Position numbers and translations under genes: made by a program. The notes beneath the pieces were generated by a model. The model searched no databases. It saw only the letters and a program-made list of their open reading frames with translations, and had not been told where the DNA came from. Shown piece by piece: positions 1 through 64,000 of a stretch of 64,000 nt of DNA; within the stretch, counting starts at the first letter, position 1, and every line of letters starts with the position of its first letter. The stretch lies in the IMG/VR virus record IMGVR_UViG_3300018077_000007, positions 20,524-84,523 of that record. One strand, 5' to 3'. The stretch comes from a virus.

Positions 1-225
1 GACGCTGGCGCCGGCGGGAACCTCGCCTGGGCCTCCAACATGTTCCTGGCGCGGCAGGCTCTCTGCTTTGCGTGGGGGGCGCCGCCCGAGGCGTGGGAGC
101 AGCTCTTCGACTACGGGGCGCAGCCGGGCTTCTGTATCGGGGCCATCTGGGGGGCGAAGAAGTCGGTCTATGCCGGGGTCGATCACGGGTACATAGAATT
201 AAGAACAACAAGAACGAATTTATAG
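1..225 (+). CDS. C-terminal part of a probable major capsid protein (5' truncated)
   Basis: The frame is open from base 1 and stops at 223-225. The visible tail contains FDYGAQPGFCIGAIWG followed by AKKSVYAG and DHGYIEL. This resembles, from memory, the C-terminal signature of N4-gp56-like phage major capsid proteins (FDYG, then IG.IWG.KK, then F/YG.D.G.I). The position just before virion genes, in a genome whose terminase lies at the other edge of the window, fits. The last seven residues (RTTRTNL) run into AT-rich DNA preceding an HNH gene, so the native C-terminus may have been altered by that insertion. Family assignment is moderate because only 74 residues are visible. Confidence 0.5.
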   Translation, partial: DAGAGGNLAWASNMFLARQALCFAWGAPPEAWEQLFDYGAQPGFCIGAIWGAKKSVYAGVDHGYIELRTTRTNL

Positions 226-245
226 TTCAACGAAATCAGATAGTT

Positions 246-902
246 ATGGTGACAGTGGAAACCGGGCTTGACATGATGGAACCAACCGGAATCGGTGGTC
301 AGGTCGTGCAGTTACAGAAGAAGTGCGGCCATTGTCGTGTGGTCAAGCCGATGGCGGATTTCCACCGAAGCCGGAACAGATCGGACGGGAGGCAGGGGTG
401 GTGCCGCACGTGTGGCCTTGCCTCTAAGGCCTCTCGCCGGGTACGAAAACGCCCGCTTGCTCCGCCGGGTTTGAAGCGGTGTGCGACGTGCGGAGAAACC
501 AAGCCGGTCAGTGACTTTCGCCAACGGGTAGATGGACAACGATATGACGGCTCACATGGTGGACTCGGCCTGTATGCCTATTGCCGTCCCTGCGAACGGG
601 CTTACAACAATGAGCGGGCTCGGGAGTTCAGCCGGACCGATCAGGGCAGGGTTGCTCGGCGCGAGAAGGTGCGGCGCGATTGTCGTGACGGGAAATATCA
701 AGCCCGCCTCTTCGTGGCCATGTCTCTCAAGTATGGCTATCTCACGAAAGGCCCTTGTGAGGTCTGCGGCAGCGCCCGGGTTCACGCCCACCACACTGAC
801 TACAGTGACCCACTCAACGTTCGATGGCTTTGCCCGACCCATCACGGGCAGCTTCACACGGGCACCTTCACCATCACGGCACACAAGGAGACGGTCGGAT
901 GA
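246..902 (+). CDS. HNH endonuclease with N-terminal zinc-finger modules
   Basis: 218 residues, probably a free-standing homing-type endonuclease cutting DNA at a gene junction. Two CxxC...CxxC modules lie in the N-terminal half (CGHC/CRTC, then CATC/CRPC). An HNH-like core follows near the end: CEVCG, HAHHTDY, PLNVRWLCPTHHGQLH. The ATG at 246 was chosen because the frame upstream is low in coding character and overlaps the capsid gene. About 50 nt of AT-rich DNA just before it is unlike the surrounding GC-rich genome, as expected for an inserted element. The stop overlaps the next start (ATGA). Confidence 0.75.
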   Translation: MVTVETGLDMMEPTGIGGQVVQLQKKCGHCRVVKPMADFHRSRNRSDGRQGWCRTCGLASKASRRVRKRPLAPPGLKRCATCGETKPVSDFRQRVDGQRYDGSHGGLGLYAYCRPCERAYNNERAREFSRTDQGRVARREKVRRDCRDGKYQARLFVAMSLKYGYLTKGPCEVCGSARVHAHHTDYSDPLNVRWLCPTHHGQLHTGTFTITAHKETVG

Positions 903-1855
903 AAAGATTCGCCATGACGCATCGACGGGTTTCGCGCAGTCTCGCGGCGGCCCTCGCCGCCGTCCTGCTCCTCGGGCCGGGGTGGTTCGGGTCCCTCGGG
1001 CTCACCCAGGTCCAGGCCCAAACGCAACGCTACTGGTGGTCGGTCGTGAACGAGCGCGGGGAGGTCTACCCGCAGGGGGCCGTCACGTGCTCGGTCCACC
1101 CGCATAACATCGCCTCCGAGGGCACCCACGTCTATTCCACGATGGGGAGCCCCGGCAGCGGGACCACGAGCCCGCTCGTCAGCAATGCCCAGGGGGTCTT
1201 TGAGTTCTTCTGGACCTCGGCCTCGGCCAGCTTTGATGTCGTGTGCGTCGGGCGGGGTGGCATGACGCGGCAGAAAATGACGGACAACACGATTCATCTC
1301 CTGATGATGGATCGCTCTGGGGTCCGTCGCGTGTCCCGCTTCGCCTTCCACAACGCGGCCGGGACCGGGAACGCAGGCCAGATCGGAACCGACGTGGTGA
1401 TCCCGCAGGGCGGTGTCATCCGCGATGTCATCGTGAACGTGACCTCGTGGGGGCGCGGCATCTCGCAGCATCTCAACATCGGGTTTGCAGGCAACCACGC
1501 GGTCTCGACCATGACCGCCCTTGCCGACGGGCTCAACCTCAGTAGCCACGGCGTGGGGTGGATTCGGCCCCATGCCATCGCGACGGCGGGATTTGGCAAC
1601 GTGTTGGCCGGCAACCACCGCGGCGGGGCACTCTCGCGGTTCCACCAATCCATCTGTTTCGGTGGCGTGTGTAGCGGCATCACCACGGCCGGCGGCATTT
1701 CACTCTATCTGGAAACGCCGTACCTCGTCCATCTCGCCGGTGGCCTTCAGGTGACCTATCAGATTTCGCTGAACCCCGACACCATCGCGGGCCACGCCTA
1801 CATCTTGTGGGATCAGCTTCATATCGGGGCGAACCGCTGGAGCACGGTGGACTAG
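899..1855 (+). CDS. Secreted-type virion-region protein, unknown function
   Basis: 318 residues beginning with a textbook Sec signal: basic MKRFAMTHRRVSR, then hydrophobic LAAALAAVLLLGPGWFG, with likely cleavage after VQAQ or VQAQTQ. The mature part is rich in Gly, Ser, His and short beta-type stretches (VVIPQGGVIRDVIVNVTSW; SLYLETPYLVHLAGGLQVTY) and looks like an all-beta tail or decoration protein. No family recognised. A second in-frame ATG at 914 would shorten the n-region but keep the signal. It is the first of several signal-peptide proteins interspersed among virion genes. Confidence 0.75.
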   Translation: MKRFAMTHRRVSRSLAAALAAVLLLGPGWFGSLGLTQVQAQTQRYWWSVVNERGEVYPQGAVTCSVHPHNIASEGTHVYSTMGSPGSGTTSPLVSNAQGVFEFFWTSASASFDVVCVGRGGMTRQKMTDNTIHLLMMDRSGVRRVSRFAFHNAAGTGNAGQIGTDVVIPQGGVIRDVIVNVTSWGRGISQHLNIGFAGNHAVSTMTALADGLNLSSHGVGWIRPHAIATAGFGNVLAGNHRGGALSRFHQSICFGGVCSGITTAGGISLYLETPYLVHLAGGLQVTYQISLNPDTIAGHAYILWDQLHIGANRWSTVD

Positions 1856-1896
1856 CCCCGAAGCATAGCGAGTCCGGTGCGAGCACACCGCAGAGG

Positions 1897-1923
1897 CGGG
1901 TCGGGGGAGAGGCCCCCGGCCCG
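1897..1923 (+). terminator. Strong hairpin between virion genes (possible terminator)
   Basis: An 11-bp stem with one G.T pair, arms 1897-1907 and 1913-1923, closes a 5-nt loop (agagg). Only a weak TCTT follows, so intrinsic termination is uncertain; the hairpin could equally protect or insulate the downstream transcript. It lies between the stop of the secreted protein and the ribosome binding site of the O-antigen polymerase-like gene. Confidence 0.4.
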
Positions 1924-1946
1924 TCTTGGGTGATTGAGGAGGGACG

Positions 1947-3464
1947 ATGCGCGAAGCGTGGACACTGGCCCCCCGATGGGTGCTGAGTCTCACCGAGCGG
2001 CATGTGGCGCTCGGGGTCTGGATGGCCCTCGGGGTGCTGGTGGTCGTGCCGTTCCCGGTGCACAACTGGCCGATGGTGGAGCGGGCGGTCCCGATCATGT
2101 GGCTCCTCCTGGGCGGAGCTGTCTGTCTCTGCGCCAAGCTCGCCCTGCCGACGGTGCCCGGCCTGCATCGGGTGGCGTGGCCCTTGGCGGCATTGATCGC
2201 GTGGGCCTTGATCCGGGCGGGGATGATGGCGTTTCCGCTCCGGGCGTTGCAACTGCTCCTCCTGCTGGGCATGGCCGGGATGCTGTCAATGGCGGCCCGC
2301 ACGCTTGATCCACGAGAGGTCCGGTGGGTGGCGTGGGCGATGTTCGCGGGCATCGCGTATGAGGCCATCCTGGGCCTCGTGAATATCACGCCACTCCTCT
2401 CGCCGCTGTGGCGGATGGCGCTGCTCGGGGTGTGGGCACCGTTCATCTGGGCGGGCCTCGTCATCCTCATGGTGGTCAGCGTGGTCCGGTCTGGATGGCC
2501 GCCGAGTCGATTCCACCTGGCGGGCCTCTGGGCGGGGGCGGTCGGCGTCGGCCTGTGGTGGATCGTGCGAGACGTGACCGTGATGGCTGGCCCCTACCCC
2601 TACATGACGTTCGTGGAGCCCGCGTACTTCGGCAAACCGATGGGCTTTCTCACACACACCAACTATTTTGGCTCCCTGATGGCCCTCGGCCTGCCGCTGG
2701 TCTGGTCGCTGGTGGGGCTCCTCCCAGCAGCCGCTCTCTATGCCCTCATCATCACGTCCTGGTCCGGAGGGCCGATCATTTCGGCCTCGGTTGGGGCCAT
2801 CCTGATGGCGTGGCCGAGTCTGTCGCGTCGGTGGCGGGCGGTCCTGGTCGGCGTCTGCGTGGCCTCCGTCGGGTGGGTGATGACGGTCCATGAGTGGCGG
2901 CTTTCGGGGCGCTGGCAGGTGTGGCAGGCGATCTGGCCCGAGGTGAAACGGTATCCCCTGATCGGGCAGGGGCTCGGGTCCTGGCGCATCTGGGCCGACA
3001 ACTACAACGTCAAACTCTCGGTCGCGGCCAACAAGCCCGTCGTGTTCGCCACTCTCCAAGCCCACAACGAAGCCTACCAACTCTGGTTCGAGCTGGGGCT
3101 GATCGGGCTCGGGTTGGGCCTCGCGTGGGTGCTCTGGCTTGGGCGCGATGCGTGGCGGCTCTGGTGGGCCTGCCCAGCGGGCACCCCAGAGTTTTGGTCC
3201 CCGGGGCACGTCCCGCTCGACCGGGCCTGGATCGCCATGATCGCGGTGGCGGTGGTCAACTCGTTCGGGAGCCCGATCTTTCACCTGCCCGGGCAAACCG
3301 TTTTTGTGCTGTTTGCGATGGCCCAAATGCAGGCGTCAACGGCGCGGCTTGCAGCGCTGACGCCAGACCCAGGATCCGACAACGGCACGGGATCGTCCCG
3401 CGCCCAACGGAGGCACGTCCATGGCACCCATCCCCGAAGACATCGCCCAGTCGTTGCCGCTTAA
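1947..3464 (+). CDS. O-antigen polymerase/ligase-like membrane protein (Wzy_C-type)
   Basis: 505 residues with about ten or more hydrophobic segments, so an integral inner-membrane protein. Two motifs typical of the O-antigen ligase/polymerase superfamily are visible: THTNYFGSLMALGLPLVW in the middle, and a late periplasmic-loop motif around AHNEAYQLWFELGLIGLGLG, with the preceding PLIGQGLGSWR. Enzymes of this superfamily polymerise or ligate lipid-linked surface polysaccharide. In temperate phages such genes cause serotype conversion, which would block superinfection here too (inference). GAGGAGGG lies 5 nt before the ATG. The last ~14 codons overlap the next gene and are low-complexity. It sits oddly among virion genes, after its own hairpin. 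Confidence 0.75.
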   Translation: MREAWTLAPRWVLSLTERHVALGVWMALGVLVVVPFPVHNWPMVERAVPIMWLLLGGAVCLCAKLALPTVPGLHRVAWPLAALIAWALIRAGMMAFPLRALQLLLLLGMAGMLSMAARTLDPREVRWVAWAMFAGIAYEAILGLVNITPLLSPLWRMALLGVWAPFIWAGLVILMVVSVVRSGWPPSRFHLAGLWAGAVGVGLWWIVRDVTVMAGPYPYMTFVEPAYFGKPMGFLTHTNYFGSLMALGLPLVWSLVGLLPAAALYALIITSWSGGPIISASVGAILMAWPSLSRRWRAVLVGVCVASVGWVMTVHEWRLSGRWQVWQAIWPEVKRYPLIGQGLGSWRIWADNYNVKLSVAANKPVVFATLQAHNEAYQLWFELGLIGLGLGLAWVLWLGRDAWRLWWACPAGTPEFWSPGHVPLDRAWIAMIAVAVVNSFGSPIFHLPGQTVFVLFAMAQMQASTARLAALTPDPGSDNGTGSSRAQRRHVHGTHPRRHRPVVAA

Positions 3465-4062
3465 GCGCGGGCCGGGGCGCCCCGCCCGCCCGGTCCAGTC
3501 CGGTCCGCCTCCCGAGGAGGCGGACGGCCCCGCCGTGGCCGTCGCGGTGGCCCCCGTCGGGGTGGACCTAAGCGGGTTCGTCTCCATCGAGCAGCAGATC
3601 CTCGCCCCGGTCCTGCCGGTCATCACGGATGCCAAGGGCCAGGGGGCCATTGTGGTGTATCTCGGGGCGGGGGATCGGTACTCTTGCGCCAAGCCCGGCA
3701 AGGTCGTGCGCGAGTCCTATGAAATCGCCCCCAACGAGTTTGAGATCCACTATTCCGTGTCCGAAGCCGGCATGGAAGCCCATGTGTTCGAGAGCCGGGA
3801 TCTGGTGGGACACATCGTCTCCTCCCGGATCGTGGGCAGTACGGCGCCCCCGGCCGTCCAGGGACGCCCCTTTTGCCGATGCGCCCATCCCGAACACCTC
3901 CGGCTGTTCATGCGGGAGGTCGATGAGGCGAAGCGGCACCTTTTTCGCCTCTTCATCCCGCCCGAGGCGAACGCGGCCTTTACCCGGTACGTCCAGGAAC
4001 GGGAGCGGAACATGCGGGAGCAGCAACAGTTCGAGGAGGATCTGATCCGCAACGCTTCGTAG
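3421..4062 (+). CDS. Unknown virion-region protein
   Basis: 213 residues with no family recognised. The first ~50 residues are Pro/Ala/Val-rich and probably disordered. A compact centre follows (QQILAPVLPVITDAKGQGAI onward, with CRCAHPEH), and the C-terminal 50 residues are charged and helical (RYVQERERNMREQQQFEEDL). The ATG at 3421 is preceded by GGAGG and overlaps the end of the O-antigen polymerase-like gene by 44 nt, so translation is probably coupled. Confidence 0.7.
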   Translation: MAPIPEDIAQSLPLKRGPGRPARPVQSGPPPEEADGPAVAVAVAPVGVDLSGFVSIEQQILAPVLPVITDAKGQGAIVVYLGAGDRYSCAKPGKVVRESYEIAPNEFEIHYSVSEAGMEAHVFESRDLVGHIVSSRIVGSTAPPAVQGRPFCRCAHPEHLRLFMREVDEAKRHLFRLFIPPEANAAFTRYVQERERNMREQQQFEEDLIRNAS

Positions 4063-4067
4063 TCACC

Positions 4068-4085
4068 TCTGCCCCCCGGGGCAGA
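4068..4085. repeat. Copy 1 of dispersed palindrome CTGCCC/GGGCAG
   Basis: A perfect 8-bp stem (tctgcccc / ggggcaga) with a 2-nt loop, in the short gap between two genes and just upstream of the ribosome binding site of the next. Copies of the same core occur at 23149, 32422, 37363 and 62294; all are followed by AA. Confidence 0.5.
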
Positions 4086-4103
4086 ACGAAAGGAGTCCAT
4101 CCC

Positions 4104-4382
4104 ATGAGTGACGGGCGGTCAGTGCCTGAGAAGATTGACGGGAGCCCCTTCGTCCCGAAGGGCGACTTCGAGAACCTGAATGAAGGCCCCCCCACCGGCC
4201 CGGGGGATTTGCCCGAAGCCGAAGCCGCCGGCAAGGCGTTCGGCGGTCTGAAGCGCGGCCCGACCTATTCGACCGTGACGGGGCCGGCGAAGGTCCCGAT
4301 GCTGAAAGAGGTCGATAACCCGACTGACCTTCGGGGGTTGGAGAGCTATCCGATCACGTCGAAGGGCGGCGAGAAAGACTGA
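4104..4382 (+). CDS. Small acidic protein, unknown
   Basis: 92 residues, Gly/Pro/Glu/Lys-rich and probably poorly structured. No recognised family. AAAGGAG 9 nt before the ATG supports the start. It lies between the palindrome at 4068 and a run of signal-peptide genes. Confidence 0.65.
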   Translation: MSDGRSVPEKIDGSPFVPKGDFENLNEGPPTGPGDLPEAEAAGKAFGGLKRGPTYSTVTGPAKVPMLKEVDNPTDLRGLESYPITSKGGEKD

Positions 4383-4394
4383 TCCAGAGGCTCC

Positions 4395-4751
4395 ATGCGG
4401 CGGCCCTGGCCCGGGTTCCTCGTGGGGGGGTGCGTGACCGTGGTGCTGGTGGCCACGGCCCTCGCCCAAGGGTTGCCGACGCGCCGGACGGCGACCTGGC
4501 GAGTGATCTGTACCGCCACGACCAGCCATGCCGTGGCCAGCCGGGATCGCCCCCGGGCCGTGACGTTCGGCAACATGGGGACGATCACCCTCTATCTCGG
4601 CAGTTCGGATGACGCCGTCCCCCGGATCACGCTTCATGCCGGGGCCACGCGGGCCTACACCAACACCTTTGCCGGGTTCGTGTGTGGCACGGCGGGCGAG
4701 TACGGCGGCACGGGGTCTACCACCTTGGAGGTCGAAGAGGAGCTCCCTTGA
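4395..4751 (+). CDS. Small signal-peptide protein
   Basis: 118 residues. The N-terminus (MRRPWPGFLVGGCVTVVLVA then TALAQG) is a clear Sec signal with cleavage expected after ALA. The mature part is a small beta-rich domain (ITLYLGSSDDAVPRITLHAG) with two Cys (ICTAT, VCGTA) that could pair if exported. Its stop overlaps the TTG start of the next gene. Confidence 0.7.
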   Translation: MRRPWPGFLVGGCVTVVLVATALAQGLPTRRTATWRVICTATTSHAVASRDRPRAVTFGNMGTITLYLGSSDDAVPRITLHAGATRAYTNTFAGFVCGTAGEYGGTGSTTLEVEEELP

Positions 4752-5641
4752 AGAAGTTCCCCTGGAGGCTTGTGGTGGCGGTCCTCGGGGCTGCGGGCCT
4801 CCTCCTGGGAGCCACGGTCACGTACTCCCCGTATCGCCCGACCGGGCCGGTAGTCTTCCAGCCCGGCTCGGTCACGGTGCCGCAGGTGACCGGCACCACC
4901 GGCCTCTTCAGCGGCCTCTACTGGCCGCTTGCGAACCATCTCGGCGTCACAATCAGCGGCCATGAAGCCGTCCGGTTTCACGGGACGGCCCTGACGCTTC
5001 ACCACACCACGGCTCTCCGATTCACCCACTCTGAAGCCCAGATGCACGGGGGCCAGCGGAGCCACATCACGGCCCTCCGGATCAGCACCGTTGGGGCGGC
5101 GTCCAGCACCGATCCTGACGGGAACGACCAGCTCGTGGTGGGCCATGCCAGCACGGTGCTCCGGTTCGAGACCATTGGGGGGGAACTCTTCCGCCTCCAC
5201 GCAGGCGGACTCATGGCGGTGGCCAACGGCTCGTGGACGATCGGCACGTCCGCTGGCAGCCGCCCGAACGCCATCCATGTCCAAACCTCAATTGAGGCCC
5301 GCCAGTTCATCGCCCGGATTCACTCGACCACCATCGCCTCGGAGGGGACGGCGGCGGTCAATATTGAGCGGATTAACCCCTCTCGGGACTATATCGAGTT
5401 GACCTGTAACGATGCCAATGGGTGCACGATTGTCATGGTGATCGGGGCCGATGCGGATGGCGGCGGCCTAGTCGCGGGGACCCGCGTCACGTTCGCTAAC
5501 GCGGGATCGAATACCATCAACTTTTCTGATACAGCAGGCCGATCCGAACTGTCGGCAGCCTTGGCGGCGGCAGTGGATCAAACGATCACGCTGGTCTATT
5601 CCGGCGTGAAGTGGCGAGAAGTAGGGAGATCAAGCAATTGA
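4748..5641 (+). CDS. Signal-peptide/anchored tail-spike-like protein
   Basis: 297 residues from a TTG start overlapping the previous stop, with GAGGAG upstream. Starts with LKKFPWRLVVAVLGAAGLLL, a signal peptide or uncleaved anchor. The next ~100 residues have regularly placed His (HEAVRFHG, HHTTALRFTH, HITALRIS), a pattern seen in intertwined beta-fold phage fibres. The C-terminus is typical of phage tail appendage tips: VTFANAGSNTINFSDTAG, then SAALAAAVDQTITLVYSG and WREVGRS. Probably a receptor-binding or appendage protein. The combination with a Sec-type N-terminus is unusual. Confidence 0.65.
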   Translation: MKKFPWRLVVAVLGAAGLLLGATVTYSPYRPTGPVVFQPGSVTVPQVTGTTGLFSGLYWPLANHLGVTISGHEAVRFHGTALTLHHTTALRFTHSEAQMHGGQRSHITALRISTVGAASSTDPDGNDQLVVGHASTVLRFETIGGELFRLHAGGLMAVANGSWTIGTSAGSRPNAIHVQTSIEARQFIARIHSTTIASEGTAAVNIERINPSRDYIELTCNDANGCTIVMVIGADADGGGLVAGTRVTFANAGSNTINFSDTAGRSELSAALAAAVDQTITLVYSGVKWREVGRSSN

Positions 5642-5663
5642 TCGCCACCCCCGCGCCCAAGCC

Positions 5664-6734
5664 ATGACGCGCCGATGGGGTTGCTCGGTCGCCCTCCTGA
5701 CCGCCGTGTTCCTGGCCGGCGTGCTCCTCGCCCAGTTGACGCCAGCCCCCGCGCAGGTCACGCCGGGGCGTCCGCAGGTCGTCAACGTCCAGCACATCAG
5801 CACGGTGGTCCACATTGCGGCAGCGGCAGCGCCGTGGCCGTTCTCAATGGCGATGGCCACGCGCTGTGTCAATACGGCGGGAACCGCGTTCGAGGCGTGC
5901 GGGGGAGGGGCCGGCGGTGGCGACGCCGTGAACGTGTTCCATCAATCGACCATTCGGCATATCTCCTCCATCACCCACGTCGGCGGCACGATCAGCCTCG
6001 TGAACCAAGCCGGGACGTATGCGACCTTCACCGGCACCACCCTCGACGTGACGTGTACGGGATGCGCGGCGGCCTCCGTCGTGGCGGTGTCGCATATCTC
6101 CGGAGCGGTCCATATCGGGGGGACCATCGGCGGTGCCCAGTTCCATATCCAAGGGCTTGGGACTCCCGGCCAGTCGCACGGCGGGGTGCTGTCCATTCAA
6201 GGCATTGGGGGCGGAAACCCCGTGCCGGTCATCGGGACCATCGGGCTCCCAGTGAATCAGCAGGGCGTGTGGAACATCCAGGCGACCCATCAAGGGGGCC
6301 AATGGAACATGGCTCACGTGACCTCCGTGACCCATGTGGCGGTCACCGCATTCGGATCAACGGCGGTCGATCCATGCATGGGGCGCTCGAAATCCTACGT
6401 CGGCATCAGCCAGACGGCGGGCACGCAATTGGTCACCGGGGTCGCCAACCAGCGGGTCTACGTTTGTTCACTCAACGTCGTGTCCGCCACCGCACAGAAT
6501 TTAGCGGTTGTGGCGGGGACGGGCGTGACCTGTGCGACCACGACCGTTGGGGTGCCGGGCCTAACGGGAGGGGCGACCGCCGCGACGGGATGGAATCTCG
6601 CGGCGAACGGCGGGTTGACGTTCGGGGCTGGAGCGGCCGCCATCGCGCAGACCACCGTCAATGGCGATTCGGTTTGTTTACTCCAGTCCGGGACCGGCCA
6701 AGTCTCGGGAGGTCTAAGTTATGTCACGCAATGA
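5664..6734 (+). CDS. Signal-peptide protein with HxSxxxH repeats (tail appendage-like)
   Basis: 356 residues. Sec signal MTRRWGCSVALLTAVFLAGV followed by LLAQ...APAQ. The mature part carries recurring His-paired motifs: HISTVVH, HQSTIRH, HISSITH, HISGAVH and HVTSVTH, each followed by a Gly-containing turn, and a Gly/Thr/Val-rich beta C-terminus. Such pairs could coordinate metal in a fibrous trimer, as in phage needle tips (inference). No clear ribosome binding site precedes the ATG. Related in style to the neighbouring proteins, so the cluster probably arose by duplication. Confidence 0.65.
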   Translation: MTRRWGCSVALLTAVFLAGVLLAQLTPAPAQVTPGRPQVVNVQHISTVVHIAAAAAPWPFSMAMATRCVNTAGTAFEACGGGAGGGDAVNVFHQSTIRHISSITHVGGTISLVNQAGTYATFTGTTLDVTCTGCAAASVVAVSHISGAVHIGGTIGGAQFHIQGLGTPGQSHGGVLSIQGIGGGNPVPVIGTIGLPVNQQGVWNIQATHQGGQWNMAHVTSVTHVAVTAFGSTAVDPCMGRSKSYVGISQTAGTQLVTGVANQRVYVCSLNVVSATAQNLAVVAGTGVTCATTTVGVPGLTGGATAATGWNLAANGGLTFGAGAAAIAQTTVNGDSVCLLQSGTGQVSGGLSYVTQ

Positions 6735-7908
6735 GGACCACAGGGGACTCGTGGGCGTCTGGGGCCTGATCCTCTCTGCGGCTCTGCTCGTCGTGTTCTC
6801 TGCCCCGGCAGGGGCGCGCCCCATCCTCCCCGTGGCCACCTATCCTGCCGGGACACAGGCATTTGGCCCGCTCATGCTTCCGGCCACCGTGCACGATCTC
6901 GCCTTCGAGGTTGATGTCAGCGCGCACACGGATCCTGCTGCGGACCTGGTCGTCTCGGTGGACCTCTCCCGCGATGGGGGGACCACCTGGCAATTCTGGA
7001 AGGGGGTCTCTCGCCGTGGGGGAATCAAACGGCATCCCGACACGGGGCTGCCGGTCCCCCTGATGACCTCGCGCCACTGGCTCCCGCCGGGACCGACGTG
7101 GGTCCGGGGCACCGTGACGGTAACGCACCCCCTGCAATTCGCCCTGGATCTGGAAACCGCGCAGAACGACGCCGACCCGCGCCTCCGGCCCACGGTCGCG
7201 GCTCCGGATGAGCATCGGTCCCTCTCGTTCGATACCTCGACCAACGGGGGCAACAACAACAATGTCACGAGCATCTCGTGGTCTCATACGACGGCGGCCA
7301 CGGCGAAGGCCCTCGCGGTCTTCGGGTTCGTGGCGGATGGCACCGACGGCTCCCGCGACATCAGCAACGTCACCTATGCGGCGGTGGCGATCACCAGCCT
7401 CATTGTGGACATCGACAACTCGGTGGGCAACATCGAGATGGAAGTGTGGTATCAGCTCTCCCCGACGACCGGCGCCCAGACCGTGGCCATCACGGGGAAC
7501 GGCGGGGCTGGCTCGGCGGACGAGTTGACGGGGGTGGCCGTCACGCTCATTGACGATGTGGGCGCGCCCACGCTAGACACGAGCGGGAGCGGAACCGGCA
7601 ACGCGGACACTGGGAGTCAGTCCCTGACGATTGCGGACAATGCCTTCATGGTTGCGGGGATCATCACGGATCTCGCCAACCCGCTCAACCTGTCGGTGAC
7701 CGTTGGGACCGAGCGGCAAGAACTGGACGTGGGCGGGCAAACGGTTGGCGGCGCGACCCGAGGCCCGCTGACCCCAGCCGGTGCCTACGCCATCACATGG
7801 GGCATCTCGGGGAATGCCGAGTTCGCCATCGGCGCGCTCTCGTTTGCCCCGGCGGTGGCGGGAGGGGCGGCGGTCCCGCTCCGGACCCTGATGGGCGTCG
7901 GGCAATAG
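6721..7908 (+). CDS. Signal-peptide virion-region protein
   Basis: 395 residues. After MSRNEDHRGL comes a hydrophobic stretch (VGVWGLILSAALLVVFSA) ending PAGA|RP, a likely signal peptidase site. The mature part has a first beta domain (FEVDVSAHTDPAADLVVSVD; SRDGGTTWQFW) and a second domain (SLSFDTSTNGGNNNNVTSIS onward) resembling immunoglobulin-like or surface-display modules. Overlaps the previous gene by 14 nt. Function unknown. Confidence 0.65.
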   Translation: MSRNEDHRGLVGVWGLILSAALLVVFSAPAGARPILPVATYPAGTQAFGPLMLPATVHDLAFEVDVSAHTDPAADLVVSVDLSRDGGTTWQFWKGVSRRGGIKRHPDTGLPVPLMTSRHWLPPGPTWVRGTVTVTHPLQFALDLETAQNDADPRLRPTVAAPDEHRSLSFDTSTNGGNNNNVTSISWSHTTAATAKALAVFGFVADGTDGSRDISNVTYAAVAITSLIVDIDNSVGNIEMEVWYQLSPTTGAQTVAITGNGGAGSADELTGVAVTLIDDVGAPTLDTSGSGTGNADTGSQSLTIADNAFMVAGIITDLANPLNLSVTVGTERQELDVGGQTVGGATRGPLTPAGAYAITWGISGNAEFAIGALSFAPAVAGGAAVPLRTLMGVGQ

Positions 7909-7912
7909 CGCC

Positions 7913-8194
7913 ATGTTCCCTGATCTGCACCCGTTCAGCTACGTGGAGGTGACGGTTTCGACCGACGTGGTGAGCCTGTCCGTCCCGGCGGAGACCTGCT
8001 TTGCCGTGCTCCGATTCGAGGATGGGCCGGTGCGGTATCGCGTGGATGGGGGCGCCCCCTCCACCACCGTTGGGTTGCCGGGCGAGCACGGCGATCAGCT
8101 GCCGCTCTGGTATCAATCGGTCGCCCAATTCCGCGTGATTCGGAGCGGCGGGGCGGATGGCGTGGTTCGGGCGACGTTTTATCGGAAGCGGTAA
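7913..8194 (+). CDS. Small beta-rich virion-region protein
   Basis: 93 residues without a signal peptide. The sequence YVEVTVSTDVVSLSVPAETC followed by FAVLRFEDGPVRYRVDGG resembles small phage head-decoration or tail proteins with alternating beta strands, but I cannot name a family. Follows the preceding stop by 4 nt. Confidence 0.65.
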   Translation: MFPDLHPFSYVEVTVSTDVVSLSVPAETCFAVLRFEDGPVRYRVDGGAPSTTVGLPGEHGDQLPLWYQSVAQFRVIRSGGADGVVRATFYRKR

Positions 8195-8210
8195 CCCGGA
8201 GGAGGAGGGG

Positions 8211-8456
8211 ATGCCCATTGATCCCGTGTGGGTGGTAAGTGGCCTCTTGGCGATCATTGGGGCCGTGCTGGGGTTGTCGGTGAAGATCATTTTGCAGAAC
8301 CTCCAGCGACAGCACCAGGAGAACCTTGAGCAGTTCAAGACGATTTCGGCCGAGATCCATACGCTCAATACCCTGTTCCTGGACCATATCCGGGACCATG
8401 CGACGGGGGCGTTTCAGGCCCGCGCCCGCCAAGGAGGGGAGCCGTGGAAACCATAA
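8211..8456 (+). CDS. Small membrane protein with coiled coil
   Basis: 81 residues from the ATG behind GGAGGAGGGG. One N-terminal transmembrane segment (PVWVVSGLLAIIGAVLGLSV) is followed by a helical Gln/Glu-rich stretch (QNLQRQHQENLEQFKTISAE). The shape resembles XhlA-type or holin-accessory proteins but also small tail-associated membrane proteins. Overlaps the next gene. Confidence 0.65.
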   Translation: MPIDPVWVVSGLLAIIGAVLGLSVKIILQNLQRQHQENLEQFKTISAEIHTLNTLFLDHIRDHATGAFQARARQGGEPWKP

Positions 8457-8809
8457 GTGCCGACTGGTCGCGGATTGACGGGGGCCTCATCTATACCTGG
8501 GTGCTCACGCCTGGGCATCCGGCGCAGCCGGTCTGGGCGGGGGCCACGCCGATCCGCCTGGTGCAGGCGAGCGGCTATTTTGGGGGCGCGCGGGTCGGCC
8601 TCGTGGGTAGCCTCTTGATTGACGGCCCGTTTCATCCGATCCCGACGGCTGACGGCGGCGGGCCGTTTCTGGTGACGCGGTCGGGCGGCGCGGCCCTCAG
8701 CCTCGTGGGCCTGTGGCTCCGCCCAGAACTCGTCGGCGGCGATACGACAACGGCGGTGACCGTGATGGTCGCCTTGCTGAATCCTGGCCATCAACGGCCG
8801 ATGGATTGA
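8444..8809 (+). CDS. Small beta-rich virion-region protein
   Basis: 121 residues from a GTG start with AAGGAGGGGAGC just before it. The text alternates hydrophobic strands and Gly turns (PIRLVQASGYFGGARVGLVG; ALSLVGLWLRPELVGGD). Probably a structural or decoration protein, family unknown. Confidence 0.65.
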   Translation: METISADWSRIDGGLIYTWVLTPGHPAQPVWAGATPIRLVQASGYFGGARVGLVGSLLIDGPFHPIPTADGGGPFLVTRSGGAALSLVGLWLRPELVGGDTTTAVTVMVALLNPGHQRPMD

Positions 8810-8817
8810 CAGGAGCT

Positions 8818-9450
8818 ATGCGCATGGCACCAACGCCCTCCACCCCCGACGCGATTCACATCGCCGCCGAGCAACTGCGGGTCGTCAAGCATCGGTTCCT
8901 CCTGCCGTGGCTGGAAATGTCGGACGCCCTGGATGCGGCGTCGGAGACGATTCTCGCCATTGGCGAAGCCGAACAGCGGCGGGCGCGGCTTCAGGAAGAA
9001 CTGGCGGCCCTCGGGGCCGACGTGGCCACTCGGCGGGCCGAGACGACCGACGCGCTGATCGCTCTGACGGTGGAACACGACACGGCCCTGGCGACGCTGG
9101 GCGCGACCTACGCCGCCAAGCACGCCACGCTGGAACAGGACTTTGCGAGGACCGTCAGCCAGCGACAGGCCACGCTGGCGGCCACGCTGGAGGAGACGTC
9201 GCGGCAGATCACGGAGGCCACCACACACCTGACCGAGGTGCGCCGCGAGCAGGCCGAGGCCCTGAAGGCGCATCAGCACACGCTCAAGGTCTCGGCCGAG
9301 CGGGCGGACCAGCACCTCCAGGAGGTCCTCACGCGCACCGTGGCGGCCGACAAAGAGCTGCGCCGGCTGGATGCTCGCGTGCGGGAACTCCGCAGTGAGG
9401 CGCAGCGGGAAGCGACCCGGCTCCGGGAATTGGCGGATCGGGCGGGGTGA
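8818..9450 (+). CDS. Coiled-coil protein
   Basis: 210 residues, almost entirely helical with long Ala/Glu/Arg/Gln heptads (ARLQEELAALGADVATRRAE; REQAEALKAHQHTLKVSAER). The start at 8818 (MRMAPTPS) is preceded by AGGAG. Might be a scaffold, tape-measure-like or tail-adaptor partner. It precedes a head-tail connector-like gene. Function not assignable. Confidence 0.7.
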   Translation: MRMAPTPSTPDAIHIAAEQLRVVKHRFLLPWLEMSDALDAASETILAIGEAEQRRARLQEELAALGADVATRRAETTDALIALTVEHDTALATLGATYAAKHATLEQDFARTVSQRQATLAATLEETSRQITEATTHLTEVRREQAEALKAHQHTLKVSAERADQHLQEVLTRTVAADKELRRLDARVRELRSEAQREATRLRELADRAG

Positions 9451-9458
9451 GATAAGCC

Positions 9459-10358
9459 ATGGCGTTCGATGCGTATACGACGGCCGAGGCGTATATCCTC
9501 GACCGGGTGGGCGAGGATGGGACGGTCACGACCACTATGCTGGCCTCGCTCGCGAGGGATTTTTTGATCGCGCGGTGGCGGGATCTGGTGCTCCGCTTCC
9601 CCTGGATCGGGCTGACCAAGACCCCCCCCGGGATTTTTTTAACGAGCGATGACATCAGCACCCTCACCATTACCGTGGCCGCGACGGGGATCGCCGCGGC
9701 CGGGACGCTCTCGGCGGCCCCGGCGGGGAGCCTCTCGCTTGTGGACTACAAGATGCGCCCGACCGGCAAGGACTGGGTGGCCCGGGTGACGGTCCATGCG
9801 GCGGATGGCACGGCGGTCACGCTCGATGCCGTCCCCGAAACCCTCGCGGCGGGATCCGCCATCACGCTTTTTCAGGATGAATACACGTTGGCCTCTGATG
9901 TGGCCCTCTTCATTGATGGCCTGTGGACCCAGGAGGGGAACTTTGTGGCCCTCGTGGGCGAGGAGGAGTTGAAGGCGAAGTGGCCGGATCCGCCGGCCTC
10001 GGGGTATCCGCCCGAAGCGTTTGCTCGGCTGACGATGCGCCGCGTGCGGCTGTCGTCCTATCCCACGGCCCTGAAACGGATCGAGTATCCCTATACCCGC
10101 ATGCCCGCCGATCCCTCGGGCAGCGGCACCGTGGACTTGCCGAGTCAGTTACGCACCGTCTGGGTGGAATTGGCCCTGGCCGATCTGCTGGATGAGAAGT
10201 ACGACCGGCGAGCGCATCCGGTGTTGCTCAAGGCCGAGGGCAAACTGGAGCAGTTGATCGGGCTGGAATCCCGGTTTCGGATGGGCGAGGGGATGCTGTC
10301 GCACGGGACGCGGGTGGCCCCGTATGGAGATGTGAAGCGGGGAGGGTACGGCTCTTGA
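9459..10358 (+). CDS. Putative head-tail/tail connector protein
   Basis: 299 residues. N-terminus AFDAYTTAEAYILDRVGEDG, a beta-rich middle, and a C-terminal helical stretch SQLRTVWVELALADLLDEKY seen in phage tail-connector proteins (weak recognition). The stop codon TGA at 10356-10358 lies in the terminal bases of the IS605-type element (TTGACATCC), so the natural C-terminus may have been trimmed or replaced by the insertion. Confidence 0.55.
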   Translation: MAFDAYTTAEAYILDRVGEDGTVTTTMLASLARDFLIARWRDLVLRFPWIGLTKTPPGIFLTSDDISTLTITVAATGIAAAGTLSAAPAGSLSLVDYKMRPTGKDWVARVTVHAADGTAVTLDAVPETLAAGSAITLFQDEYTLASDVALFIDGLWTQEGNFVALVGEEELKAKWPDPPASGYPPEAFARLTMRRVRLSSYPTALKRIEYPYTRMPADPSGSGTVDLPSQLRTVWVELALADLLDEKYDRRAHPVLLKAEGKLEQLIGLESRFRMGEGMLSHGTRVAPYGDVKRGGYGS

Positions 10359-11580
10359 CATCCTCCACCGGATTGAAGTCCGGGGATTCCAACACCGACG
10401 CCACCCGGAAGGAGGCGCGGCATTGAGGTTCGCGGTTCACTGCCCGGCGGTGCTGCACCAAGGCTCCCCGCGCTGGCACGGCCTGTCCGGCCGCGATGTT
10501 ACGTGCTGCATTGGTATCGGCATGGCAGTGGAACCCGCAGACTACGCAACGGAAGCTCGCTTGGCTCTCACGAGACGCCGCCGCGACATGCCCGCACTCG
10601 CTGCACTGCTGGCTGGTGTACCTCGGGTCAACTCGGCGAACTCTCCCGTGCGCTTTGTGTTCAAGGCGCGTGAGGAACAGGCCCCAGCCTTGCGCCAAGA
10701 TGCTGCGGTTGAGGCCGGCCTTTTGCGCGACATTCCGACCGGGCGTTTGGAGGGTGCCGTGCGCCGAGCGCGTCATGGCACCGACGTTGAGATTCTCGAC
10801 CTTCAGGACATCGTAGCGGCGGGCGAGGCTCGTGGTCGTCTGCTCCACCCAGTCCTTGCGGCGGGCCGTCTCGTGGGCTCGGAGCCGGGCGATGGCACGC
10901 TTGACCCGTCGCCGACGGTTCGAGCCCCGCTGGGCGCGGGCGAGGCGGCGCTGGAGCCGGAGGAGGCGCTCCGCTTCCTTGGGCCGCAGGACAGGCGCGT
11001 GGAGGCTCTCGCCTTCACTCGTCATCACGCTGACGGCGACTCCACGGTCAAGGCCAACGATCTCGCCCGTCCCTGGGCCGGGGAGGGGTGCCGGGATGTG
11101 GGCGAAGGCAATGTGCCAGCGGCCTGCGGGATCGCGCGTCACGCGGTACGATTTTACGCATGGAATCGGCCTCGTCTGTCGAAAGCGCACCCAGCCGATC
11201 TTCGGCACGAAGAGCGCCGTATGACGACGGTTCAATCGCCGCACATGACTGGGTTGAAGCGCGACGATGCGGAAGCCCTCGTCACGATCCCGCTTGCGCC
11301 ACGTCGGGCGCCGGTGAGTGCCCCCGAAGAAGTTCCGTTTGGCTTGGTCGAAGTCTCGGAGTGCCTGCTGCTGGACGATGACGCTGCCCTCGGCGAGCCA
11401 TGGTTCAGCCGCACGCAACTCCGTGAGTTGCCGGCTCAATTCGGCGTAACCGGGCGCTGTCTTTCCCGGTTGCCAGAGTCGCCACTGCTCCAAACAGAGG
11501 TTCCAGAGAAACCGCGCCTGACCGCAGGCGTTTACCAGCATGGGCTCTTGTTCACGGGAGGGGTACAGGCGAAAGCGCAT
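10228..11580 (-). CDS. tnpB: TnpB RNA-guided endonuclease
   Basis: 450 codons; the last ~43 lie outside the element because the frame reads through the right end. TnpB uses an omega RNA from its own 3' end to cut DNA beside a short TAM. Visible parts: N-terminal MRFRLYPSREQE; RuvC-I Asp in IVGLDRGVAVSVM; RuvC-II Glu in VLKVENLNVGAM; zinc ribbon CSECG...CVVCG; RuvC-III Asp in HADTNAARNI. All three catalytic acids appear intact, so it is potentially active. Starts directly after the RHH stop (TAA-ATG), forming a two-gene operon. Confidence 0.88.
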   Translation of the reverse strand: MRFRLYPSREQEPMLVNACGQARFLWNLCLEQWRLWQPGKTAPGYAELSRQLTELRAAEPWLAEGSVIVQQQALRDFDQAKRNFFGGTHRRPTWRKRDRDEGFRIVALQPSHVRRLNRRHTALFVPKIGWVRFRQTRPIPCVKSYRVTRDPAGRWHIAFAHIPAPLPGPGTGEIVGLDRGVAVSVMTSEGESLHAPVLRPKEAERLLRLQRRLARAQRGSNRRRRVKRAIARLRAHETARRKDWVEQTTTSLARRYDVLKVENLNVGAMTRSAHGTLQTPGRNVAQKAGLNRSILAQGWGLFLTRLEHKAHGRVRRVDPRYTSQQCSECGHVAAASRESQASFRCVVCGFHCHADTNAARNIAAGQAVPARGALVQHRRAVNREPQCRASFRVASVLESPDFNPVEDVKSRTLPASHLHTGPPASRATASPRPSETGIPARSTAPVCPRP

Positions 11581-11709
11581 TTAGGCGCGCCTGAGGTAGG
11601 CATCGACCGCCCGGCGGATCAGTTCGGCCACCGTCAGGCCGGTGGTCTCGGCGAGCCGCCGCAGCAGGGTGAGTTGCCGCTCGGTCAGATGGAAGTTGAC
11701 GCGCTGCAT
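11581..11709 (-). CDS. Ribbon-helix-helix regulator of the TnpB element
   Basis: 42 residues: MQRVNFHLTERQLTLLRRLA then ETTGLTVAELIRRAVDAYL, a classic RHH (Arc/CopG) fold with the DNA-binding strand VNFHL. Such genes commonly precede tnpB and probably repress the shared promoter. An upstream in-frame extension to 11820 contains the element's left-end hairpin and is unlikely to be translated. Confidence 0.75.
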   Translation of the reverse strand: MQRVNFHLTERQLTLLRRLAETTGLTVAELIRRAVDAYLRRA

Positions 11710-11715
11710 ACCCCG

Positions 11716-11744
11716 AGTATACACACTCACGTTGGGCGTGTCCA
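11716..11744 (-). promoter_or_regulatory. Sigma70-type promoter of rhh-tnpB
   Basis: On the minus strand: -35 TGGACA (11744-11739), 17-nt spacer, -10 TATACT (11721-11716), with the RHH start codon 6 nt after the -10, so the transcript is nearly leaderless or starts inside the gene. Confidence 0.55.
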
Positions 11745-11804
11745 CCCACACACGGCGCTTCCTCCCCGCGCTGAAGCGCAGGGTTTCCGCGCCGGGAGCA
11801 TCCG

Positions 11805-12065
11805 ATGAGCGTGACGGCATGGATTCCGGTGGTTCTGCTTGTCGCGCAACTCTTAACGCCCTATTCGCCAGAAATGGTCAAGGAGTTTGAAGCCATCCCG
11901 ATTGGGGAAACTCGGGATGTGGCCTTCCCACAAGGTGACGGTTGTAATTCGTGTACGTGCCCGGTCCACCGGACCTCGGAAACGCATATCAAAGTCGGCA
12001 ACTCTTGCCGCTGCACCCTCGTGAATTGTCGTCCGCTCTTTTCGCCGGAGATCCCGTTCAAATGA
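11805..12065 (+). CDS. Small exported Cys-rich protein
   Basis: 86 residues. Short hydrophobic N-terminus (MSVTAWIPVVLLVAQLL) and a Cys cluster (CNSCTCP, then CRCTLVNC), compatible with an exported, disulfide- or metal-bound domain. The ATG lies just outside the IS left end, so its native promoter or ribosome binding site may have been separated. Overlaps the next gene (ATGA). Confidence 0.55.
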   Translation: MSVTAWIPVVLLVAQLLTPYSPEMVKEFEAIPIGETRDVAFPQGDGCNSCTCPVHRTSETHIKVGNSCRCTLVNCRPLFSPEIPFK

Positions 12066-12628
12066 CGACATGGGTGGGTGCTCTGGTCAGGATCGTCGTT
12101 GGAGGGCTCGTCTTCGCGAGCCTCTCTCTCCCAGGCCCCCTCATGGCCCATCCCGGGCGATTGGACGCGAAGGGTTGCCACCATGTCGAAACGAAGTTCG
12201 TCTATAAGTCGGGAAAGGTCGCCGAAGTGGGAGACTCTCATTGCCATCGCTCTCTTGGCGACATGCGGCTTGACGGCCTCGAAGTGCTCCAACAACCGCC
12301 GCTTGGCTTCCTGGAGTCGATTCCCTCGTCGCCGATCCCTCCCTGCTGGCCTGCGGGGGTGCCGTCCGTGAATCAGTGGACGCTCCACCGGGCCGAGATG
12401 CGCGAGGCGGATGGGCATACCTGGCTCGGGGCGCATTACCGATTGCCCTCGGGGCAGATGCTCTCGGCGGTGTGGCTGGATGGCGAGATCGTGGCCATCG
12501 ACCCTGATCCCGCCGGCCCGGTGCCCATGTGGATTCAGGCAGGCCGCGTCGAAATCCGGGACGGGGGACCGCACCGGTTGCGGCGAATCGAGCCCCCCGG
12601 GCCGTGCCGGTGGGAGCGGTGGCCATGA
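12062..12628 (+). CDS. Signal-peptide protein with YHYH-like motif
   Basis: 188 residues. Signal sequence MTTWVGALVRIVVGGLVFAS ending LMA|HP. Directly after it comes HPGRLDAKGCHH...GDSHCHR, the HxGxxDxxGCH...HCH pattern seen in small YHYH-type secreted domains found with nucleases or metal-binding proteins. The rest (LPSGQMLSAVWLDGEIVAID) is a beta-rich second domain. Role unknown. Confidence 0.65.
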   Translation: MTTWVGALVRIVVGGLVFASLSLPGPLMAHPGRLDAKGCHHVETKFVYKSGKVAEVGDSHCHRSLGDMRLDGLEVLQQPPLGFLESIPSSPIPPCWPAGVPSVNQWTLHRAEMREADGHTWLGAHYRLPSGQMLSAVWLDGEIVAIDPDPAGPVPMWIQAGRVEIRDGGPHRLRRIEPPGPCRWERWP

Positions 12629-12969
12629 GCGAACTCCGCTGGACCCTCACCGTGCCCGAACCGACCCGGTCCTGGGATGAATGCCGCTTGGCCGCCGTGG
12701 AGTTTCGGTTTCCGGCTGACGCCCCGCCGGGCGTGACGCTCCGGTGGGAGCGGCGCCAGGGTGGCCAGATTGTGCAAGCGGATGGACTCGCCCTCGCGTG
12801 GGCGGAGATGGGGGATCCCACAGCCCTCTTGACGGCGTTGCTGGATTGGGCGACGGACCGGATGAAGACGGCGGGGGTCCTGCCCAGGGCCGCCGTGAAA
12901 GAACTCGGGCCAACACCCGAGAAGCCCGTGCCGGCGGCGGTGCCGGAACCGGGGATCACGCTGCGATGA
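12625..12969 (+). CDS. Unknown small protein
   Basis: 114 residues from ATG 12625 (4-nt overlap upstream). Beta-strand-like N-terminal half (LRWTLTVPEPTRSWDECRLA; VEFRFPADAPPGVTLRWERR) and a Pro-rich tail. No family recognised. Confidence 0.6.
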   Translation: MSELRWTLTVPEPTRSWDECRLAAVEFRFPADAPPGVTLRWERRQGGQIVQADGLALAWAEMGDPTALLTALLDWATDRMKTAGVLPRAAVKELGPTPEKPVPAAVPEPGITLR

Positions 12970-13190
12970 GAACCCTGCCCGTCACGTATCCACGAGACCC
13001 CGAGACGCCAGGCGCGGCGATCCGCCCCTGCGTCCGCTGTCATCTCGATTTCTTGGCAGTGGCGGTGGCGGATCTGAGCGCCCTGGATCCCGCACTGTCG
13101 CGCTTCCCTGATCTCTGTGTCGGCTGCCGGGTCCTTGAGGCCCGGATGCTCCCTGACCGCCCATTGCCCATGTGGGCCACGGGGATATAG
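12966..13190 (+). CDS. Small zinc-binding-type protein
   Basis: 74 residues with two CxxC pairs (CVRC, CVGC) spaced ~27 residues apart, a likely zinc knuckle. Overlaps the previous stop (ATGA). Function unknown. Confidence 0.6.
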   Translation: MRTLPVTYPRDPETPGAAIRPCVRCHLDFLAVAVADLSALDPALSRFPDLCVGCRVLEARMLPDRPLPMWATGI

Positions 13191-13195
13191 CGGTC

Positions 13196-14755
13196 ATGCC
13201 CTACGACGGCATTCCGGTGATCGAAATCCAACTTGGAGGCGAAGGGCTCTGGGGGGTGAGAAATCGTGGGCTCATCCCACAAAGCGCCCTCATCCAACTC
13301 AGAAATGCCACCCTCGAAGACCACTCGGTGCGCTCCGGTGGCGGGGCCACGAAACTCGGCGACGCCATCGGGGCCGTCACGCTCCAGGCCGCCATTGACT
13401 ACTGGCCGGCGGTCACGACGCAACGGACCCTCGTGTCCGTCGGGGACGGGACGCTGCGGAAGGACACGGGGAGCGGGGCCGGGTGGTCCACCCTGGCCAG
13501 CGGGTTGACGACGTCGGGGCAAGTGGCGATCTGGGTGCCCGGGGGGGCCGAAAGCACCGGACGGGATCGGAAGGCGTTCCACGTCGATGGGGTGAACGCC
13601 GTGCAGGTGCTGGCGGCGGATGGGGCCGCGACCGCTGCGCTGGCGAGTCCGCCGGCGGCGTGGGCCGGGGCCAACCAACCGCGCACGCTGTTTGTCCACC
13701 AAGCGTATCTGTTCGGCGGGGGCTCGCCGAATGACCCCCACCGGCTCCACCGGAGTTTGAACACCAACCATGAAGACTTTCTGACGACGCCCTATTCGCT
13801 CCTGATTGATCCCGGTGCCGAATTCGGGGAATACATCGCCGCTGGGACCACCTTCAAAGGCGGCGCCATCATCTGGAAATTCCCGGAGGGCGTGTTTTTC
13901 ATCGACACCTCCGACGTGGCGACCCCGGCGAACTGGCGCGTGATCCGCGTGGGGCGTCCCGGCATTGCGGGGCCGCTCTGTTGGGCCGCCGTGGAAGATG
14001 ATCTGATCTGGGTCTCGCCCGACGGGTCCTGGCATCTCCTGAGCGCCACCCAAGCCACCGGGAGCGTGAAAGCATCGGATATTTCCACGCGCAAGCTCGG
14101 GAGCTTCTTCCGGGACAACGTGAACTTGGCCCAACTCGCCACGGCCCAGATGATCTACTACGCCAACAAGGGCGAGATTCAACTGGCCTGCCACGGCCAG
14201 GGCCAGACGGCCAAGAACCGGCGGTTTCATATTGATCGCAACAAGCTCACGGATGAGCGGTGGATCTACTGGGACCGGGATCGGAATGAATCGCTCTTCC
14301 TCCGCAAGCGCTCGGGCATCCAAATCCCCGCCATGGGGGATAACGCCGGGCAGGTGTGGGAACTGGACCGGGTGGCCCGAAGTGCCGACGGGGTCGCCTA
14401 CACCTTTGAATGGTGGCTCCGGGATCTCGACTTTGGGGAAGTGGTGCGCGGGTGGCGCGGGCGCAAAACCAACGGGCGGTTTTTGCAACTGGAATATGAC
14501 GCCCGGGATAGCGTGACCCATGCGGTGGAGGTCTATCGAGACGGCACCTTGTCCCAGACGATCAACTTTGTGCTGGACGGCGGGGCCGGAACGCTGCCCT
14601 TCACCCTCCCGATCACGTTTGGGGTCGGGGGGTTGCGCATCTCGCGCCCGCAACGGCTGCTCGGCCAGGCGCAACGGTGGAGCTTTCGGGGCCGCACGAC
14701 GACGGCGAGTGATACGTCGATCACGCGACTCCTGATCGGGGCGGAGGCGGCATGA
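13196..14755 (+). CDS. Large beta-rich tail protein
   Basis: 519 residues from ATG 13196. N-terminus GIPVIEIQLGGEGLWG and repeated strand-turn units (KAFHVDGVNAVQVLAADGAA; WRVIRVGRPGIAG; DDLIWVSPDGSWHLLS) suggest a beta-propeller-like phage tail or stabilisation protein, a type common in podovirus-like tail modules. It is followed by an antisense HNH gene and then the tail-fibre gene. Family not certain. Confidence 0.65.
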   Translation: MPYDGIPVIEIQLGGEGLWGVRNRGLIPQSALIQLRNATLEDHSVRSGGGATKLGDAIGAVTLQAAIDYWPAVTTQRTLVSVGDGTLRKDTGSGAGWSTLASGLTTSGQVAIWVPGGAESTGRDRKAFHVDGVNAVQVLAADGAATAALASPPAAWAGANQPRTLFVHQAYLFGGGSPNDPHRLHRSLNTNHEDFLTTPYSLLIDPGAEFGEYIAAGTTFKGGAIIWKFPEGVFFIDTSDVATPANWRVIRVGRPGIAGPLCWAAVEDDLIWVSPDGSWHLLSATQATGSVKASDISTRKLGSFFRDNVNLAQLATAQMIYYANKGEIQLACHGQGQTAKNRRFHIDRNKLTDERWIYWDRDRNESLFLRKRSGIQIPAMGDNAGQVWELDRVARSADGVAYTFEWWLRDLDFGEVVRGWRGRKTNGRFLQLEYDARDSVTHAVEVYRDGTLSQTINFVLDGGAGTLPFTLPITFGVGGLRISRPQRLLGQAQRWSFRGRTTTASDTSITRLLIGAEAA

Positions 14756-14764
14756 GCCGGCCGC

Positions 14765-15742
14765 TTACAGGAGCCGCTGTGTCTTTCTCCGCCGGGGCAC
14801 GTACCCATAAGGATTGGGACCGTGATGCTTCCCCTCAAGGATGAGCGAGACGGTTGCCCGGCTGACCCCGTGGCGTTGCGCGAGCCAGTGATGGGGGGCG
14901 TCTGGGTTATCGGCGGCATCGCGACGGAGCGCATCGACTTCGGGCGCGAGGAGGTTTCTGTAGGAAGGGCGAACGCGCAATCCTTTGGGCATCGGGACGT
15001 GCTTCCACGTCTGCCCTCGGATTACGTCGCTAATGTGTTGGCGGGAGACGCCAATTTGATCGGCCAAGGTAAAAATCGTTTCCCCGCCCTGCATGTACCG
15101 CCGACGAATGTCAACCACAAGACTTTCGTTCAACTTCACCGTTGTCCCACGCACGCGGGTTCCTCGGATAGGACGGAGTTCTATAGCGGCCCCGCCCGCG
15201 TCGCGACGCCCTCTGCGCTTCAAAATCACGCTAATGTGGTTCTTCGATACTCCGTAGGTGCGGGCGAGATCCGCGGCCGTCACGTTCAGGTTTGTCGCGT
15301 AGGTATCTCGGATGGCGCACACCTGCGCGTCCGTCAACTTCGCCGAATGGTGCCGCTCGCCCCGCGCCCGCAGAATCGGCGGGGGCAGAGTGTTGTTCAT
15401 CACCCGTGGAAGCGGCGGGGCTGGAGAGTGGCGGCGGTCGGCCATGTTGTCCTGAGCCGACCCAGGCCGAAGATGTTCTGGATTCACGCAGGGCTTGTTC
15501 GAGCAAGCATGGAGGATGAACAGGCCAGGCGGAATTGGCCCGTTCGCCAGTTCCCAGGCGATGCGGTGGGCCAGTTCATAGCGGGTGGCCCGTCCACGAG
15601 GCGAGGTCACCGTTACCGCGACGGTGCCGTATCCTTCTCGTCGGTCATGGGCGGCTCCGTGCCAGATCCAGCACGTGGGCGTTTTTTCAATTCTCGCCCA
15701 GTACGCTGCGAGGTCGATATGCCCGCCCTGGAGATTCTCCAT
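14765..15742 (-). CDS. HNH homing endonuclease with HTH repeats
   Basis: 325 residues on the opposite strand to its neighbours. HNH_3-type core: CWIWHGAAHDRREGYGTV, AHRIAWELANGPIPPG, LHACSNKPCVNPEHL. Then three helix-turn-helix or NUMOD-like segments (AADLARTYGVSKNHIS; FTLADQIGVSRQHISDVIRG; WLAQRHGVSRATVSLILEG) that would read a long recognition site. Own promoter and strand, between two tail genes, are typical of a mobile intergenic endonuclease. Confidence 0.85.
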   Translation of the reverse strand: MENLQGGHIDLAAYWARIEKTPTCWIWHGAAHDRREGYGTVAVTVTSPRGRATRYELAHRIAWELANGPIPPGLFILHACSNKPCVNPEHLRPGSAQDNMADRRHSPAPPLPRVMNNTLPPPILRARGERHHSAKLTDAQVCAIRDTYATNLNVTAADLARTYGVSKNHISVILKRRGRRDAGGAAIELRPIRGTRVRGTTVKLNESLVVDIRRRYMQGGETIFTLADQIGVSRQHISDVIRGQTWKHVPMPKGLRVRPSYRNLLAPEVDALRRDAADNPDAPHHWLAQRHGVSRATVSLILEGKHHGPNPYGYVPRRRKTQRLL

Positions 15743-15783
15743 GAGTAGCCGATCCTTTCTTCAGTTACGGAGTCGTTGCATTC

Positions 15784-15812
15784 ATTGTTGTATACCAACT
15801 TCTGTTTGTCAA
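15784..15812 (-). promoter_or_regulatory. Promoter of the antisense HNH gene
   Basis: Minus strand: TTGACA (15812-15807), 17-nt spacer, AACAAT (15789-15784). An AAAGGAT ribosome binding site then precedes the ATG at 15742. The surrounding ~70 nt are AT-rich for this genome. Confidence 0.5.
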
Positions 15813-15863
15813 GCTCGGTGTATCGGGTCCGCACGGACTCACACAGAAAGGAGGTGATGCCCA

Positions 15864-15992
15864 ATGACAACCACGTGGAAACACTCTATAGCAATGATCT
15901 TTTGCTTGGTTGTGGTCTTCGCGTGGCTATCCCCGGCTGCTGGACAGGGTTCCTGCTCGATTTTCAGATCCTGGAGCGCCGGGGATCAGTAA
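15864..15992 (+). CDS. Signal-peptide segment cut off from the tail-fibre gene by in-frame TAA
   Basis: 42 residues with one of the best ribosome binding sites in the window (AAAGGAGGTGAT, 5-8 nt before the ATG). The peptide is a Sec signal (HSIAMIFCLVVVFAWLSPAA, then GQGS) followed by SWSAGDQ and TAA at 15990-15992. The same frame then continues [15 protein letters not shown] into the tail-fibre gene; xAGD-LTAxDLNxxF is a usual start of phage fibre domains. So this is most simply the N-terminus of the next gene separated by a nonsense codon (mutation, error or readthrough). Confidence 0.6.
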   Translation: MTTTWKHSIAMIFCLVVVFAWLSPAAGQGSCSIFRSWSAGDQ

Positions 15993-16010
15993 CGGCTAAC
16001 CGCTGCTGAT

Positions 16011-17438
16011 TTGACCACCTCGATGACGACCCTGGGCGTCACGAATATGCTCGTGAATTGCCTGGACTCGTGGTCCAACTCGGACGCCCAGATGCAGACC
16101 ACGACCTCGCCGTTCACCACCGCGATCTCGCGTCCGAGCGGGCTCGACGGCGAAGTGGAACGGCTCCGGTACATGTGGTCCCACGTGATGGGCTATAGCC
16201 AGTGGTATCGGCATGACGAGAACCTCCAGTTGCGGGATCGCATGGTGGCGAACCACCGGGGGGCCTTGACCTCGGCGGGCGAAGGGCTCTACCGAGGGCA
16301 GGCCACGCTAGGCGCGAACCTCCGGTACCACGCCGTCAGCTACGGGTTTGAAAACCAGGGCGCGCACCACGAAACGGCGCTCATGCTGATCCACGTGGGC
16401 GCGACGGCCCGGTTCATGGTCTCGCTCGGCGGCGATGTCCACGCCCTGTCCACGATGGCGACCGGCCCGGGGGCGCAACGGTTCCCGGCCTACGCGACGG
16501 CGCGGTGGCATGGGACGGGTCTCTGGTTCCCCTCGGACGGGCAACTCGGCATTTCGGTCGGGGGCGATAGCCCGTATCGGTTCCACGCCACGGGCTTCAT
16601 GGCCCACGCGATCCTCTTCATGCACGCCGGATCGGGGCAATACACCGCGTTCGTCGCCCACGCCAATTCCTCGGTGACGCGCACCTACCGGCTCCCGCAG
16701 ACCTTCGGGACGCAGGGGCAGGCGTTGGCGATGGGGCCAAATGCCGGAGGCTTTGCGGATCTGGAATGGACCAACGTTGCCATCGCCCTACCAGTATCAG
16801 TCGCCAGTGGCGGCACCGGCCTTACTTCGGGCACTTCGGGCGGGATTCTCGGATTCACGGCATCGGGGACGCTCGCCTCGTCAGCCGCCTTGACCGCCAA
16901 CGCCCTTGTCCTGGGCGGCGGGGCCGGGGCCACTCCGACCGTGCTGGGGTCTCTCGGCACGACGACGACGGTGCTGCATGGCAACGCGGCGGGTGCCCCG
17001 TCGTTCGGTGCCGTGAGCTTGTCCGCCGACGTGACAGGCAATCTTCCCGTCGCCAATTTGAATAGTGGAACGGGGGCGGGTGCCACGACGTTCTGGCGCG
17101 GGGATGCAACCTGGGCGACAGCCTCGTCCCTCGAAACGGGCGTCTACGTCAACGAGACGGGCGTCAAGGTGGCCGGGACGATTTACCAGAACACGAGCGG
17201 GCGCAAGCGACGGGTCTATCAAAACGTCGAGGGGGCTGGCTCAGGGAAGCTCAGCGCTCTCGTGGAGGTCGGGACTGCCTCGCCTCCGACGATTGCCATT
17301 GCCAATCTGATTATCGATGTCAATGCAGCGGCGGTCAACCACTCACTGCCCGTCTCCTATGAGGTGCCCAACAATAATTACTACCGCCTCACTATCACGA
17401 CGGGGAGTGTTACGCGGTGGGTGGAAATTGATGAATAG
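16011..17438 (+). CDS. Tail-fibre-like protein
   Basis: 475 residues from TTG 16011 (or ATG 16023), with no good ribosome binding site, in frame with the signal-bearing segment upstream. The middle carries a low-complexity fibre module: [71 protein letters not shown]. This is the hallmark of phage tail fibres. The C-terminus ([20 protein letters not shown]) resembles a fibre tip. Probably receptor binding. Confidence 0.75.
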
Positions 17439-17700
17439 TCAACTATCCCGAAGGCTCCGCCTCTGGGGTTCTCTCCTGATCGCGGGATTCTGCGCCTTTT
17501 CCCCAGTGGGGGCTCTCGCTCAACCCCCGCCGTTGTCCTGTGAGGACCAACTCCGCACCGTGCGGGTCTATGCCGACACGCTCAGCAACGTCCGCCAGCG
17601 GATCGAACTGGACGCCGCCCAAACGATTGCGACGCTGTTGAAGCGGATCGAGCAACTTCAGGCGGAAGTCACGGCCCTGAAAGGCACGAAAAAGGAGTAG
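17431..17700 (+). CDS. Small exported coiled-coil protein
   Basis: 89 residues. Signal peptide ([20 protein letters not shown], then ALAQ) and a helical mature part with heptads ([20 protein letters not shown]). It could be a periplasmic or chaperone-like partner of the fibre, or a spanin-like subunit. Starts inside the fibre stop (8-nt overlap). Confidence 0.65.
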
Positions 17701-17704
17701 CGGG

Positions 17705-19297
17705 GTGGCCAACGAAGACATCGGCTTCACCGACTACACCGACTGGAGTTGGCTCCAAGCCCTGGGGTTTGAGGACTTCCGGTTCCCCGAGACGCAGTAC
17801 GGGGTCTCGCCCGTTGACTTCCGTCCGGCCCTCGGCGATCAGGTGTTCGAAGATCCGTTCGGGCCGCCGGTTCAGCCCGCGTTCGAGATCACGCCAGAAT
17901 TTCAGAGTCTCCTTCAGAACGTGCCTCCCGAAGATTTACGGGATTGGGGCGTGGATACCACGACGGGGCAAATTGTCGATACAAAGACCGGGAAGTCGCC
18001 GGAGAGCCTCAGCGCCCGAGATGCGGCCATCATTGCCGCCGTTCAGAAGCAACCGACCTGGCAGGATCGGCTCTTACAGTTTGGCATTCCCACGGCGGCG
18101 GCGCTCGCGGGAACTGGGGTGGCCCGGCTCATCACGGGCGGTCCCACGACGGTCAAACTCCCCGAACTCACCGGGCCGGGGCCGGTCGCCACGGCGGGGC
18201 AGAACACGCTCCTGACGGCCCTGACCTCGCCGGCTCTCCGAAACGCCCTGACGCTCGCGCAAGGGGGTGATGGGACCTGGAGCCTTCCCGGAACGCCGGG
18301 GATGCCGAGTGCCACGGGCGGGCAAGATTTGGAACGCCTGATCCGATCGGCCCTCACGGGTCAGCGCACCATTGCCGATCTGGCGACCGCCGCCGCAGGC
18401 CGAGAATTCGGGGCCGCCGAAGAAGAAGCCCCGCTCCAGCGGCTCTACCGGCTGGCGGCGCTGGCCCAACTGCCCGCGTTCATGGCCCGCCCCGGCCAAG
18501 CCGATGCCATGGCCCCGCTGCTCCAGGCGTATGCGGCGGCGAATCTGCCGCCCGCCGGGCCGATGACCGATCCCACGACGGCGGCGTTGACGGCTGAACT
18601 GGAAGCGGCCTTTGCGGGCAAACTCGATCCTGAAACGGAACGCCGGATTGCCGAAGCGCGGACCTCGCTACGCAACACCTTGGCGGCCCAACTCTTGATC
18701 AATCCTGGCGATGTCGAGTTGACGACGCCGGGGGCACAGCGCATGGCGGAATTCGAGCGCAATGCCGAGGAACTCCGGGGGGGCCAGCGGCGCCAGACGA
18801 TTTCGACCCTCGCGCCCATCGAGCAGCAGCGGCGGCAATTCAACGTGACGACGCCACTGCTGACCCGGATGCAAAATCTGGGGCTGCTGCTGCCGGAGGA
18901 ACGGATTCGGACCCTGTCGGACGACGAGCGGCGCCGGGTCGGGTTGGCCGAACAACTCACGTTCTCAGGGCTCGGGCGGATCAATCCCGCCACCACCGCC
19001 GGCACGCTCTCGAACCTGCTGCCGATCTCCCCCCTGCTCGGGATTCAGCAGACCGATGCCGACCGGCAACTCCAGAATGCGCTCCGGGTGCAGGCGGCGC
19101 TCTCGGGGTTCCAGGCCGAGACGCAGGGGAACCGCGATCTGGCGACGGCCATCAACCAAGCCTTCGGGATCGGGGCTTCGGCCCTCGCGCCCCGCGCCTC
19201 GTCAACCATGGACCTCTTGCCGCTGATGTTGGCGGGGGGCATGATGAGCCGCACTCCCGGCACTCCGCTCAGCGCAGAGTCCCTGATGGTGGGCTAA
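17705..19297 (+). CDS. Putative internal virion protein
   Basis: 530 residues from GTG 17705. Acidic N-terminus, one possible membrane-interacting segment (LLQFGIPTAAALAGTGVARL), then long Ala/Leu/Arg-rich helices. Lies between the fibre gene and the 565- and 4,968-codon genes, the position where podovirus-like phages carry ejected core proteins. No direct family match recognised. Confidence 0.6.
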   Translation: MANEDIGFTDYTDWSWLQALGFEDFRFPETQYGVSPVDFRPALGDQVFEDPFGPPVQPAFEITPEFQSLLQNVPPEDLRDWGVDTTTGQIVDTKTGKSPESLSARDAAIIAAVQKQPTWQDRLLQFGIPTAAALAGTGVARLITGGPTTVKLPELTGPGPVATAGQNTLLTALTSPALRNALTLAQGGDGTWSLPGTPGMPSATGGQDLERLIRSALTGQRTIADLATAAAGREFGAAEEEAPLQRLYRLAALAQLPAFMARPGQADAMAPLLQAYAAANLPPAGPMTDPTTAALTAELEAAFAGKLDPETERRIAEARTSLRNTLAAQLLINPGDVELTTPGAQRMAEFERNAEELRGGQRRQTISTLAPIEQQRRQFNVTTPLLTRMQNLGLLLPEERIRTLSDDERRRVGLAEQLTFSGLGRINPATTAGTLSNLLPISPLLGIQQTDADRQLQNALRVQAALSGFQAETQGNRDLATAINQAFGIGASALAPRASSTMDLLPLMLAGGMMSRTPGTPLSAESLMVG

Positions 19298-19301
19298 TTC
19301 C

Positions 19302-20999
19302 GTGGCCATCACCTTTGCGGCCCCCGCACCCACCGGGGCAGGGCTCTCGGCCTTCCTGGACGCCTACCTCAAGGGCCGGGGGGTTAAGCGGGAGGAAGAG
19401 AGCGACGAGCTCCGCCGCACCCTCGCGGCCATGCAGCTCCTTCAGGCTGGCCAGGCGTATCAGGCGGGCGAGCGCACGACTGCCGAACAAGCCCTCGTGC
19501 CAGAAGCGATTCAGCGGGCTCTCGCTGTGCCGGAGCGCACCACGGCGCTCCCGGCGACCGGCATCCCGGGCACCGAAGCCGTGCCCCAGGTCTCGGAATA
19601 CCCCGGCTATGCCGCGCCCGCCGAGATGCCAGGGCGCACCGTTCCGCTTGGACGCACCCCCGCCGATGTGCTGTCCGCCTTGCAGCCTGAGCAGATGGTG
19701 GCGTTGCTGAAACACGCGCCCGGCGTGCTCCCCGCGATGGGGCTCCAGAGCGAGGAACAGATCCGCCAGCGGGAACGCCGGGAGCAAGGCCGCCAGAAGA
19801 TGCGCACCCTCTATGCGCAAATTCAAGACCTGGGGAAGTCCCGCCGGTGGATTGACGAGCTGGACAAGGAAATCGAGGGGATGGGGGTTCTCCTGGAGAT
19901 GGCCGACACTCCCGAGCAAATGGCGGGGGTGCAGGGCGAGCGCCGCAAGCTGTTGGTGACTCGGAAAACCCTCGAAGATGACGAGATTGAGCGCACGCTT
20001 GGCCCGCAGGAGAAAACGCGCATCTGGGAGGCCGTGGAGACCGCGCGGGTCGCCAAACTCAAGGGCACAGATGTGGCCCCCGCCATGAGTGCGTTGCACC
20101 AAGCGATCGGCACCGCCACGACAAAATTCGGGCGGGCCGAGGGGGAGAAGATCACGGATCGCATGTCGAAGAAACTCCTCGATGATCTCGTGGAGGACCC
20201 GACCGAGCGCGAGTTTCATCGGGCCGTCTGGACCGACGTGCGGGGGCGGCTCACGGCGAATGAACCCTGGTCCCCGGCGCTCTGGGCCAAGTCGGCGCGC
20301 GCCGTGATCGCAGCGGACCCGCAGCGGTACGGGGCGATGGGGTTCACCCTCCTCCAACATAAAACGGTCCCTGACTGGTTCAAGGAGGCATTCTTTGCGG
20401 GGGCGGGCACCGTGCCGGGACTGACGGACAAGGGACTCCCGCCAGAGATCCATGTCGGGAAGATCCAAGAGGAAGACGAGGCCCGTCGGCAAGGTCGGTT
20501 GCCGACGTTGCAGGGCACGATTCAGAAAGCGCAAGCCTGGGTGCAGGGAAAGGCCACCCGCGATCCGGTGGCCTTGGCGCAATTGCGCCAGATCACGCAG
20601 GGGCAAGTCGATCAGGCCCAGCGGGATGTGCGCGACGCCGAACGCCATTTGGTCGAGGCTCAGAAGGAAGGCTTCCGGATGAGGGACTTCCTGCCAGGAC
20701 TGGAAGCGAAAGTGACGGCCGCGAATGAAGTCGTCAAAGCGCGGGTCGCTGACCTGAAAGCGGTCGAGCAAATGGTGGTGGCGTCGCTGCCGCCGGGCCT
20801 GCGGGAGGTGTATGAAAAAGGCAAACCCGCGCCTGCACCGCCCCCGCCAGACATGAACCAGGTTCGAGCCCGGCAGAAGGCCCTGACCGAGGAGGAACAC
20901 GCGAAGGAAGGGGCCACGCCCGAGAAGATCAAGGCGGCGGTGAAAGCGCGACTGCAACAGGAGTTTCCGACCCTTCCCTCCATATATTTCCCCCGATAA
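19302..20999 (+). CDS. Putative internal virion protein, helical
   Basis: 565 residues from a GTG start 5 nt after the previous stop. Mostly alpha-helical, charged, with coiled-coil stretches (RQRERREQGRQKMRTLYAQI; AKVTAANEVVKARVADLKAV). A Pro tract (PAPAPPPPD) precedes the C-terminal helix. Immediately upstream of the polyvalent giant gene, so probably part of the same ejected complex (inference). Confidence 0.6.
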   Translation: MAITFAAPAPTGAGLSAFLDAYLKGRGVKREEESDELRRTLAAMQLLQAGQAYQAGERTTAEQALVPEAIQRALAVPERTTALPATGIPGTEAVPQVSEYPGYAAPAEMPGRTVPLGRTPADVLSALQPEQMVALLKHAPGVLPAMGLQSEEQIRQRERREQGRQKMRTLYAQIQDLGKSRRWIDELDKEIEGMGVLLEMADTPEQMAGVQGERRKLLVTRKTLEDDEIERTLGPQEKTRIWEAVETARVAKLKGTDVAPAMSALHQAIGTATTKFGRAEGEKITDRMSKKLLDDLVEDPTEREFHRAVWTDVRGRLTANEPWSPALWAKSARAVIAADPQRYGAMGFTLLQHKTVPDWFKEAFFAGAGTVPGLTDKGLPPEIHVGKIQEEDEARRQGRLPTLQGTIQKAQAWVQGKATRDPVALAQLRQITQGQVDQAQRDVRDAERHLVEAQKEGFRMRDFLPGLEAKVTAANEVVKARVADLKAVEQMVVASLPPGLREVYEKGKPAPAPPPPDMNQVRARQKALTEEEHAKEGATPEKIKAAVKARLQQEFPTLPSIYFPR

Positions 21000-21005
21000 T
21001 TCCCT

Positions 21006-24000
21006 ATGGCGAGTCCGTTTGAGACGGCCCTCGAAGAAGACCTTGCGGAACTCACCGGACACCGCCCCAAGGGGCGCCCGCCCGTCCCGCCCGTCCTTTC
21101 TCCTTTCGAGCGAAATCTCACGGAGGATCTGAAGGCGCTCACCGAAGAGAAACGCACCCGGCTCGCCGAGGAAGCCTTTGGCATTGACCTGGCGGGGCGC
21201 CCCCGGCCCACAATGGAGGAAGTGGCTGGCGTTTCCCCTGCTCAGATCCTTGCCCCCGCCCTTCCGACCTCTCCCGAAGCCGCCGCCGCCCTGAGCCTCC
21301 GCACCGCTCCAGAGCCGGTCATCCCCCCCGTGCCGTCTCACTTGGAGGTGCTCCGTACTCCGCCGGGGCAGCCCGGTCCGGGGATCGCGCCGGTGATCCC
21401 GGCGGGAGCGCCGTTGCCGGGGCGAGTGCAGCCCGTGAGTCGCCCGCCCGCCATGACCGCCGAGATGGCCTTCGCGCAGGCTCCCGAGGCGATGGTTGAG
21501 GCTCCTTCGACCACGCCTGACATCCTGGCGGCGCTTGCGGCACTCCCTCGGGTGGCGCGTCCGACTCTCGAAGAGATGACCCCAGAGGCTAAGTTGCTTC
21601 GGAGCCTCATGGCTCTTCCGTCCGAGGTCTTTGCTCAACAGGGTCCTCCGGCCCCTCCGCCCAAGATCACGCCCTACCAAGCCCCCTCGGTCTTTGAACC
21701 TCCTGAAACCGTGGCGGGTCGGGCAGGCCGAGCGATGGTCTTCGGACTCCGCACTGGAGCAGTCGGGCAATTTGCCCGGTGGCTCAATCAGCAGATCGGC
21801 GAGCAGCTTCCGGGGCCACCGTCCGGTCCCGTGCAGGCCATTGATCCTGACAACGCCTTTGAGCAATTGATTGCACTGGGCACCAGTCTCGGGACCGATT
21901 GGAAGCTCTTCAGCTTTGGCGGCAAGGTCGGCATGGAAGCCATGTCCCGCGTGCTCAACGGTATCGGAGCTGGGATGACGAAGCGGGGCGTCGCGGCAGG
22001 GCTTACCGAGGCCGAGGCCCGTGCTGCGGCCCAGCAGGTGCTTCGGGAGAATCCGGTGGTCCAAATGCTCACCGGGGCTGCGGTGGGGGCCAGCGCCCTC
22101 GCGATTCCTGGAGCGGCTCGGGAAACAAGTCGAGAACTCGTGACCGGTGAACCCTTGCAACCCGGCAAGATCGCAGCGGCGGCAGGCAAGGAAGCGATCA
22201 TCGGGGGGTTAACCTTTGGGGTCGCTGCCCCGATTGATTCCCGAATCCTCCGGGCTACCGCCCTGATCTTGGGGTTTGGAACATTGCCGCCGATTGTCCA
22301 GGAACAGCGGATGCCCACGGCCCACGACCTCATCAACGCGGGCGTGTCGATTGGACTCATTGAATTAGCCGCCGCCCTGATGGGAGTCAGGAGCGGGTGG
22401 CAGGCACGCCAAGCCAGAGGTGAACCACTTCCCGAACTGGGGCGCGATGTTGTTGGGAACGTGATTTATGACCGAGTTCTCGGCATTTTCAAGCGGAAGG
22501 GAATGTCGGAGAACGAGGCGCGGGCGAGTGCGGATCGCTTGATTCAGGAAACGGTTGGGGTTGCCGCCAAGCCGACACGGGCGACGACCGGTGCCCAGCC
22601 AGCCACACCGGGAGAAGCTGGTTCCCTCGCCCGCCCCCGCGAGGGGTTGACCGAACCCGAAATCGAGTTGGACGTGCTGGAGCGCCGGGCCGCCGAACTG
22701 CACCGCCAGATCGCCGCCGAGGAAGCGGCACCCGCGCCGCCCCCCCCGCCAGCGGCTCCTCCCGCGCCCCTGCCGCCTCCAGCGCCCCGACCTCCTGCCC
22801 TCGTGCCCGTTCCACCGGCTCCCACTGAGATCGCCCCGCCTGTGCCCCCGGTGGCCCCAGGAGCCCCTCTTCCGGCCCCGATTGAGCGCCCTCCGGCCCC
22901 TGTGACATGGGGGGGGTGGCAAGAAACCCCCACAGGGCCACCGTTGGAGTTGTGGACCCTGACCGAGGCCATTCCGGGCCATCCCGATGGTTCGACGGTC
23001 GGCCGGGAGACCTTGGAAGCGGCAGGGTTCACGGTGCCCGAACCTCCAGAGATCCCGCCCCAAGTCCCGGCTCCGACCCGTCCAGCCCCCCAGGTTCCCG
23101 TTCCACCGGCTGGAGTTGCGGGCGCTCCTCCGCCATCCGTTCCTGAAACTGCCCCGGGGGCAGAATTGCCACCTGAGACTCCACGTGGAACATTACCCAC
23201 CGAAGGATTCACGCGGGTTGGCGCTGCCGAATACGGGGACCTGCCGAAGGAAGGGCGCTCCATCTACAACCCGACCGGACTCCGTGGGCGCGTCGTCGGA
23301 TCGGATGCGGAGAACTTCTACGTGAGTCGGCTCGCTGGATCCGTCGCCTGGGTGGATAAATACCCCCGACAACTGATCGAAGACACGCAAGCCTACTTTA
23401 CCGAAGGCGCTGCCGTCCAGACCCCCTATGGCCCCGCCACCCTCGTCACGCCACCGGCCCGCGATGACCGGGGCATGGTGATGGTGACGGTGCGCTGGCC
23501 GGCGGGCATTCCAGCAGAAGTGTCCGACCGCCTGGGCGCATCGGCGCTCTTGGATGCCCCGGTCTTCCAGGGGCGTCCCGAAATGCAGGCTGATTGGGTC
23601 GGCTGGCGAACCGTGCGCCCCGGCTATCCCTCGGTGGGGCAATGGAAGCTCCGGCAACCTATCAAGGGGCATGAGAGCGGGGAAGTCGTCACCGCCTTAG
23701 CTATTCGGGATGCAGGATTCCGGGCACCGATTCCTCCAGAAGCCCCGCCGGCTCCCCCCACCGCTCCCAAGGCCCCCGTTGCCCCGGTGCCGCCACCGCC
23801 GAAACCGCCCCGACCAGGAAAACGCCTTCTCAGGCCAGATCAACTCAGCGATTTTCGTCCCGGCATTGACCGGGTGGAACGGCGCGGAGATCGCACCTTT
23901 GTGGTGGACTCCCTCGGGGAACGGGCACCCGTTGAAGTGCAATCGGATGTCGTGATTCCAGAGATCGAAACTCGGCTCCGCGCCCAACGTACCCAACCTG

Positions 24001-27000
24001 CGTTGCGCAACCGAGCCATTCAAGCAATTCGACAAACCCCGTTCCTTTCACCAGAAGGAAAGGCCGAGCGTCTTCGGATTCTTGAAGAGCCAGAGGAACT
24101 TCCAGCCCCAGAAGCGGCACCTCCGGTCACGCCGACAGTACAGCCGACCCCGCCTCCTTCGGGGGTGATCCCGGTCCCCCGCCCGACCGACTATCGGCTG
24201 GTTCAACGGCTCCCAACCGATCCCGTCACCATTCAGATGCGGGAACCGACCGGGCGCTGGACCACGGCCACCACCGTTGATGATGTCCCGGCCGCTGAAG
24301 AATGGGTGAGGGCCTGGGGAGGAACGATTATCCGGCGTACCCTGCCACCCCCGCCCCTTACCGCTGGCTCCCGCGTCCGGCTCAAGGATGGGCGGGACGG
24401 GACGGTCGAAAGCCTCAAGGGCGGCGTGGCCCGCGTGAAACTGCCCTCGGGGCAGAAGGTGAACGCCCCGCTGCGGTCGCTGACGCCGAAAGAACCCGAG
24501 ATTGCCGTCCCTGCCGCCCCACCGCCCACCCCAACCCTGGAAGAAGGGCAGCGACAAGGAACCCTCGTCCCAATTGAGCCTGCCACCACCAAGGCGATTT
24601 CGGATCAGGTCAGCGAGTACCTGAAACGGCTAGAGCAGGTTGAAGGGACGCTAGAGCCCGAAGAGATCGCCGAGGGCCAGGTGTTACTGACTCGGGTGCA
24701 GGATCATCTGGATGAACTGCCCGCCGCCGCCCTGTCCCAACGAGCCGATATGCGGGCGGCGGAAGAAAAACTCCGGCTTCCAGCCGAACAGGGAACTCGG
24801 CCGGAATACGTTGGGCCGACTCGCCCGCCTCCTTCACCGCCCGAACCGCCGAAGCCCATTGATCTTGACCGCCTCGGGCCATCCATGCGGCGAGCTGAGA
24901 TTCGCGGCGCGAAGGTCGGGCAGGCTGTCACGTTTCGAGGAGAGACCTGGGCGCTGGCGAAATCGGGATACTGGACGCATGGTGGTGAGACCCTGGCGAC
25001 CCAGGCCCTCGTCTCACATTTCGAGTCGATGAGTCGCCAACCGGCTCCGATCCCGCCAGTTCCGCCAACCGAGGTTCTTCCCTCTGGGCGTGTGCAACTG
25101 GCCGATGGGCGTCAAGGAACCGTCGTCGGACGGTCCGAAGGTCTTGCCCCCTGGAAAGGAATCATCACGCGGGTTCGGCTCGACGACGGAACGGAGGTGA
25201 ACGTTCGGACCGACCGCTTGACTTCTGTGCCAGCCGCGCCCACACTGGCTGGTGAGGAGGGTGGCCGTGCCGTTATCCCACCACGAGAACCCGAACGTCC
25301 CGCCGAGTCTCGCGGCCCAGATCGAAGACCACTGGCGGAAGTATCGCCCGAACCTAGTCCGCGCCCTAGAGGCGGACAGCCAGTTGAAGGACTCGGTGGA
25401 GGAGGCCGCGCTCCTGACCGTGGAGGCGCTGGACGACCTGCTGGAGAAACGGGTGCCATACAACCAAGCGTGGGAGGCCGTCCGCCACGAGTGGGCGTTC
25501 CTGCCGGCGGAAGACGAGGTGCCCGACCTGCCCCTTCCGTTCCTACCAATCTCGATTACCGCTTCACCCCAGACGACGCCGCCCGCATCGTAAGCGGCGG
25601 TCCTAAAGAGCGCGTTCGCCGCAACCTCGATAGCATCCGGCTCCTCAAAGAGATTGAGGCGGCTGGGCGCCCCGCCACCCCCGAAGAACAGCAAACCCTG
25701 GCTGCTTACGTTGGGTGGGGACCCTTCAAACAAATCTTTGAGCGCTACTGGGATCCGAAATGGGCCGATCTCTACCAAGAGATCAAGGACACCCTCACCG
25801 AGGACGAATACGAAGCCGCCCGCGCCTCCAGCCTGAACGCCTTCTATACCACGCCGGGAGTGGTAGAAGCGATGTGGGGCGCAGTCAAGCAGTTCGGACT
25901 ACCGGGTGGTCCCGCAACCCGCATCCTTGAACCCGCGATGGGGATCGGGTACTTTTTCGGCTTTATGCCCGACACCTTCACGGGGGTCCGGCGCGTCGGC
26001 GTGGAATTGGATCCGATCACGGGCCGGATGGCCACGCTCCTCTTCCCCAGTACCCGCGTCCATGTCCAGGGCTTCGAGACCGTGCCGTTTCCGAAGAACT
26101 TCTTTGATCTGGCGGTCAGCAACGTGCCGTTCGGGGAGTTCGGCGTCCATGACCCAGCTTATCGCCGAGAACCGTTCCTCACGGAGTCGATCCATAACTA
26201 TTTCTTCGCCAAGGCTCTCGATGTGGTCCGGCCTAGTGGCGTCGTCGCGTTCATCACGTCACGCTATACCTTGGATGCACGAAATTCCCGATTTCGCCAA
26301 TGGCTCGCGGATCGGGCGACCTTGTTAGGAGCGGTCCGGCTCCCCGAGACGGCCTTTCAACGCGCCGCTGGCACCGAAGTCGTTACCGACATTCTCTTCT
26401 TCCAGAAGTACCCCTCGGGCACGACCCCGACCTGGGTAGACAGCACCCCGATGCAGGTCAGTGGCGTCACGAAACATGTGAACGCCTATTTCCAGGAGCA
26501 TCCCGAGATGGTCCTGGGCCGGCATGTGGTCGAACGCGGGATGTACGAACCCGAGGCATTAACCGTCAAGCCAACTGGCGATCTCCTTCAACAATTAGCG
26601 GCGGCCCTCGCCGAGTTGCCGGAGGATGTGATCCGATCCGCCGGAATTCCCGTGCGCGACCCCCTCCCTGCCGCCGTGCCAGAACCGCCCGGTGCGGTCA
26701 AAGACGGCGGGTTCTTTCTTGACCAGGGGGCGATCTTCCGTAAGCACGGGACCGAAGCGGTCTCTGCCGACATTCCCGTCGCCCAGATCCCGAAGGTCAC
26801 GGCACTCCTCCACATTCGGGACGCGGCCCGCGAGGTGCTCCGGGCGCAACTCGAAGAGCTTCCTGATGCCGAATGGGAGACGGCCCGCACCCACCTCAAT
26901 CGACTCTACGACATCTTCCTCAAGCGACACGGACCGCTTTCGGCTCGAACGGTCCACCGAGAATTCACGGGCGACCCCGATTTCCCGTTCCTGCTGGCGC

Positions 27001-30000
27001 TCGAAAAGAGTTATGACCCTGACACGAACCGGGCGGAGAAGGCCGACCTCTTCATAAAGCGCACCATCCAGCCGTACCGACCCCCCGAGCGAGCTGAGAC
27101 CCCCCAAGCGGCCCTCCTGATCGCTCTGAACGAAACCGGGCGAGTGGATCTGGCCCGGATGGCGGCGCTGGTCGGGCAGTCTCCAGAAGGCGTCCAGACA
27201 GCCCTGGCCGGGTTGATTTATAAGAACCCTGAAGGCGACTGGGAAACCGCCGAGGAGTATCTCTCGGGCAACGTGCGGGAGAAGCTCCGGGCCGCCGAAG
27301 TCGCCGCGTCCCTAGAGTCTCTGTATCAGCCGAATGTTGAGGCACTTCTCCGCATCCAGCCGACGGATTTAGTCCCAGGTGAGATCGAGGTGCGCCTGGG
27401 ATCGCCGTGGCTCCCGACCGACACGGCGGAAGCCTTTATTGGGCATCTCCTGGGCGCACAGCCGAGTGCCTTCCGCGTGGGTCATCACGCCGCGACGGCC
27501 ACGTGGACCATTGAGGCGCGTGGATACCAAGGCGACCGTGTTCTCCAGAGTGCTGAGAATCTTCGGGTCTGGGGATCGGAGAACTACCGGGCCGTGGAGT
27601 TAATTCGGGATTCCTTGAATGGGGCATTCCCCACGGTTTGGACAAAAGATGCGGATGGAAAGAATGTGGTGGACCAAGACGCCACCCTTGCGGCCCGCGA
27701 CCAGCAAGAGAAAGTGAAGGCCGAGTTTCGGAAGTGGGTGTGGACCGACGAGGACCGGGCCACCGCATTGGCCCAACTCTACAACGAGCAGTTCAATGCC
27801 CTCCGGCTCCGGGAGCACGACGGGCGCCATTTAGAGTTGCCCGGCATGGCCAAGGGGGTACTCCGGGATGGTGATCTCGCCGCCCATCAAAAGAACGCCG
27901 TCTGGCGCATCCTCCAGGGCGGCAATGCGCTCATTGCCCACCACGTCGGATCAGGGAAAACCTATGTGGCCGCCGCCGCAATGATGGAGTTGCGTCGGCT
28001 CGGATTGGCCCGGAAGCCTATGCTGGTGGTGCCGCGAAGTCGGCTGGAAGGCACGGCAGCCGAGTTTCTTCAACTCTATCCCGCCGCCCACCTGCTGGCC
28101 ATCCAGCCGGAAGACTTGACGCCGCAGAAGCGTCCCGAACTGATGAGCCGGATTGCCACCGGCGACTGGGATGCCGTCACGGTGAGCCGAGAGAGCTTCG
28201 AGCGCCTGCCGGTGCGGAACGCGACCCTCGCCACTTTTATTCGGGAACAACTGCAAGAGTTGGAGGACGCGATCCGGGCCGAGAAGGTCGCCGAGGGACG
28301 CAGCCGAAGCCCGCTCATCCGCAAACTCGAAGTCGCCAAAAAGAAGCTGGAACAGAAGCTAAAAGACGCTCTCAAGCCCGAAGCGAAGGATGTTGCAGTA
28401 GCGTTTGAGGAATTAGGGGTCGATGCCCTTTTCGTGGATGAGGCCCAAGCCTATAAGAATCTGCCGGTCCGCACAGCGGCCCGCAACATCGCGGGGATCA
28501 ACACGGCGGAATCCAACCGGGCCTTCGATCTGTTTATGAAGAGTCAATGGCTCCTGCGCCGCAACAACGGGCGGGGACTGATCTTTTTGACGGGGACCCC
28601 GATTACCAACACCATTGCGGAGATGTATACGCTCCAGCGGTTTCTTGATCTTCCGCGTCTCCGGCAGTTGGGGCTGGCCGAGTTCGACGCTTGGCGGGGG
28701 CAGTTTGGCGAGATCGTTCAGAGCGTAGAACTGAACGTTCAGGCGACGGGATACCGGGTCAAGAGCCGGTTTGCCAAGTTTGTGAATCTGCCGGAACTCT
28801 TAACGCTCTATCGCACCGTGGCGGATGTGCAGACTGACGCGATGCTGAAGCTCCCGAAACCGGGGCTGGCGGGGGGCCGGCGCCGGGAGATCGTGACGAC
28901 TCCGCATCCACGGATGCGCGCCTTCCTGGACGAGTTGAACCATCGGGTGGAAGCCATCCAGAAGCGTGTCGTTGAACCGACCGTAGACAATATGCTCAAG
29001 GTAAGCACCGATGGACGGAAAGCCGCCATTGACATGCGGTTGTTCGATCCGACAGCCGGAGACGTGGCTGGGGGGAAAACCAGCCGAGCCGCCGAGGCCA
29101 TCTACGAACAGTGGCACGTCAATCGGGCGATGAAGGGAACCCAACTCGTATTTGTGGACTTTTCAGCCCCGGCGACGGGAGCGTTCTCCGTGCCGACGGA
29201 CCTCCGCAACAAGTTGGTTAAGTTAGGCATTCCGAAGGCCGAGATCGCCTTTATTCAGGACGCGAAGAACGTCAAGGCTCAGGAACAACTCTTCCAGAAT
29301 GTTCGCCGGGGGCGCATTCGGGTGTTGATCGGGTCCACGGAGAAGATGGGGATTGGGGTGAACGTCCAAAACAAGGTGGTGGCCCTCCACCATCTGGATG
29401 CGCCCTGGCGTCCTGCCGATCTGGAACAACGTGAAGGCCGCGCTTTGCGGCCCGGCAACGAAAACGCCGAAGTCGAGGTTCTGCTCTATCTCACTCCCGG
29501 TTCCTTCGATGCCTATATGTGGCAAACCCTGGAGCGCAAGGCTCGGTTCGTCGACCAGATCATGCGGGGCGAAGTCGGAGTGCGGTCGGCGGAGGACATT
29601 GAGGGCCGAGCCTTCACCTACGCGGAGTATAAGGCCCTCGCGTCGGGGAACCCCATCGTGGCCGAAAAGGTCCAGGTGGACGCGGACATTCTGCGGTTGG
29701 GACGCCTCCGCGCCCACCATGACACACAGCAATGGCAGATCCGGCGCGATCTCGCGGGGCTCCCCGTACGCTTGGCCGAGGCCGACAAGCGGGTGACGGC
29801 AATCCAATCCGACATCGGAACCCGCAATCAAGACCGCCCCGCTGAATTCAGCATGACCATCGCGTTGATGCTCCGCACGGAACACCGTGGCACCTTCACC
29901 GATCGAGTCGAAGCGGGTGAGCAACTCTGGAAAATGTTGAATGCGGCTCGTGGAAGCAGCGCGCCAACGAAACTTGGCGAATTTGCTGGCTTTGCCCTCA

Positions 30001-33000
30001 TGGTAAAGGGGTTTGATACTTCAGACATTACGCCCGCCGTTTGGCTGGAGGGCCAAGCCGAGTATCCGGTTTCGACGCTTTCGGAAACCGGATTAGGTGT
30101 GATTCGCAGCATCGAAGGGCAACTTCTGCACCTCGAAAGTAAACTCACCGAAGCCGAGGCCGACCGTGCTGCCCTCCAGCAGAAGCGCACGACGCTCGAA
30201 GGTGAACTCGATAAACCGTTCCCAGAGGCCGCCAAACTGGCGGAACTGGAGCAACGCCAAGAAGAACTGGCGCAGCAGCTTGATCTCACGGCCAACGACC
30301 ATCAGGCGGCAGGGCAAGAGACCGAGCCCGACGAGGGGGCCGAAGAACCCCCCGAGATCCGCGAACCCGAGTCCCGAATCAACCCCGACGCTGTTCGCGG
30401 GTTCCTGTCTGAAATGCGCGTGGAGCGGGAAGGGGAAACCCGGGCGACGGCCGCGATGGACCCCCGGCTTCTCAAGGTGTTGGGCGGGAACCTCTATACC
30501 GGCGATCTCGGGAAAATCGCGGTGAAAGAGATGCTCCAGAACGCCGTGGACAGCGTGCGTGGTCTGGCCGACCAAGCTCAGGGGCGCGTGACGGTCGACG
30601 TGACGTTGACAGGCGATACCAAGACCATCGCGGTTGAGGATAACGGGGTCGGCATGACCCCCGAGGTGGCGACCCAGGAGTTGGTGGACATCGGCGGAAG
30701 CCAGAAGGTCGCCGGTGCCTCGGGTGGGTTCGGGATCGCCAAGGTCGCGATCTTCGCCAACGCTGCCACGATTGACGTGGAGACCACCGCGAAAGATCCG
30801 GCGGGCCAGGGGGCCACGCGCACGAGGCTCTCCGGCTCATCCGACGAATGGCTTGACCCGCAGCAGGGACTTCGCGTGGAGACCGAGCGGATGGCTCCCG
30901 ACACGCCGACCGGAACTCGAATCAGCATTACCCTGGCCGATACCGTGCAGACGAATCCCTATGAGACCCGCAGCTTTCTGAACAGCTTCCTCCAGTGGCA
31001 TCGGCTCCCGGTCTCGTTCCAGTTCCGTCTCAATGGGGAGATTCAAGCCCTGCCGCAGGGACGGGTTGACCCGCTGAAGACCCTCACGATTCCAGGCGGG
31101 ACGATTGAGCTGTTTGCCACGTCCGACCTGGTGTCTCAAAGCGTAGTCCAGGTCGAAATCCTCAACCACGGACTCCCGCAGTTCCGCCAGGCGTTCTTTC
31201 TCGGGGTGGAGACACAGATCCCGGGGCGGATCGTGGCCGATATTCAGTCCCGAGAAGGGCCAGAAGCCCCCGAGTATCCGTTTTCGCCGGATCGGGAACG
31301 ACTCCGGCCGACGACCGAGAGGGCACTGACCGACTATCTGAAGGATGAACTCGCCAAAGACGCGATCACCAACGAGCGCCGCGAGTACCAACGCATCCTG
31401 TCGGAGGCTCCGGTCATTCCCGGCACGGGCGGTCACCGGATCGTGGACACGACGGAGGGGGTCTCCCGTGATCTCCTCGAAGCGATCGCCACATCCGACG
31501 CCACCCGTCGCGTCTCAGGACACCTGGCCGGGATCGTCGCGCGCCTGCGAGCTGAATTGGCCCGCGTGGAGGCGCAACCGTACTGGGCACCAGAGCAAAT
31601 TCAGTATTTTGGCTTGAGCGTCGCCGGGGCGCACTTGGGGATGAATCTCAATGGCCGCTTGATTGAAGGGAGAGATGACGCCCCCAACCTCGTGGCTTTC
31701 AATCCCTATAGCATCCTCGATGAAGTGCAGACCTTGGCGCAGGTGGCCGGGTTGGCGGCCGACGAAATTCCCCAGCAGTTTGCCGCGAGAGCCGTATTCA
31801 CGGTCATCCACGAACTGGCGCATCAAGCGAGCGGAGCGCACGAACAAACGTATGCGGGAGCCTTGACACGAGCGGGCGGCAACCTGATAATGCAGGCGGC
31901 GCAGGCCACCGCCGCATTGACGGCGCTCGTGAAGGAGCAGAACAATGCCATCCTCCGCACCCTCGCTGCCGACCTTGCCCGGCTCCGCCCTCAGTGGGGC
32001 GGAGAAGACCGTCTTAGCAAAGTTGTCACCGGCCTTGCAGCAACCACCGGAGCCGAAGGCCCTCCGGCTCCTCTTGGCAGACGCGAAGGCGCAGGGGCTC
32101 GACCCAGAGAAGCTCTACCAGCTGGCCGTCCAGGTGCGGTCCCCAGCATGGGTCCCGGCCCCGCCGTACCCGGAGGTCCGCCCGGCGTAGTCCAGGAACC
32201 CATCCTGCCCCCAGCACCCTACGGCGGGGCCGAACCGGCGGGACCGGAATACCGCGCCGCCATGGTGCAGCAGATTCTCGACGACCTCGTGACGGCGGGT
32301 CGGAGAGAATTGAAGACCGCCCCAACCTTTCCCGCGTGGCAAGCCCGGATGTTGGCTCAATGGGGCGATTGGACACGCCCGTATCTTCAGGCGACCTATG
32401 ATCGGCTGACAGCGCCGGAAACTGCCCCGAGGGCAGAACCGACGACCGCCGGGACCCCGCTGCGCCCAGAGCCCGAACCCGCTCCCCCCGAACCCGAACC
32501 GATGGATGCTGGAGTCCCGCCGGTGGAACCGCCGCCGCCCCAGGCCGAGACGATGGCCGCCCCGAATTTCCAGCCGCCGCGAACCCCGAGAGAACGGCAA
32601 GAATTGATCGCCAAGGCCGCGATCCTGAAGCGGCTCGAAGACGTGCTTCGGGTGCCGATCCAGACCGGGCGCGTGAGCCGCCCAGGAGCTCGAGGCGTCT
32701 TCCTCGTCGAACCCGAAGTGATCCGGCTCCGGTGGGCCGGAAACCTCCATACGGGGCTCCATGAGATCGGCCATTTCCTCCACAAGCGCGGGATGCTGCC
32801 CGAGGGGTGGGCGGCGCGGCTCGAAGCATTAGGGCAAGGGCATGAAGGCGATCCCGAACGCGAAGGCACCGCCGAGTTCGTGCGTCTGTTCGTCATGGAC
32901 CCTGCGGGCGCGGAGGCCGCCGCGCCCGGGTTGCCAGACGCCTTCACGGCCCGCCTGAATCGGGACTGGCCCCGCGCCCTCGAAGCCCTCCTCTGGGCCA

Positions 33001-35912
33001 AGGAACGGCTGGCGGAATTTCGTCAGGCCCCTCTCCTGGCCCGGATTGAAGCGTCAACCGTGAAAGGCACTCGCCCGTTCCTGGCGCATCTCCGCAGCCG
33101 ATCCTTCGCAGAGTGGGCCGTCCGGTTTTATACCGCTGTGGTGGACGATCTGGAACCGATCCGCCTGATCGACAGGATTGTGGAAGAGGCCCAGGGGGAG
33201 CCGCTGCCCACGGATCGGCAAGCCTATGTACTGGCCCGGATGGCGCACGGGTGGACCGGGGTGGCGGCGGTTGCCGTGACCGATGGCGTGCCCGATTGGA
33301 ACACGCTGGTCCCCCGCACGGATGTCCCGAGCTTCGTCAAGGCCGTGGAACCGATCTGGAAGGACTGGACGCGGTTTGGGGCCTATGTCCAGCTTCGGCG
33401 GGTGGTGGACGACCTCGTGGGTGCGGAGGCCCCGCCAGCGGACCTCACGGGGCCGGGACGGGCCAAGTGGGACGCGGCCCAACGGCGGCTCCAGGAAGCC
33501 GGGCGGCGCCGGCTCGCCGCGTGGGAGACGACGCCCGCCGAGGCCCAACGGCTCGTGGAGCAGATCGAGACCCCCGCGTTTCGACAGGCGGCCGAGGACC
33601 TCTATCGCTGGAATGGCGCGATCCTGGATTTCGTCGCAGCCTCGGGACGCTACGCCCCGGAGTTTTTGGATCTGCTCCGCCGGATGCACGCCCACTACGT
33701 GCCGTTTTATAGCTGGGTGGAGGAACCCGATGCGATGCCCGGTCCACCCGGCGGCGGCAATCGGCTGGCGAACTTGCCCAGTCCGATTCGGATGCTGCGG
33801 GGGAACGAGTTGCCGCTCCTTGATCCGCTCCTCGCCCTCGTGCGGAACGGCTTCGCCCTCATCAACGTGGCGATTCGGAATGACGTGGGGGCGACCCTCG
33901 TGGACAACATCGAGTCGGTCGAAGGGTTGGGGCATCTCCTCCATCGGGTGCCCCCTCAGATGGTGCCGACGCGCGTCTCTCTCGAAGAAATGCGCGGGCC
34001 AATGGAAGAGGCCGGGCTGGATCTGTCGGATGCCGATCTGTCCACCATGGGCACGGTGTTCCGGCCCGCTCGCGGGAAGGAGCAGGCCCCGTATCTGGTG
34101 ATCTATCGCAATGGGAAGGCTGAACATTACGCCGTCGATCCCCTGCTCTACCAATCGCTCCTGTTCCTGACGCCTCCTGAAGCGAATCTTGCCGTGAAAA
34201 CGGCGGCGTTCTTCGCCAAGATGCTCCGAGGCGGGGTAACGCTGAGTCCATCGTTTGCCGTGGCGAACGTTGTCCGGGATCAGGTGACCGTCGCGGCCAC
34301 GGCGAAGGCCGTCCCGTTCCGTGAATGGGCTGAGGGGGTGGCGGCGATTATCGGCGGCACCGAAGTCGCGAAGCAGTACGCCGCGAGTGGAGCCTCGATC
34401 TTCGGGATTCGCGGGGACGACGTGCGAAGCCTTGAACGCCTGATCCGCCGGGCAGCGCAGGGGCGATTTTCCACGCTCCGAGATGTGGGGGATCGACGGC
34501 AGGGGATGCGGGCTCTCTGGGAGGTGATGGCCGACGCGATAGACGCCATCAGCAGCGGGCAGGAAGCCATCACGGAACGGGCCACCCGCGTTGGCGTCTT
34601 CGGGCGTCAATTAGAACGGCCTAGACCCGAAGATGTCGCCTCCGAACGACCACAACGGGCCATCGCCTTGCGAGCTGGGTTTGAGAGCCGTGAGGCGAGC
34701 GTGGATTGGCGACGGCATGGTGGCAGTCCCGCCCTCCGGCAATTTGCTATGACGACGGTCTTTTTCAATCCCTGGATTCAGGGCGAGGACAAATTCGCCC
34801 GGACCATCGGGGGCAAGCAGAGCCGCGCCCGTGCCGCCTGGATGGGGGCCATCCTGTTTGGAGCCGGGCTGGTGGCGTATCTTTGGAACAAAGAGCATCC
34901 GTCCTGTTGGGATCAGCGGGCCACCTACGAGAAAGACACGAACTTTATCGTGTGCCTGCCGGGGGGGGAGGAGGCCGTGAAGGTGCCGGGCGCGTGGGAG
35001 TGGCACGTTGGATTTATCGCGATCCCGCGCCGGGTGTTTGAGTATTTTGACCGCACCGATCCCGACATCCTCCATAACTTTCTTCGGACCTCTGGGCGCG
35101 GGCTCTTTCCCGGCAGTTGGCTTCCGAACATTTTCGTGCCCTGGCTGGAAAACGCGATGAACTGGTCCATTTTCCCGGGGCGCCCTTTGGTGCCCCGGGG
35201 TGTAGAAGGTCGGGAACCCGCCGAGCGTGACACGCCTGGGACCGCCGAAGTCGCCCGGCGGATCGGGAAGGCGCTGAACTATCCCCCTCCGTTCGTCCAG
35301 AACGTCATCCGGGGCTATTTCGGCACGGTCGGGATGGAACTGACGCGGCTCCTCGATCCGCTCCTGGCGGATCCCACCGCCCCGCCCCCGGCTCGGCGGC
35401 TGAGTGATTATCCCGTCATCCGCCGGTTCTTCGCGTCTGGCCCGTCCCTCCAGTCCGAATGGATCGAACGATTCTACCGATACCGCAAGCAAGCGACCGA
35501 GGCGAAGGGGAGTTATGACCAGAAGCAGAAGATCGCCGGGTGGGCGGCATTGGTCGCCACCGATGAGGGTCGGAAGGAACTCCGACGCCGTGAACTCCAG
35601 GGCGATCCCCGGCTCCACGAGGTGGAGCGCTTTGCAAAAGCGCGGGCCTGGGAATTGACGATCGCCAGCAGTTTTGAGCACACCGCCAGCCTGTTTGCCC
35701 AGAGCCGGGAAGACTTCGAAGCGATCCGCGCCGATCCGAAGCTGACGCCCGAGCAGAAACAGGTGGAGTCGGACAAGATCAAACGAGCCATGGTGCAGGA
35801 AGCGAAGGAACGGGTGCAGGGAGCCGACCTCTTGCGGCGCACCCTTAGCATCCAGGCGGCGGAGAAGGCGGCGGCGGCGGAGAAGGCGACCGCCGCAGGA
35901 GGAGGCCGATGA
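21006..35912 (+). CDS. Giant polyvalent protein: methyltransferase, SNF2-type helicase, GHKL ATPase, HExxH modules, LPD38-like C-terminus
   Basis: 4,968 codons. Modules in order (approximate residues): Pro-rich linkers with small SH3-like repeats (1-1400); Rossmann N6-adenine methyltransferase with EPAMGIGYFFGF (~1642) and SNVPFGEFG (~1705, equivalent to NPPF/Y); SF2/SNF2 helicase with HHVGSGKT (~2310), DEAQ (~2476), TGTP (~2528) and motif VI-like LEQREGRALRPG (~2810); GHKL ATPase with EMLQNAVDS (~3175), VEDNGVGM (~3210) and GGFGIAK (~3240); metallopeptidase-like HELAH (~3602); a second HEIGH (~3919); LPD38-like end with FAVANVVRDQ (~4415) and NPWIQGEDKFAR (~4588). DarB-like and polyvalent proteins of this kind are carried in virions and injected to protect or open incoming DNA (family knowledge). 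Two small genes are nested in other frames at module borders, so it may be three ancestral cistrons read as one. Confidence 0.85.
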   Translation: MASPFETALEEDLAELTGHRPKGRPPVPPVLSPFERNLTEDLKALTEEKRTRLAEEAFGIDLAGRPRPTMEEVAGVSPAQILAPALPTSPEAAAALSLRTAPEPVIPPVPSHLEVLRTPPGQPGPGIAPVIPAGAPLPGRVQPVSRPPAMTAEMAFAQAPEAMVEAPSTTPDILAALAALPRVARPTLEEMTPEAKLLRSLMALPSEVFAQQGPPAPPPKITPYQAPSVFEPPETVAGRAGRAMVFGLRTGAVGQFARWLNQQIGEQLPGPPSGPVQAIDPDNAFEQLIALGTSLGTDWKLFSFGGKVGMEAMSRVLNGIGAGMTKRGVAAGLTEAEARAAAQQVLRENPVVQMLTGAAVGASALAIPGAARETSRELVTGEPLQPGKIAAAAGKEAIIGGLTFGVAAPIDSRILRATALILGFGTLPPIVQEQRMPTAHDLINAGVSIGLIELAAALMGVRSGWQARQARGEPLPELGRDVVGNVIYDRVLGIFKRKGMSENEARASADRLIQETVGVAAKPTRATTGAQPATPGEAGSLARPREGLTEPEIELDVLERRAAELHRQIAAEEAAPAPPPPPAAPPAPLPPPAPRPPALVPVPPAPTEIAPPVPPVAPGAPLPAPIERPPAPVTWGGWQETPTGPPLELWTLTEAIPGHPDGSTVGRETLEAAGFTVPEPPEIPPQVPAPTRPAPQVPVPPAGVAGAPPPSVPETAPGAELPPETPRGTLPTEGFTRVGAAEYGDLPKEGRSIYNPTGLRGRVVGSDAENFYVSRLAGSVAWVDKYPRQLIEDTQAYFTEGAAVQTPYGPATLVTPPARDDRGMVMVTVRWPAGIPAEVSDRLGASALLDAPVFQGRPEMQADWVGWRTVRPGYPSVGQWKLRQPIKGHESGEVVTALAIRDAGFRAPIPPEAPPAPPTAPKAPVAPVPPPPKPPRPGKRLLRPDQLSDFRPGIDRVERRGDRTFVVDSLGERAPVEVQSDVVIPEIETRLRAQRTQPALRNRAIQAIRQTPFLSPEGKAERLRILEEPEELPAPEAAPPVTPTVQPTPPPSGVIPVPRPTDYRLVQRLPTDPVTIQMREPTGRWTTATTVDDVPAAEEWVRAWGGTIIRRTLPPPPLTAGSRVRLKDGRDGTVESLKGGVARVKLPSGQKVNAPLRSLTPKEPEIAVPAAPPPTPTLEEGQRQGTLVPIEPATTKAISDQVSEYLKRLEQVEGTLEPEEIAEGQVLLTRVQDHLDELPAAALSQRADMRAAEEKLRLPAEQGTRPEYVGPTRPPPSPPEPPKPIDLDRLGPSMRRAEIRGAKVGQAVTFRGETWALAKSGYWTHGGETLATQALVSHFESMSRQPAPIPPVPPTEVLPSGRVQLADGRQGTVVGRSEGLAPWKGIITRVRLDDGTEVNVRTDRLTSVPAAPTLAGEEGGRAVIPPREPERPAESRGPDRRPLAEVSPEPSPRPRGGQPVEGLGGGGRAPDRGGAGRPAGETGAIQPSVGGRPPRVGVPAGGRRGARPAPSVPTNLDYRFTPDDAARIVSGGPKERVRRNLDSIRLLKEIEAAGRPATPEEQQTLAAYVGWGPFKQIFERYWDPKWADLYQEIKDTLTEDEYEAARASSLNAFYTTPGVVEAMWGAVKQFGLPGGPATRILEPAMGIGYFFGFMPDTFTGVRRVGVELDPITGRMATLLFPSTRVHVQGFETVPFPKNFFDLAVSNVPFGEFGVHDPAYRREPFLTESIHNYFFAKALDVVRPSGVVAFITSRYTLDARNSRFRQWLADRATLLGAVRLPETAFQRAAGTEVVTDILFFQKYPSGTTPTWVDSTPMQVSGVTKHVNAYFQEHPEMVLGRHVVERGMYEPEALTVKPTGDLLQQLAAALAELPEDVIRSAGIPVRDPLPAAVPEPPGAVKDGGFFLDQGAIFRKHGTEAVSADIPVAQIPKVTALLHIRDAAREVLRAQLEELPDAEWETARTHLNRLYDIFLKRHGPLSARTVHREFTGDPDFPFLLALEKSYDPDTNRAEKADLFIKRTIQPYRPPERAETPQAALLIALNETGRVDLARMAALVGQSPEGVQTALAGLIYKNPEGDWETAEEYLSGNVREKLRAAEVAASLESLYQPNVEALLRIQPTDLVPGEIEVRLGSPWLPTDTAEAFIGHLLGAQPSAFRVGHHAATATWTIEARGYQGDRVLQSAENLRVWGSENYRAVELIRDSLNGAFPTVWTKDADGKNVVDQDATLAARDQQEKVKAEFRKWVWTDEDRATALAQLYNEQFNALRLREHDGRHLELPGMAKGVLRDGDLAAHQKNAVWRILQGGNALIAHHVGSGKTYVAAAAMMELRRLGLARKPMLVVPRSRLEGTAAEFLQLYPAAHLLAIQPEDLTPQKRPELMSRIATGDWDAVTVSRESFERLPVRNATLATFIREQLQELEDAIRAEKVAEGRSRSPLIRKLEVAKKKLEQKLKDALKPEAKDVAVAFEELGVDALFVDEAQAYKNLPVRTAARNIAGINTAESNRAFDLFMKSQWLLRRNNGRGLIFLTGTPITNTIAEMYTLQRFLDLPRLRQLGLAEFDAWRGQFGEIVQSVELNVQATGYRVKSRFAKFVNLPELLTLYRTVADVQTDAMLKLPKPGLAGGRRREIVTTPHPRMRAFLDELNHRVEAIQKRVVEPTVDNMLKVSTDGRKAAIDMRLFDPTAGDVAGGKTSRAAEAIYEQWHVNRAMKGTQLVFVDFSAPATGAFSVPTDLRNKLVKLGIPKAEIAFIQDAKNVKAQEQLFQNVRRGRIRVLIGSTEKMGIGVNVQNKVVALHHLDAPWRPADLEQREGRALRPGNENAEVEVLLYLTPGSFDAYMWQTLERKARFVDQIMRGEVGVRSAEDIEGRAFTYAEYKALASGNPIVAEKVQVDADILRLGRLRAHHDTQQWQIRRDLAGLPVRLAEADKRVTAIQSDIGTRNQDRPAEFSMTIALMLRTEHRGTFTDRVEAGEQLWKMLNAARGSSAPTKLGEFAGFALMVKGFDTSDITPAVWLEGQAEYPVSTLSETGLGVIRSIEGQLLHLESKLTEAEADRAALQQKRTTLEGELDKPFPEAAKLAELEQRQEELAQQLDLTANDHQAAGQETEPDEGAEEPPEIREPESRINPDAVRGFLSEMRVEREGETRATAAMDPRLLKVLGGNLYTGDLGKIAVKEMLQNAVDSVRGLADQAQGRVTVDVTLTGDTKTIAVEDNGVGMTPEVATQELVDIGGSQKVAGASGGFGIAKVAIFANAATIDVETTAKDPAGQGATRTRLSGSSDEWLDPQQGLRVETERMAPDTPTGTRISITLADTVQTNPYETRSFLNSFLQWHRLPVSFQFRLNGEIQALPQGRVDPLKTLTIPGGTIELFATSDLVSQSVVQVEILNHGLPQFRQAFFLGVETQIPGRIVADIQSREGPEAPEYPFSPDRERLRPTTERALTDYLKDELAKDAITNERREYQRILSEAPVIPGTGGHRIVDTTEGVSRDLLEAIATSDATRRVSGHLAGIVARLRAELARVEAQPYWAPEQIQYFGLSVAGAHLGMNLNGRLIEGRDDAPNLVAFNPYSILDEVQTLAQVAGLAADEIPQQFAARAVFTVIHELAHQASGAHEQTYAGALTRAGGNLIMQAAQATAALTALVKEQNNAILRTLAADLARLRPQWGGEDRLSKVVTGLAATTGAEGPPAPLGRREGAGARPREALPAGRPGAVPSMGPGPAVPGGPPGVVQEPILPPAPYGGAEPAGPEYRAAMVQQILDDLVTAGRRELKTAPTFPAWQARMLAQWGDWTRPYLQATYDRLTAPETAPRAEPTTAGTPLRPEPEPAPPEPEPMDAGVPPVEPPPPQAETMAAPNFQPPRTPRERQELIAKAAILKRLEDVLRVPIQTGRVSRPGARGVFLVEPEVIRLRWAGNLHTGLHEIGHFLHKRGMLPEGWAARLEALGQGHEGDPEREGTAEFVRLFVMDPAGAEAAAPGLPDAFTARLNRDWPRALEALLWAKERLAEFRQAPLLARIEASTVKGTRPFLAHLRSRSFAEWAVRFYTAVVDDLEPIRLIDRIVEEAQGEPLPTDRQAYVLARMAHGWTGVAAVAVTDGVPDWNTLVPRTDVPSFVKAVEPIWKDWTRFGAYVQLRRVVDDLVGAEAPPADLTGPGRAKWDAAQRRLQEAGRRRLAAWETTPAEAQRLVEQIETPAFRQAAEDLYRWNGAILDFVAASGRYAPEFLDLLRRMHAHYVPFYSWVEEPDAMPGPPGGGNRLANLPSPIRMLRGNELPLLDPLLALVRNGFALINVAIRNDVGATLVDNIESVEGLGHLLHRVPPQMVPTRVSLEEMRGPMEEAGLDLSDADLSTMGTVFRPARGKEQAPYLVIYRNGKAEHYAVDPLLYQSLLFLTPPEANLAVKTAAFFAKMLRGGVTLSPSFAVANVVRDQVTVAATAKAVPFREWAEGVAAIIGGTEVAKQYAASGASIFGIRGDDVRSLERLIRRAAQGRFSTLRDVGDRRQGMRALWEVMADAIDAISSGQEAITERATRVGVFGRQLERPRPEDVASERPQRAIALRAGFESREASVDWRRHGGSPALRQFAMTTVFFNPWIQGEDKFARTIGGKQSRARAAWMGAILFGAGLVAYLWNKEHPSCWDQRATYEKDTNFIVCLPGGEEAVKVPGAWEWHVGFIAIPRRVFEYFDRTDPDILHNFLRTSGRGLFPGSWLPNIFVPWLENAMNWSIFPGRPLVPRGVEGREPAERDTPGTAEVARRIGKALNYPPPFVQNVIRGYFGTVGMELTRLLDPLLADPTAPPPARRLSDYPVIRRFFASGPSLQSEWIERFYRYRKQATEAKGSYDQKQKIAGWAALVATDEGRKELRRRELQGDPRLHEVERFAKARAWELTIASSFEHTASLFAQSREDFEAIRADPKLTPEQKQVESDKIKRAMVQEAKERVQGADLLRRTLSIQAAEKAAAAEKATAAGGGR
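23149..23163. repeat. Copy 2 of dispersed palindrome
   Basis: ctgcccc-g-ggggcag, 7-bp perfect stem, inside the Pro-rich linker of the giant gene where it encodes part of ETAPGAELP. Copy 3 encodes the similar ETAPRAEP. Confidence 0.45.
25267..25593 (+). CDS. Small gene nested in the giant frame, unknown
   Basis: 108 residues in the +1 frame inside the giant gene. A clear GAGGAGG lies 6 nt before GTG 25267. The product is well-behaved and mostly helical (IEDHWRKYRPNLVRALEADS; AALLTVEALDDLLEKRVPYN; QAWEAVRHEWAFLP). Over exactly this stretch the giant frame reads as low-complexity Gly/Arg/Pro text, as a non-coding shadow would. The small protein is therefore almost certainly translated. It lies between the Pro-rich N-terminus and the methyltransferase-helicase module. 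A GTG at 25491 could restart the giant frame downstream. Confidence 0.75.
   Translation: MPLSHHENPNVPPSLAAQIEDHWRKYRPNLVRALEADSQLKDSVEEAALLTVEALDDLLEKRVPYNQAWEAVRHEWAFLPAEDEVPDLPLPFLPISITASPQTTPPAS
31945..32190 (+). CDS. Second small gene nested in the giant frame, unknown
   Basis: 81 residues in another frame, with AAGGAG 8 nt before ATG 31945. The product is plausible and helical (SGAEKTVLAKLSPALQQPPE; KALRLLLADAKAQGLDPEKL), while the giant frame over its 3' part is Gly/Pro/Arg low-complexity. It sits between the HELAH module and the helix starting MVQQILDDLV (ATG 32262), another possible cistron start. Same arrangement as the nested gene at 25267. Confidence 0.6.
   Translation: MPSSAPSLPTLPGSALSGAEKTVLAKLSPALQQPPEPKALRLLLADAKAQGLDPEKLYQLAVQVRSPAWVPAPPYPEVRPA
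32422..32436. repeat. Copy 3 of dispersed palindrome
   Basis: ctgccc-cga-gggcag inside the giant gene linker, followed by AA like the other copies. Confidence 0.4.
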
Positions 35913-36409
35913 GCGGACAGAACGGAACCGGCAACGGCTCCCGGTGGCGCTCGACGCACAAGCATCACCCCGAGAGATGGCCGGCCCCGTTCGGGCGGGG
36001 ACCGGATGGCTGGCCCCTGGTCGGATGCCTCCGGCCCTCCTGCGGGGCTCCCGTGCCCTGGATCAAGCGGGCCGGGAAGCTCATCCTGCCCTCGGCCTAC
36101 TACCCGCTGAAATACTGTGGGGTGACCTGTAGCCTCCTGGCCCAACGCGCGGGGTTCTTTCCGCCTCGGCGACTCTCCCCGATTGATCTCTACCGGGCAG
36201 AGCCAGCGTTACCGTCCCCGATTTCGCCGGCATGGCCATCTCGTGACGAAGTACGGTGGTGCCCCCATTGCCATGCGAGTCGGGCCAACCTCCGCGTCGT
36301 CGGGACCGGCCTCTCCTGCTTTCAGTGTGGCACCCTGATCTTCACGCAGGAGGTCGATGTGGAGATGGAAGCGGCGATCCTGTGTGGACGCATGGAGAAA
36401 CCGTCGTGA
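35909..36409 (+). CDS. Zinc-ribbon protein, unknown
   Basis: 166 residues. Cys/His pairs GCLRPSCG, KYCGVTCS and WCPHCHA...SCFQCG point to two zinc-binding modules. The start overlaps the giant gene stop (ATGA) and the stop overlaps the next start (GTGA), so translation is coupled. No named family. Confidence 0.7.
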   Translation: MSGQNGTGNGSRWRSTHKHHPERWPAPFGRGPDGWPLVGCLRPSCGAPVPWIKRAGKLILPSAYYPLKYCGVTCSLLAQRAGFFPPRRLSPIDLYRAEPALPSPISPAWPSRDEVRWCPHCHASRANLRVVGTGLSCFQCGTLIFTQEVDVEMEAAILCGRMEKPS

Positions 36410-36840
36410 GTCGCTTTCTTGATCCGCTCCGGGCGGAGCAACTTGACAGTGTGCGCTGGATGACCCTTACGCCGCTTCGGTATGAATCTACCCTCTTGAG
36501 TGATCTGGTCAGCGTGCCCGCCCGATTCATCACGGACTTCGCCTCGGTGCCACGCTGGTTGCCGGTGACGTGGTATCTCGCCGGCAACACGGCTCACCGG
36601 CCAGCGGTGATCCACGATTGGCTCTACCAGCGCCACGTCGTTGAGGGGATCGAGCGGGGCACCGCAGATGCGGTGCTCTACGAAGCAATGGGGGCAGACG
36701 AGATTGAACCCATCCCCGCGTGGCAGCAATGGATCATCTGGTCTGGAGTCCGCGCTGGCGGGTGGGTCGCCTGGCGGAACCACGAACGCCGGGGAGCGCA
36801 GCTCAACCCGAAGTGGACTGCGGCGGGGTGGCCGGCATGA
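36406..36840 (+). CDS. DUF1353-family protein
   Basis: 144 residues from GTG 36406. Contains the DUF1353 signature: FITDFASVPRWLP followed by HRPAVIHDWLYQR and a later DAVLYEAMGADE. Members are common in phage lysis or tail regions but their function is unknown. Overlaps both neighbours by 4 nt. Confidence 0.85.
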   Translation: MSRFLDPLRAEQLDSVRWMTLTPLRYESTLLSDLVSVPARFITDFASVPRWLPVTWYLAGNTAHRPAVIHDWLYQRHVVEGIERGTADAVLYEAMGADEIEPIPAWQQWIIWSGVRAGGWVAWRNHERRGAQLNPKWTAAGWPA

Positions 36841-37352
36841 GCCAGCCGGTGACCGTGCCGGAATTTTCCAATCTCGCCAGTCCTGACCTCTGGGACGACG
36901 TGACCCTAGTGGCGGCCACCGTGTTTCTCGAAGCGGACGGGGAACCTGACGAGGGCAAACTCGCCGTCGCGTATGTGATCGTGAATCGACGCGACGCATG
37001 GCGGCTTTCCACGCGCCAAGTCGTGTTGGGACCCGAAGGGAGCGCGTGGGCGGATGCCAAACCGTTTGAAGCCTTTAGTTGCTGGAATGACGATTTTCGC
37101 CGAGTGGCCCAATCCCGCTTGGTAGCTGCCGGTCAGCAAGAACGGTGCTGGTGGGCGGCGACGGGGGCGCTCTGGCGGAGCCTGCCTGACCCGACTCAGG
37201 GGGCAACCTTTTATCTCAACGTGCCCCTGACGCTGAAAATTCGGGCCGACGGGCGCTTGCCCGCTTGGGCCGCTGATCCCGCCGACCGGACTCGCCCCGA
37301 TCCCAGCAAGGTAACCGTTGTCATCAACCGGCATACGTTTCTGCGGGCCTAA
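36837..37352 (+). CDS. SleB-like cell-wall hydrolase (endolysin)
   Basis: 171 residues. Hydrolase_2/SleB features: ATVFLEADGEPDEGKLAVAY followed by VIVNRR, a Cys/Trp motif FSCWND, GATFYLN and a terminal VTVVINRHTF. The Glu of FLEADGE is the expected catalytic acid. Such enzymes cleave the peptidoglycan glycan strand. No signal peptide, so it should depend on the adjacent holin-like protein for release. Confidence 0.85.
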   Translation: MSQPVTVPEFSNLASPDLWDDVTLVAATVFLEADGEPDEGKLAVAYVIVNRRDAWRLSTRQVVLGPEGSAWADAKPFEAFSCWNDDFRRVAQSRLVAAGQQERCWWAATGALWRSLPDPTQGATFYLNVPLTLKIRADGRLPAWAADPADRTRPDPSKVTVVINRHTFLRA

Positions 37353-37362
37353 CCCGCAAACA

Positions 37363-37383
37363 CTGCCCTGCGAGGCAAGGCAG
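37363..37383. repeat. Imperfect copy 4 of dispersed palindrome
   Basis: ctgcc...ggcag with an 11-nt interior, followed by AAAGGGAG which is the ribosome binding site of the holin-like gene. Confidence 0.35.
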
Positions 37384-37399
37384 AAAGGGAGCGAAAATC

Positions 37400-37645
37400 A
37401 TGGCCCCTGAGACACCACCGCTCAACGGGTCGGGGATTGCCGCCGAGTTGACCCGGGCCTTGGTCCGCCCGATCATTTCTCTTTATCTAGTCGGCACCTG
37501 TGGCTGGCTGTGGCTCCATGGGCAGCCGGTTCCACCGGAATTGATGACCCTCACGACGGCGAGCGATGGATCGCCAAACGTGGAGGATAAAGAACGACCA
37601 TTTCTTTCCAGGTCGCCATGTGTGACGTGCCCTAGCAGCAGATGA
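37400..37645 (+). CDS. Holin-like membrane protein, probably truncated
   Basis: 81 residues. The N-terminal half (ALVRPIISLYLVGTCGWLWL then HGQPVPPELMTLTT) matches the pattern of small phage holins, where a second transmembrane segment normally follows PPELMTL. Here the frame instead enters polar text (ASDGSPNVEDKERPFLSRSP), so the second segment seems lost at ~37560. The unusual DNA from there to 38307 contains an HNH cassette that may have caused the truncation. Confidence 0.6.
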   Translation: MAPETPPLNGSGIAAELTRALVRPIISLYLVGTCGWLWLHGQPVPPELMTLTTASDGSPNVEDKERPFLSRSPCVTCPSSR

Positions 37646-37705
37646 GGTAAGGGCAGCGCGTTCCTCGGGTTCACAAGCCACGAATTTCCCCCGAACATTA
37701 TTTGC

Positions 37706-37733
37706 TTGACATGTTCATGTGCATGGATATACT
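37706..37733 (+). promoter_or_regulatory. Strong sigma70-type promoter
   Basis: TTGACA (37706-37711), 16-nt spacer, TATACT (37728-37733), in an AT-rich patch. The next ATG is 6 nt beyond the -10, so the first message is close to leaderless. Confidence 0.65.
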
Positions 37734-37739
37734 GGCACC

Positions 37740-37847
37740 ATGTTTAAAGTGAAACTCCCAACAGTCAAGTGTCCCAAGTGCGGGCATCAATGGACCCCCA
37801 AGGTCCGCATTATCACACGTTGCCCGCGTTGTTTTCGGCATATCTAA
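37740..37847 (+). CDS. 35-residue zinc-ribbon peptide
   Basis: MFKVKLPTVKCPKCGHQWTP then KVRIITRCPRCFRHI: a CxxC...CxxC rubredoxin-like zinc ribbon in 35 residues. It follows the 37706 promoter and precedes an HNH gene, so it is likely part of that mobile cassette, possibly a small regulator or DNA-binding helper. Confidence 0.6.
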   Translation: MFKVKLPTVKCPKCGHQWTPKVRIITRCPRCFRHI

Positions 37848-37854
37848 AACGGCT

Positions 37855-38307
37855 ATGTGGGCGGAAATGGGCGGAATTGGAAGGGGAAAGTGGGAAGAGA
37901 GATTTTTGAGCCGTGTACATAAATCGGATTCGTGTTGGCTATGGCGCGGTGGGGAATTCGTATCTGGATATGGGGCAGTCCAATGGAAAAGGAAACACCT
38001 TTCCGCGCATCGTGTTGCATGGCAATTAAAGTTTGGGCTAATCCCCCCAGGATTGAGCGTTCTGCACGCCTGCGATACTCCAGCCTGCGTGAATCCTGAG
38101 CATTTATCCCTTGGAACGCAAGGAGCCAACAATGCGGATATGGTTTCCAGGGGCCGAGCCCGAGGAAACGCCAGATTAGATCCTTTGCTGGTTCGTCAAA
38201 TAAGGTCCGCAAGCGGTACACAGGATCAGATCGCTCAGCAGTTCGGAATCTCGCAATCTTTAGTAAGCAAAATTGTTCATAGGAGGCTTTGGAAATGGGT
38301 TCTATGA
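37855..38307 (+). CDS. HNH homing endonuclease
   Basis: 150 residues from ATG 37855 (ATG 37867 also possible). HNH_3 core: CWLWRGGEFVSGYGAV, AHRVAWQLKFGLIPPG, LHACDTPACVNPEHLSLG, and a C-terminal HTH (QIAQQFGISQSLVSKIVH). Its sequence is closely related in layout to the antisense endonuclease at 14765. AT-richer than its neighbours, which suggests a recent arrival. Overlaps the next start. Confidence 0.85.
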   Translation: MWAEMGGIGRGKWEERFLSRVHKSDSCWLWRGGEFVSGYGAVQWKRKHLSAHRVAWQLKFGLIPPGLSVLHACDTPACVNPEHLSLGTQGANNADMVSRGRARGNARLDPLLVRQIRSASGTQDQIAQQFGISQSLVSKIVHRRLWKWVL

Positions 38308-38489
38308 AGGGAGGCCATATCGAGAGTGTCTACATCGCCCTGGTGTTCGGCGGCCGTCCCGAACAACGCCCGTGGTTTCGCTTTTGGTGGGGGGGGGCCC
38401 GGCGACGATGGATCTGGGTTTGGGTGCTGGGGGCCTGGGTGGGGGCGATGGGGATCATCCTAGCCCTGAGTGCGTGGGGAATCCTATAA
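38295..38489 (+). CDS. Small membrane protein of the lysis region
   Basis: 64 residues from ATG 38295 behind AGGAGG. Basic Trp/Arg-rich N-terminal half then one transmembrane helix (WVLGAWVGAMGIILALSAWG). Could be a holin or antiholin, by location. Confidence 0.6.
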   Translation: MGSMKGGHIESVYIALVFGGRPEQRPWFRFWWGGARRRWIWVWVLGAWVGAMGIILALSAWGIL

Positions 38490-38502
38490 GAGGAGGGGGC
38501 TC

Positions 38503-38679
38503 ATGCGACAATTCCTGTTCGGACTTTTGATGGGGACGGTGCTGGCCACGGCGGGGGGCGTCTGGGCGTGGGGGCATACCCCGACCGACCAACTCCGGGG
38601 ATTACGCGATGATCTCCAGCGGCAGCAGCAGCAAGAACAGATCGACCGGATGCTGCGCCCGCTGCAACGACCCTGTTAA
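38503..38679 (+). CDS. Spanin-like inner-membrane protein
   Basis: 58 residues. One N-terminal membrane segment (FLFGLLMGTVLATAGGVWAW) and a periplasmic helix rich in Gln (DDLQRQQQQEQIDRMLRPLQ), as in i-spanins. AGGAGGGGG precedes the ATG. It is followed by a lipoprotein gene, the usual o-spanin position. Confidence 0.6.
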   Translation: MRQFLFGLLMGTVLATAGGVWAWGHTPTDQLRGLRDDLQRQQQQEQIDRMLRPLQRPC

Positions 38680-38739
38680 GGTGGGGAGAGGTTCAATTCT
38701 GCCCTGCGGGACAACGTCTCAAGAGGAGGAGGATTCACC

Positions 38740-39072
38740 ATGAAGAAGCTCTTGATTGTTCTGCTCAGCGCGGTCCTGCTGAGCGGGTGCGCCGCGTTCG
38801 GCATCACGCCCATCGGGACCGTGGCGACCACCGGGATCACCTGTTACGCGGTGAAGGATCGGGATCTCGTGATCGCCCTGGGCCTGATCCTGTGTGAAAA
38901 GGAGGGCAAAGTGGTCGGGACGGCGGGCGGGGCCGCGCCGGGGTTAGGCCACGGGATTGCCCCGGTGTTGGGGGCGGCGCTTTTGGGCGCCGGGATCGCT
39001 GTGGGGGCGGGAATGCTTGAGATCGGGGTACCGGCGACGGCCGTCACGATCTCGCCGCCCGTGGTGCCGTAA
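38740..39072 (+). CDS. Lipoprotein of the lysis region
   Basis: 110 residues. Lipobox LLSGC after MKKLLIVLLSAV marks Cys17 as the acylated residue. Two Gly/Ala hydrophobic stretches follow. A putative outer-membrane component, possibly o-spanin-like, though longer and less Pro-rich than classical o-spanins. It implies a diderm host. AAGAGGAGGA ribosome binding site. Confidence 0.7.
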   Translation: MKKLLIVLLSAVLLSGCAAFGITPIGTVATTGITCYAVKDRDLVIALGLILCEKEGKVVGTAGGAAPGLGHGIAPVLGAALLGAGIAVGAGMLEIGVPATAVTISPPVVP

Positions 39073-39297
39073 ATGGACCGCTCCCGTACCGAACATCTCG
39101 CTTGGTGCAAGCAACGGGCGCTGGCCATCGTGGATGCTGGCGATCTGCACCAGGCCTTCAGCAGCATGGTCAGCGATCTCGGGAAACATCCTGATACGAT
39201 TGAGCATCCTGGCATTTTACTCGGGGCGGCGCTCTTGATGAGCGGACGCCTATCGACCGCCACAAAGATGCGGTCGTTTATCGAGGGGTTCAATTAA
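39073..39297 (+). CDS. Conserved small phage protein
   Basis: 74 residues: CKQRALAIVDAGDLHQAFSS then MVSDLGKHPDT, a motif I recognise as a widespread phage protein of unknown function. Starts immediately after the lipoprotein stop. Confidence 0.7.
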   Translation: MDRSRTEHLAWCKQRALAIVDAGDLHQAFSSMVSDLGKHPDTIEHPGILLGAALLMSGRLSTATKMRSFIEGFN

Positions 39298-39303
39298 GGG
39301 GAC

Positions 39304-39591
39304 ATGCCGATGGAGCCGACCGTCCGTTACCGCGTGGTGGTGACGAAAATCACCGAGAAGATCACGAGGAAACCCACATGGCAGTGTCTCTATACCGATG
39401 TGACCTTTGCCGACGTGCGCCGCCAGAACCCCGACGCCAAGCAATACGACTATGCCACGGGCGACCTTCCCACCGTGGAAAGTAACGAAATCTACAATCA
39501 GACCGTCGGTGGCGAGTTTGATCTGTGGGGTGTGATCCAGGCGGTGAATGCCAAATCGGCCCCTGGGGGTAACCCCCTGCCCGGAGCGTAA
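39304..39591 (+). CDS. Unknown small protein
   Basis: 95 residues (ATG 39304 or 39310). Strand-rich N-terminus (RYRVVVTKITEKITRKPTWQ). No recognised family. Part of the early cluster of small genes. Confidence 0.6.
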   Translation: MPMEPTVRYRVVVTKITEKITRKPTWQCLYTDVTFADVRRQNPDAKQYDYATGDLPTVESNEIYNQTVGGEFDLWGVIQAVNAKSAPGGNPLPGA

Positions 39592-39596
39592 GGGAC

Positions 39597-39839
39597 ATGG
39601 GTGCGTCTTTTTACTGGCAAGCTGTCTCGGGAACCGAGTTGGGCGTAGACGCTCCGAGCTCGTTTCTTATGATGTTGCGCAAGGCGTTCGGAAACGAGCC
39701 GTGGACCCTCACTACTTTCAGCATTGAGCGGCTTGAGGGGATGGCGGCGGCGGACGAAACGCATTTTGAAGCCCTGCATCGGCTCATAGATGCGATCCAC
39801 ACGCATGGGGCAATCCGGGTCTGGGGGGAATCACGATGA
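39597..39839 (+). CDS. Unknown small protein
   Basis: 80 residues, mixed alpha/beta (SSFLMMLRKAFGNEPWTLTT; HFEALHRLIDAIHTHGAIRV). Stop overlaps the next ATG. No recognised function. Confidence 0.6.
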   Translation: MGASFYWQAVSGTELGVDAPSSFLMMLRKAFGNEPWTLTTFSIERLEGMAAADETHFEALHRLIDAIHTHGAIRVWGESR

Positions 39840-40192
39840 ACGAGCACCTGTCCAAGCCGCAACTGGAGCTTCTTCGCGCGGCCTGTAGGGGCGAGGGCAA
39901 AGTCCGCCATTGGGGTACACTCCCCCGCACGCTTGAAATCCTCCGTAGCGCTGGCTACATCAAGAAGGATTTGGCGATTCGGGATGAGGTAGCGCGCGGC
40001 AAATTCCTCGAAGGGCAACGGACCATGATCGCGATGGCCTCTAAACAATTGGAGGCGGGCGATTGGCAAGGCGCACTGTCGTCCCTCCGATCAGCGGAGG
40101 ATGCCCAGCGGCAACTGGACCAGCAGGCCGATTGGATCACGGAGGCGGGGCGGGCGGTGGTGGTGGAGGCGTCTGCGCCAGATCATGCTTGA
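39836..40192 (+). CDS. Unknown helical protein
   Basis: 118 residues. The first half resembles a winged-helix fold (SKPQLELLRAACRGEGKVRH; LEILRSAGYIKKDLA); the second is a helical hairpin. Possibly DNA-binding. Overlaps both neighbours. Confidence 0.6.
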   Translation: MNEHLSKPQLELLRAACRGEGKVRHWGTLPRTLEILRSAGYIKKDLAIRDEVARGKFLEGQRTMIAMASKQLEAGDWQGALSSLRSAEDAQRQLDQQADWITEAGRAVVVEASAPDHA

Positions 40193-40355
40193 GCACGAGC
40201 GCATTGCCCTCAACCCCTGTGGATGCCGGAACGACAAGGTGACGGGGCTCTATACGTTCATCTGCCCGGCCCATGAAGGGGAGCGAGATGCCGCGCTTGG
40301 GCAAGCGCGGTTGAAACGGAAGACGCCGACTCAAGAGAGTGAGGGAACGCCATGA
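40185..40355 (+). CDS. Small Cys/His protein
   Basis: 56 residues from ATG 40185 with NPCGCRNDKVTGLYTFICPA followed by HEGE, a possible zinc knuckle. Overlaps the next gene (ATGA). Confidence 0.5.
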   Translation: MLEHERIALNPCGCRNDKVTGLYTFICPAHEGERDAALGQARLKRKTPTQESEGTP

Positions 40356-40771
40356 GACCTCAAGACGCCAAAATTGGGACGCGGGTTCGTTCGCTCGTTG
40401 CGTTTTCGGGGGTTCCGCTCGGAACTGAGGACGTGATTGACGAGGATTACAGGACGGGCGTGACTATCGCATGGGACGTGCCGGAGCATCGGTTGCCGAC
40501 CGGCTATCGCATCTACGACGGCAGACCAGCGATTCAAAGCGGGATTCTCCGAGATGGATTCGACAAGGCCACGGCGTTGCATTATTTGGCCGTGGTGCTG
40601 CTCTGTGACATCTGCGGCCTCCGACTTTCTGAGGATGATGCCCTCGGGTGCTCTTTGGAGGGGTGTGACGCCTTCCTCTGCGGAAAGTGGGTTTGCGAGA
40701 CGGACCACCGGGACACCCATGGGGCAGGTCGGCAGTATGCCAGGGATGTACGCGGGAGGGAGAGGCCGTGA
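40352..40771 (+). CDS. Zinc-binding-type protein, unknown
   Basis: 139 residues. Beta-rich N-terminal domain (GTRVRSLVAFSGVPLGTEDV) then a Cys-rich C-terminus (CDICGLRL, CSLEGCDAFLCGKWVCETDH) resembling a treble-clef or LIM-like zinc site. Overlaps its neighbours. Confidence 0.6.
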   Translation: MRPQDAKIGTRVRSLVAFSGVPLGTEDVIDEDYRTGVTIAWDVPEHRLPTGYRIYDGRPAIQSGILRDGFDKATALHYLAVVLLCDICGLRLSEDDALGCSLEGCDAFLCGKWVCETDHRDTHGAGRQYARDVRGRERP

Positions 40772-40941
40772 TGAAAACGAAGAAGTACGAGGCGCAAGTC
40801 GCGGAGATTCGCTGGCAGGAGCAGGAGTGGCGACTCGCCGTCACCGATGGGGCATTCACGCTTGTTGTGAATGACAAATTCAAACGCCGGGATGCGCTGG
40901 TGACAGCGATGCGGGCGTTAAGAAAAGGAGCGGGAAAATGA
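40771..40941 (+). CDS. Small basic protein
   Basis: 56 residues (GTG 40768 also possible). Strand-strand-helix text (VAEIRWQEQEWRLAVTDGAF; DALVTAMRALRKG). GGGAGGGAGAGG precedes it. Unknown. Confidence 0.55.
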   Translation: MKTKKYEAQVAEIRWQEQEWRLAVTDGAFTLVVNDKFKRRDALVTAMRALRKGAGK

Positions 40942-41555
40942 TTGACCGACGGCAACTAGAGGAAACGCTCCACGCCCGATTTGGCGGAGTGATTAGCTCG
41001 GGGTCCCACGCGCCAGACGGCCTCGGGTGCGCCCTGGAGGTCTGGTCGCAGGCCGAGGGGGTGGCGTGGACTGACAACCCGAGGGCGCTGGATCTGCCGG
41101 ATATTCGCCCGCTGAATGACGGTCCCTGGCCGTCGGACTCGCTACGCACGGAATGGATGGTCAACGTGCTCCACGCGGTTGTCCCAGCGTGGCGGCACGA
41201 CCGCGTGGGGTTTGCCCGGCGACTCGCGCTCGGGACGGTACGGGATCTGCTCCCGCCTCTCCTGAGGCGAATCGGGATGACGCAAGCGGCGGACGGCTGC
41301 GCGTCGGCTGCGGATTTGCCAGGCGCCAGGCACGCCGCCTGGCACGCCGCCAGGTACGCCGCCGACGCCGCCGCCGACGCCGCCGCCGCCAGGTACGCCG
41401 CCGCCGCCAGGTACGCCGCCAGGCACGCCGCCAGGCACGCCGCCGACGCCGCCGACGCCGCCGCCGCCGCCGGCAGGAGCGAGAGCGGCAGTACTATGCT
41501 GATCCGCGCGTGCCAGGTGTGGATCGCGGCGGCGGAAGAGGGGGAACGGAAATGA
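40938..41555 (+). CDS. Protein with Ala-rich repeat tract
   Basis: 205 residues. Ordered N-terminal ~120 residues, then an expanded tract of AARYAAD/AARHAA units (about residues 133-180), then a short C-terminal helix with CQVWIAAAEEG. The tract is encoded by a GCCGCC-based repeat and probably varies by slippage. Similar Ala-rich helical tracts occur in many GC-rich phage proteins. Function unknown. Confidence 0.6.
   Translation: MIDRRQLEETLHARFGGVISSGSHAPDGLGCALEVWSQAEGVAWTDNPRALDLPDIRPLNDGPWPSDSLRTEWMVNVLHAVVPAWRHDRVGFARRLALGTVRDLLPPLLRRIGMTQAADGCASAADLPGARHAAWHAARYAADAAADAAAARYAAAARYAARHAARHAADAADAAAAAGRSESGSTMLIRACQVWIAAAEEGERK
41320..41475 (+). repeat. GCC-rich low-complexity repeat in coding DNA
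   Basis: Imperfect units built from gccgccaggtacgcc, gccgccgacgcc and gccgccaggcacgcc, all in one frame, so it is a coding microsatellite. No fixed unit length with conserved and variable blocks, unlike the array at 55505. Confidence 0.7.
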
Positions 41556-41600
41556 ATCCCGGCATTGTGATGAGAAAGCGAAACTCGCACGGGGGAACCC

Positions 41601-42509
41601 ATGAAACTCCTCACGACCCTTGATCGCGCGAAGTGGCTGGAGGCCCGGCAGCTTGGGATTGGCTCCTCGGATGCCCCGGTGCTGGTCGGGGCGAGCCGGC
41701 GGAAGAGCCTCCTCGAGCTCTACGCCGAGAAAGCCGGGCTCGTAGAAGACAGCACCGAAGAGACCGAGTTGATGGAGGCGGGCCTGGAGCTCCAGCCGGG
41801 GATCGGGCGCATGTTCGCCCGGCGCACGGGGCGGACGCTGATCGACGTGGCGCCGTGGACCGTGTATCAGAGTGCCGAGGAGCCCTGGGCGCTGGCTTCG
41901 CCGGACTTCTTCTGCGGCCCCGTCAACGGGCACGAGACTCCTGGGGGCGTCGAGGTGAAGTTCGTCACCTTCGTCCAGGGGGACGACTGGGACGAGGAGC
42001 CGCCGCTGGCCGCGCAGATTCAGGTCCAGCACCAGATGTACGTCTGCGAGCGGGACTGGTGGACCGTGGCGGGGCTCGTCCGGGGGAAGCTCAAATATGC
42101 CGACGTGGAGCGGGATGAGCGGTTCCTCAAGGTGTTATGCGGACTGGCTCGGGACTTTATGCGCCGGATCGAGTTGCAGGATCCGCCGACGCCGGACGCC
42201 TCCGAGTCGGCCCGCCGGATCCTGGCCGGGTTATTTCCCCGCGAAGCGATGGGCAAGGTGATCCCGCTCCCGCCCGAGGCGTGGACGTGGGATGAGCAGT
42301 ATGTCACGGCGACGGCGGACGAGAAGGACGCCAAAGCGCGGAAGGACGAGGCCGGGAACCAACTCCGGGCGTTGATCGGGGATGCCGAGCGCGGGGTCTT
42401 GCCGGGGGGCGGATCCTGGACCCTCAAGACTATCGAGCGGCACGAGCAACCTCGGGAGGCCCGCACGATTACCTACCGGGATCTCCGGCGGCATAAGGAG
42501 AAATCATGA
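41601..42509 (+). CDS. YqaJ-type viral recombinase (exonuclease)
   Basis: 302 residues. Lambda-exonuclease/YqaJ fold: QLGIGSSDAPVLVG at the N-terminus, ELMEAGLELQPGI, ALASPDFF then GGVEVKF (catalytic Asp...Glu-x-Lys), and AQIQVQHQMYVC. Such 5'-3' exonucleases make ssDNA for annealing. The stop overlaps the start of the next gene, its likely partner. Confidence 0.85.
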   Translation: MKLLTTLDRAKWLEARQLGIGSSDAPVLVGASRRKSLLELYAEKAGLVEDSTEETELMEAGLELQPGIGRMFARRTGRTLIDVAPWTVYQSAEEPWALASPDFFCGPVNGHETPGGVEVKFVTFVQGDDWDEEPPLAAQIQVQHQMYVCERDWWTVAGLVRGKLKYADVERDERFLKVLCGLARDFMRRIELQDPPTPDASESARRILAGLFPREAMGKVIPLPPEAWTWDEQYVTATADEKDAKARKDEAGNQLRALIGDAERGVLPGGGSWTLKTIERHEQPREARTITYRDLRRHKEKS

Positions 42510-43708
42510 TAGGCGAACAGGACGAACCGAAAAAACCGGAAATCCGAGAACCCGAAGTGATCGAATCCTGGGGGAACCCGCTGGCGGCCCTGAACCGAGT
42601 GGAGATTGATATTCAGATCGCCACGGCCAAGCGGTGGCCGCGCTCCATTGGGCGGTTCAAGGAGCTCGTCCGCACCCTGGCCACGTTGGACGAGGAGACG
42701 GCGGGGAGTATGTTCTACGCCCTGCCCCGAGAGGGGCGGACTATTGATGGCCCGTCGATCCGGTTCGCGGAGATCGTCGGGTCGGCGTGGACCAACCTCC
42801 GGTACGGGGGGCGCATCATGGGGATTGACGAGCGGCACGTCACCGCGCAGGGGGCCGCGTTCGATCTCGAGAACAACCTGGCGTGCACCGTTGAAGTCAA
42901 GCGCCGCATCACGGACAAGCATAACCGGCGGTATTCTGACGACATGATTACCACAACGTCACAGGCCGCCATTTCGATCGCCCTGCGCAACGCCATCTTT
43001 CGCGTGGTGCCGTTCGCGCTCATCAAGGATGTCTACGAGGAAGCGCGGACGGCATCAATCGGCAAAGGCAAGACGATGGCGCAACGCCGCCAGCTCGCCG
43101 CCGACACGTTCGCCAAGTGGGGCGTCGCCCCAGACAAGATGTGCGCAGTGGCAGGCAAGGCTTCCCTCGACGATCTCGATGACGAGGCGTTGATCAAGCT
43201 GCGGGGGATCGTGACCGCGATCCGGGACGGGGAGACCACGATAGACGAGGTGCTCCGAGAGGTCCTCGCCCCGACCACGGAGGAGAAATCAAACGAAGCG
43301 AAAGGCAAACTCACCACGCTGACTGAGAAGCTCGAAACGGCCCAGGATCGACGATCTCCAGGGGGACCGGTGCCTTCCCCTCCCCCCCCCCTGGAAAGTC
43401 CAGCGGCGGTGCCGCAGGGGACCCCAGAGGTTAAGTCCGAGCCGAAGGCGGTCGAACCGCCTCCCGAAACCGGAGCGCCCCTTGACGCAGGCGGTCCCAG
43501 TCCAGAGCGGGACGCCGTGCTCATGGACATCACGGCCCTGATGGCCGAGATTCGACCCACGCCCGAGGAGGAACAATGGATGTGGGGAAAATACGGCGGC
43601 GGGATGGGGGAACCGGCACCCATCGAGCGGCTGGTGGCGATGCGCACCTATTTGCAGGGTGTGCTTGCGGCGGTGGCGGCGAAACGGCCAGCTGCGCGAA
43701 AGAAGTAA
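42506..43708 (+). CDS. Putative single-strand annealing/recombination partner
   Basis: 400 residues. Core: SMFYALPREGRTIDGPSIRF, ITTTSQAAISIALRNAIFRV and VPFALIKDVYEEAR, a protein type that I recall next to YqaJ exonucleases in many phages. The C-terminal third is a Pro-rich linker plus a short helical domain. Function as an annealing protein is inferred from context; I cannot name the family with confidence. Confidence 0.65.
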   Translation: MIGEQDEPKKPEIREPEVIESWGNPLAALNRVEIDIQIATAKRWPRSIGRFKELVRTLATLDEETAGSMFYALPREGRTIDGPSIRFAEIVGSAWTNLRYGGRIMGIDERHVTAQGAAFDLENNLACTVEVKRRITDKHNRRYSDDMITTTSQAAISIALRNAIFRVVPFALIKDVYEEARTASIGKGKTMAQRRQLAADTFAKWGVAPDKMCAVAGKASLDDLDDEALIKLRGIVTAIRDGETTIDEVLREVLAPTTEEKSNEAKGKLTTLTEKLETAQDRRSPGGPVPSPPPPLESPAAVPQGTPEVKSEPKAVEPPPETGAPLDAGGPSPERDAVLMDITALMAEIRPTPEEEQWMWGKYGGGMGEPAPIERLVAMRTYLQGVLAAVAAKRPAARKK

Positions 43709-43709
43709 G

Positions 43710-43847
43710 ATGCCCACGCACACGTTCACCCCCGGAGACATTCGCGCCCTGAAGCGGGCGAAGCAGTATGTGTCGTTTCCGATAGGAAAGACCGGGCGCT
43801 ATGAAGTGTTAAGCGCGAGCCTCGTCAACGGCAGGTGGCGGGCCTGA
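43710..43847 (+). CDS. Small protein, unknown
   Basis: 45 residues (TPGDIRALKRAKQYVSFPIG; GRYEVLSASLVNGRW). Begins right after the previous stop. Unknown. Confidence 0.5.
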   Translation: MPTHTFTPGDIRALKRAKQYVSFPIGKTGRYEVLSASLVNGRWRA

Positions 43848-43883
43848 CCGTCGCTCGCCGTGGCGGTGCGCCACGGATGCCAG

Positions 43884-44072
43884 ATGAACCCCAAACATCT
43901 TTTTCAAGATAAGAAAGCGTCAGATATTTTCGATACATGGATCGCGGCGGTGGCCCGGTTGCTGAAATATCACAGCACCGATGCGTATAACGACGCCTGT
44001 CGCCTGAATCGCACCGAGGTCATTCGCCGGATCACGGCCCTCCCGGTGCGGACGTATACGATCAGGGGGTAG
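43884..44072 (+). CDS. Small protein, unknown
   Basis: 62 residues from ATG 43884; a GTG at 43860 would add 8 residues, and neither start has a convincing ribosome binding site. Helical (KKASDIFDTWIAAVARLLKY), basic C-terminus. Confidence 0.5.
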   Translation: MNPKHLFQDKKASDIFDTWIAAVARLLKYHSTDAYNDACRLNRTEVIRRITALPVRTYTIRG

Positions 44073-44074
44073 CC

Positions 44075-44284
44075 GTGCCGGGCTTTACGAGATTTCAGGA
44101 GTCCGCCCCGGCGCGCCCCACCCTCTGGCCTCCAGCCTTTGGACTCGGCCAGCGGATCGGGGAATCGGCCCGGCGGTTGAATCTGTCCTATGCGGACGCC
44201 AAGGCGAAGGTGCAGGTGAGCCGGGCGCGGGGGCTCCGGCGGGCGCGCCAGGCGATGCGCGCCAAGAGAATGAAGAGAGAATGA
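44075..44284 (+). CDS. Small basic protein
   Basis: 69 residues from GTG 44075. Arg/Ala-rich C-terminal helix (AKVQVSRARGLRRARQAMRA), possibly nucleic-acid binding. Overlaps the next start. Confidence 0.5.
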   Translation: MPGFTRFQESAPARPTLWPPAFGLGQRIGESARRLNLSYADAKAKVQVSRARGLRRARQAMRAKRMKRE

Positions 44285-44550
44285 TGCGGCGCGAATTCAC
44301 GATTGAGCCAGCCGATTGGGCCGAACTTGTTCGCCTCTCGCATGAGGCTCTGAACATGCCGGTCATGGCGTTATCCCTTGCCGATGGCCTCGCGGGGCGT
44401 GATTTCGCGTCGCAGGCGAGAGAAGCTGTCATGCGCGTGTGGAGCCGGCTTGGCCGGAAATATGGATTCCACGAAGACACGACTGAACCTGTGAATGAGT
44501 CTGAGCGACGCATTTCCGCTATCGTTCGGGAACCGGATAGTGCTTTCTGA
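44281..44550 (+). CDS. Small helical protein, unknown
   Basis: 89 residues (EFTIEPADWAELVRLSHEAL; REAVMRVWSRLGRKYGFHED). Coupled to the previous gene by ATGA overlap. No family recognised. The following ~110 nt hold only very short frames. Confidence 0.55.
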   Translation: MMRREFTIEPADWAELVRLSHEALNMPVMALSLADGLAGRDFASQAREAVMRVWSRLGRKYGFHEDTTEPVNESERRISAIVREPDSAF

Positions 44551-44660
44551 TGCCGAGGCTGAGGGTTATGTCACCACGCTGCTCCAGCACTTCGCAGCAG
44601 CACGGGCGGGCGCGGAGTAGCGCAGAGGAATAGAGATGTCAACTACCACTGCCCAGCCGG

Positions 44661-45098
44661 ATGAGTGATATGGACTGGAAAACAGCAGAAGGCCAAGTTG
44701 TCGAACTGAAGTACGAGCTTGCCGAGGCGCTGGCAGAAGTCACACGCACGAATCAGCAACTTCGAGAGCACGATTTCAAAATCAATGAGTTGACTGCCTC
44801 CCTCCGCACTCTCACCGCGCAGGTAGGGGCGATGCGGTCCCTGTTGGAACGAGTCCGCACAGCCGAGGACCCCAAGGAATACTTGTCTAATCTTAAGGCG
44901 GTTCTTGGGTCGTCCGACGCCGGTCTTTCCCTCCTCCAGGTGGTGGAGGCGGCGCAGGCATTTATGGCCCAGAGCTTTTTAGATCACGATCAGGACCAAC
45001 GCAGGATTTCCATCATCCGAGGCAGCGGGTATGCGGAATTAGCAGCCGCCATCGCCGCGCTCCAGCGGGAGCCGGGATGGGAGAAGATCGGTGCCTGA
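44661..45098 (+). CDS. Coiled-coil protein, unknown
   Basis: 145 residues (ATG 44661 or 44670). First half is a heptad coiled coil (VVELKYELAEALAEVTRTNQ; INELTASLRTLTAQVGAMRS). The second half is helical (AAAIAALQREPGWEKIG). Overlaps the next gene. Confidence 0.6.
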   Translation: MSDMDWKTAEGQVVELKYELAEALAEVTRTNQQLREHDFKINELTASLRTLTAQVGAMRSLLERVRTAEDPKEYLSNLKAVLGSSDAGLSLLQVVEAAQAFMAQSFLDHDQDQRRISIIRGSGYAELAAAIAALQREPGWEKIGA

Positions 45099-45537
45099 CC
45101 CTCTTGACCTCGACGCGATCAAGGCGTACTGCGAAGCGGATCAGCCAGGCGGTTCAAGCTGGATCAACTTCTTAGGGTGTGCGCGCCGCGATCTCCCCCG
45201 CTGCCTGGACGTGATCGAGACGATGCGGGAGGCGCTGGCAAAAATAGAGCGGTGGCCTATCGGGGATGAGGCCGGAATCCGGGAGATGTGTCGGGTCGCC
45301 CTTGCGCTCGTGAAGGATGGGGGTAAAAACGTGAGCATGGCAACGCTGGAACGAGCTATCGTGGTTGAAGCCCGGAAAGTGCTGAAGAATCCAAAACTGC
45401 GGATCAAGGACATCATGGAGTGGTCAACCAGCAAGATGAAAGAGAATGACGGGGAGATTATCATTCGCGTTGACGATCCAGGTGTCTACGTCGCCGTGAA
45501 GCGGGAACATGACCATCGAAAGCAGAAAAACTCCTGA
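45091..45537 (+). CDS. Small protein, paralogue of the gene at 45629
   Basis: 148 residues from GTG 45091. Begins MPDPLDLDAIKAYC; the gene at 45629 begins MPEPFDLVAIKADC and shares the spacing of later motifs (RDLPRCLDVIETMREAL vs TDLLHCVAVIEALQEAL; VALALVKDGGK vs ATLGLVRGGGK). This copy carries an extra C-terminal domain (ARKVLKNPKLRIKDIMEWST). Tandem duplication is evident. Confidence 0.6.
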   Translation: MPDPLDLDAIKAYCEADQPGGSSWINFLGCARRDLPRCLDVIETMREALAKIERWPIGDEAGIREMCRVALALVKDGGKNVSMATLERAIVVEARKVLKNPKLRIKDIMEWSTSKMKENDGEIIIRVDDPGVYVAVKREHDHRKQKNS

Positions 45538-45629
45538 TGCCAACGTGTAAACGCTGTGCCGTTCGGTCGATCTGCTGGCTCTGCTGGGGTTGTGCGAAGC
45601 ACTGTTGCCGGGGCAAAGGAGGCTCCTGA
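45537..45629 (+). CDS. 30-residue Cys-rich peptide
   Basis: MPTCKRCAVRSICWLCWGCA then KHCCRGKGGS: seven Cys in 30 residues with CxxC pairs. Overlaps the previous stop and the next start by 1 nt each (TGATG), so it is exactly threaded between two paralogous genes. Possibly a zinc-binding microprotein. Confidence 0.5.
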   Translation: MPTCKRCAVRSICWLCWGCAKHCCRGKGGS

Positions 45630-45913
45630 TGCCTGAGCCTTTCGACCTCGTGGCGATCAAGGCGGACTGCGCAACCCCGGCGGAAAAGATGGCTGGGTGG
45701 AAAGCTCATGACATTGCTCGATTTGCCTTCCGCGCCCGCACCGACCTCCTCCATTGCGTGGCGGTGATCGAGGCGCTGCAGGAGGCGCTCATGCAAGTGC
45801 TCAGTATCACGGCAGAATGGCCTGCCGACTTCACTGATCGGGACTACATTCAGATGCGCCAATCAGTCCGGGCTACCCTCGGGCTCGTGCGGGGGGGGGG
45901 GAAGCATGACTGA
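45629..45913 (+). CDS. Small protein, paralogue of the gene at 45091
   Basis: 94 residues behind AAAGGAGG. MPEPFDLVAIKADC start and related internal motifs show duplication with the 45091 gene. A 9-codon frame at 46160 (MPEPYRYCQ) looks like a third, decayed start. Confidence 0.6.
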   Translation: MPEPFDLVAIKADCATPAEKMAGWKAHDIARFAFRARTDLLHCVAVIEALQEALMQVLSITAEWPADFTDRDYIQMRQSVRATLGLVRGGGKHD

Positions 45914-46166
45914 GTCTACGCGGAGGAGGAGGGTCACGAGCATCACGCTTGACCACGATACCCTCGTGCTGGCGAAAATCGTGGCTGCGAAGAGGGGGTG
46001 GCGAATCTCCCGGCTGATGGAGAATGCCATCCTCCTGTTTTGCAAGGGCTGTGAAGAGACGACAACGCAGGCCATCGTGCGAGAAGCAGAGAGGTCGGCG
46101 GCGCATAGAGATCAACAGGCGTCTATTGCCGCTCGCCTGTGCGTGAAGGAGACTCCGGATGCCTGA
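45906..46166 (+). CDS. RHH-like DNA-binding protein
   Basis: 86 residues. RRRVTSITLDHDTLVLAKIV then AAKRGWRISRLMENAILLFC fits a strand-helix-helix (RHH) fold. Probably an early regulator. Confidence 0.55.
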   Translation: MTESTRRRRVTSITLDHDTLVLAKIVAAKRGWRISRLMENAILLFCKGCEETTTQAIVREAERSAAHRDQQASIAARLCVKETPDA

Positions 46167-46208
46167 GCCGTATCGGTATTGTCAATAGCGGAGTTCTTGG
46201 ACTCAGAG

Positions 46209-46340
46209 ATGGCGGTGTTCGTGGAAGAGGGCGGGGTTCGTTTCGACAATGCCGGACCGATTCCTGCCAAGCAAGTGAAACGGCTCGTTATCTGGCTAGA
46301 GCGGTATCTGATGGCCACGGAAGGTTTTGGGTGGCGATAG
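46209..46340 (+). CDS. Small protein, unknown
   Basis: 43 residues (MAVFVEEGGVRFDNAGPIPA then KQVKRLVIWLERYLMATEGF). Preferred over a longer overlapping frame (46139-46381), whose text is Arg/Gly/Ser low-complexity. Confidence 0.45.
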   Translation: MAVFVEEGGVRFDNAGPIPAKQVKRLVIWLERYLMATEGFGWR

Positions 46341-46380
46341 TGATGCGACGGTGGCGAGGCCACAAGAAAGTGCCCGACTA

Positions 46381-46782
46381 GTGTCCGTCAATACGAGCGC
46401 CAAGGGTCGTCGCCTGCAAACCCTGGCCAAGCACGCGCTCGAAGCGAGAGGCTACCGGGTGGAGGTGGCTCGAAATGTGGTCCGATGGATTCCCACGAAA
46501 GCTCGGACGGCGCTTGGTCGCCTTGATGCGCCCAGTCACCCGATCTCCACCCATCACGATCTCTTCACTCTCTGGGATCTTCTCTGGTGCCGGGAGGACG
46601 GGGTACTGGGGCTCGCGCAGGTCACGACGCTGGAGAACCTGTCGCATCGACGGAAGAAAATCCTGGCCGACGGATTCCCCCTGACCCCGCAGTGCTGGAT
46701 TCTCGCCTACGTCGGGGGGCGGGGCGCGCATTTCCGGCTCTACCGCCCGCCGTTTGAGGCGTGGGAGGAGACGGTTCGATGA
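46381..46782 (+). CDS. Holliday-junction-resolvase-like nuclease (Hjc/VRR-NUC-type fold)
   Basis: 133 residues from GTG 46381. N-terminal SAKGRRLQTLAKHALEARGY, then a D-x-F...DLLW segment (HHDLFTLWDLLWCREDGVLG) and QVTTLENLSHRRKKI: the K/R-G-R...D...QxT arrangement of endonuclease-like resolvases. Assignment is by motif order only. Could process branched replication intermediates. Confidence 0.5.
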   Translation: MSVNTSAKGRRLQTLAKHALEARGYRVEVARNVVRWIPTKARTALGRLDAPSHPISTHHDLFTLWDLLWCREDGVLGLAQVTTLENLSHRRKKILADGFPLTPQCWILAYVGGRGAHFRLYRPPFEAWEETVR

Positions 46783-46834
46783 CGAGGCATGTGCGGCGTA
46801 TCTAGTAGGCCGATGAGGGAACCTCCTAAAAGGC

Positions 46835-47017
46835 ATGTCACACCGGACTGGAAAAGGCGAACGAGAGGCTAGAAAACGGAGCAGCAGGAATCGGCGCCGC
46901 AGCGTCGAACTCCTGCCACCCGTTGCGGGGTGGACGCCGCTGAAGCTCGGGCGCAAGAAGATGCGGGCGCTGTGGAGATCCCGCATCGGCACCAGTCACG
47001 GGAAATATGTGGCATGA
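46835..47017 (+). CDS. Small very basic protein
   Basis: 60 residues, Arg/Lys-rich, with a hydrophobic centre (GWTPLKLGRKKMRALWR). Possibly DNA-binding. Its stop region overlaps the next small gene. Confidence 0.45.
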   Translation: MSHRTGKGEREARKRSSRNRRRSVELLPPVAGWTPLKLGRKKMRALWRSRIGTSHGKYVA

Positions 47018-47154
47018 CGGGCATACGGGTGACCGAGGCCGAACGTCGGATCGCGAGGCGAACCAGGGAGCTGTCCATTGTCAGCGCCTCGTCCGCACAT
47101 GCTCTTCTCCCGACCCTCCCCCGGTGGTGGCGGCACGACGAGGCGGGCGCGTGA
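47014..47154 (+). CDS. Small protein, unknown
   Basis: 46 residues from ATG 47014 (GIRVTEAERRIARRTRELSI). Overlaps both neighbours by 4 nt, which supports it as a coupled gene. Confidence 0.45.
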   Translation: MTGIRVTEAERRIARRTRELSIVSASSAHALLPTLPRWWRHDEAGA

Positions 47155-47828
47155 GTAAGTTACACGACTATCTCTTCTACGAAGAGCCGAAGATCATGCT
47201 GTACTGCGGCGATTCGGGGGAGATTCTTCCGATGCTACCGGCGCTCGGCACGATCATCACTGACCCGCCGTATGGTATCGGTTATCGCTCGAATCACAAC
47301 AGCTCTCGGAAAGGGACCTGGGCGCGCTGGGTTCGATACGAAAACATGCCTGGCATTGTCGGCGACGATAAGTCTATCGACCCATCCATGATTCTGAAAT
47401 GGGATCGAGCCGTGATCTTCGGCGGTCAATATCTTGCCGATCGGCTCCCGCCCTCGCGCTGCTGGCTTATATGGGACAAACGCGACGGCATCGGACCGAA
47501 TAATCAAGCCGATTGTGAACTGGCCTGGACGAACCTCGACAAACCGTCTCGCCTTTATCGGCATCTCTGGTCAGGACTGCTCCGGGCTGGAGAAGAAAAT
47601 GTGGCTCTGACTGCGAAGCTGCATCCGCATCAGAAACCGGTGGCCCTCATGGAATGGATCATCCAATACGCCGACGCCGCCCCGCCGATCATCGATCCCT
47701 ATTCAGGCAGTGGCTCGACTCTGGTTGCAGCAAAACGGCTCGGCTATACGGCCATCGGCATCGAAATTGAGCCGACGTACTGTGAGATTGCGGTAAAGAG
47801 GCTTCGCCAAGAAGTACTCCAGTTGTGA
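47151..47828 (+). CDS. DNA N4-cytosine/N6-adenine methyltransferase
   Basis: 225 residues from GTG 47151. Motif IV TDPPYGIGY precedes motif I DPYSGSGSTLVAAKRLG, the beta-class order; LHPHQKPVALMEWII is also typical. Short with little target-recognition domain, like many phage adenine methyltransferases. Likely protects phage DNA or alters regulation. Followed by a cytosine-C5 enzyme. Confidence 0.85.
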   Translation: MSKLHDYLFYEEPKIMLYCGDSGEILPMLPALGTIITDPPYGIGYRSNHNSSRKGTWARWVRYENMPGIVGDDKSIDPSMILKWDRAVIFGGQYLADRLPPSRCWLIWDKRDGIGPNNQADCELAWTNLDKPSRLYRHLWSGLLRAGEENVALTAKLHPHQKPVALMEWIIQYADAAPPIIDPYSGSGSTLVAAKRLGYTAIGIEIEPTYCEIAVKRLRQEVLQL

Positions 47829-47867
47829 CTTTCCAGCGGCGTCGAGGGCGAGGGAGGAAGTTCGATA

Positions 47868-48936
47868 ATGCAAGAAGACGTGCTCGCAATCAGCTTGTGC
47901 GCTGGCGTGGGCGGTCTTGACCTTGGCTTCCACCAAGCGTGGAAAAACATCCGCACGGTCGCATATGTCGAATTCGACCCGTTCTGCCAGGACATCCTCC
48001 TTCGGCGTATGGACGACGGACGGCTGGATCGTGCCCCGATCTATCCTGACCTCCGCACGTTCGACGGAACTGCTTGGTGCGGACTGGTTGACCTCGTATA
48101 TGGCGGCCCTCCGTGCCAGCCGTTTTCCGTGGCTGGAACGCGAAGAGGCGCAGGAGACCCACGGAACCTCATCCCCGACACGCTCCGAGTCATCCGAGAA
48201 TGTCGGCCCGCAGTTGTCTTTTTGGAAAATGTGTCTGGTGCGCTGCCGTACTTCTTCCATGACGTGTTGCCCGAGTTACACGGCATGGGCTACACCACTC
48301 AGACGCGACTCGTTACGGCGGCAGAAGTCGGCGCGCCGCACAAGCGGCAGCGGATCTTCGTCCTGGCCCACCGCGAAGGTGTCGTCGGGGGCTTATCAGT
48401 ACGGTGCCCACAAAAATCCGATTCTGAATCTGGACGGGGCAGCTCGGTTCTGGCCACAACCCAAGGCAACCGACTGGAAGGACGCGCGACGCTCGGCGAA
48501 TCGGGGCGGGAAACAATTACCAGAAGAGGCTCGTCTCTGGCTCACGCCCGACGTACCGAACGGGGGGCGGGTCAAGAGGCCGGGGCAATCCCGCCTTGGC
48601 CACCAGGCCCCTCGGAGCGGGATCAGTGGGCCGCCATCCTCGCCCGCTGGCCCGAGCTCGCGCCGGCAGTGGCAGACACCAAGCGCCCAGAAATTCACCA
48701 AGCGGCGGCAACACGGAAGCAGCGAACGAAACGAGGAACTACTGCCGATTCAGGCGCAAATGGGAAATCCGAAACTTCGCCTTAATCCTAAATTCGTTTC
48801 CTGGCTCCAAGGCTTCCCGCTGGACTGGCTGGAGGGGAGCCACATGAACCAACTGAAGGCCCTCGGGAATAGTTGCGTACCCGCGCAGGCGGCGGAAGCG
48901 TTTCGGATGCTGTGGGCGGTGGAGCCCCGTGGCTGA
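47868..48936 (+). pseudogene. C5-cytosine methyltransferase interrupted by a +1 frameshift
   Basis: The N-terminal frame (47868 to ~48370) has motif I LCAGVGGLDLGF, motif IV GGPPCQPFS, motif VI FLENVSGALP and motif VIII KRQRIFVLAH. The rest of the enzyme, including the target-recognition text NLDGAARFWPQPKATDWKDA and motif X LKALGNSCVPAQAAEAF, is in the +1 frame and ends at 48936. The two halves join at about 48361-48375. Either an indel (real or sequencing) or a programmed shift; no classic slippery site is evident. About 356 residues if joined. Would methylate cytosine C5. Confidence 0.8.
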
Positions 48937-49246
48937 CCTGATCCGGTGGCGGCGGCAGCGGATTCGGATCTCGCTGCAGGACGGCGACTCGCCAGAGGTG
49001 CCCGCGTGGGTGGCCAAGGGCTTAGCCGTCCATTTCCTGCGGGGACGGGACCATGTGCCGGGATGGCGCGTCACCCACGTAGACAGCGGCCAGGGCATCC
49101 AGCCGTGGGGCCTGACGCGCGCCCGGGCGTTCGCTTTTGCGCGGGCGTTGCTGCGAGTAGGAGAGTGGCAGCAGGACGCCGAGCACGTCTTCGGATACAA
49201 AGCCCGCGCTATGCGGGTGCGCAAGCGGATCTTTGGGCATGCCTGA
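48929..49246 (+). CDS. Small protein, unknown
   Basis: 105 residues from GTG 48929 overlapping the methyltransferase end. Two-strand text (HFLRGRDHVPGWRVTHVDSG) and an Arg-rich helical C-terminus (ARAFAFARALLRVGEWQQDA). No family recognised. Confidence 0.55.
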   Translation: MADLIRWRRQRIRISLQDGDSPEVPAWVAKGLAVHFLRGRDHVPGWRVTHVDSGQGIQPWGLTRARAFAFARALLRVGEWQQDAEHVFGYKARAMRVRKRIFGHA

Positions 49247-49566
49247 CGCGAACGGCTACCCGATTGGAGAAGGTTCATTCGATTGGAATGAACTCCGCGA
49301 ATCTGGCAGGAGGTTTGGCCGACCTGCGAGTTACGGCTGGCGTGTATTCAACCAGCCAAACCCTGCCATGTTTAAGATTGGCCATGGGTTGAAGCGCGGG
49401 ATGTATCAAAAGAACGGCCAACTCGGGGATGGGTATTCGGGCCGCGTCTCGTGTTACCGGGGCACACAAAACCACAGCGGCAAAACTCTACCGCGTGTTA
49501 ACAATAGAGCGCATGAGGCGCGGCCTCGGGCCGATGGTAGTGGTACGTTATCTTTTTTCAGCTTGA
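49239..49566 (+). pseudogene. HTH-like gene with probable +1 frameshift
   Basis: Frame from ATG 49239 reads FNQPNPAMFKIGHGLKRGMY then QKNGQLGDGYS up to ~49438. The +1 frame then supplies AASRVTGAHKTTAAKLYRVL, a convincing helix-turn-helix, ending at 49566. GYS...RAASRVTGxHKTT is the usual continuous form of this motif, so an indel near 49438 is likely. Otherwise two tiny frames (49239 onward; 49429-49566). Low certainty. Confidence 0.4.
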
Positions 49567-49589
49567 CCCGAGGAGCCCTTTCTTGTGGC

Positions 49590-49754
49590 CTACGCCTCTC
49601 GAACGGCCCGTTCCAGGGCCACGATGATGAACACCTTCAGGGTGATCCGCTGAGCGGCAGCTGTGGCCTTCGCCTGCCAGATCAGGTCTTCGGGGAAGTC
49701 CTTCAAGGTGAGGGCTTTGCGCCGCTGGCCTTTAGGGGTCCGATCCCTTTTCAT
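49590..49754 (-). CDS. Ribbon-helix-helix regulator, divergently transcribed
   Basis: 54 residues on the minus strand: basic tail MKRDRTPKGQRRK, strand ALTLKDFP, helices EDLIWQAKATAAAQRITLKV and FIIVALERAVREA, an Arc/MetJ-like RHH. GGAGGTGG precedes its ATG and a sigma70 promoter lies just upstream. Apart from the IS and HNH genes it is the only minus-strand gene seen, suggesting a repressor that controls the divergent rightward gene. Confidence 0.7.
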   Translation of the reverse strand: MKRDRTPKGQRRKALTLKDFPEDLIWQAKATAAAQRITLKVFIIVALERAVREA

Positions 49755-49772
49755 GGCTCCACCTCCACTAGA

Positions 49773-49801
49773 AAGATAGTATAGATATGATGGCTTGTCA
49801 A
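49773..49801 (-). promoter_or_regulatory. Leftward promoter of the RHH gene
   Basis: Minus strand TTGACA (49801-49796), 17-nt spacer, TATCTT (49778-49773). Its -35 shares five of six positions with the rightward -35, so RNA polymerase can occupy only one at a time. Confidence 0.6.
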
Positions 49802-49824
49802 GCGAAAAACGCGCGTGCTACAGT
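49795..49824 (+). promoter_or_regulatory. Rightward promoter overlapping the leftward -35
   Basis: TTGTCA (49795-49800), 18-nt spacer, TACAGT (49819-49824). The GTG at 49831 is 6 nt beyond the -10, so the message would be leaderless. Confidence 0.5.
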
Positions 49825-49830
49825 GGGCCT

Positions 49831-50553
49831 GTGGCAGAGATCAGTAAGCGGGCCTGGGCTGGGGTGGGCGGCATTGTCGTGGGGGCGCTGCCGTGGTTGC
49901 TCAGCCAGAAGGGCATAGCCGTGCCCGGGTGGGTGGTGACCGTTCTAGGCTTGTGTGCAATCGGCGTGCTTGCATACAGTGTCTGGCCAGGACTCGTGTG
50001 GGCCTGTGGCGTGGGTCTTCGCACTCAGCGAATGGTGTGGAGAAGCAGCAGCGGGAAATCTTCCGATCAAGACGACAAGCCGTTCTGGGCGGCAATTGTG
50101 GCCACGGCTCTCGTGGTGTCTGCGGCGTGGTGGTGGGCGTCGCTAGAATCCGTCTCCGTACAGCCGATTGCCCCGATCACGACGGCAGCCCTCAAGTCCG
50201 GTACGGCTCGGCTGATTCCGTCAATGCGGGCCTTCATCCAGCAAGCCGCGCATGAGATCGAAACGTTGGATAACGCCCACGTCGCCGTCTACCTCAACGT
50301 GAAGTCGCCAGCAGAAAGGATGGCGCTCATCGGAGCCCACGGGTTACAGCGGGACAACCTGTCACTTCGGCACAGCAATGAGTATGCGGACCGATTCAGG
50401 GCAGAAGCCATCCGGCTTCGAGATGCGATGTTGGCACGTCTGCCAACCCATTACAAGGACACGAAGATCACCCCGCTGTACGAAAATCCTGTGACGATGA
50501 CTTCCATTCGCGGCATCGCCGACGATCTGGAACGCCTTGCAAAACCGCGTTGA
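49831..50553 (+). CDS. Membrane protein, possible superinfection-exclusion factor
   Basis: 240 residues from GTG 49831. Two N-terminal transmembrane hairpin segments (AGVGGIVVGALPWLL; WVVTVLGLCAIGVLAYSVWP), a third (AAIVATALVVSAAWWWASLE), then a ~150-residue soluble helical domain. Controlled from the divergent promoter opposite an RHH gene. The exclusion role is inference from context; no family recognised. Confidence 0.6.
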   Translation: MAEISKRAWAGVGGIVVGALPWLLSQKGIAVPGWVVTVLGLCAIGVLAYSVWPGLVWACGVGLRTQRMVWRSSSGKSSDQDDKPFWAAIVATALVVSAAWWWASLESVSVQPIAPITTAALKSGTARLIPSMRAFIQQAAHEIETLDNAHVAVYLNVKSPAERMALIGAHGLQRDNLSLRHSNEYADRFRAEAIRLRDAMLARLPTHYKDTKITPLYENPVTMTSIRGIADDLERLAKPR

Positions 50554-51097
50554 CCCCGTGACCGGGACGATCCTCTGCGAAACGCCCGAGGAGGCCCTAG
50601 CCCTCTCGCGCCGCATCGAGGCGGAGAAGAACGGTGATCTGTCGCCGCAGCACCAGACCCCTCTGGCGCCGAGCATACCGCCAGTCTCCGTCCCCGTCGA
50701 GTTGCGCCCTCGACCCGAGCGGAGGCGAGGCAAGCCCCGCGAGGTACCGACGAATCTCGGGGCTCTGACACCCGAGCGAGTCAAGACGTTGCGGACAATC
50801 ATCAAGGGGACGAAGCAGGAAACATTCATCAATGTGCTCTGCGCATCGGGCGAGGGGCTGAGGGACACCGACCTGTGGAAGATCCTGGGATTCAAGAAGA
50901 ACATTGAGTTGGCCGGCATCACAGGGGCGCTGAAGAAGAACGTGACGAAAGTCGGCATCGGCGAGGAGTTCATCGAGCGGCGGCGCGAGGTCATTGGCCC
51001 ACGCCTTGGATGGCGATTTTCGTTAACGCCAAAATTCAAGGAGACGATGCGGGAAGCGGGATGGATTTTTAGGCGACCGGTGAAACTCACAGGCTGA
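50537..51097 (+). CDS. Putative winged-helix DNA-binding protein
   Basis: 186 residues (TTG 50537 assumed; overlaps the upstream gene). Disordered Pro/Arg-rich N-terminal third, then ALTPERVKTLRTIIKGTKQE and LRDTDLWKILGFKKNIELAG resembling a winged helix, and a C-terminal segment GWRFSLTPKFKETMREAGWI. Followed by a hairpin. Possibly a regulator of the early operon. Confidence 0.55.
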   Translation: MQNRVDPVTGTILCETPEEALALSRRIEAEKNGDLSPQHQTPLAPSIPPVSVPVELRPRPERRRGKPREVPTNLGALTPERVKTLRTIIKGTKQETFINVLCASGEGLRDTDLWKILGFKKNIELAGITGALKKNVTKVGIGEEFIERRREVIGPRLGWRFSLTPKFKETMREAGWIFRRPVKLTG

Positions 51098-51101
51098 GAC
51101 G

Positions 51102-51131
51102 GCGAAGGCCACCATCCACGGTGGCCTTCGC
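51102..51131 (+). terminator. Perfect 12-bp hairpin after the winged-helix gene
   Basis: Arms 51102-51113 and 51120-51131 are exactly complementary with a 6-nt loop (atccac). No U-tract follows, so it may be a Rho-type or non-terminating hairpin. The next gene's GTG starts 4 nt after it. Confidence 0.5.
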
Positions 51132-51134
51132 CTG

Positions 51135-51447
51135 GTGCAGTTCACCCCCAAACAAGCCTCGCCGGCTGACAGGAGGAGTCTGCTTGCTCACCTTACCAGA
51201 TTGGCCCCTCGTCCGCAAGATCTGCGGGACAGAGGTAGTGTCCAGTCCTGGGAGGGGCCGTTCACGTTTGAAGGGCGGAAAACCCCTCCTGGACGACGCC
51301 TCTGGGAAGCGGACCATATCGTGCCGGTTTCGGAAGGAGGCGGGGAATGCGGGCTCACAGGATACCGGACCCTGTGCCTTTGGGTGTCACCTGGTCGTGA
51401 CGGCCACGCTCCGGAGGCGACTGGTCGCCAACCGGGCGATCAGATGA
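51135..51447 (+). pseudogene. HNH endonuclease with +1 frameshift in the HNH core
   Basis: First frame: LWEADHIVPVSEGGGECGLT then GYRTLC, the start of a classic HNH. After TGC at ~51378 the frame must skip one C to read FGCHLVVTATLRRRLVANRA ending at TGA 51445-51447, which restores LCxxCH and creates an ATGA overlap with the next gene. In the unshifted frame the motif is destroyed. An indel (mutation or sequencing) is most likely. Confidence 0.7.
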
Positions 51448-51731
51448 GTCGGGGCGATGGCGACCTGGCCTTCCTGTTCCGCCACCCCTGCGGCTGCGCC
51501 TCGGCGGTCGTGGTGGAGGACCCGGGCACGTTGCATTACGTGGACACACTCATCTTGTGGAAGCGCCGCAAGACCGGTACCATCGAGCACGTGACCGTGG
51601 ACGCGGCCCGCGAGGCGCTCGCCAGGACGTTCAAACGGCATCCCGCCGGGCAACGGCGGCGGAAGGACTGGGCGACCCCGCACCAGGACGGCGGGGATCT
51701 GCGCATCGGGGACGAGGAGGCGACCGAGTGA
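51444..51731 (+). CDS. Unknown protein downstream of the HNH gene
   Basis: 95 residues from ATG 51444, overlapping the restored HNH stop. LAFLFRHPCGCASAVVVEDP with two Cys and a basic C-terminus. Overlaps the next GTG. Confidence 0.6.
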   Translation: MSRGDGDLAFLFRHPCGCASAVVVEDPGTLHYVDTLILWKRRKTGTIEHVTVDAAREALARTFKRHPAGQRRRKDWATPHQDGGDLRIGDEEATE

Positions 51732-52552
51732 GCCTGAGAATTCTGAGCCTCGGGGCCGGGGTGCAAAGCACGGCGGTCTATTTGCTCGCGCTTGATGGCA
51801 AAATCACACCGATTGACGCGGCGGTGTTTGCGGACACTCAAGAGGAATCGGACGCCGTGTATCGACACCTGGAGTGGTTGCAGAATCTCCACGGGCCGGC
51901 TATCTACGTACGGACTGCCGGGAAGTTGGGCAATGATCTCCAGCGCGGGATAAACTCCACGGGCCAGCGCTTTGTATCCATTCCCGCTTACACCGCGCCG
52001 GTGGGCGTGCGCCCCGCGATCGGCATGGTCCAGCGCCAATGTACGCAGGAGTATAAAATCCGCGTTGTGGAGCGCACGATCCGGCGCGACATCTTGGGGC
52101 TGAAGCCCCGCGCTCGGTGGCCGAAGGATCGCCCCGTCGTGCAGCTGTTCGGCATTTCCACCGACGAAGCACGGCGGGCGACGAGCATCCAGCGTCGGTT
52201 TAAGGGAATTCGCACGGTGGACTTCCCCCTCCTAGCCCTGGGGTGGACCCGTGGAGACTGTCTCCGGTTCCTGGCGGATCGTGTCCCGCATCCGGTCCCT
52301 CGGTCCGCCTGCGTCTTTTGTCCCTTCAAGTCCGATGCGGAGTGGTGGCTCCTTCAGCAAACCGATCCGGCGGGGTGGCGGCGGGCGGTGGAGATCGACG
52401 AGGCCATCCGGGAGAAGTCATTCGCGCGTCGGATGAAGCAATCGCTTTATCTTCATCGGTCGGCTCGCCCCCTAGCGGAGATTGAGTTTGAGCCGAAACA
52501 GCATGAGTTTCCTGGGTTTGCCCTCGAATGCGAAGGCGGGTGCGGGACGTAA
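51728..52552 (+). CDS. PAPS-reductase-like / adenine nucleotide alpha-hydrolase protein
   Basis: 274 residues from GTG 51728. N-terminal P-loop-like LSLGAGVQSTAVYLLALDG is the SGGxxS-type PP-loop of the PAPS reductase/N-type ATP pyrophosphatase superfamily. Then FADTQEESDAVYRHLEWL, QRQCTQEYKIR, and CVFCPFKSDAEWW with a CxxC. Phage members are frequent; proposed roles include sulfur or base-modification chemistry, but function here is unproven. Ends GGCGT*, within the direct repeat that precedes the first leader RNA. Confidence 0.75.
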   Translation: MSLRILSLGAGVQSTAVYLLALDGKITPIDAAVFADTQEESDAVYRHLEWLQNLHGPAIYVRTAGKLGNDLQRGINSTGQRFVSIPAYTAPVGVRPAIGMVQRQCTQEYKIRVVERTIRRDILGLKPRARWPKDRPVVQLFGISTDEARRATSIQRRFKGIRTVDFPLLALGWTRGDCLRFLADRVPHPVPRSACVFCPFKSDAEWWLLQQTDPAGWRRAVEIDEAIREKSFARRMKQSLYLHRSARPLAEIEFEPKQHEFPGFALECEGGCGT

Positions 52553-52565
52553 GTTTTTTCTTGCG
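52535..52565 (+). repeat. Direct repeat, copy A
   Basis: ggcgggtgcgggacgt followed by aagttttttcttgc; the copy at 53016-53046 differs only by one inserted g. It spans the stop codon of the upstream gene and the promoter's AT-rich upstream part. Offset between copies is 481 nt. Confidence 0.7.
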
Positions 52566-52590
52566 TCGCGCGAGGGTAGGCGGGTAGGAT
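52561..52590 (+). promoter_or_regulatory. Promoter A of the leader RNA and initiator-like gene
   Basis: TTGCGT (52561-52566), 18-nt spacer, TAGGAT (52585-52590), preceded by an UP-like aagTTTTTTc. Promoter B has the same three elements at the same spacing. Confidence 0.6.
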
Positions 52591-52597
52591 AGTCGAG

Positions 52598-52709
52598 ATG
52601 CAATCCGACGATCCATTGTGACACCTATAGAACTTCGGGATCTAGCTTCGGGGCCACCCGGAGCGAAAACGCTGCTTCCTTCGTCGGATTGCAGGCGCTG
52701 ATCCCGGAG
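52598..52709 (+). ncRNA. Pseudoknotted leader RNA, copy A
   Basis: Begins about 8 nt after the -10. P1: 52600-52611 pairs with 52681-52692 (12 bp). P2: 52633-52642 pairs with 52700-52709 (10 bp, one G.U), crossing P1 to form an H-type pseudoknot. P3: 52645-52652 with 52657-52664, closed by a GCCA tetraloop. Copy B keeps all three helices with compensating changes and the same loop. Probably cis-regulatory for the gene starting at 52737. No known riboswitch or ribozyme class recognised. Confidence 0.75.
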
Positions 52710-52736
52710 ATTTTTTGGCCGTGAAACGAGAGGCCC

Positions 52737-53033
52737 ATGAGCCGAGGCGTCCACAGAGGAGTCTATGGGGCGCTATTCGATGATCCTGACTATCAAACGC
52801 TCTCTTTTCAAGCCCGTCTTGTGTTGCTCACGGTGCGCCTGTGCGCCCAAGCGGGTCCCGCCTCGATCTTCCGGTACTATGTCGAACTGCTCGCTCGGCA
52901 GACTGGGCTCCCTCAGAAACAGGTGGAAACCGCCCTGGCTGAGTTGGCCGCCACCCCGTCTCCTGATAGTCCTTGGATAGTCTATGACAAGGCTATCGTA
53001 TGGGTCAGAAACGGTGGCGGGTGCGGGACGTGA
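52737..53033 (+). CDS. Short replication-initiator-like protein (truncated paralogue)
   Basis: 98 residues. MSRGVHRGVYGALFDDPDYQ then TLSFQARLVLLTVRLCAQ aligns in pattern with the N-terminus of the 53221 gene (MSRYRRVLTRIWEDDKFPSL then SVDGRLLFLYHLT), the wHTH start of phage replication initiator proteins. It ends VRNGGGCGT* exactly where the second direct repeat begins, so it looks like a copy truncated by tandem duplication. GAGAGG precedes the ATG. Confidence 0.65.
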   Translation: MSRGVHRGVYGALFDDPDYQTLSFQARLVLLTVRLCAQAGPASIFRYYVELLARQTGLPQKQVETALAELAATPSPDSPWIVYDKAIVWVRNGGGCGT

Positions 53034-53046
53034 AGTTTTTTCTTGC
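53016..53046 (+). repeat. Direct repeat, copy B
   Basis: ggcgggtgcgggacg-tgaagttttttcttgc, matching 52535-52565 with a single extra g; again it overlaps the stop codon of the gene upstream. Confidence 0.7.
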
Positions 53047-53072
53047 CCTCTCGCCGGGCGAGCGGGTAAGAT
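53043..53072 (+). promoter_or_regulatory. Promoter B of the leader RNA and initiator gene
   Basis: TTGCCC (53043-53048), 18-nt spacer, TAAGAT (53067-53072), with the same T-rich upstream element as promoter A. Confidence 0.6.
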
Positions 53073-53081
53073 CGGGGCCGT

Positions 53082-53193
53082 GATGCACCTCGGCGAGTTG
53101 CCGCAGACACCAAACTTCGGGACCTAACCCTCGGAGCCATCCGAGGCTATGGCCTCCTCTCTCTTCGCCGAGGTGCGGGGGCTGGTCCCGGAG
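53082..53193 (+). ncRNA. Pseudoknotted leader RNA, copy B
   Basis: P1: 53085-53096 with 53165-53176 (12 bp). P2: 53115-53124 with 53184-53193 (10 bp, one G.U). P3: 53129-53135 with 53140-53146, GCCA tetraloop. Relative to copy A, four P1 pairs and one P2 pair are changed with compensation. Conserved single-stranded bits include GACACC between P1 and P2 and CTA after the P2 5' arm. Precedes the initiator-like gene at 53221. Confidence 0.75.
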
Positions 53194-53220
53194 ATGTTTC
53201 TGTTCCAGTGAGACGGGGGC

Positions 53221-54030
53221 GTGAGCCGCTATCGGCGCGTGCTAACTCGCATCTGGGAGGATGACAAATTCCCATCCCTTTCTGTCGATGGCCGCCTCCT
53301 CTTTCTCTACCATTTGACCTCACCCCGGTCCACGCCGTTCCTCCTCTACGTGGAAGGCCCGGGAGGCATAGCCGATGCCTTACGCTTGCCTTCGGCTAGG
53401 CTTCGCTTAGCCATGACTGAAGTCTCCAGAAATATGATGGTTGATTACGCAGATGACGGGTCCCTAATGGTGTTCCTCCCACAGGCCCTCACGATCCCAG
53501 AGAACGCGCCAGAGAGCCTGAACGCTATAAAAACCTGGACAAACCTGTTCCACGATCTCCCTAAAACACCGTTTCGAAACAAGTGCTTGAGCCATTGGCT
53601 AAGCCTTGGCGATGGCATACACCATGCCTTCACCCTTGCCTTCGTCAAGGCATGCACTATGGCTAACACTATGGCCCCCATACAGGAGCAGGAGCAGGAG
53701 CAGGAGCAGGAACCCCCTATAGTCCCCCACGGGGGACCTGATCAGGTTCAAGTTCAAGCGCAAGACCTCCTCGGATTTTTGAACCGGAAAGCCGAGAAGA
53801 GCTTTCGGGGGGTGCCGGTCAATCTCCGTCCGATCATGGCTCGGCTGAAAGAAGGCGCAACGGTGGAGGACTGTCGGGGCGTGATCGCCCGAAAGGTGCG
53901 CGAGTGGAAGGGCACGGAGCAGGAGAAGTATCTCCGACCCGAGACCCTGTTCGGCGCGACGAAGTTCCACGGCTATCTCGGCCAGCAAATGCCGGAGGAG
54001 CCGAGCGATGCTGAACGACGAATGCCCTGA
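53221..54030 (+). CDS. Replication-initiator-like protein
   Basis: 269 residues from GTG 53221. N-terminal winged-helix pattern (YRRVLTRIWEDDKFPSLSVD; RLLFLYHLTSP; GIADALRLPSARLRLAMTEV), a Gln/Glu tract (QEQEQEQEQEPP), and a C-terminal domain (NLRPIMARLKEGATVEDCRG then VIARKVREWKGTEQEKYLRP) typical of phage DnaD/replication proteins with a conserved region ending in LFGATKFHGYL. Expected to bind the origin or recruit the host helicase. Expression is probably set by leader RNA B. Confidence 0.75.
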   Translation: MSRYRRVLTRIWEDDKFPSLSVDGRLLFLYHLTSPRSTPFLLYVEGPGGIADALRLPSARLRLAMTEVSRNMMVDYADDGSLMVFLPQALTIPENAPESLNAIKTWTNLFHDLPKTPFRNKCLSHWLSLGDGIHHAFTLAFVKACTMANTMAPIQEQEQEQEQEPPIVPHGGPDQVQVQAQDLLGFLNRKAEKSFRGVPVNLRPIMARLKEGATVEDCRGVIARKVREWKGTEQEKYLRPETLFGATKFHGYLGQQMPEEPSDAERRMP

Positions 54031-54325
54031 CTGCGAGGTTCGGCTGAAGAAGGGTACCTGCCCGAAGTGCGGGTGGACCGGGACCCTGACGATCCTGCCC
54101 CCTCGCGGCGCGGCCTTGTCGTGGGAATTCACGTCGCCCGCCGAGCTGCTGGATCCCGAGGCCGTGCCGAGGCTGGTCAAGGAACTGGTAGCAGAGCTCT
54201 CATTGGACGCGCCCCGCACGCCGGGGGTGCGAGCAGAGATGCACCCCTGTTCGAGATGCGGCATCGCGTTCGCCGGGGACTACCGGGAGCCCGTGTGCTC
54301 GAATTGCTGGTTTACGGAACGCTAA
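54008..54325 (+). CDS. Zinc-ribbon protein
   Basis: 105 residues. N-terminal CPDCEVRLKKGTCPKCGW and C-terminal CSRCGIAF...CSNCW give two CxxC pairs each, so two zinc ribbons flanking a helical middle. Overlaps the initiator gene and the next gene. Confidence 0.65.
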   Translation: MLNDECPDCEVRLKKGTCPKCGWTGTLTILPPRGAALSWEFTSPAELLDPEAVPRLVKELVAELSLDAPRTPGVRAEMHPCSRCGIAFAGDYREPVCSNCWFTER

Positions 54326-54846
54326 TGGCATACTCCAGCTATTTCGAACAACTCAAACATCCCAAGTGGCAGAAGAAGCGTCTTGAGATTCTTCAGCTCA
54401 ATGAATTTACCTGCGAGGAGTGCGGTGCAGATGACCAGACGCTTCATATTCATCATTCCTATTACGAAAAGGGGCGCGCGCCTTGGGATTATCCTGAATC
54501 GAGCCTTCATTGTCTGTGTGCAGCCTGCCACCAAAGGATCCAGAATTCTCAAAGCCTCTTGCAGCGGCAAATTGGAAGGCTTGATCTTAGCGATACTGAA
54601 GTGATGATTGGCTACGCGATGGGGTTAGAGTTCCGTGCGTACCCAGTGGTTCGACTCCGCGTGTTCTCTTATGCGGTAGCGCAAGGCATCGGCGATGCGT
54701 GGGGCGTGACTCCAGAACAGATTATCGAAGCTCTTGAGGCGGGTCGGATCGACGGATATACACTGGACTCGTTGGTCCGGTTGCAGATCCAGCCACAATA
54801 CGGACTCGTGGGCGAGGTGCCCAACGCGGAGGGCAAGGAATGTTGA
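54325..54846 (+). CDS. HNH endonuclease-like protein
   Basis: 173 residues from ATG 54325 (TAATG overlap). YFEQLKHPKWQKKRLEILQL, CEECGADDQTLHIHHSYYEK, LHCLCAACHQRIQ: a compact HNH-like fold with both zinc pairs and the HH-type motif. A C-terminal extension of ~80 residues is of unknown role. Likely a phage-encoded nuclease or DNA-binding protein of the replication cluster. Confidence 0.75.
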   Translation: MAYSSYFEQLKHPKWQKKRLEILQLNEFTCEECGADDQTLHIHHSYYEKGRAPWDYPESSLHCLCAACHQRIQNSQSLLQRQIGRLDLSDTEVMIGYAMGLEFRAYPVVRLRVFSYAVAQGIGDAWGVTPEQIIEALEAGRIDGYTLDSLVRLQIQPQYGLVGEVPNAEGKEC

Positions 54847-54926
54847 TCTCGATCAGCATCGCTTTGAGCGTGCTCGTGGTGGCCCTTGCGTGGGGCTGTC
54901 TCCGCGCCGCCGCGCATGGGGCGTAG
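54840..54926 (+). CDS. 28-residue membrane peptide
   Basis: MLISISIALSVLVVALAWGC then LRAAAHGA: a single transmembrane helix. Overlaps the HNH stop and has GGGCAAGGA upstream. The following ~65 nt contain no gene. Confidence 0.45.
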   Translation: MLISISIALSVLVVALAWGCLRAAAHGA

Positions 54927-54992
54927 GCCATCACCCCGACACCCCGAGTGCCGGTGGCCGTTGTGTTGGCCTGAAACAGAGAGGAGGATCTC

Positions 54993-55502
54993 ATGGCCGA
55001 ACTTCACACCCTACCGCCTATTGAGGCCGCTCCGCCATCCCCAGATCTCCCGGGCCAGATCGCTCGGCTCCAGCGGCACCTTCAGCGCCGGAAGGACGCT
55101 CTGGCGCGACTGGAGAAAACCCTGGCCCAGACTCGGCAGAAGCTCCGGAAGACGGCGGAACTCTACGAACTGGCCCGGGTGGCGCTGGCGATCGCGCTCC
55201 CCTTGGCCCGGCAGGATCGTCCCACCGAGGTCGCCGCAGTCTTGGAGGAAACGATCAGCGCGATTCTGTACGGGTCCCCCGAGGCACGGACGCGCATCTT
55301 CGCAGCGGCCCGGAAACGGGATGAGGCGCTCTTGACGCTGCGGGCGAAGGTGACGGAGTTACACGGGGCATTGAGCCGGGCCAAGCGCACGATTCGGGGA
55401 TGGCGGAGCCACGGGTGGACGCAGACGGAAGAGGCGCAAGGATGGGCACTCTACCAAAGCTCTCCCGAGATGCAGGAGATCAACAGGGCGCTCGGGGAAT
55501 AA
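54993..55502 (+). CDS. Coiled-coil protein upstream of the TIGR-like array
   Basis: 169 residues behind AGAGAGGAGG. Helical throughout (IARLQRHLQRRKDALARLEK; ELARVALAIALPLARQ; ALLTLRAKVTELHGALSRAK). No family recognised. It ends two bases before the first array unit, so array and tas are probably on its transcript; no separate promoter is evident. It could be an accessory of the RNA-guided system, but this is only proximity. Confidence 0.65.
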   Translation: MAELHTLPPIEAAPPSPDLPGQIARLQRHLQRRKDALARLEKTLAQTRQKLRKTAELYELARVALAIALPLARQDRPTEVAAVLEETISAILYGSPEARTRIFAAARKRDEALLTLRAKVTELHGALSRAKRTIRGWRSHGWTQTEEAQGWALYQSSPEMQEINRALGE

Positions 55503-55504
55503 AC

Positions 55505-56082
55505 GAGCGAGCCAGAGGAGTAAAGGCACCCGCGATGAAGGAGCGAGCCGTCAAGATGGAGTCCCCCGTTATCACGGAGCGAGCCGCCAGGTTCAAGACA
55601 CCCATATCTCAAGAGCGAGCCGCGTTGTTGGAGACATCCGCGACAAGAGAGCGAGCCGGTAAACAGGAGGCACCCGTGATGGAGAAGCGAGCCGTAAGAG
55701 GGAAGTCACCCGCGACGAGCAAGCGAGCCGCCCTGAACAAGCTACCTGTGGAGGAAAAGCGAGCCGCCCAAGGTGAGGCACCCGTAATGAATGTGCGAGC
55801 CGGTAAAGGGGAGACCCCCATGAGGCGGAAGCGAGCCACGCGAACGAAGACCCCCGCAAGCGAGGAGCGAGCCGACAAAGGTGAGGCACCCGTCCAAGAA
55901 GAGCGAGCCGTGAGAATAGAGGCACCCGCTTCAGAAGAGCGAGCCGCGCAGAACGAGACACCCGTCTCAGGAAAGCGAGCCGCGCTCTTTAAGCCACCCG
56001 TGGGGGGAAAGCGAGCCTCGCTCGGTGAGTTACCCGTGACGGAAAAGCGAGCCGAAGAGATTGAGTCACCCGGACGAAATGA
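55505..56082 (+). repeat. TIGR-like array: 16 units of 36 nt with paired variable windows
   Basis: GCGAGCC starts at 55507 and recurs every 36 nt exactly, 16 times, to 56047. Numbering each unit from that G: block 1 (positions 35-8) RAGCGAGCCg, with 1-7 invariant in 16/16; block 2 (17-26) RAGnCaCCCg, with A18, G19 and C24 invariant. The blocks are degenerate copies of each other offset by 18 nt, so each unit is two half-units of 10 conserved plus 8 variable nt. Variable windows 9-17 / 27-35 in order: gaggagtaa/cgatgaagg, tcaagatgg/ttatcacgg, ccaggttca/tatctcaag, cgttgttgg/cgacaagag, gtaaacagg/tgatggaga, taagaggga/cgacgagca, ccctgaaca/tggaggaaa, cccaaggtg/taatgaatg, gtaaagggg/tgaggcgga, cgcgaacga/caagcgagg, acaaaggtg/tccaagaag, tgagaatag/cttcagaag, cgcagaacg/tctcaggaa, cgctcttta/tggggggaa, cgctcggtg/tgacggaaa, aagagattg/gacgaaatg. 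TIGR arrays give 36-nt tigRNAs with two short guides. The strand is inferred from the gene. Confidence 0.88.
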
Positions 56083-56788
56083 GCGTCTTTCTCCTCATCT
56101 CCCGCGCCTCGCCACGCTTTTCCAGTCGATCCAGCGAGATCGCGTAGGACTTGAACGGTCGCTGGCCACCAAAGCCGACGTGCATGATCCGAGGGCAAAG
56201 GAGATTTATGAACAGTTGATCCGCCTCGAAGAGACCGTCGTGGCCTATCTCCACACGGAATGTCATCGGAGCCCGGTCTGGCCCTGGCTCTCCAGCGTGA
56301 AGGGGATCGGCGAGCGCCTGGGGGGGATGCTGGTCGGGCTCATCGACATTCACCGCGCCCCGTCAATTTCAAGTCTCTGGAAGTTCGCGGGGCTTGCCCC
56401 GGGGGCAGATCGCCGCGTCAAGGGGCAGAAGCTCCCCTACAACAACCTCCTGAAAAAGACGTGCTTCCTCGTGGCGCGCCAATTCATCCTCGCCGGGACG
56501 CAACCCTACGAGGGCGTCTACCGGGAGGCTAAGGCGTATTACGAGCAGAACCGCCCCGAGTGGCGCCCAGGGCACTGCGATTTGGCGGCGCGGCGGAAGG
56601 CCGTCAAATTGTTTCTCGGACACCTCCACACAAGGTGGTGTGAGGCCGAGGGGCTCCCGATCCGGCCCCCCTATGCGATGGGGGTTTTGCACCATGATGG
56701 ATATATTCCGCCGCCAGAACGTGTTCAATGGTCTGTCCCACCAGCGAGCGCAAACCCAGGACTTCAGTCCGGGGACAAGCGAGCCTAG
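56036..56788 (+). CDS. tas: TasA-like protein (Nop/IS110-C-terminal-like domain, no nuclease)
   Basis: The frame is open from 55400 because the array has no stop in it. Non-repetitive protein starts at ~56078; GTG 56036 is an arbitrary in-frame choice (ATG 55820 after AAGGGGAG, GTG 56180 and TTG 56216 also exist). Unique part: helical N-terminus (LFQSIQRDRVGLERSLATKA; YEQLIRLEETVVAYLHTECH), then WLSSVKGIGERLGGMLVGLI, SISSLWKFAGLAPGADRRVK and NNLLKKTCFLVARQFILAGT. This is the helix-hairpin core shared by IS110 C-terminal (Transposase_20) and Nop domains. IS110's N-terminal DEDD domain is absent and its catalytic Ser-Gly is replaced by GADRR, so it is not a transposase. No RuvC or HNH is present, hence Nop-only. 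The last ~16 codons (after ~56740) are IS-derived. Expected role: bind tigRNAs and guide-matched DNA. Confidence 0.78.
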   Translation: MTEKRAEEIESPGRNERLSPHLPRLATLFQSIQRDRVGLERSLATKADVHDPRAKEIYEQLIRLEETVVAYLHTECHRSPVWPWLSSVKGIGERLGGMLVGLIDIHRAPSISSLWKFAGLAPGADRRVKGQKLPYNNLLKKTCFLVARQFILAGTQPYEGVYREAKAYYEQNRPEWRPGHCDLAARRKAVKLFLGHLHTRWCEAEGLPIRPPYAMGVLHHDGYIPPPERVQWSVPPASANPGLQSGDKRA

Positions 56789-57875
56789 CATGCAGATTAC
56801 GCTGAAGCTGCGACTTCGGGATCGGCATGCGGCGAAGCTCGCCCGCCACGCCAGGGCGGTCAACTATGTATGGAACTACTGCAACGAGCGACAGCGGCAG
56901 GCGGTCCGCGAGTGCCGCCGCTGGCTCAGCTACCCAGCGCTGGCGGCGCTGACGGCAGGCACGAGCGTGGATCTCGACCTCCACGCCCATACGATTCAGC
57001 GCGTGTGCCTTGCCTATGCCGCCGCACGCCGAGCGCATAAGAAGCCGTGGCTGAGGTGGCGCGGACGGCGGTCACTCGGCTGGGTGCCGTTCAACACGGG
57101 CCACGTTTCGTTCGATGGCGAAGCCTTCACCTTTCGTGGTGTTCGCTACGAGACGATGCACCTCCGGGAGATTCCGACCGGGGCGGTGATCGGTGCTGGT
57201 TCTTTCAACGCTGACGCCCGTGGTCGTTGGTACATCAACCTGCCAGTCGAAGTGCTGGAAGCCACCAGCGCCAGCATTACCCACGTCGGGATCGACCTGG
57301 GCCTCAAAGACTTCGCTACGCTCTCGACCGGCGAAAAGATCGCCGCCCCGCGTTTCTACCGGGCGTCCGAGACCAAGCTGGCGACGGCGCAGCGCGCCCG
57401 CAAGACACGTCACGCTCGCGCGATCCACCGAAAGATCGCCGCCCGCCGGCGGGATTTTCTGCACAAGACGAGCGTACAACTTGTGAAGCGCTTCGGGCTC
57501 ATCTTCGTCGGCGACATCAACCCCTCGCAACTCGTTCGGACCACGATGGCGAAGAGCGTACTCGACGCCGGGTGGTCGAACTTCCGGGCCATGCTCCGCT
57601 ACAAATCGCGATTACGCGGTGGTGGGGTGTGCTTGGAAGTCTCGGAACATTTGAGTACCCAGACCTGCTCGGAGTGCGGCAGGTTGCCCGCTTCGAGGCC
57701 GAGAGGTATCGCAGGTCTGCGTGAGAGGGTGTGGCGGTGCGACGACTGCGGGACGGTCCACGACCGCGACGTGAACGCCGCCCGCAACATCCTCCGTCTG
57801 GGACAGCAGACGCTCGGAGGAGGAGCCCATGTCTGAGATCGGGAAGCCCCGGTCTTTAGACCAAGGAGCTGTCAC
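56741..57875 (+). mobile_element. IS605/IS1341-type element with TnpB, inserted in the 3' end of tas
   Basis: Left-end hairpin 56755-56774 (aaaCCCaggac-TTCA-gtccGGGG) followed by acaagcg, matching the layout of the left end of the 10.4-11.8 kb element. Right end: gaagccccggtctttagacc then aaggagctgtca, a diverged version of the gaatcccc...gaggatgtcaa signature (hairpin 57851-57862). No TnpA. Exact ends uncertain by ~15 nt. The omega RNA would lie at the 3' end of tnpB with its guide beginning near 57875. Confidence 0.65.
56790..57836 (+). CDS. tnpB: TnpB RNA-guided nuclease homologue
   Basis: 348 residues. RuvC-I Asp in THVGIDLGLKDFATLSTG. The RuvC-II segment reads RFGLIFVGDINPSQLVRTTM, where most TnpBs have a Glu before Asp (here Gly-Asp). 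Zinc ribbon CSECG...CDDCG. RuvC-III Asp in HDRDVNAARNIL. This belongs to a TnpB lineage with VGD(V/I) at RuvC-II, whose catalytic Glu may be supplied from elsewhere. Begins one base after the tas stop. Confidence 0.85.
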   Translation: MQITLKLRLRDRHAAKLARHARAVNYVWNYCNERQRQAVRECRRWLSYPALAALTAGTSVDLDLHAHTIQRVCLAYAAARRAHKKPWLRWRGRRSLGWVPFNTGHVSFDGEAFTFRGVRYETMHLREIPTGAVIGAGSFNADARGRWYINLPVEVLEATSASITHVGIDLGLKDFATLSTGEKIAAPRFYRASETKLATAQRARKTRHARAIHRKIAARRRDFLHKTSVQLVKRFGLIFVGDINPSQLVRTTMAKSVLDAGWSNFRAMLRYKSRLRGGGVCLEVSEHLSTQTCSECGRLPASRPRGIAGLRERVWRCDDCGTVHDRDVNAARNILRLGQQTLGGGAHV

Positions 57876-58002
57876 TGAACACGGTTCCTGGGCGCCGCGC
57901 GAAGAGGACTTGGATCCCGCCATTCGGCAGCGCGAGCGACGCCAAATCCTATTGAAGTGTGCTGGTTACCGGCGCGCCCGACGACGCACAGGGCCGACAT
58001 GA
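57876..58002 (+). pseudogene. Displaced 3' fragment, possibly the original end of tas
   Basis: After the right end of the element an open frame without a start reads EHGSWAPREEDLDPAIRQRE then RRQILLKCAGYRRARRRTGP and stops at TGA 58000-58002, overlapping the next ATG (ATGA). Such coupled overlaps mark genuine gene ends in this genome, so this is likely the basic C-terminal tail of the gene interrupted by the element, most simply tas. Confidence 0.45.
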
Positions 58003-58646
58003 TTCAACACAAACATTGGCAGTTCGAACGAGAAGAAGATCTCGACGAGTGTCTTCGGCAACGGGCGCAGGGCGGGTTTGCCGAGAACCTTGAAACATGC
58101 GAATTAGTTCAACTCGCCGACTCGTTGCAGCGGTGGGCGAAGACCGGGCACAAAAACCTACCGGAGTATCTCGAATCCGTCTGCGGGTTGAACTATAGAT
58201 CTCTGCGTCGCTATCTGAGCATTGTGGAGGCACTGGCCACGGTCGGGGAGCCACTCAGGAAGGCCGTGCGGGATCTGCTCTTGGCAATGGGGGCGAAGAA
58301 GGCCAGCATTCTGGCACCGTGGATCGAGGAGCAGGGCGAGGCGGTGACGGTGGAGGCCGTCGCGGCGTGGGCCGAGCAGGCGGCGGGCATGACCGAGGCG
58401 GCGTTTCAGGAAGCGGTGACCACGGCGCGCGGGGCGAAGCCCCGGGGGGCGGCAGGCGACGCCGAGGCGCAGGTCTTGAAACTCCTGCTGTCCGTCGTGC
58501 CTCCCGAACGATATGCGTGGGCCGAGCGGGTCTACCGGATGGCCGCGCGGGTGGCTGAGACGACGAACCCGATCTATGCGTATCTGGTGGCCTTGGAGTT
58601 GCTCGCGCAGGACTTGGCGCACCAGGGGCATCCGGTGGAGGGATAA
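57999..58646 (+). CDS. Helical protein, possible DNA-binding
   Basis: 215 residues from ATG 57999. HTH-like stretch (YLESVCGLNYRSLRRYLSIV) and two further helical segments (ASILAPWIEEQGEAVTVEAV; VLKLLLSVVPPERYAWAERV). No named family. Follows the tas/IS region. Confidence 0.6.
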   Translation: MIQHKHWQFEREEDLDECLRQRAQGGFAENLETCELVQLADSLQRWAKTGHKNLPEYLESVCGLNYRSLRRYLSIVEALATVGEPLRKAVRDLLLAMGAKKASILAPWIEEQGEAVTVEAVAAWAEQAAGMTEAAFQEAVTTARGAKPRGAAGDAEAQVLKLLLSVVPPERYAWAERVYRMAARVAETTNPIYAYLVALELLAQDLAHQGHPVEG

Positions 58647-58687
58647 CCTGTGTTCGTCGGCGGGGCTGGCCAAGGAGAACAGGGGCA

Positions 58688-59062
58688 ATGACACCTGACC
58701 AATCGCCCGTAAACAAAGCGCTTGAGCTTTTGCAAACATTGGCGGATAAAGTTGGACGGACGACGGCGGAGCTCTGGCCGGAGATGGTACGGGCGCACAA
58801 GATTCGAGCGCTCGGCGATTTTGCCGCTGCCGTGCTGCTGGCACTCATCGGGGGGATGCTGGTCGGGCTCGCGTATTCACAGCCATGGATGATGTACACA
58901 GGAGGCATTGTTGACCCAACGCGCTGGATGTGGTTGGGAATCGGGTCATTGTTCCTCTTGTTTGTCGGTGTGGTCGCCGTGGTGGCGACATTGCCACAAG
59001 CTCTCACGGTCCTCTCGGCCGCCACCGGAGATTTAGCCAAGCACCTGCTCGAAAGGAAATGA
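58688..59062 (+). CDS. Two-transmembrane protein, unknown
   Basis: 124 residues. N-terminal amphipathic helix, then two membrane segments (AAAVLLALIGGMLVGLAYSQ; WLGIGSLFLLFVGVVAVVAT). Small phage membrane proteins of this layout are common. GGAGAACAGGGG precedes the ATG. Role unknown. Confidence 0.65.
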   Translation: MTPDQSPVNKALELLQTLADKVGRTTAELWPEMVRAHKIRALGDFAAAVLLALIGGMLVGLAYSQPWMMYTGGIVDPTRWMWLGIGSLFLLFVGVVAVVATLPQALTVLSAATGDLAKHLLERK

Positions 59063-59081
59063 GGTTTTGGAGGAAAGGAGA

Positions 59082-59798
59082 ATGGAAATGCCGCCCGATC
59101 CCTGTGTATGGACCACGTTCGCGTGGGTAAATTATGGGTTGTGCATTGACCCGGCCCTCAGTGCGGACAGGCAGCGCAAAGCGAGGAAAGCGCACGACTT
59201 AGTTGTGCAGTATTTAGGCCAGCACCCCGAACTCGTCCCTCGCTACAACCATTTCTCGGATCGCATCCGGTTCCCCGAGCGTGACTTGCTCTATTTTGAT
59301 GTGCTGGCACTGGCCCAAGCTAAGCAGAAAAGGTCTCCGGTATGTTTTTCCGGCGCCGGTGGTGCCGATCCTGAGCGATGCGGGATGGGTAGCGGTCCTG
59401 GGGATCGCCCGGTGCCGGAAATTGATCTAGCCCGATGCGCTTCGGCAGCGGGCGGTGCAGATCCGAAACCCCTGAGGCGAACGATGACACGTGCGGCACG
59501 CGAGGCGTTGATCCAGGCGGCCCTTGACGGGGTTCCGCAACTGATCGGGAGGTTGTTCGACGGTCGGGGCGGCTATTGCGCCCTCGGAGTCCTAGAGAAG
59601 CTCAGCGACGAACAGACGGGGCTCTCCACCCCCGTCAACGCCTGCCCGATCTGTGGAGCGACGGAGGAAACCTATCACAACGGTTACGAAATTAGGAATG
59701 AAGGCGCGCTGCTTGTCCACTACAATAACGACCACCTCTTCGACTTTCTGACCTGTGCCAACAAAATGCCCGTGTCGGAGGAGGCGGCAGATGCCTAA
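59082..59798 (+). CDS. Unknown protein with C-terminal zinc-finger-like segment
   Basis: 238 residues from ATG 59082 behind AAAGGAGA. The first ~85 residues are ordered, the middle is low-complexity, and a last domain starts RAAREALIQAALDGVPQLIG and includes CPICGATEETYHNGYEIRNE with later His and Cys. It could be two fused small proteins. No family recognised. Confidence 0.55.
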   Translation: MEMPPDPCVWTTFAWVNYGLCIDPALSADRQRKARKAHDLVVQYLGQHPELVPRYNHFSDRIRFPERDLLYFDVLALAQAKQKRSPVCFSGAGGADPERCGMGSGPGDRPVPEIDLARCASAAGGADPKPLRRTMTRAAREALIQAALDGVPQLIGRLFDGRGGYCALGVLEKLSDEQTGLSTPVNACPICGATEETYHNGYEIRNEGALLVHYNNDHLFDFLTCANKMPVSEEAADA

Positions 59799-59904
59799 CC
59801 AGATCATCCAGCTTCAGCCCTGGCGCGACAGGCTGCTTGGCCTGACCGAGGATGGCGAAATCTACCGCCTCCGAGATAAAAATGAACAAACAGCGGCTGT
59901 GTAA
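59791..59904 (+). CDS. Small protein, unknown
   Basis: 37 residues (MPNQIIQLQPWRDRLLGLTE then DGEIYRLRD). Overlaps the previous stop and the start of the HNH gene. The pattern LTEDGEIYRL resembles small phage proteins of unknown role. Confidence 0.45.
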   Translation: MPNQIIQLQPWRDRLLGLTEDGEIYRLRDKNEQTAAV

Positions 59905-60979
59905 AGGTGGGCACCCTTATGCGCCCATGCGGTCTCGTCGGGGATGGCTTCGCTGTCGGATGTGCCACAATGCACGCGGGCGCTCGCTTAATGCTCGACG
60001 GCGCTTAGAAAAGCTCGCCCGATATGGCACAAGTGACCGGCGGACTTTGCGCCGAAAACAGACCGGCGTTCTTAAGTGTGAACGATGCGGCGAAATGTTT
60101 CACCGCCGGGTATCCGAGCGACCGTATGCCTTTGCGCGTCGCCGCTTTTGTTCATGGCGGTGTTTCAAGTTAACTCCTCAGCCACCTCGCCCGCGCACAG
60201 CACTCGTTATTCAGCATCCATGCCGACAATGCGGGAAACTCACAGACAACAAGGCATCTTTTTGTTCCCGAGCGTGTTGGGCTCTTCGACCAGTCAAACC
60301 GAAAAGAAACTGTGCGGTCTGTGGTCAACCCTGTAAATCTTCCAGTGCAAATACCTGTTCACGAGATTGTCAAAAGCTGAGGACCAGAAAACAGAGAGCG
60401 TGTCAGCATTGCGGCATGGTATTTTGGGTGCACAACTCTTCGTTAAGGCGGGGCGGAGGAACATTTTGCGGTTTATCGTGCTACAGCGCAGTACGCGGTC
60501 AACGCCCGAGTTTCATGGAGGCGGTGTGCGATCAATGCGGGAAGCCATTTCGTCGGACCCGGGCGGCGCTCATGCGTAATAAAAAGGCGGTGTTTTGCAG
60601 TCCCCTATGCTTCCGTGAGTATTTTCAGGGTCCCCGTCATAGCGCATATCGTCCCGGTGAGGGTCGCCACGGGGTTTATATTGCCGGATGGCAGAAATTA
60701 TCTGAGCAAGTCCGAGAGCGTGACAGCCATTGCTGCCAACGATGTGGGAAACCGGAAATGGAGAATGGGGTAAAACTGTCTGTAGATCATATAATCCCGT
60801 GGCGAGTATTCGAGGAGAATGAAAAGAATCTAGCCAATGATCCTAAAAATCTCGTGAGCCTCTGTCGGAATTGTCATGGGTGGAAAACCAGCCGAGCGGA
60901 AAGCCGTTGGCTAAGAGGCGACGTTGTCGATTTTAAACAATATGAAAGGGCGATTGCCCTTCCGACCGCTTCTAGGTAG
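59882..60979 (+). CDS. HNH endonuclease with multiple zinc ribbons
   Basis: 365 residues from ATG 59882. A string of CxxC zinc modules (CRMC, CERCGEMF, CRQCGKLT, CAVCGQPC, CQHCGMVF, CDQCGKPF) precedes a C-terminal HNH: CCQRCGKPEMENGVKLSVDH then IIPWRVF and LVSLCRNCHGWK. The zinc array probably reads the DNA target. The gene is AT-richer than its surroundings, as are the other HNH cassettes. Confidence 0.85.
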   Translation: MNKQRLCKGGHPYAPMRSRRGWLRCRMCHNARGRSLNARRRLEKLARYGTSDRRTLRRKQTGVLKCERCGEMFHRRVSERPYAFARRRFCSWRCFKLTPQPPRPRTALVIQHPCRQCGKLTDNKASFCSRACWALRPVKPKRNCAVCGQPCKSSSANTCSRDCQKLRTRKQRACQHCGMVFWVHNSSLRRGGGTFCGLSCYSAVRGQRPSFMEAVCDQCGKPFRRTRAALMRNKKAVFCSPLCFREYFQGPRHSAYRPGEGRHGVYIAGWQKLSEQVRERDSHCCQRCGKPEMENGVKLSVDHIIPWRVFEENEKNLANDPKNLVSLCRNCHGWKTSRAESRWLRGDVVDFKQYERAIALPTASR

Positions 60980-61120
60980 TCTGGCGTCAAACGTGCGCCG
61001 GAGGATAGCAAGGTTGAGTTTTTCGAGTGGCGAAAAAGGAGGTTTCTCAACGAGAACGAATTAGAAACAAACTTTTGTATCTAAATGCGACCGGACCTAA
61101 AAAGAAAGCGATGATGAATC

Positions 61121-61288
61121 ATGCCAGCTAAAAGCAAGACCCAACAAGCCCTGATGGCGATCTGCTCGCATTCGCCGCTCCATGCGAAAGGCGAGTGTCC
61201 GGCCAACATGACCAAGGAGCAGATGAAGGAGTACGCCCGGACCCCCGCCAAGAATCTCCCCGAGCGGAAGCGGCCCCCGAAGCGGTAA
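61121..61288 (+). CDS. Small DUF3008-like protein
   Basis: 55 residues: MPAKSKTQQALMAICSHSPL, then MTKEQMKEYARTPAKNLPER. The MPAKSKxQQ start and the TKEQMxE(F/Y)A middle match a widespread small protein of unknown function. The ~140 nt before it hold no gene. Confidence 0.7.
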   Translation: MPAKSKTQQALMAICSHSPLHAKGECPANMTKEQMKEYARTPAKNLPERKRPPKR

Positions 61289-61300
61289 GGGCGGTTGCGG

Positions 61301-61555
61301 ATGTTGATAATACGCCGGCCGTGGCTGATTCTCGGGATCGTGCTGCTTTGGGTCGGGACTGGACTGCTGGGGTTTGGCATTACCTTGGCCTCGTTCCAGC
61401 ACGACTTCCCCCTGATCGCCAAGGAGGATTGCGCCAGGCAACGCCGCGAGCTCGCCTTTCTGATTCTCGCTGGACCCGCCGGCCTCGTTCCGATCGGCTT
61501 GAGGGATATTCCCTTCGGCAGAGTTCAGTGGCGGTGCCCAGGACAGGCCCCATGA
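61301..61555 (+). CDS. Small membrane protein
   Basis: 84 residues from ATG 61301 (TTG 61295 possible). Two hydrophobic segments (LILGIVLLWVGTGLLGFGIT; LAFLILAGPAGLVPIGL). Unknown. Overlaps the next gene. Confidence 0.55.
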   Translation: MLIIRRPWLILGIVLLWVGTGLLGFGITLASFQHDFPLIAKEDCARQRRELAFLILAGPAGLVPIGLRDIPFGRVQWRCPGQAP

Positions 61556-62106
61556 CGCTCCTGCGCTTCCCTGCCCACGAACCCGAGGGCGAACTGCCCA
61601 TCGTGCCCTTCGCGGACGCCGTGCGCCTGACGGTTCTGCGGGAACGGCTGGAGGGGCGCTTTGTCGCCCGGATTCACTGGGGGGTGGGGCCGGTGCCGCA
61701 CGGGGCCGTGGCGGTCGGCCTCGAACTGGACAACGGCGAGCGGTGGGCGTTCATGGCCCTGCCCAACCCTCCCGGGGGCTTCTACCGGACCACGATCCTG
61801 GAGCAGTGCATCCTGCCGCAGAAGATTTGGACCAAGAAAATGACCCGGCATTTCCGGCGGGGCCGGGCGCAGGCGGGCGAGCCTCCGGCGGACGAGATCC
61901 AGAAGCAGGTGGAGGATACCCTGATCCTGGGGGTGCTTCCGCAGGCCCCGACCGCCCAAGGGGATAAGCAGTTCATCCTCGAAGTCCGGGATGACGCTGG
62001 CCGCACCTACCCGGTCTGGTTCACGTCGGGCCGGTCGGAGCACGACCCGAGCTTTGCGGCCCTGGAAGTGCGGCCGGATCGCCATTCATGGCTGGTGCGG
62101 CCTTGA
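61552..62106 (+). CDS. Unknown protein
   Basis: 184 residues from ATG 61552. Mixed alpha/beta (GRFVARIHWGVGPVPHGAVA; AFMALPNPPGGFYRTTILEQ; QFILEVRDDAGRTYPVWFTS). No family recognised. Upstream of the packaging region. Confidence 0.6.
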   Translation: MTLLRFPAHEPEGELPIVPFADAVRLTVLRERLEGRFVARIHWGVGPVPHGAVAVGLELDNGERWAFMALPNPPGGFYRTTILEQCILPQKIWTKKMTRHFRRGRAQAGEPPADEIQKQVEDTLILGVLPQAPTAQGDKQFILEVRDDAGRTYPVWFTSGRSEHDPSFAALEVRPDRHSWLVRP

Positions 62107-62127
62107 ACGGGGGTCCTTGGTGAGACC

Positions 62128-62280
62128 GTGAGCTGCTGGATCTGGATCGCGGGAGCGGTGGCCAGCGGGGTGGTGGGCGTGGTGCTCGCCGTGGTCGGTC
62201 TGTGTCTCTTTGGTGAAAGTCTCCCCGAGGCCGATGACGCTGGCTGGAAACCGGACAGATCATGGCGCAAGACTCCGTGA
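62128..62280 (+). CDS. 50-residue membrane peptide
   Basis: From GTG 62128: one transmembrane helix (WIAGAVASGVVGVVLAVVGL) and a short polar tail. Its 3' end overlaps the next gene. Confidence 0.45.
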   Translation: MSCWIWIAGAVASGVVGVVLAVVGLCLFGESLPEADDAGWKPDRSWRKTP

Positions 62281-62549
62281 CGGCGGCTCCAAACTGCCCC
62301 GCAGGGCAGAATCGTGGGGCTCTCTGGTGGCAGCGGTGGCAACGGGTGGCCGCCGAGTGCCCACGCCACGCCTCCGTCGAAGCGCACCGGCGCGGGGACT
62401 TCGCCCACGGGACGACGCCTTACGGAGCGGGTGTGGTGTGCGTCCAGAACGCCCAGATGGCGGTCGGGTGGATTCCGGGGTGGCGGCCAACCCTTCGCCA
62501 AGCGCTCGCGTGGGTTCGGGATCGGGGAGAAAAGGGGGAGAGACCGTGA
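62262..62549 (+). CDS. Unknown small protein
   Basis: 95 residues from ATG 62262. Trp-rich (ALWWQRWQRVAAECPRHASV; MAVGWIPGWRPTLRQALAWV). Contains palindrome copy 5 near its start. No family recognised. Confidence 0.5.
   Translation: MAQDSVTAAPNCPAGQNRGALWWQRWQRVAAECPRHASVEAHRRGDFAHGTTPYGAGVVCVQNAQMAVGWIPGWRPTLRQALAWVRDRGEKGERP
62294..62309. repeat. Copy 5 of dispersed palindrome
   Basis: ctgccc-cgca-gggcag, preceded by AAA and followed by AA like the consensus. Confidence 0.45.
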
Positions 62550-62559
62550 GGCCCTCGCG

Positions 62560-63081
62560 ATGATCGCGGTTCGGTCTGACGATCCCCGCGCGTTTTACGT
62601 GCATCCACTCGGAACGCCGGAGATTGAAGGCCAAGTGGTGACGGATACCATTGTGATCGGCGCGCATGAGGCGGTGTGTATCACCGGGTTCCGCAAGGTC
62701 CCCCGAGACTGTGAGTGCGGAGCCGTGCGGCTGGCTCGCCTGACCGATCCTCCGTTCACCTCCGCCGAACTGCCAGCCCTGAAAATGGCGGCGCTCGCCG
62801 AGATTTCCTGGGATCACGCGGAGTGGACGGTGAAGCGCCAGCCGCAACGGGATACGCAGCTTTTTCCTTTGCTGTGGCCAGTCTACGGTTGGCACATTCG
62901 ACTGGAGTTGGCTGACCCTCGCCTCTCGTCCCCGCTGGTCAACGCCGTGGCCGTCCTGGGCACCTCGCCCGTCGAGCCTGGGTCAAGTTTCTTTGATGCG
63001 ATCCGTCGGCTCCGCACGTGGGCCGAGGAGGAAGTGCTCCGCCGGCTGGATTTGCTTCCGCCCGAGGAACCAGAGACGTGA
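62560..63081 (+). CDS. Unknown protein
   Basis: 173 residues from ATG 62560. Beta-rich N-terminus (TDTIVIGAHEAVCITGFRKV) with CECG, and a helical C-terminus (FDAIRRLRTWAEEEVLRRLD). Overlaps the next gene by GTGA. Confidence 0.6.
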   Translation: MIAVRSDDPRAFYVHPLGTPEIEGQVVTDTIVIGAHEAVCITGFRKVPRDCECGAVRLARLTDPPFTSAELPALKMAALAEISWDHAEWTVKRQPQRDTQLFPLLWPVYGWHIRLELADPRLSSPLVNAVAVLGTSPVEPGSSFFDAIRRLRTWAEEEVLRRLDLLPPEEPET

Positions 63082-63485
63082 CATCGATGACGATTCCCCG
63101 TGGGCTAGTCGTCGCCAACGCCGGGTGCCCCTGCGCCTGCCCTGAATGCGGAGCCCCGAGTTTTATCGCGCATCCGGCTGGTTGTATGGTCGGTCAGGCT
63201 CACCCCCTGCCAGGTAGCGGTGCCATGACCGCCATCGCCTGCCCCGACAGCGAGGCGCACCGGGCGCGCTACTTTGCTTGGCGAGCGCGGGATGAACGCG
63301 ACCGGATCGCGGCCAGGACCCGGGCCAGGAACGTGCAGGCGTGGCTGGAGGCCGACGGGGATTTGGAGGCGCACGTGGACCCGGTGGCCGTGGCCGCCGC
63401 GTGCCGAAGCATTCGGCGGGCGTGTTGGGGGGTGCTGCTCCTCGCGCTCGGGCTCGGCGTTGCCGGGTGGCTTCGATGGGGATGA
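63078..63485 (+). CDS. Zinc-finger and membrane-anchor protein
   Basis: 135 residues from GTG 63078 (ATG 63087 possible). N-terminal CPCACPECGAPSF zinc-binding text, central Arg-rich helix, C-terminal transmembrane segment (CWGVLLLALGLGVAGWL). Might itself be two overlapping genes. Confidence 0.5.
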   Translation: MTSMTIPRGLVVANAGCPCACPECGAPSFIAHPAGCMVGQAHPLPGSGAMTAIACPDSEAHRARYFAWRARDERDRIAARTRARNVQAWLEADGDLEAHVDPVAVAAACRSIRRACWGVLLLALGLGVAGWLRWG

Positions 63486-63634
63486 ATCGCCAGCGGGATG
63501 CTGCCCCGAAGGGCAACGGGAGTCCCGCCCACGGGTCGCCCGCTCGGTGTCAATGTCTGTATCACAAGTCGCTCCGGGCCGCACACGCCGCAGCCGACAA
63601 GGCGGTCAGGCCGACGAGACGGAGGACGCCATGA
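63482..63634 (+). CDS. Small basic protein
   Basis: 50 residues from ATG 63482 (ATG 63476 possible), with CQCLYHKSLRAAHAAADKAV. Overlaps the next ATG. Confidence 0.45.
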   Translation: MNRQRDAAPKGNGSPAHGSPARCQCLYHKSLRAAHAAADKAVRPTRRRTP

Positions 63635-63816
63635 ACGCCGAATCGAAGATCGTGGTGGGGAGCGACAAGCGTCGCTGTTGGGGCGGGCTTCTTTTGCTGG
63701 TGATTTCTTTCGGGGGCTTAGGTGTTCTCATTTGGTTTCGGCGGCTGCGCGTGACGGTGGCCACGACCCGAACTCGTCCGGCAACGTGGCACACGGGGCG
63801 CGGGACCAACGGGTAG
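63631..63816 (+). CDS. Small membrane protein
   Basis: 61 residues. One transmembrane segment (CWGGLLLLVISFGGLGVLIW) and an Arg/Thr-rich tail. Immediately upstream of the terminase-like gene. Confidence 0.5.
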   Translation: MNAESKIVVGSDKRRCWGGLLLLVISFGGLGVLIWFRRLRVTVATTRTRPATWHTGRGTNG

Positions 63817-63823
63817 CGACGAC

Positions 63824-64000
63824 GTGATTGAGATCAGCGACCGCGACTTGTTGCTCCCGCCCGGCTTCGAGCGCGCCCCCGCGTTCGCGCCGCGCTATAT
63901 TCCGTCCCCGACGGTGGAGCGGTTCTTGGCGGCCGTTACCACCGGCCCGGTGGACGTGATGCGGCTGATCGTGCTCATCTCCAGTCGGGGCGAGGGGAAA
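63824..64000 (+). CDS. N-terminus of probable terminase large subunit (3' truncated)
   Basis: From GTG 63824 the frame is open to the window edge: LPPGFERAPAFAPRYIPSPT, then VERFLAAVTTGPVDVMRLIV and LISSRGEGK. The last residues are a Walker A-like P-loop (xxxRGxGK) preceded by hydrophobic strands, and the entry region ahead of it fits a terminase (TerL) ATPase. With the capsid tail at the other edge, the packaging and head genes should lie just outside the window. Confidence 0.6.
   Translation, partial: MIEISDRDLLLPPGFERAPAFAPRYIPSPTVERFLAAVTTGPVDVMRLIVLISSRGEGK

What the first reader, a model, noticed from the sequence alone, without database searches (positions are those of the whole stretch)
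55505..56788. TIGR-Tas RNA-guided locus (TasA-like) in a phage genome
Seen: 16 perfect 36-nt units, each with two conserved 10-nt blocks (RAGCGAGCCg and RAGnCaCCCg) and two 8-nt windows with no conservation between units, directly in front of a gene whose only recognisable domain is the Nop/IS110-C-terminal helix-hairpin core without DEDD, Ser, RuvC or HNH catalysis. Known: TIGR-Tas systems consist of tandem interspaced guide arrays processed into 36-nt tigRNAs carrying two short spacers, next to Tas proteins with a Nop domain, found in phages and parasitic bacteria. Unit length, two-guide layout, domain and host type all match. Inferred: a Nop-only member would bind rather than cut guide-matched DNA, perhaps silencing host, plasmid or rival-phage genes.
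Basis: partly seen in the sequence, partly recalled or inferred. Interest (0 to 1): 0.97.

Follow-up and report, generated by a model that had tools for sequence, protein, structure and literature searches.

The report
Phage TIGR-TasA RNA-guided DNA-binding locus
A bacteriophage carries a compact TIGR-Tas system, a row of paired short RNA guides next to the Nop-domain protein that uses them to find DNA; it is a genuine new member of a family first described in 2025, with the small surprise that the guide array runs into the protein's own reading frame.

Summary
Window 55505-56080 contains 16 head-to-tail units of exactly 36 nt: edge repeat RAGCGAGCCg, 8-nt spacer A, loop repeat RAGnCACCCg, 8-nt spacer B. 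A truncated edge repeat follows at 56081-56085. The next gene encodes a solo Nop-domain protein.

The protein passes NCBIfam's TIGR-Tas model (156 bits, cut-off 100). Its profile matches only TasR and TasH in the PDB (5e-36, 2e-33), and its predicted fold matches TasR, then TasH, IS110 and Nop5. The published Salicola phage TIGR-TasH locus was recovered as a control, with nearly the same repeats. About 32 of 37 related loci carry adjacent 36-nt arrays. There is no nuclease domain, so it is TasA-type: most likely a tigRNA-guided DNA binder and bender, not a cutter. Targets are unknown; none were found in its own genome or nine related phage genomes beyond chance.

The array is not a repeat protein: all 16 Arg codons are CGA (p ~5e-15). 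One twist: no in-frame start codon lies between array and Nop domain, so tasA translation must start inside the array, unless a frameshift or assembly error misleads. Guide maturation could then compete with effector translation. It is a new member of a known kind.

The parts
55505..56080 (+). TIGR array: 16 units of 36 nt (edge repeat cols 1-10 RAGCGAGCCg; spacer A cols 11-18; loop repeat cols 19-28 RAGnCACCCg; spacer B cols 29-36)
   Evidence: same architecture in relatives and in the published Salicola phage locus
56081..56085 (+). 3'-truncated terminal edge repeat (GAGCG)
   Evidence: truncated terminal edge repeats are typical of TIGR arrays (PMC12045711)
56096..56788 (+). tasA: Nop-domain core and C-terminal tail, ending at the TAG stop codon
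   Evidence: NF052498 TIGR_Tas_endo 156 bits against cut-off 100; model helices start near 56099; Foldseek TasR/TasH
55400..56788 (+). Full open frame (462 codons) that runs in frame through the whole array into tasA
   Evidence: the array part is predicted disordered (single sequence, weak)
56036..56038 (+). GTG: last in-frame start codon before the Nop domain, inside spacer B of unit 15, with GGTGAG 6 nt upstream; earlier in-frame candidates are ATG 55820, 55787, 55679, 55535 and 55400
   Evidence: the next in-frame start (GTG 56180) would cut off the first helix of the domain
56079..56081 (+). Out-of-frame ATG overlapping the truncated edge repeat; it resembles the real tas start in L074 (AAATGAGCG)
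54993..55502 (+). Upstream gene (169 aa, unknown function); its stop codon lies 2 nt before the array, so the array is probably in the same transcript
56790..57836 (+). TnpB-family RNA-guided nuclease gene (IS605 OrfB) directly behind tasA; probably a separate insertion, not part of the TIGR system
   Evidence: NF040570 guided_TnpB 200 bits against cut-off 100; PF07282, PF01385

Best explanation
The locus is a phage-borne TIGR-TasA system. Shown here: the array anatomy, the protein family and fold, the absence of any fused nuclease, and conserved linkage of array and gene. Inferred from published TIGR-Tas work: the array is transcribed on the + strand, a host RNase acting with TasA cuts it in the edge repeats into 36-nt tigRNAs, and a TasA dimer holds each tigRNA through the box C/D-like ends of edge and loop repeats (here CCG and RAG). 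Spacers A and B (8 nt each) pair with opposite strands of one ~16-bp DNA site. Further inference: without a nuclease the complex binds, opens and sharply bends its target and so blocks transcription or replication of some foreign or host DNA. Because tasA translation appears to start inside the array, maturation of the last guides and translation of TasA would compete for the same RNA.
For: NCBIfam NF052498 TIGR_Tas_endo 1e-45, above its curated cut-off. phmmer hits PDB 9mty (TasR) at 6e-17 and TasH at 4e-9; a 12-sequence profile hits only TasR (5e-36) and TasH (2e-33) in the whole PDB. Foldseek of the AF2 model (mean pLDDT 79): TasR E 6e-10, TM 0.67; TasH; then IS110 transposases; then Nop5. 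Array: 36-nt period, two repeats, two 8-nt spacers; published tigRNAs are 36 nt, and SpTIGR uses 16 nt of spacer. Salicola phage CGphi29, the published TasH locus, was recovered by homology; its array (edge RAGCGAGCCA, loop AAGACAACCA) is nearly the same. 32 of 37 related loci, some near-duplicates, have an adjacent 36-nt-period array by script. The third base of box C covaries between edge and loop across arrays: CCG/CCG in the window, L014 and L015, CCA/CCA in most others, as expected for a symmetric dimer. RNA-level constraint: 16 of 16 Arg codons are CGA (genome usage 12.7%) and the variable blocks show no codon pattern.
Against: No RNA or binding data. No target found in the own genome or nine related phage genomes. 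Solo-Nop TasA function is open in the literature. The tasA start lies inside the array or is obscured by a frameshift. A TnpB element sits against the 3' end and may have altered the last residues, so activity is not assured.
Confidence: 0.87

Rival explanations
1. The array is the coding sequence of a 12-residue repeat domain (E/K-R-A...E-x-P) fused to the Nop protein, not a guide RNA array.
For: The frame is open through all 16 units and fused to tasA. Chance of an open frame is 1.4% by base shuffle, 14% by column shuffle.
Against: Third codon positions of the edge repeat never vary: CGA in 16/16 Arg (p 5e-15), GCC in 16/16 Ala (p 3e-6). Two 8-nt windows vary across all codon positions. Relatives' arrays have units of 35-40 nt and stops in all frames. 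The array part is predicted disordered (weak).
Confidence: 0.03
2. It is an IS110-family transposase remnant with tandem repeats at its end, as PHROGs 'transposase' suggests.
For: PHROG 4285 is annotated 'transposase'; Pfam Transposase_20 matches weakly; the Nop fold is shared with IS110.
Against: No DEDD RuvC or catalytic Ser domain. TasR/TasH beat IS110 in sequence and fold, and the window protein gave no NCBIfam IS110 match. The family is one per record and array-linked in nearly every phage.
Confidence: 0.02
3. TIGR-TasA, but decayed: a frameshift in the tasA N-terminus and/or the TnpB insertion at its 3' end inactivated it, and the array is a relic.
For: An out-of-frame ATG at 56079 overlaps the terminal edge exactly as the real start does in L074. 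No in-frame start lies between array and domain. TnpB starts at the tasA stop codon, and the last ~12 residues lie in a palindromic stretch.
Against: The Nop core is intact and aligns to the family end. All 16 repeats are well preserved. L068 also has tas starts only inside its array. In-array starts with Shine-Dalgarno-like sequence exist.
Confidence: 0.15
4. TIGR-TasA that aids phage integration or segregation (DNA bending for an integrase or ParB) rather than silencing competing DNA.
For: Suggested for TasA in PMC12045711.
Against: No ParB-like neighbour recognised among the flanking genes tested; the gene at 57957-58646 has no match. An integrase was not specifically searched for. No own-genome target.
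Confidence: 0.15

Closest known systems
Salicola phage CGphi29 SpTIGR-TasH (PMC12045711; L021)
   Same: Nearly identical edge and loop repeats, 36-nt units, 8+8-nt spacers, Nop domain, tailed phage
   Different: TasH has an N-terminal HNH nuclease and its array lies behind the gene; the window protein has no nuclease and its array lies in front. Protein identity about 25%.
[quoted passage not shown]
   Same: Solo Nop effector with a dual-repeat array
   Different: FpTIGR is reported with 18 nt of spacer; direct sequence comparison was not possible because the sequence is not held here
TaTasR (PDB 9mty)
   Same: Nop core, sequence E 6e-17, best fold match
   Different: TasR has an N-terminal RuvC nuclease, 9-nt spacers and UG...CCA box motifs; here RAG...CCG
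Microcystis phage Mvi-JY20 XAI95461.1 (L016)
   Same: TasA-size protein, 40% identical over the core, 36-nt array with terminator
   Different: Array behind the gene; edge ATGCGAGCC, loop ACGAAACCC; cultured phage annotated 'hypothetical protein'
IS110/IS621 bridge-RNA transposases and archaeal Nop5
   Same: Share the Nop fold and two-guide, box C/D-like RNA logic
   Different: Have DEDD/Ser or fibrillarin partners, one RNA per element, no arrays of this kind; weaker matches

Membership tests
TIGR-Tas (dual-repeat TIGR array) | Tandem array of two alternating 8-12-nt repeats with two short spacers | tested here: met
TIGR-Tas (dual-repeat TIGR array) | Nop-domain protein encoded next to the array and belonging to the Tas family | tested here: met
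   NF052498 above cut-off; PDB TasR/TasH hits; fold
TIGR-Tas (dual-repeat TIGR array) | Array linkage conserved among relatives | tested here: met
   32 of 37 loci by script; several of the remainder lie close to a contig end
TIGR-Tas (dual-repeat TIGR array) | Box C/D motifs shared by edge and loop repeats and covarying | tested here: met
   RAG...CCG in both repeats here; CCA/CCA in most relatives
TIGR-Tas (dual-repeat TIGR array) | Processing to 36-nt tigRNA | not testable with these tools
   needs small-RNA sequencing
TIGR-Tas (dual-repeat TIGR array) | Tandem-spacer binding of opposite DNA strands | tested here: inconclusive
   no natural composite target found in own or nine related phage genomes
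TasA subtype | No HNH or RuvC domain fused to the Nop domain | tested here: met
   upstream in-frame sequence is the array; no nuclease family hit
IS110 transposase | N-terminal DEDD RuvC-like domain and catalytic serine | tested here: not met
   protein consists of the Nop part only

The most novel reading that the evidence does not exclude
The TIGR array doubles as the 5' coding region of its own effector. TasA translation starts inside the array (window; also L068), so each transcript yields either the last tigRNA or TasA: a built-in processing-versus-translation switch that keeps TasA in step with its guides. More broadly, in all nine upstream-array loci examined, including the window, the tas start overlaps or closely follows the terminal edge repeat.
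Probability: 0.22. Interest if true: 0.68.

Novelty: new member of a known kind. Interest (0 to 1): 0.5.

Why it matters
TIGR-Tas was described only in 2025, and what solo-Nop TasA does in nature is open. This locus adds a well-preserved 16-unit system in a phage and repeats with matching base changes in edge and loop. It also leads to cultured relatives (a Microcystis phage; mycobacterio-, Arthrobacter and Rhodococcus phages) in which TasA function can be tested by gene removal. The array-effector overlap suggests a testable regulatory rule.

Tried and rejected
Composite targets: all 16 spacer pairs (8 or 9 nt, both orders, gaps 0-2) against the own genome gave hits at or below the mismatched-pair null. 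About 190 pairs from 13 arrays against ten phage genomes (own included) and four shorter contigs gave 15 hits at up to 1 mismatch against about 15 expected; the single exact hit (L005 unit 3 in G005) is within the null. Whole-collection scans with single 16-nt composites were not run because I estimated about 20 chance hits per pattern. Array RNA folding: z -0.84, no stable structure, as expected for a dual-repeat array. No sigma-70-like promoter in front. No Rfam family in the window. A second copy of the phage to check the tasA frame: none in viral contigs (near-identical records may be hidden). The extra edge-like 9-mer at 56777 is within chance (2.5 expected per window). No plasmid hits. 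The first genome-contig scan found nothing; the second found three MAG loci.

Full report
OBSERVATION. The sequence 55505-56080 consists of 16 units of exactly 36 nt. Each unit reads edge repeat RAGCGAGCCg (columns 1-10), 8 variable bases, loop repeat RAGnCACCCg (columns 19-28), 8 variable bases. The edge core GCGAGCC (columns 3-9) is invariant in all 16. The composite motif is found 17 times in 64 kb, 16 in the array; shuffles give 1.3 on average and never more than 5. A truncated edge GAGCG follows at 56081-56085, so 15 units lie between two full edges. The stop codon of the preceding gene (54993-55502) lies 2 nt before the first edge.

PROTEIN. The frame that ends at 56788 holds a Nop domain. 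The Pfam hit is weak (Transposase_20) and PHROGs calls the family 'transposase' (phrog_4285). NCBIfam's TIGR_Tas_endo model NF052498 scores 156 bits against a cut-off of 100. Single-sequence search of the PDB gives TasR (9mty, 6e-17) and TasH (4e-9). A 12-sequence profile gives TasR 5e-36 and TasH 2e-33 and nothing else. The AlphaFold model (250 aa, mean pLDDT 79) matches TIGR-TasR (E 6e-10, TM 0.67), TasH, then the IS110 transposases ISCro4 and IS621, then weakly Nop5. No HNH, RuvC or DEDD domain is fused; upstream in frame there is only the array. This is the TasA layout of Faure et al. (PMC12045711).

RELATIVES. Scans of viral contigs gave more than 30 related loci, and a genome scan gave three MAG loci. 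A script found a 36-nt-period array next to the tas gene in 32 of 37 loci, some of them near-duplicates. The published TasH locus of Salicola phage CGphi29 came up independently; its array reads RAGCGAGCCA / AAGACAACCA. Among cultured phages, Microcystis phage Mvi-JY20 has a 40% identical TasA and a 36-nt array ending in a terminator. Across arrays the last base of box C changes together in edge and loop: CCG/CCG in the window, L014 and L015, CCA/CCA in most others. Faure et al. describe the same covariation and explain it by binding to a symmetric dimer.

RNA, NOT PROTEIN. The array is open in frame 0 (chance 1.4% by base shuffle, 14% by column-preserving shuffle). Selection is nevertheless at nucleotide level: the Arg codon is CGA 16/16 although CGA makes up 12.7% of Arg codons in this phage, the Ala codon is GCC 16/16, and variability follows spacers, not codon positions. 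Relatives' arrays have units of 35-40 nt and stops in all frames.

START CODON AND OVERLAP. The Nop domain match begins at about 56108. In frame, no ATG, GTG or TTG lies between 56039 and 56179, so translation must begin at GTG 56036 or further upstream, inside the array. Several in-array ATGs follow Shine-Dalgarno-like sequence supplied by the loop repeat, for example AGGAGG, 8 nt, ATG 55679. L068 shows the same arrangement: its only tas starts before the domain are ATGs inside its array, and the edge is read as ERA in both. In the other upstream-array loci (L001, L014, L052, L056, L073, L074, L077) the tas start overlaps or closely follows the terminal edge repeat. Caution: the window also has ATG 56079 overlapping the terminal edge, out of frame, in the position of L074's real start, so a single-base frameshift or assembly error is an alternative; no second copy was found to decide. 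If the overlap is real, cleavage of the last units would remove the tasA start, making guide maturation and TasA synthesis mutually exclusive on one transcript. This is inference.

TARGETS. By the published geometry (8-nt 3' overhangs) I take the target to read spacer B followed by the reverse complement of spacer A, gap 0-2. No window spacer pair has a target in its own genome beyond the mismatched-pair null, nor do about 190 pairs in related phage genomes. Spacers are purine-rich, and in the window have 50% G+C in a 64% G+C genome.

CONTEXT. The record is an 84.5-kb virus contig with large terminase (LAGLIDADG intein-like insert), small terminase and P22-like portal, RecE-like exonuclease, DnaD-like loader, methyltransferases and PAPS reductase. 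A TnpB gene (NF040570, 200 bits) begins right behind the tasA stop; palindromic sequence at both ends suggests an IS605-type insertion that supplied the last residues of TasA (inference).

MECHANISM. Most likely (0.87 for identity and RNA-guided DNA binding; steps beyond identity are inferred from published relatives): one transcript, processing to 36-nt tigRNAs, a TasA dimer holding each tigRNA through box C/D-like ends, paired 8-nt guides opening a ~16-bp site, and interference by binding and bending rather than cutting. What it silences is unknown.

NOVELTY. New member of a known kind. The array-effector overlap is, as far as the held text of PMC12045711 goes, not described, and is the part worth an experiment.

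Noticed in passing
L017 3510-3780 (Mycobacterium phage Kanely gp71), L018 3360-3870 (Arthrobacter phage Talia1610 gp255), L019 3355-3780 (Rhodococcus phage Peregrin gp187): TasA homologues in cultured actinophages lack dual-repeat arrays, but the intergenic stretch just in front holds several perfect or near-perfect stem-loops (9-25 bp arms, loops of about 31-44 nt): apparently stem-loop type TIGR arrays. Kanely gp71 and Peregrin gp187 pass the TIGR_Tas model at 232 and 206 bits.
   Followed up: partly
L016 (PP438412.1 21367-22434): Microcystis phage Mvi-JY20 encodes an unannotated TIGR-TasA with an array of about 10 units and a terminator.
   Followed up: partly
window 56755-57900: TnpB-family gene directly behind tasA, flanked by short palindromes (ACCCAGGACTTCAGTCCGGGG and GAAGCCCCGGTCTTTAGACCAAGG); its RuvC-II motif reads VGDINPS without the usual glutamate. 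Two RNA-guided systems sit side by side.
   Followed up: partly
all arrays: TIGR spacers are purine-rich (52-63%) and in most arrays lower in G+C than the genome that carries them; this could reflect their source or avoidance of RNA structure.
   Followed up: partly
L014 4418-4646 and 5604-6162; L073; L077: Some tas genes have arrays on both sides.
   Followed up: no
L022 70-2490: Large terminase with a LAGLIDADG intein-like insertion.
   Followed up: no
window 21006-35912: A single open frame of 4968 codons in the structural region; not identified.
   Followed up: no
window 1947-3464: Phage gene with a weak Wzy_C (O-antigen ligase) match, E 2e-7.
   Followed up: no
window 51557-52552: PAPS-reductase-like gene a few kb upstream of the TIGR locus (phrog_424); L006 has a similar-looking gene (322 aa) immediately upstream of its tas gene (by eye).
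   Followed up: no
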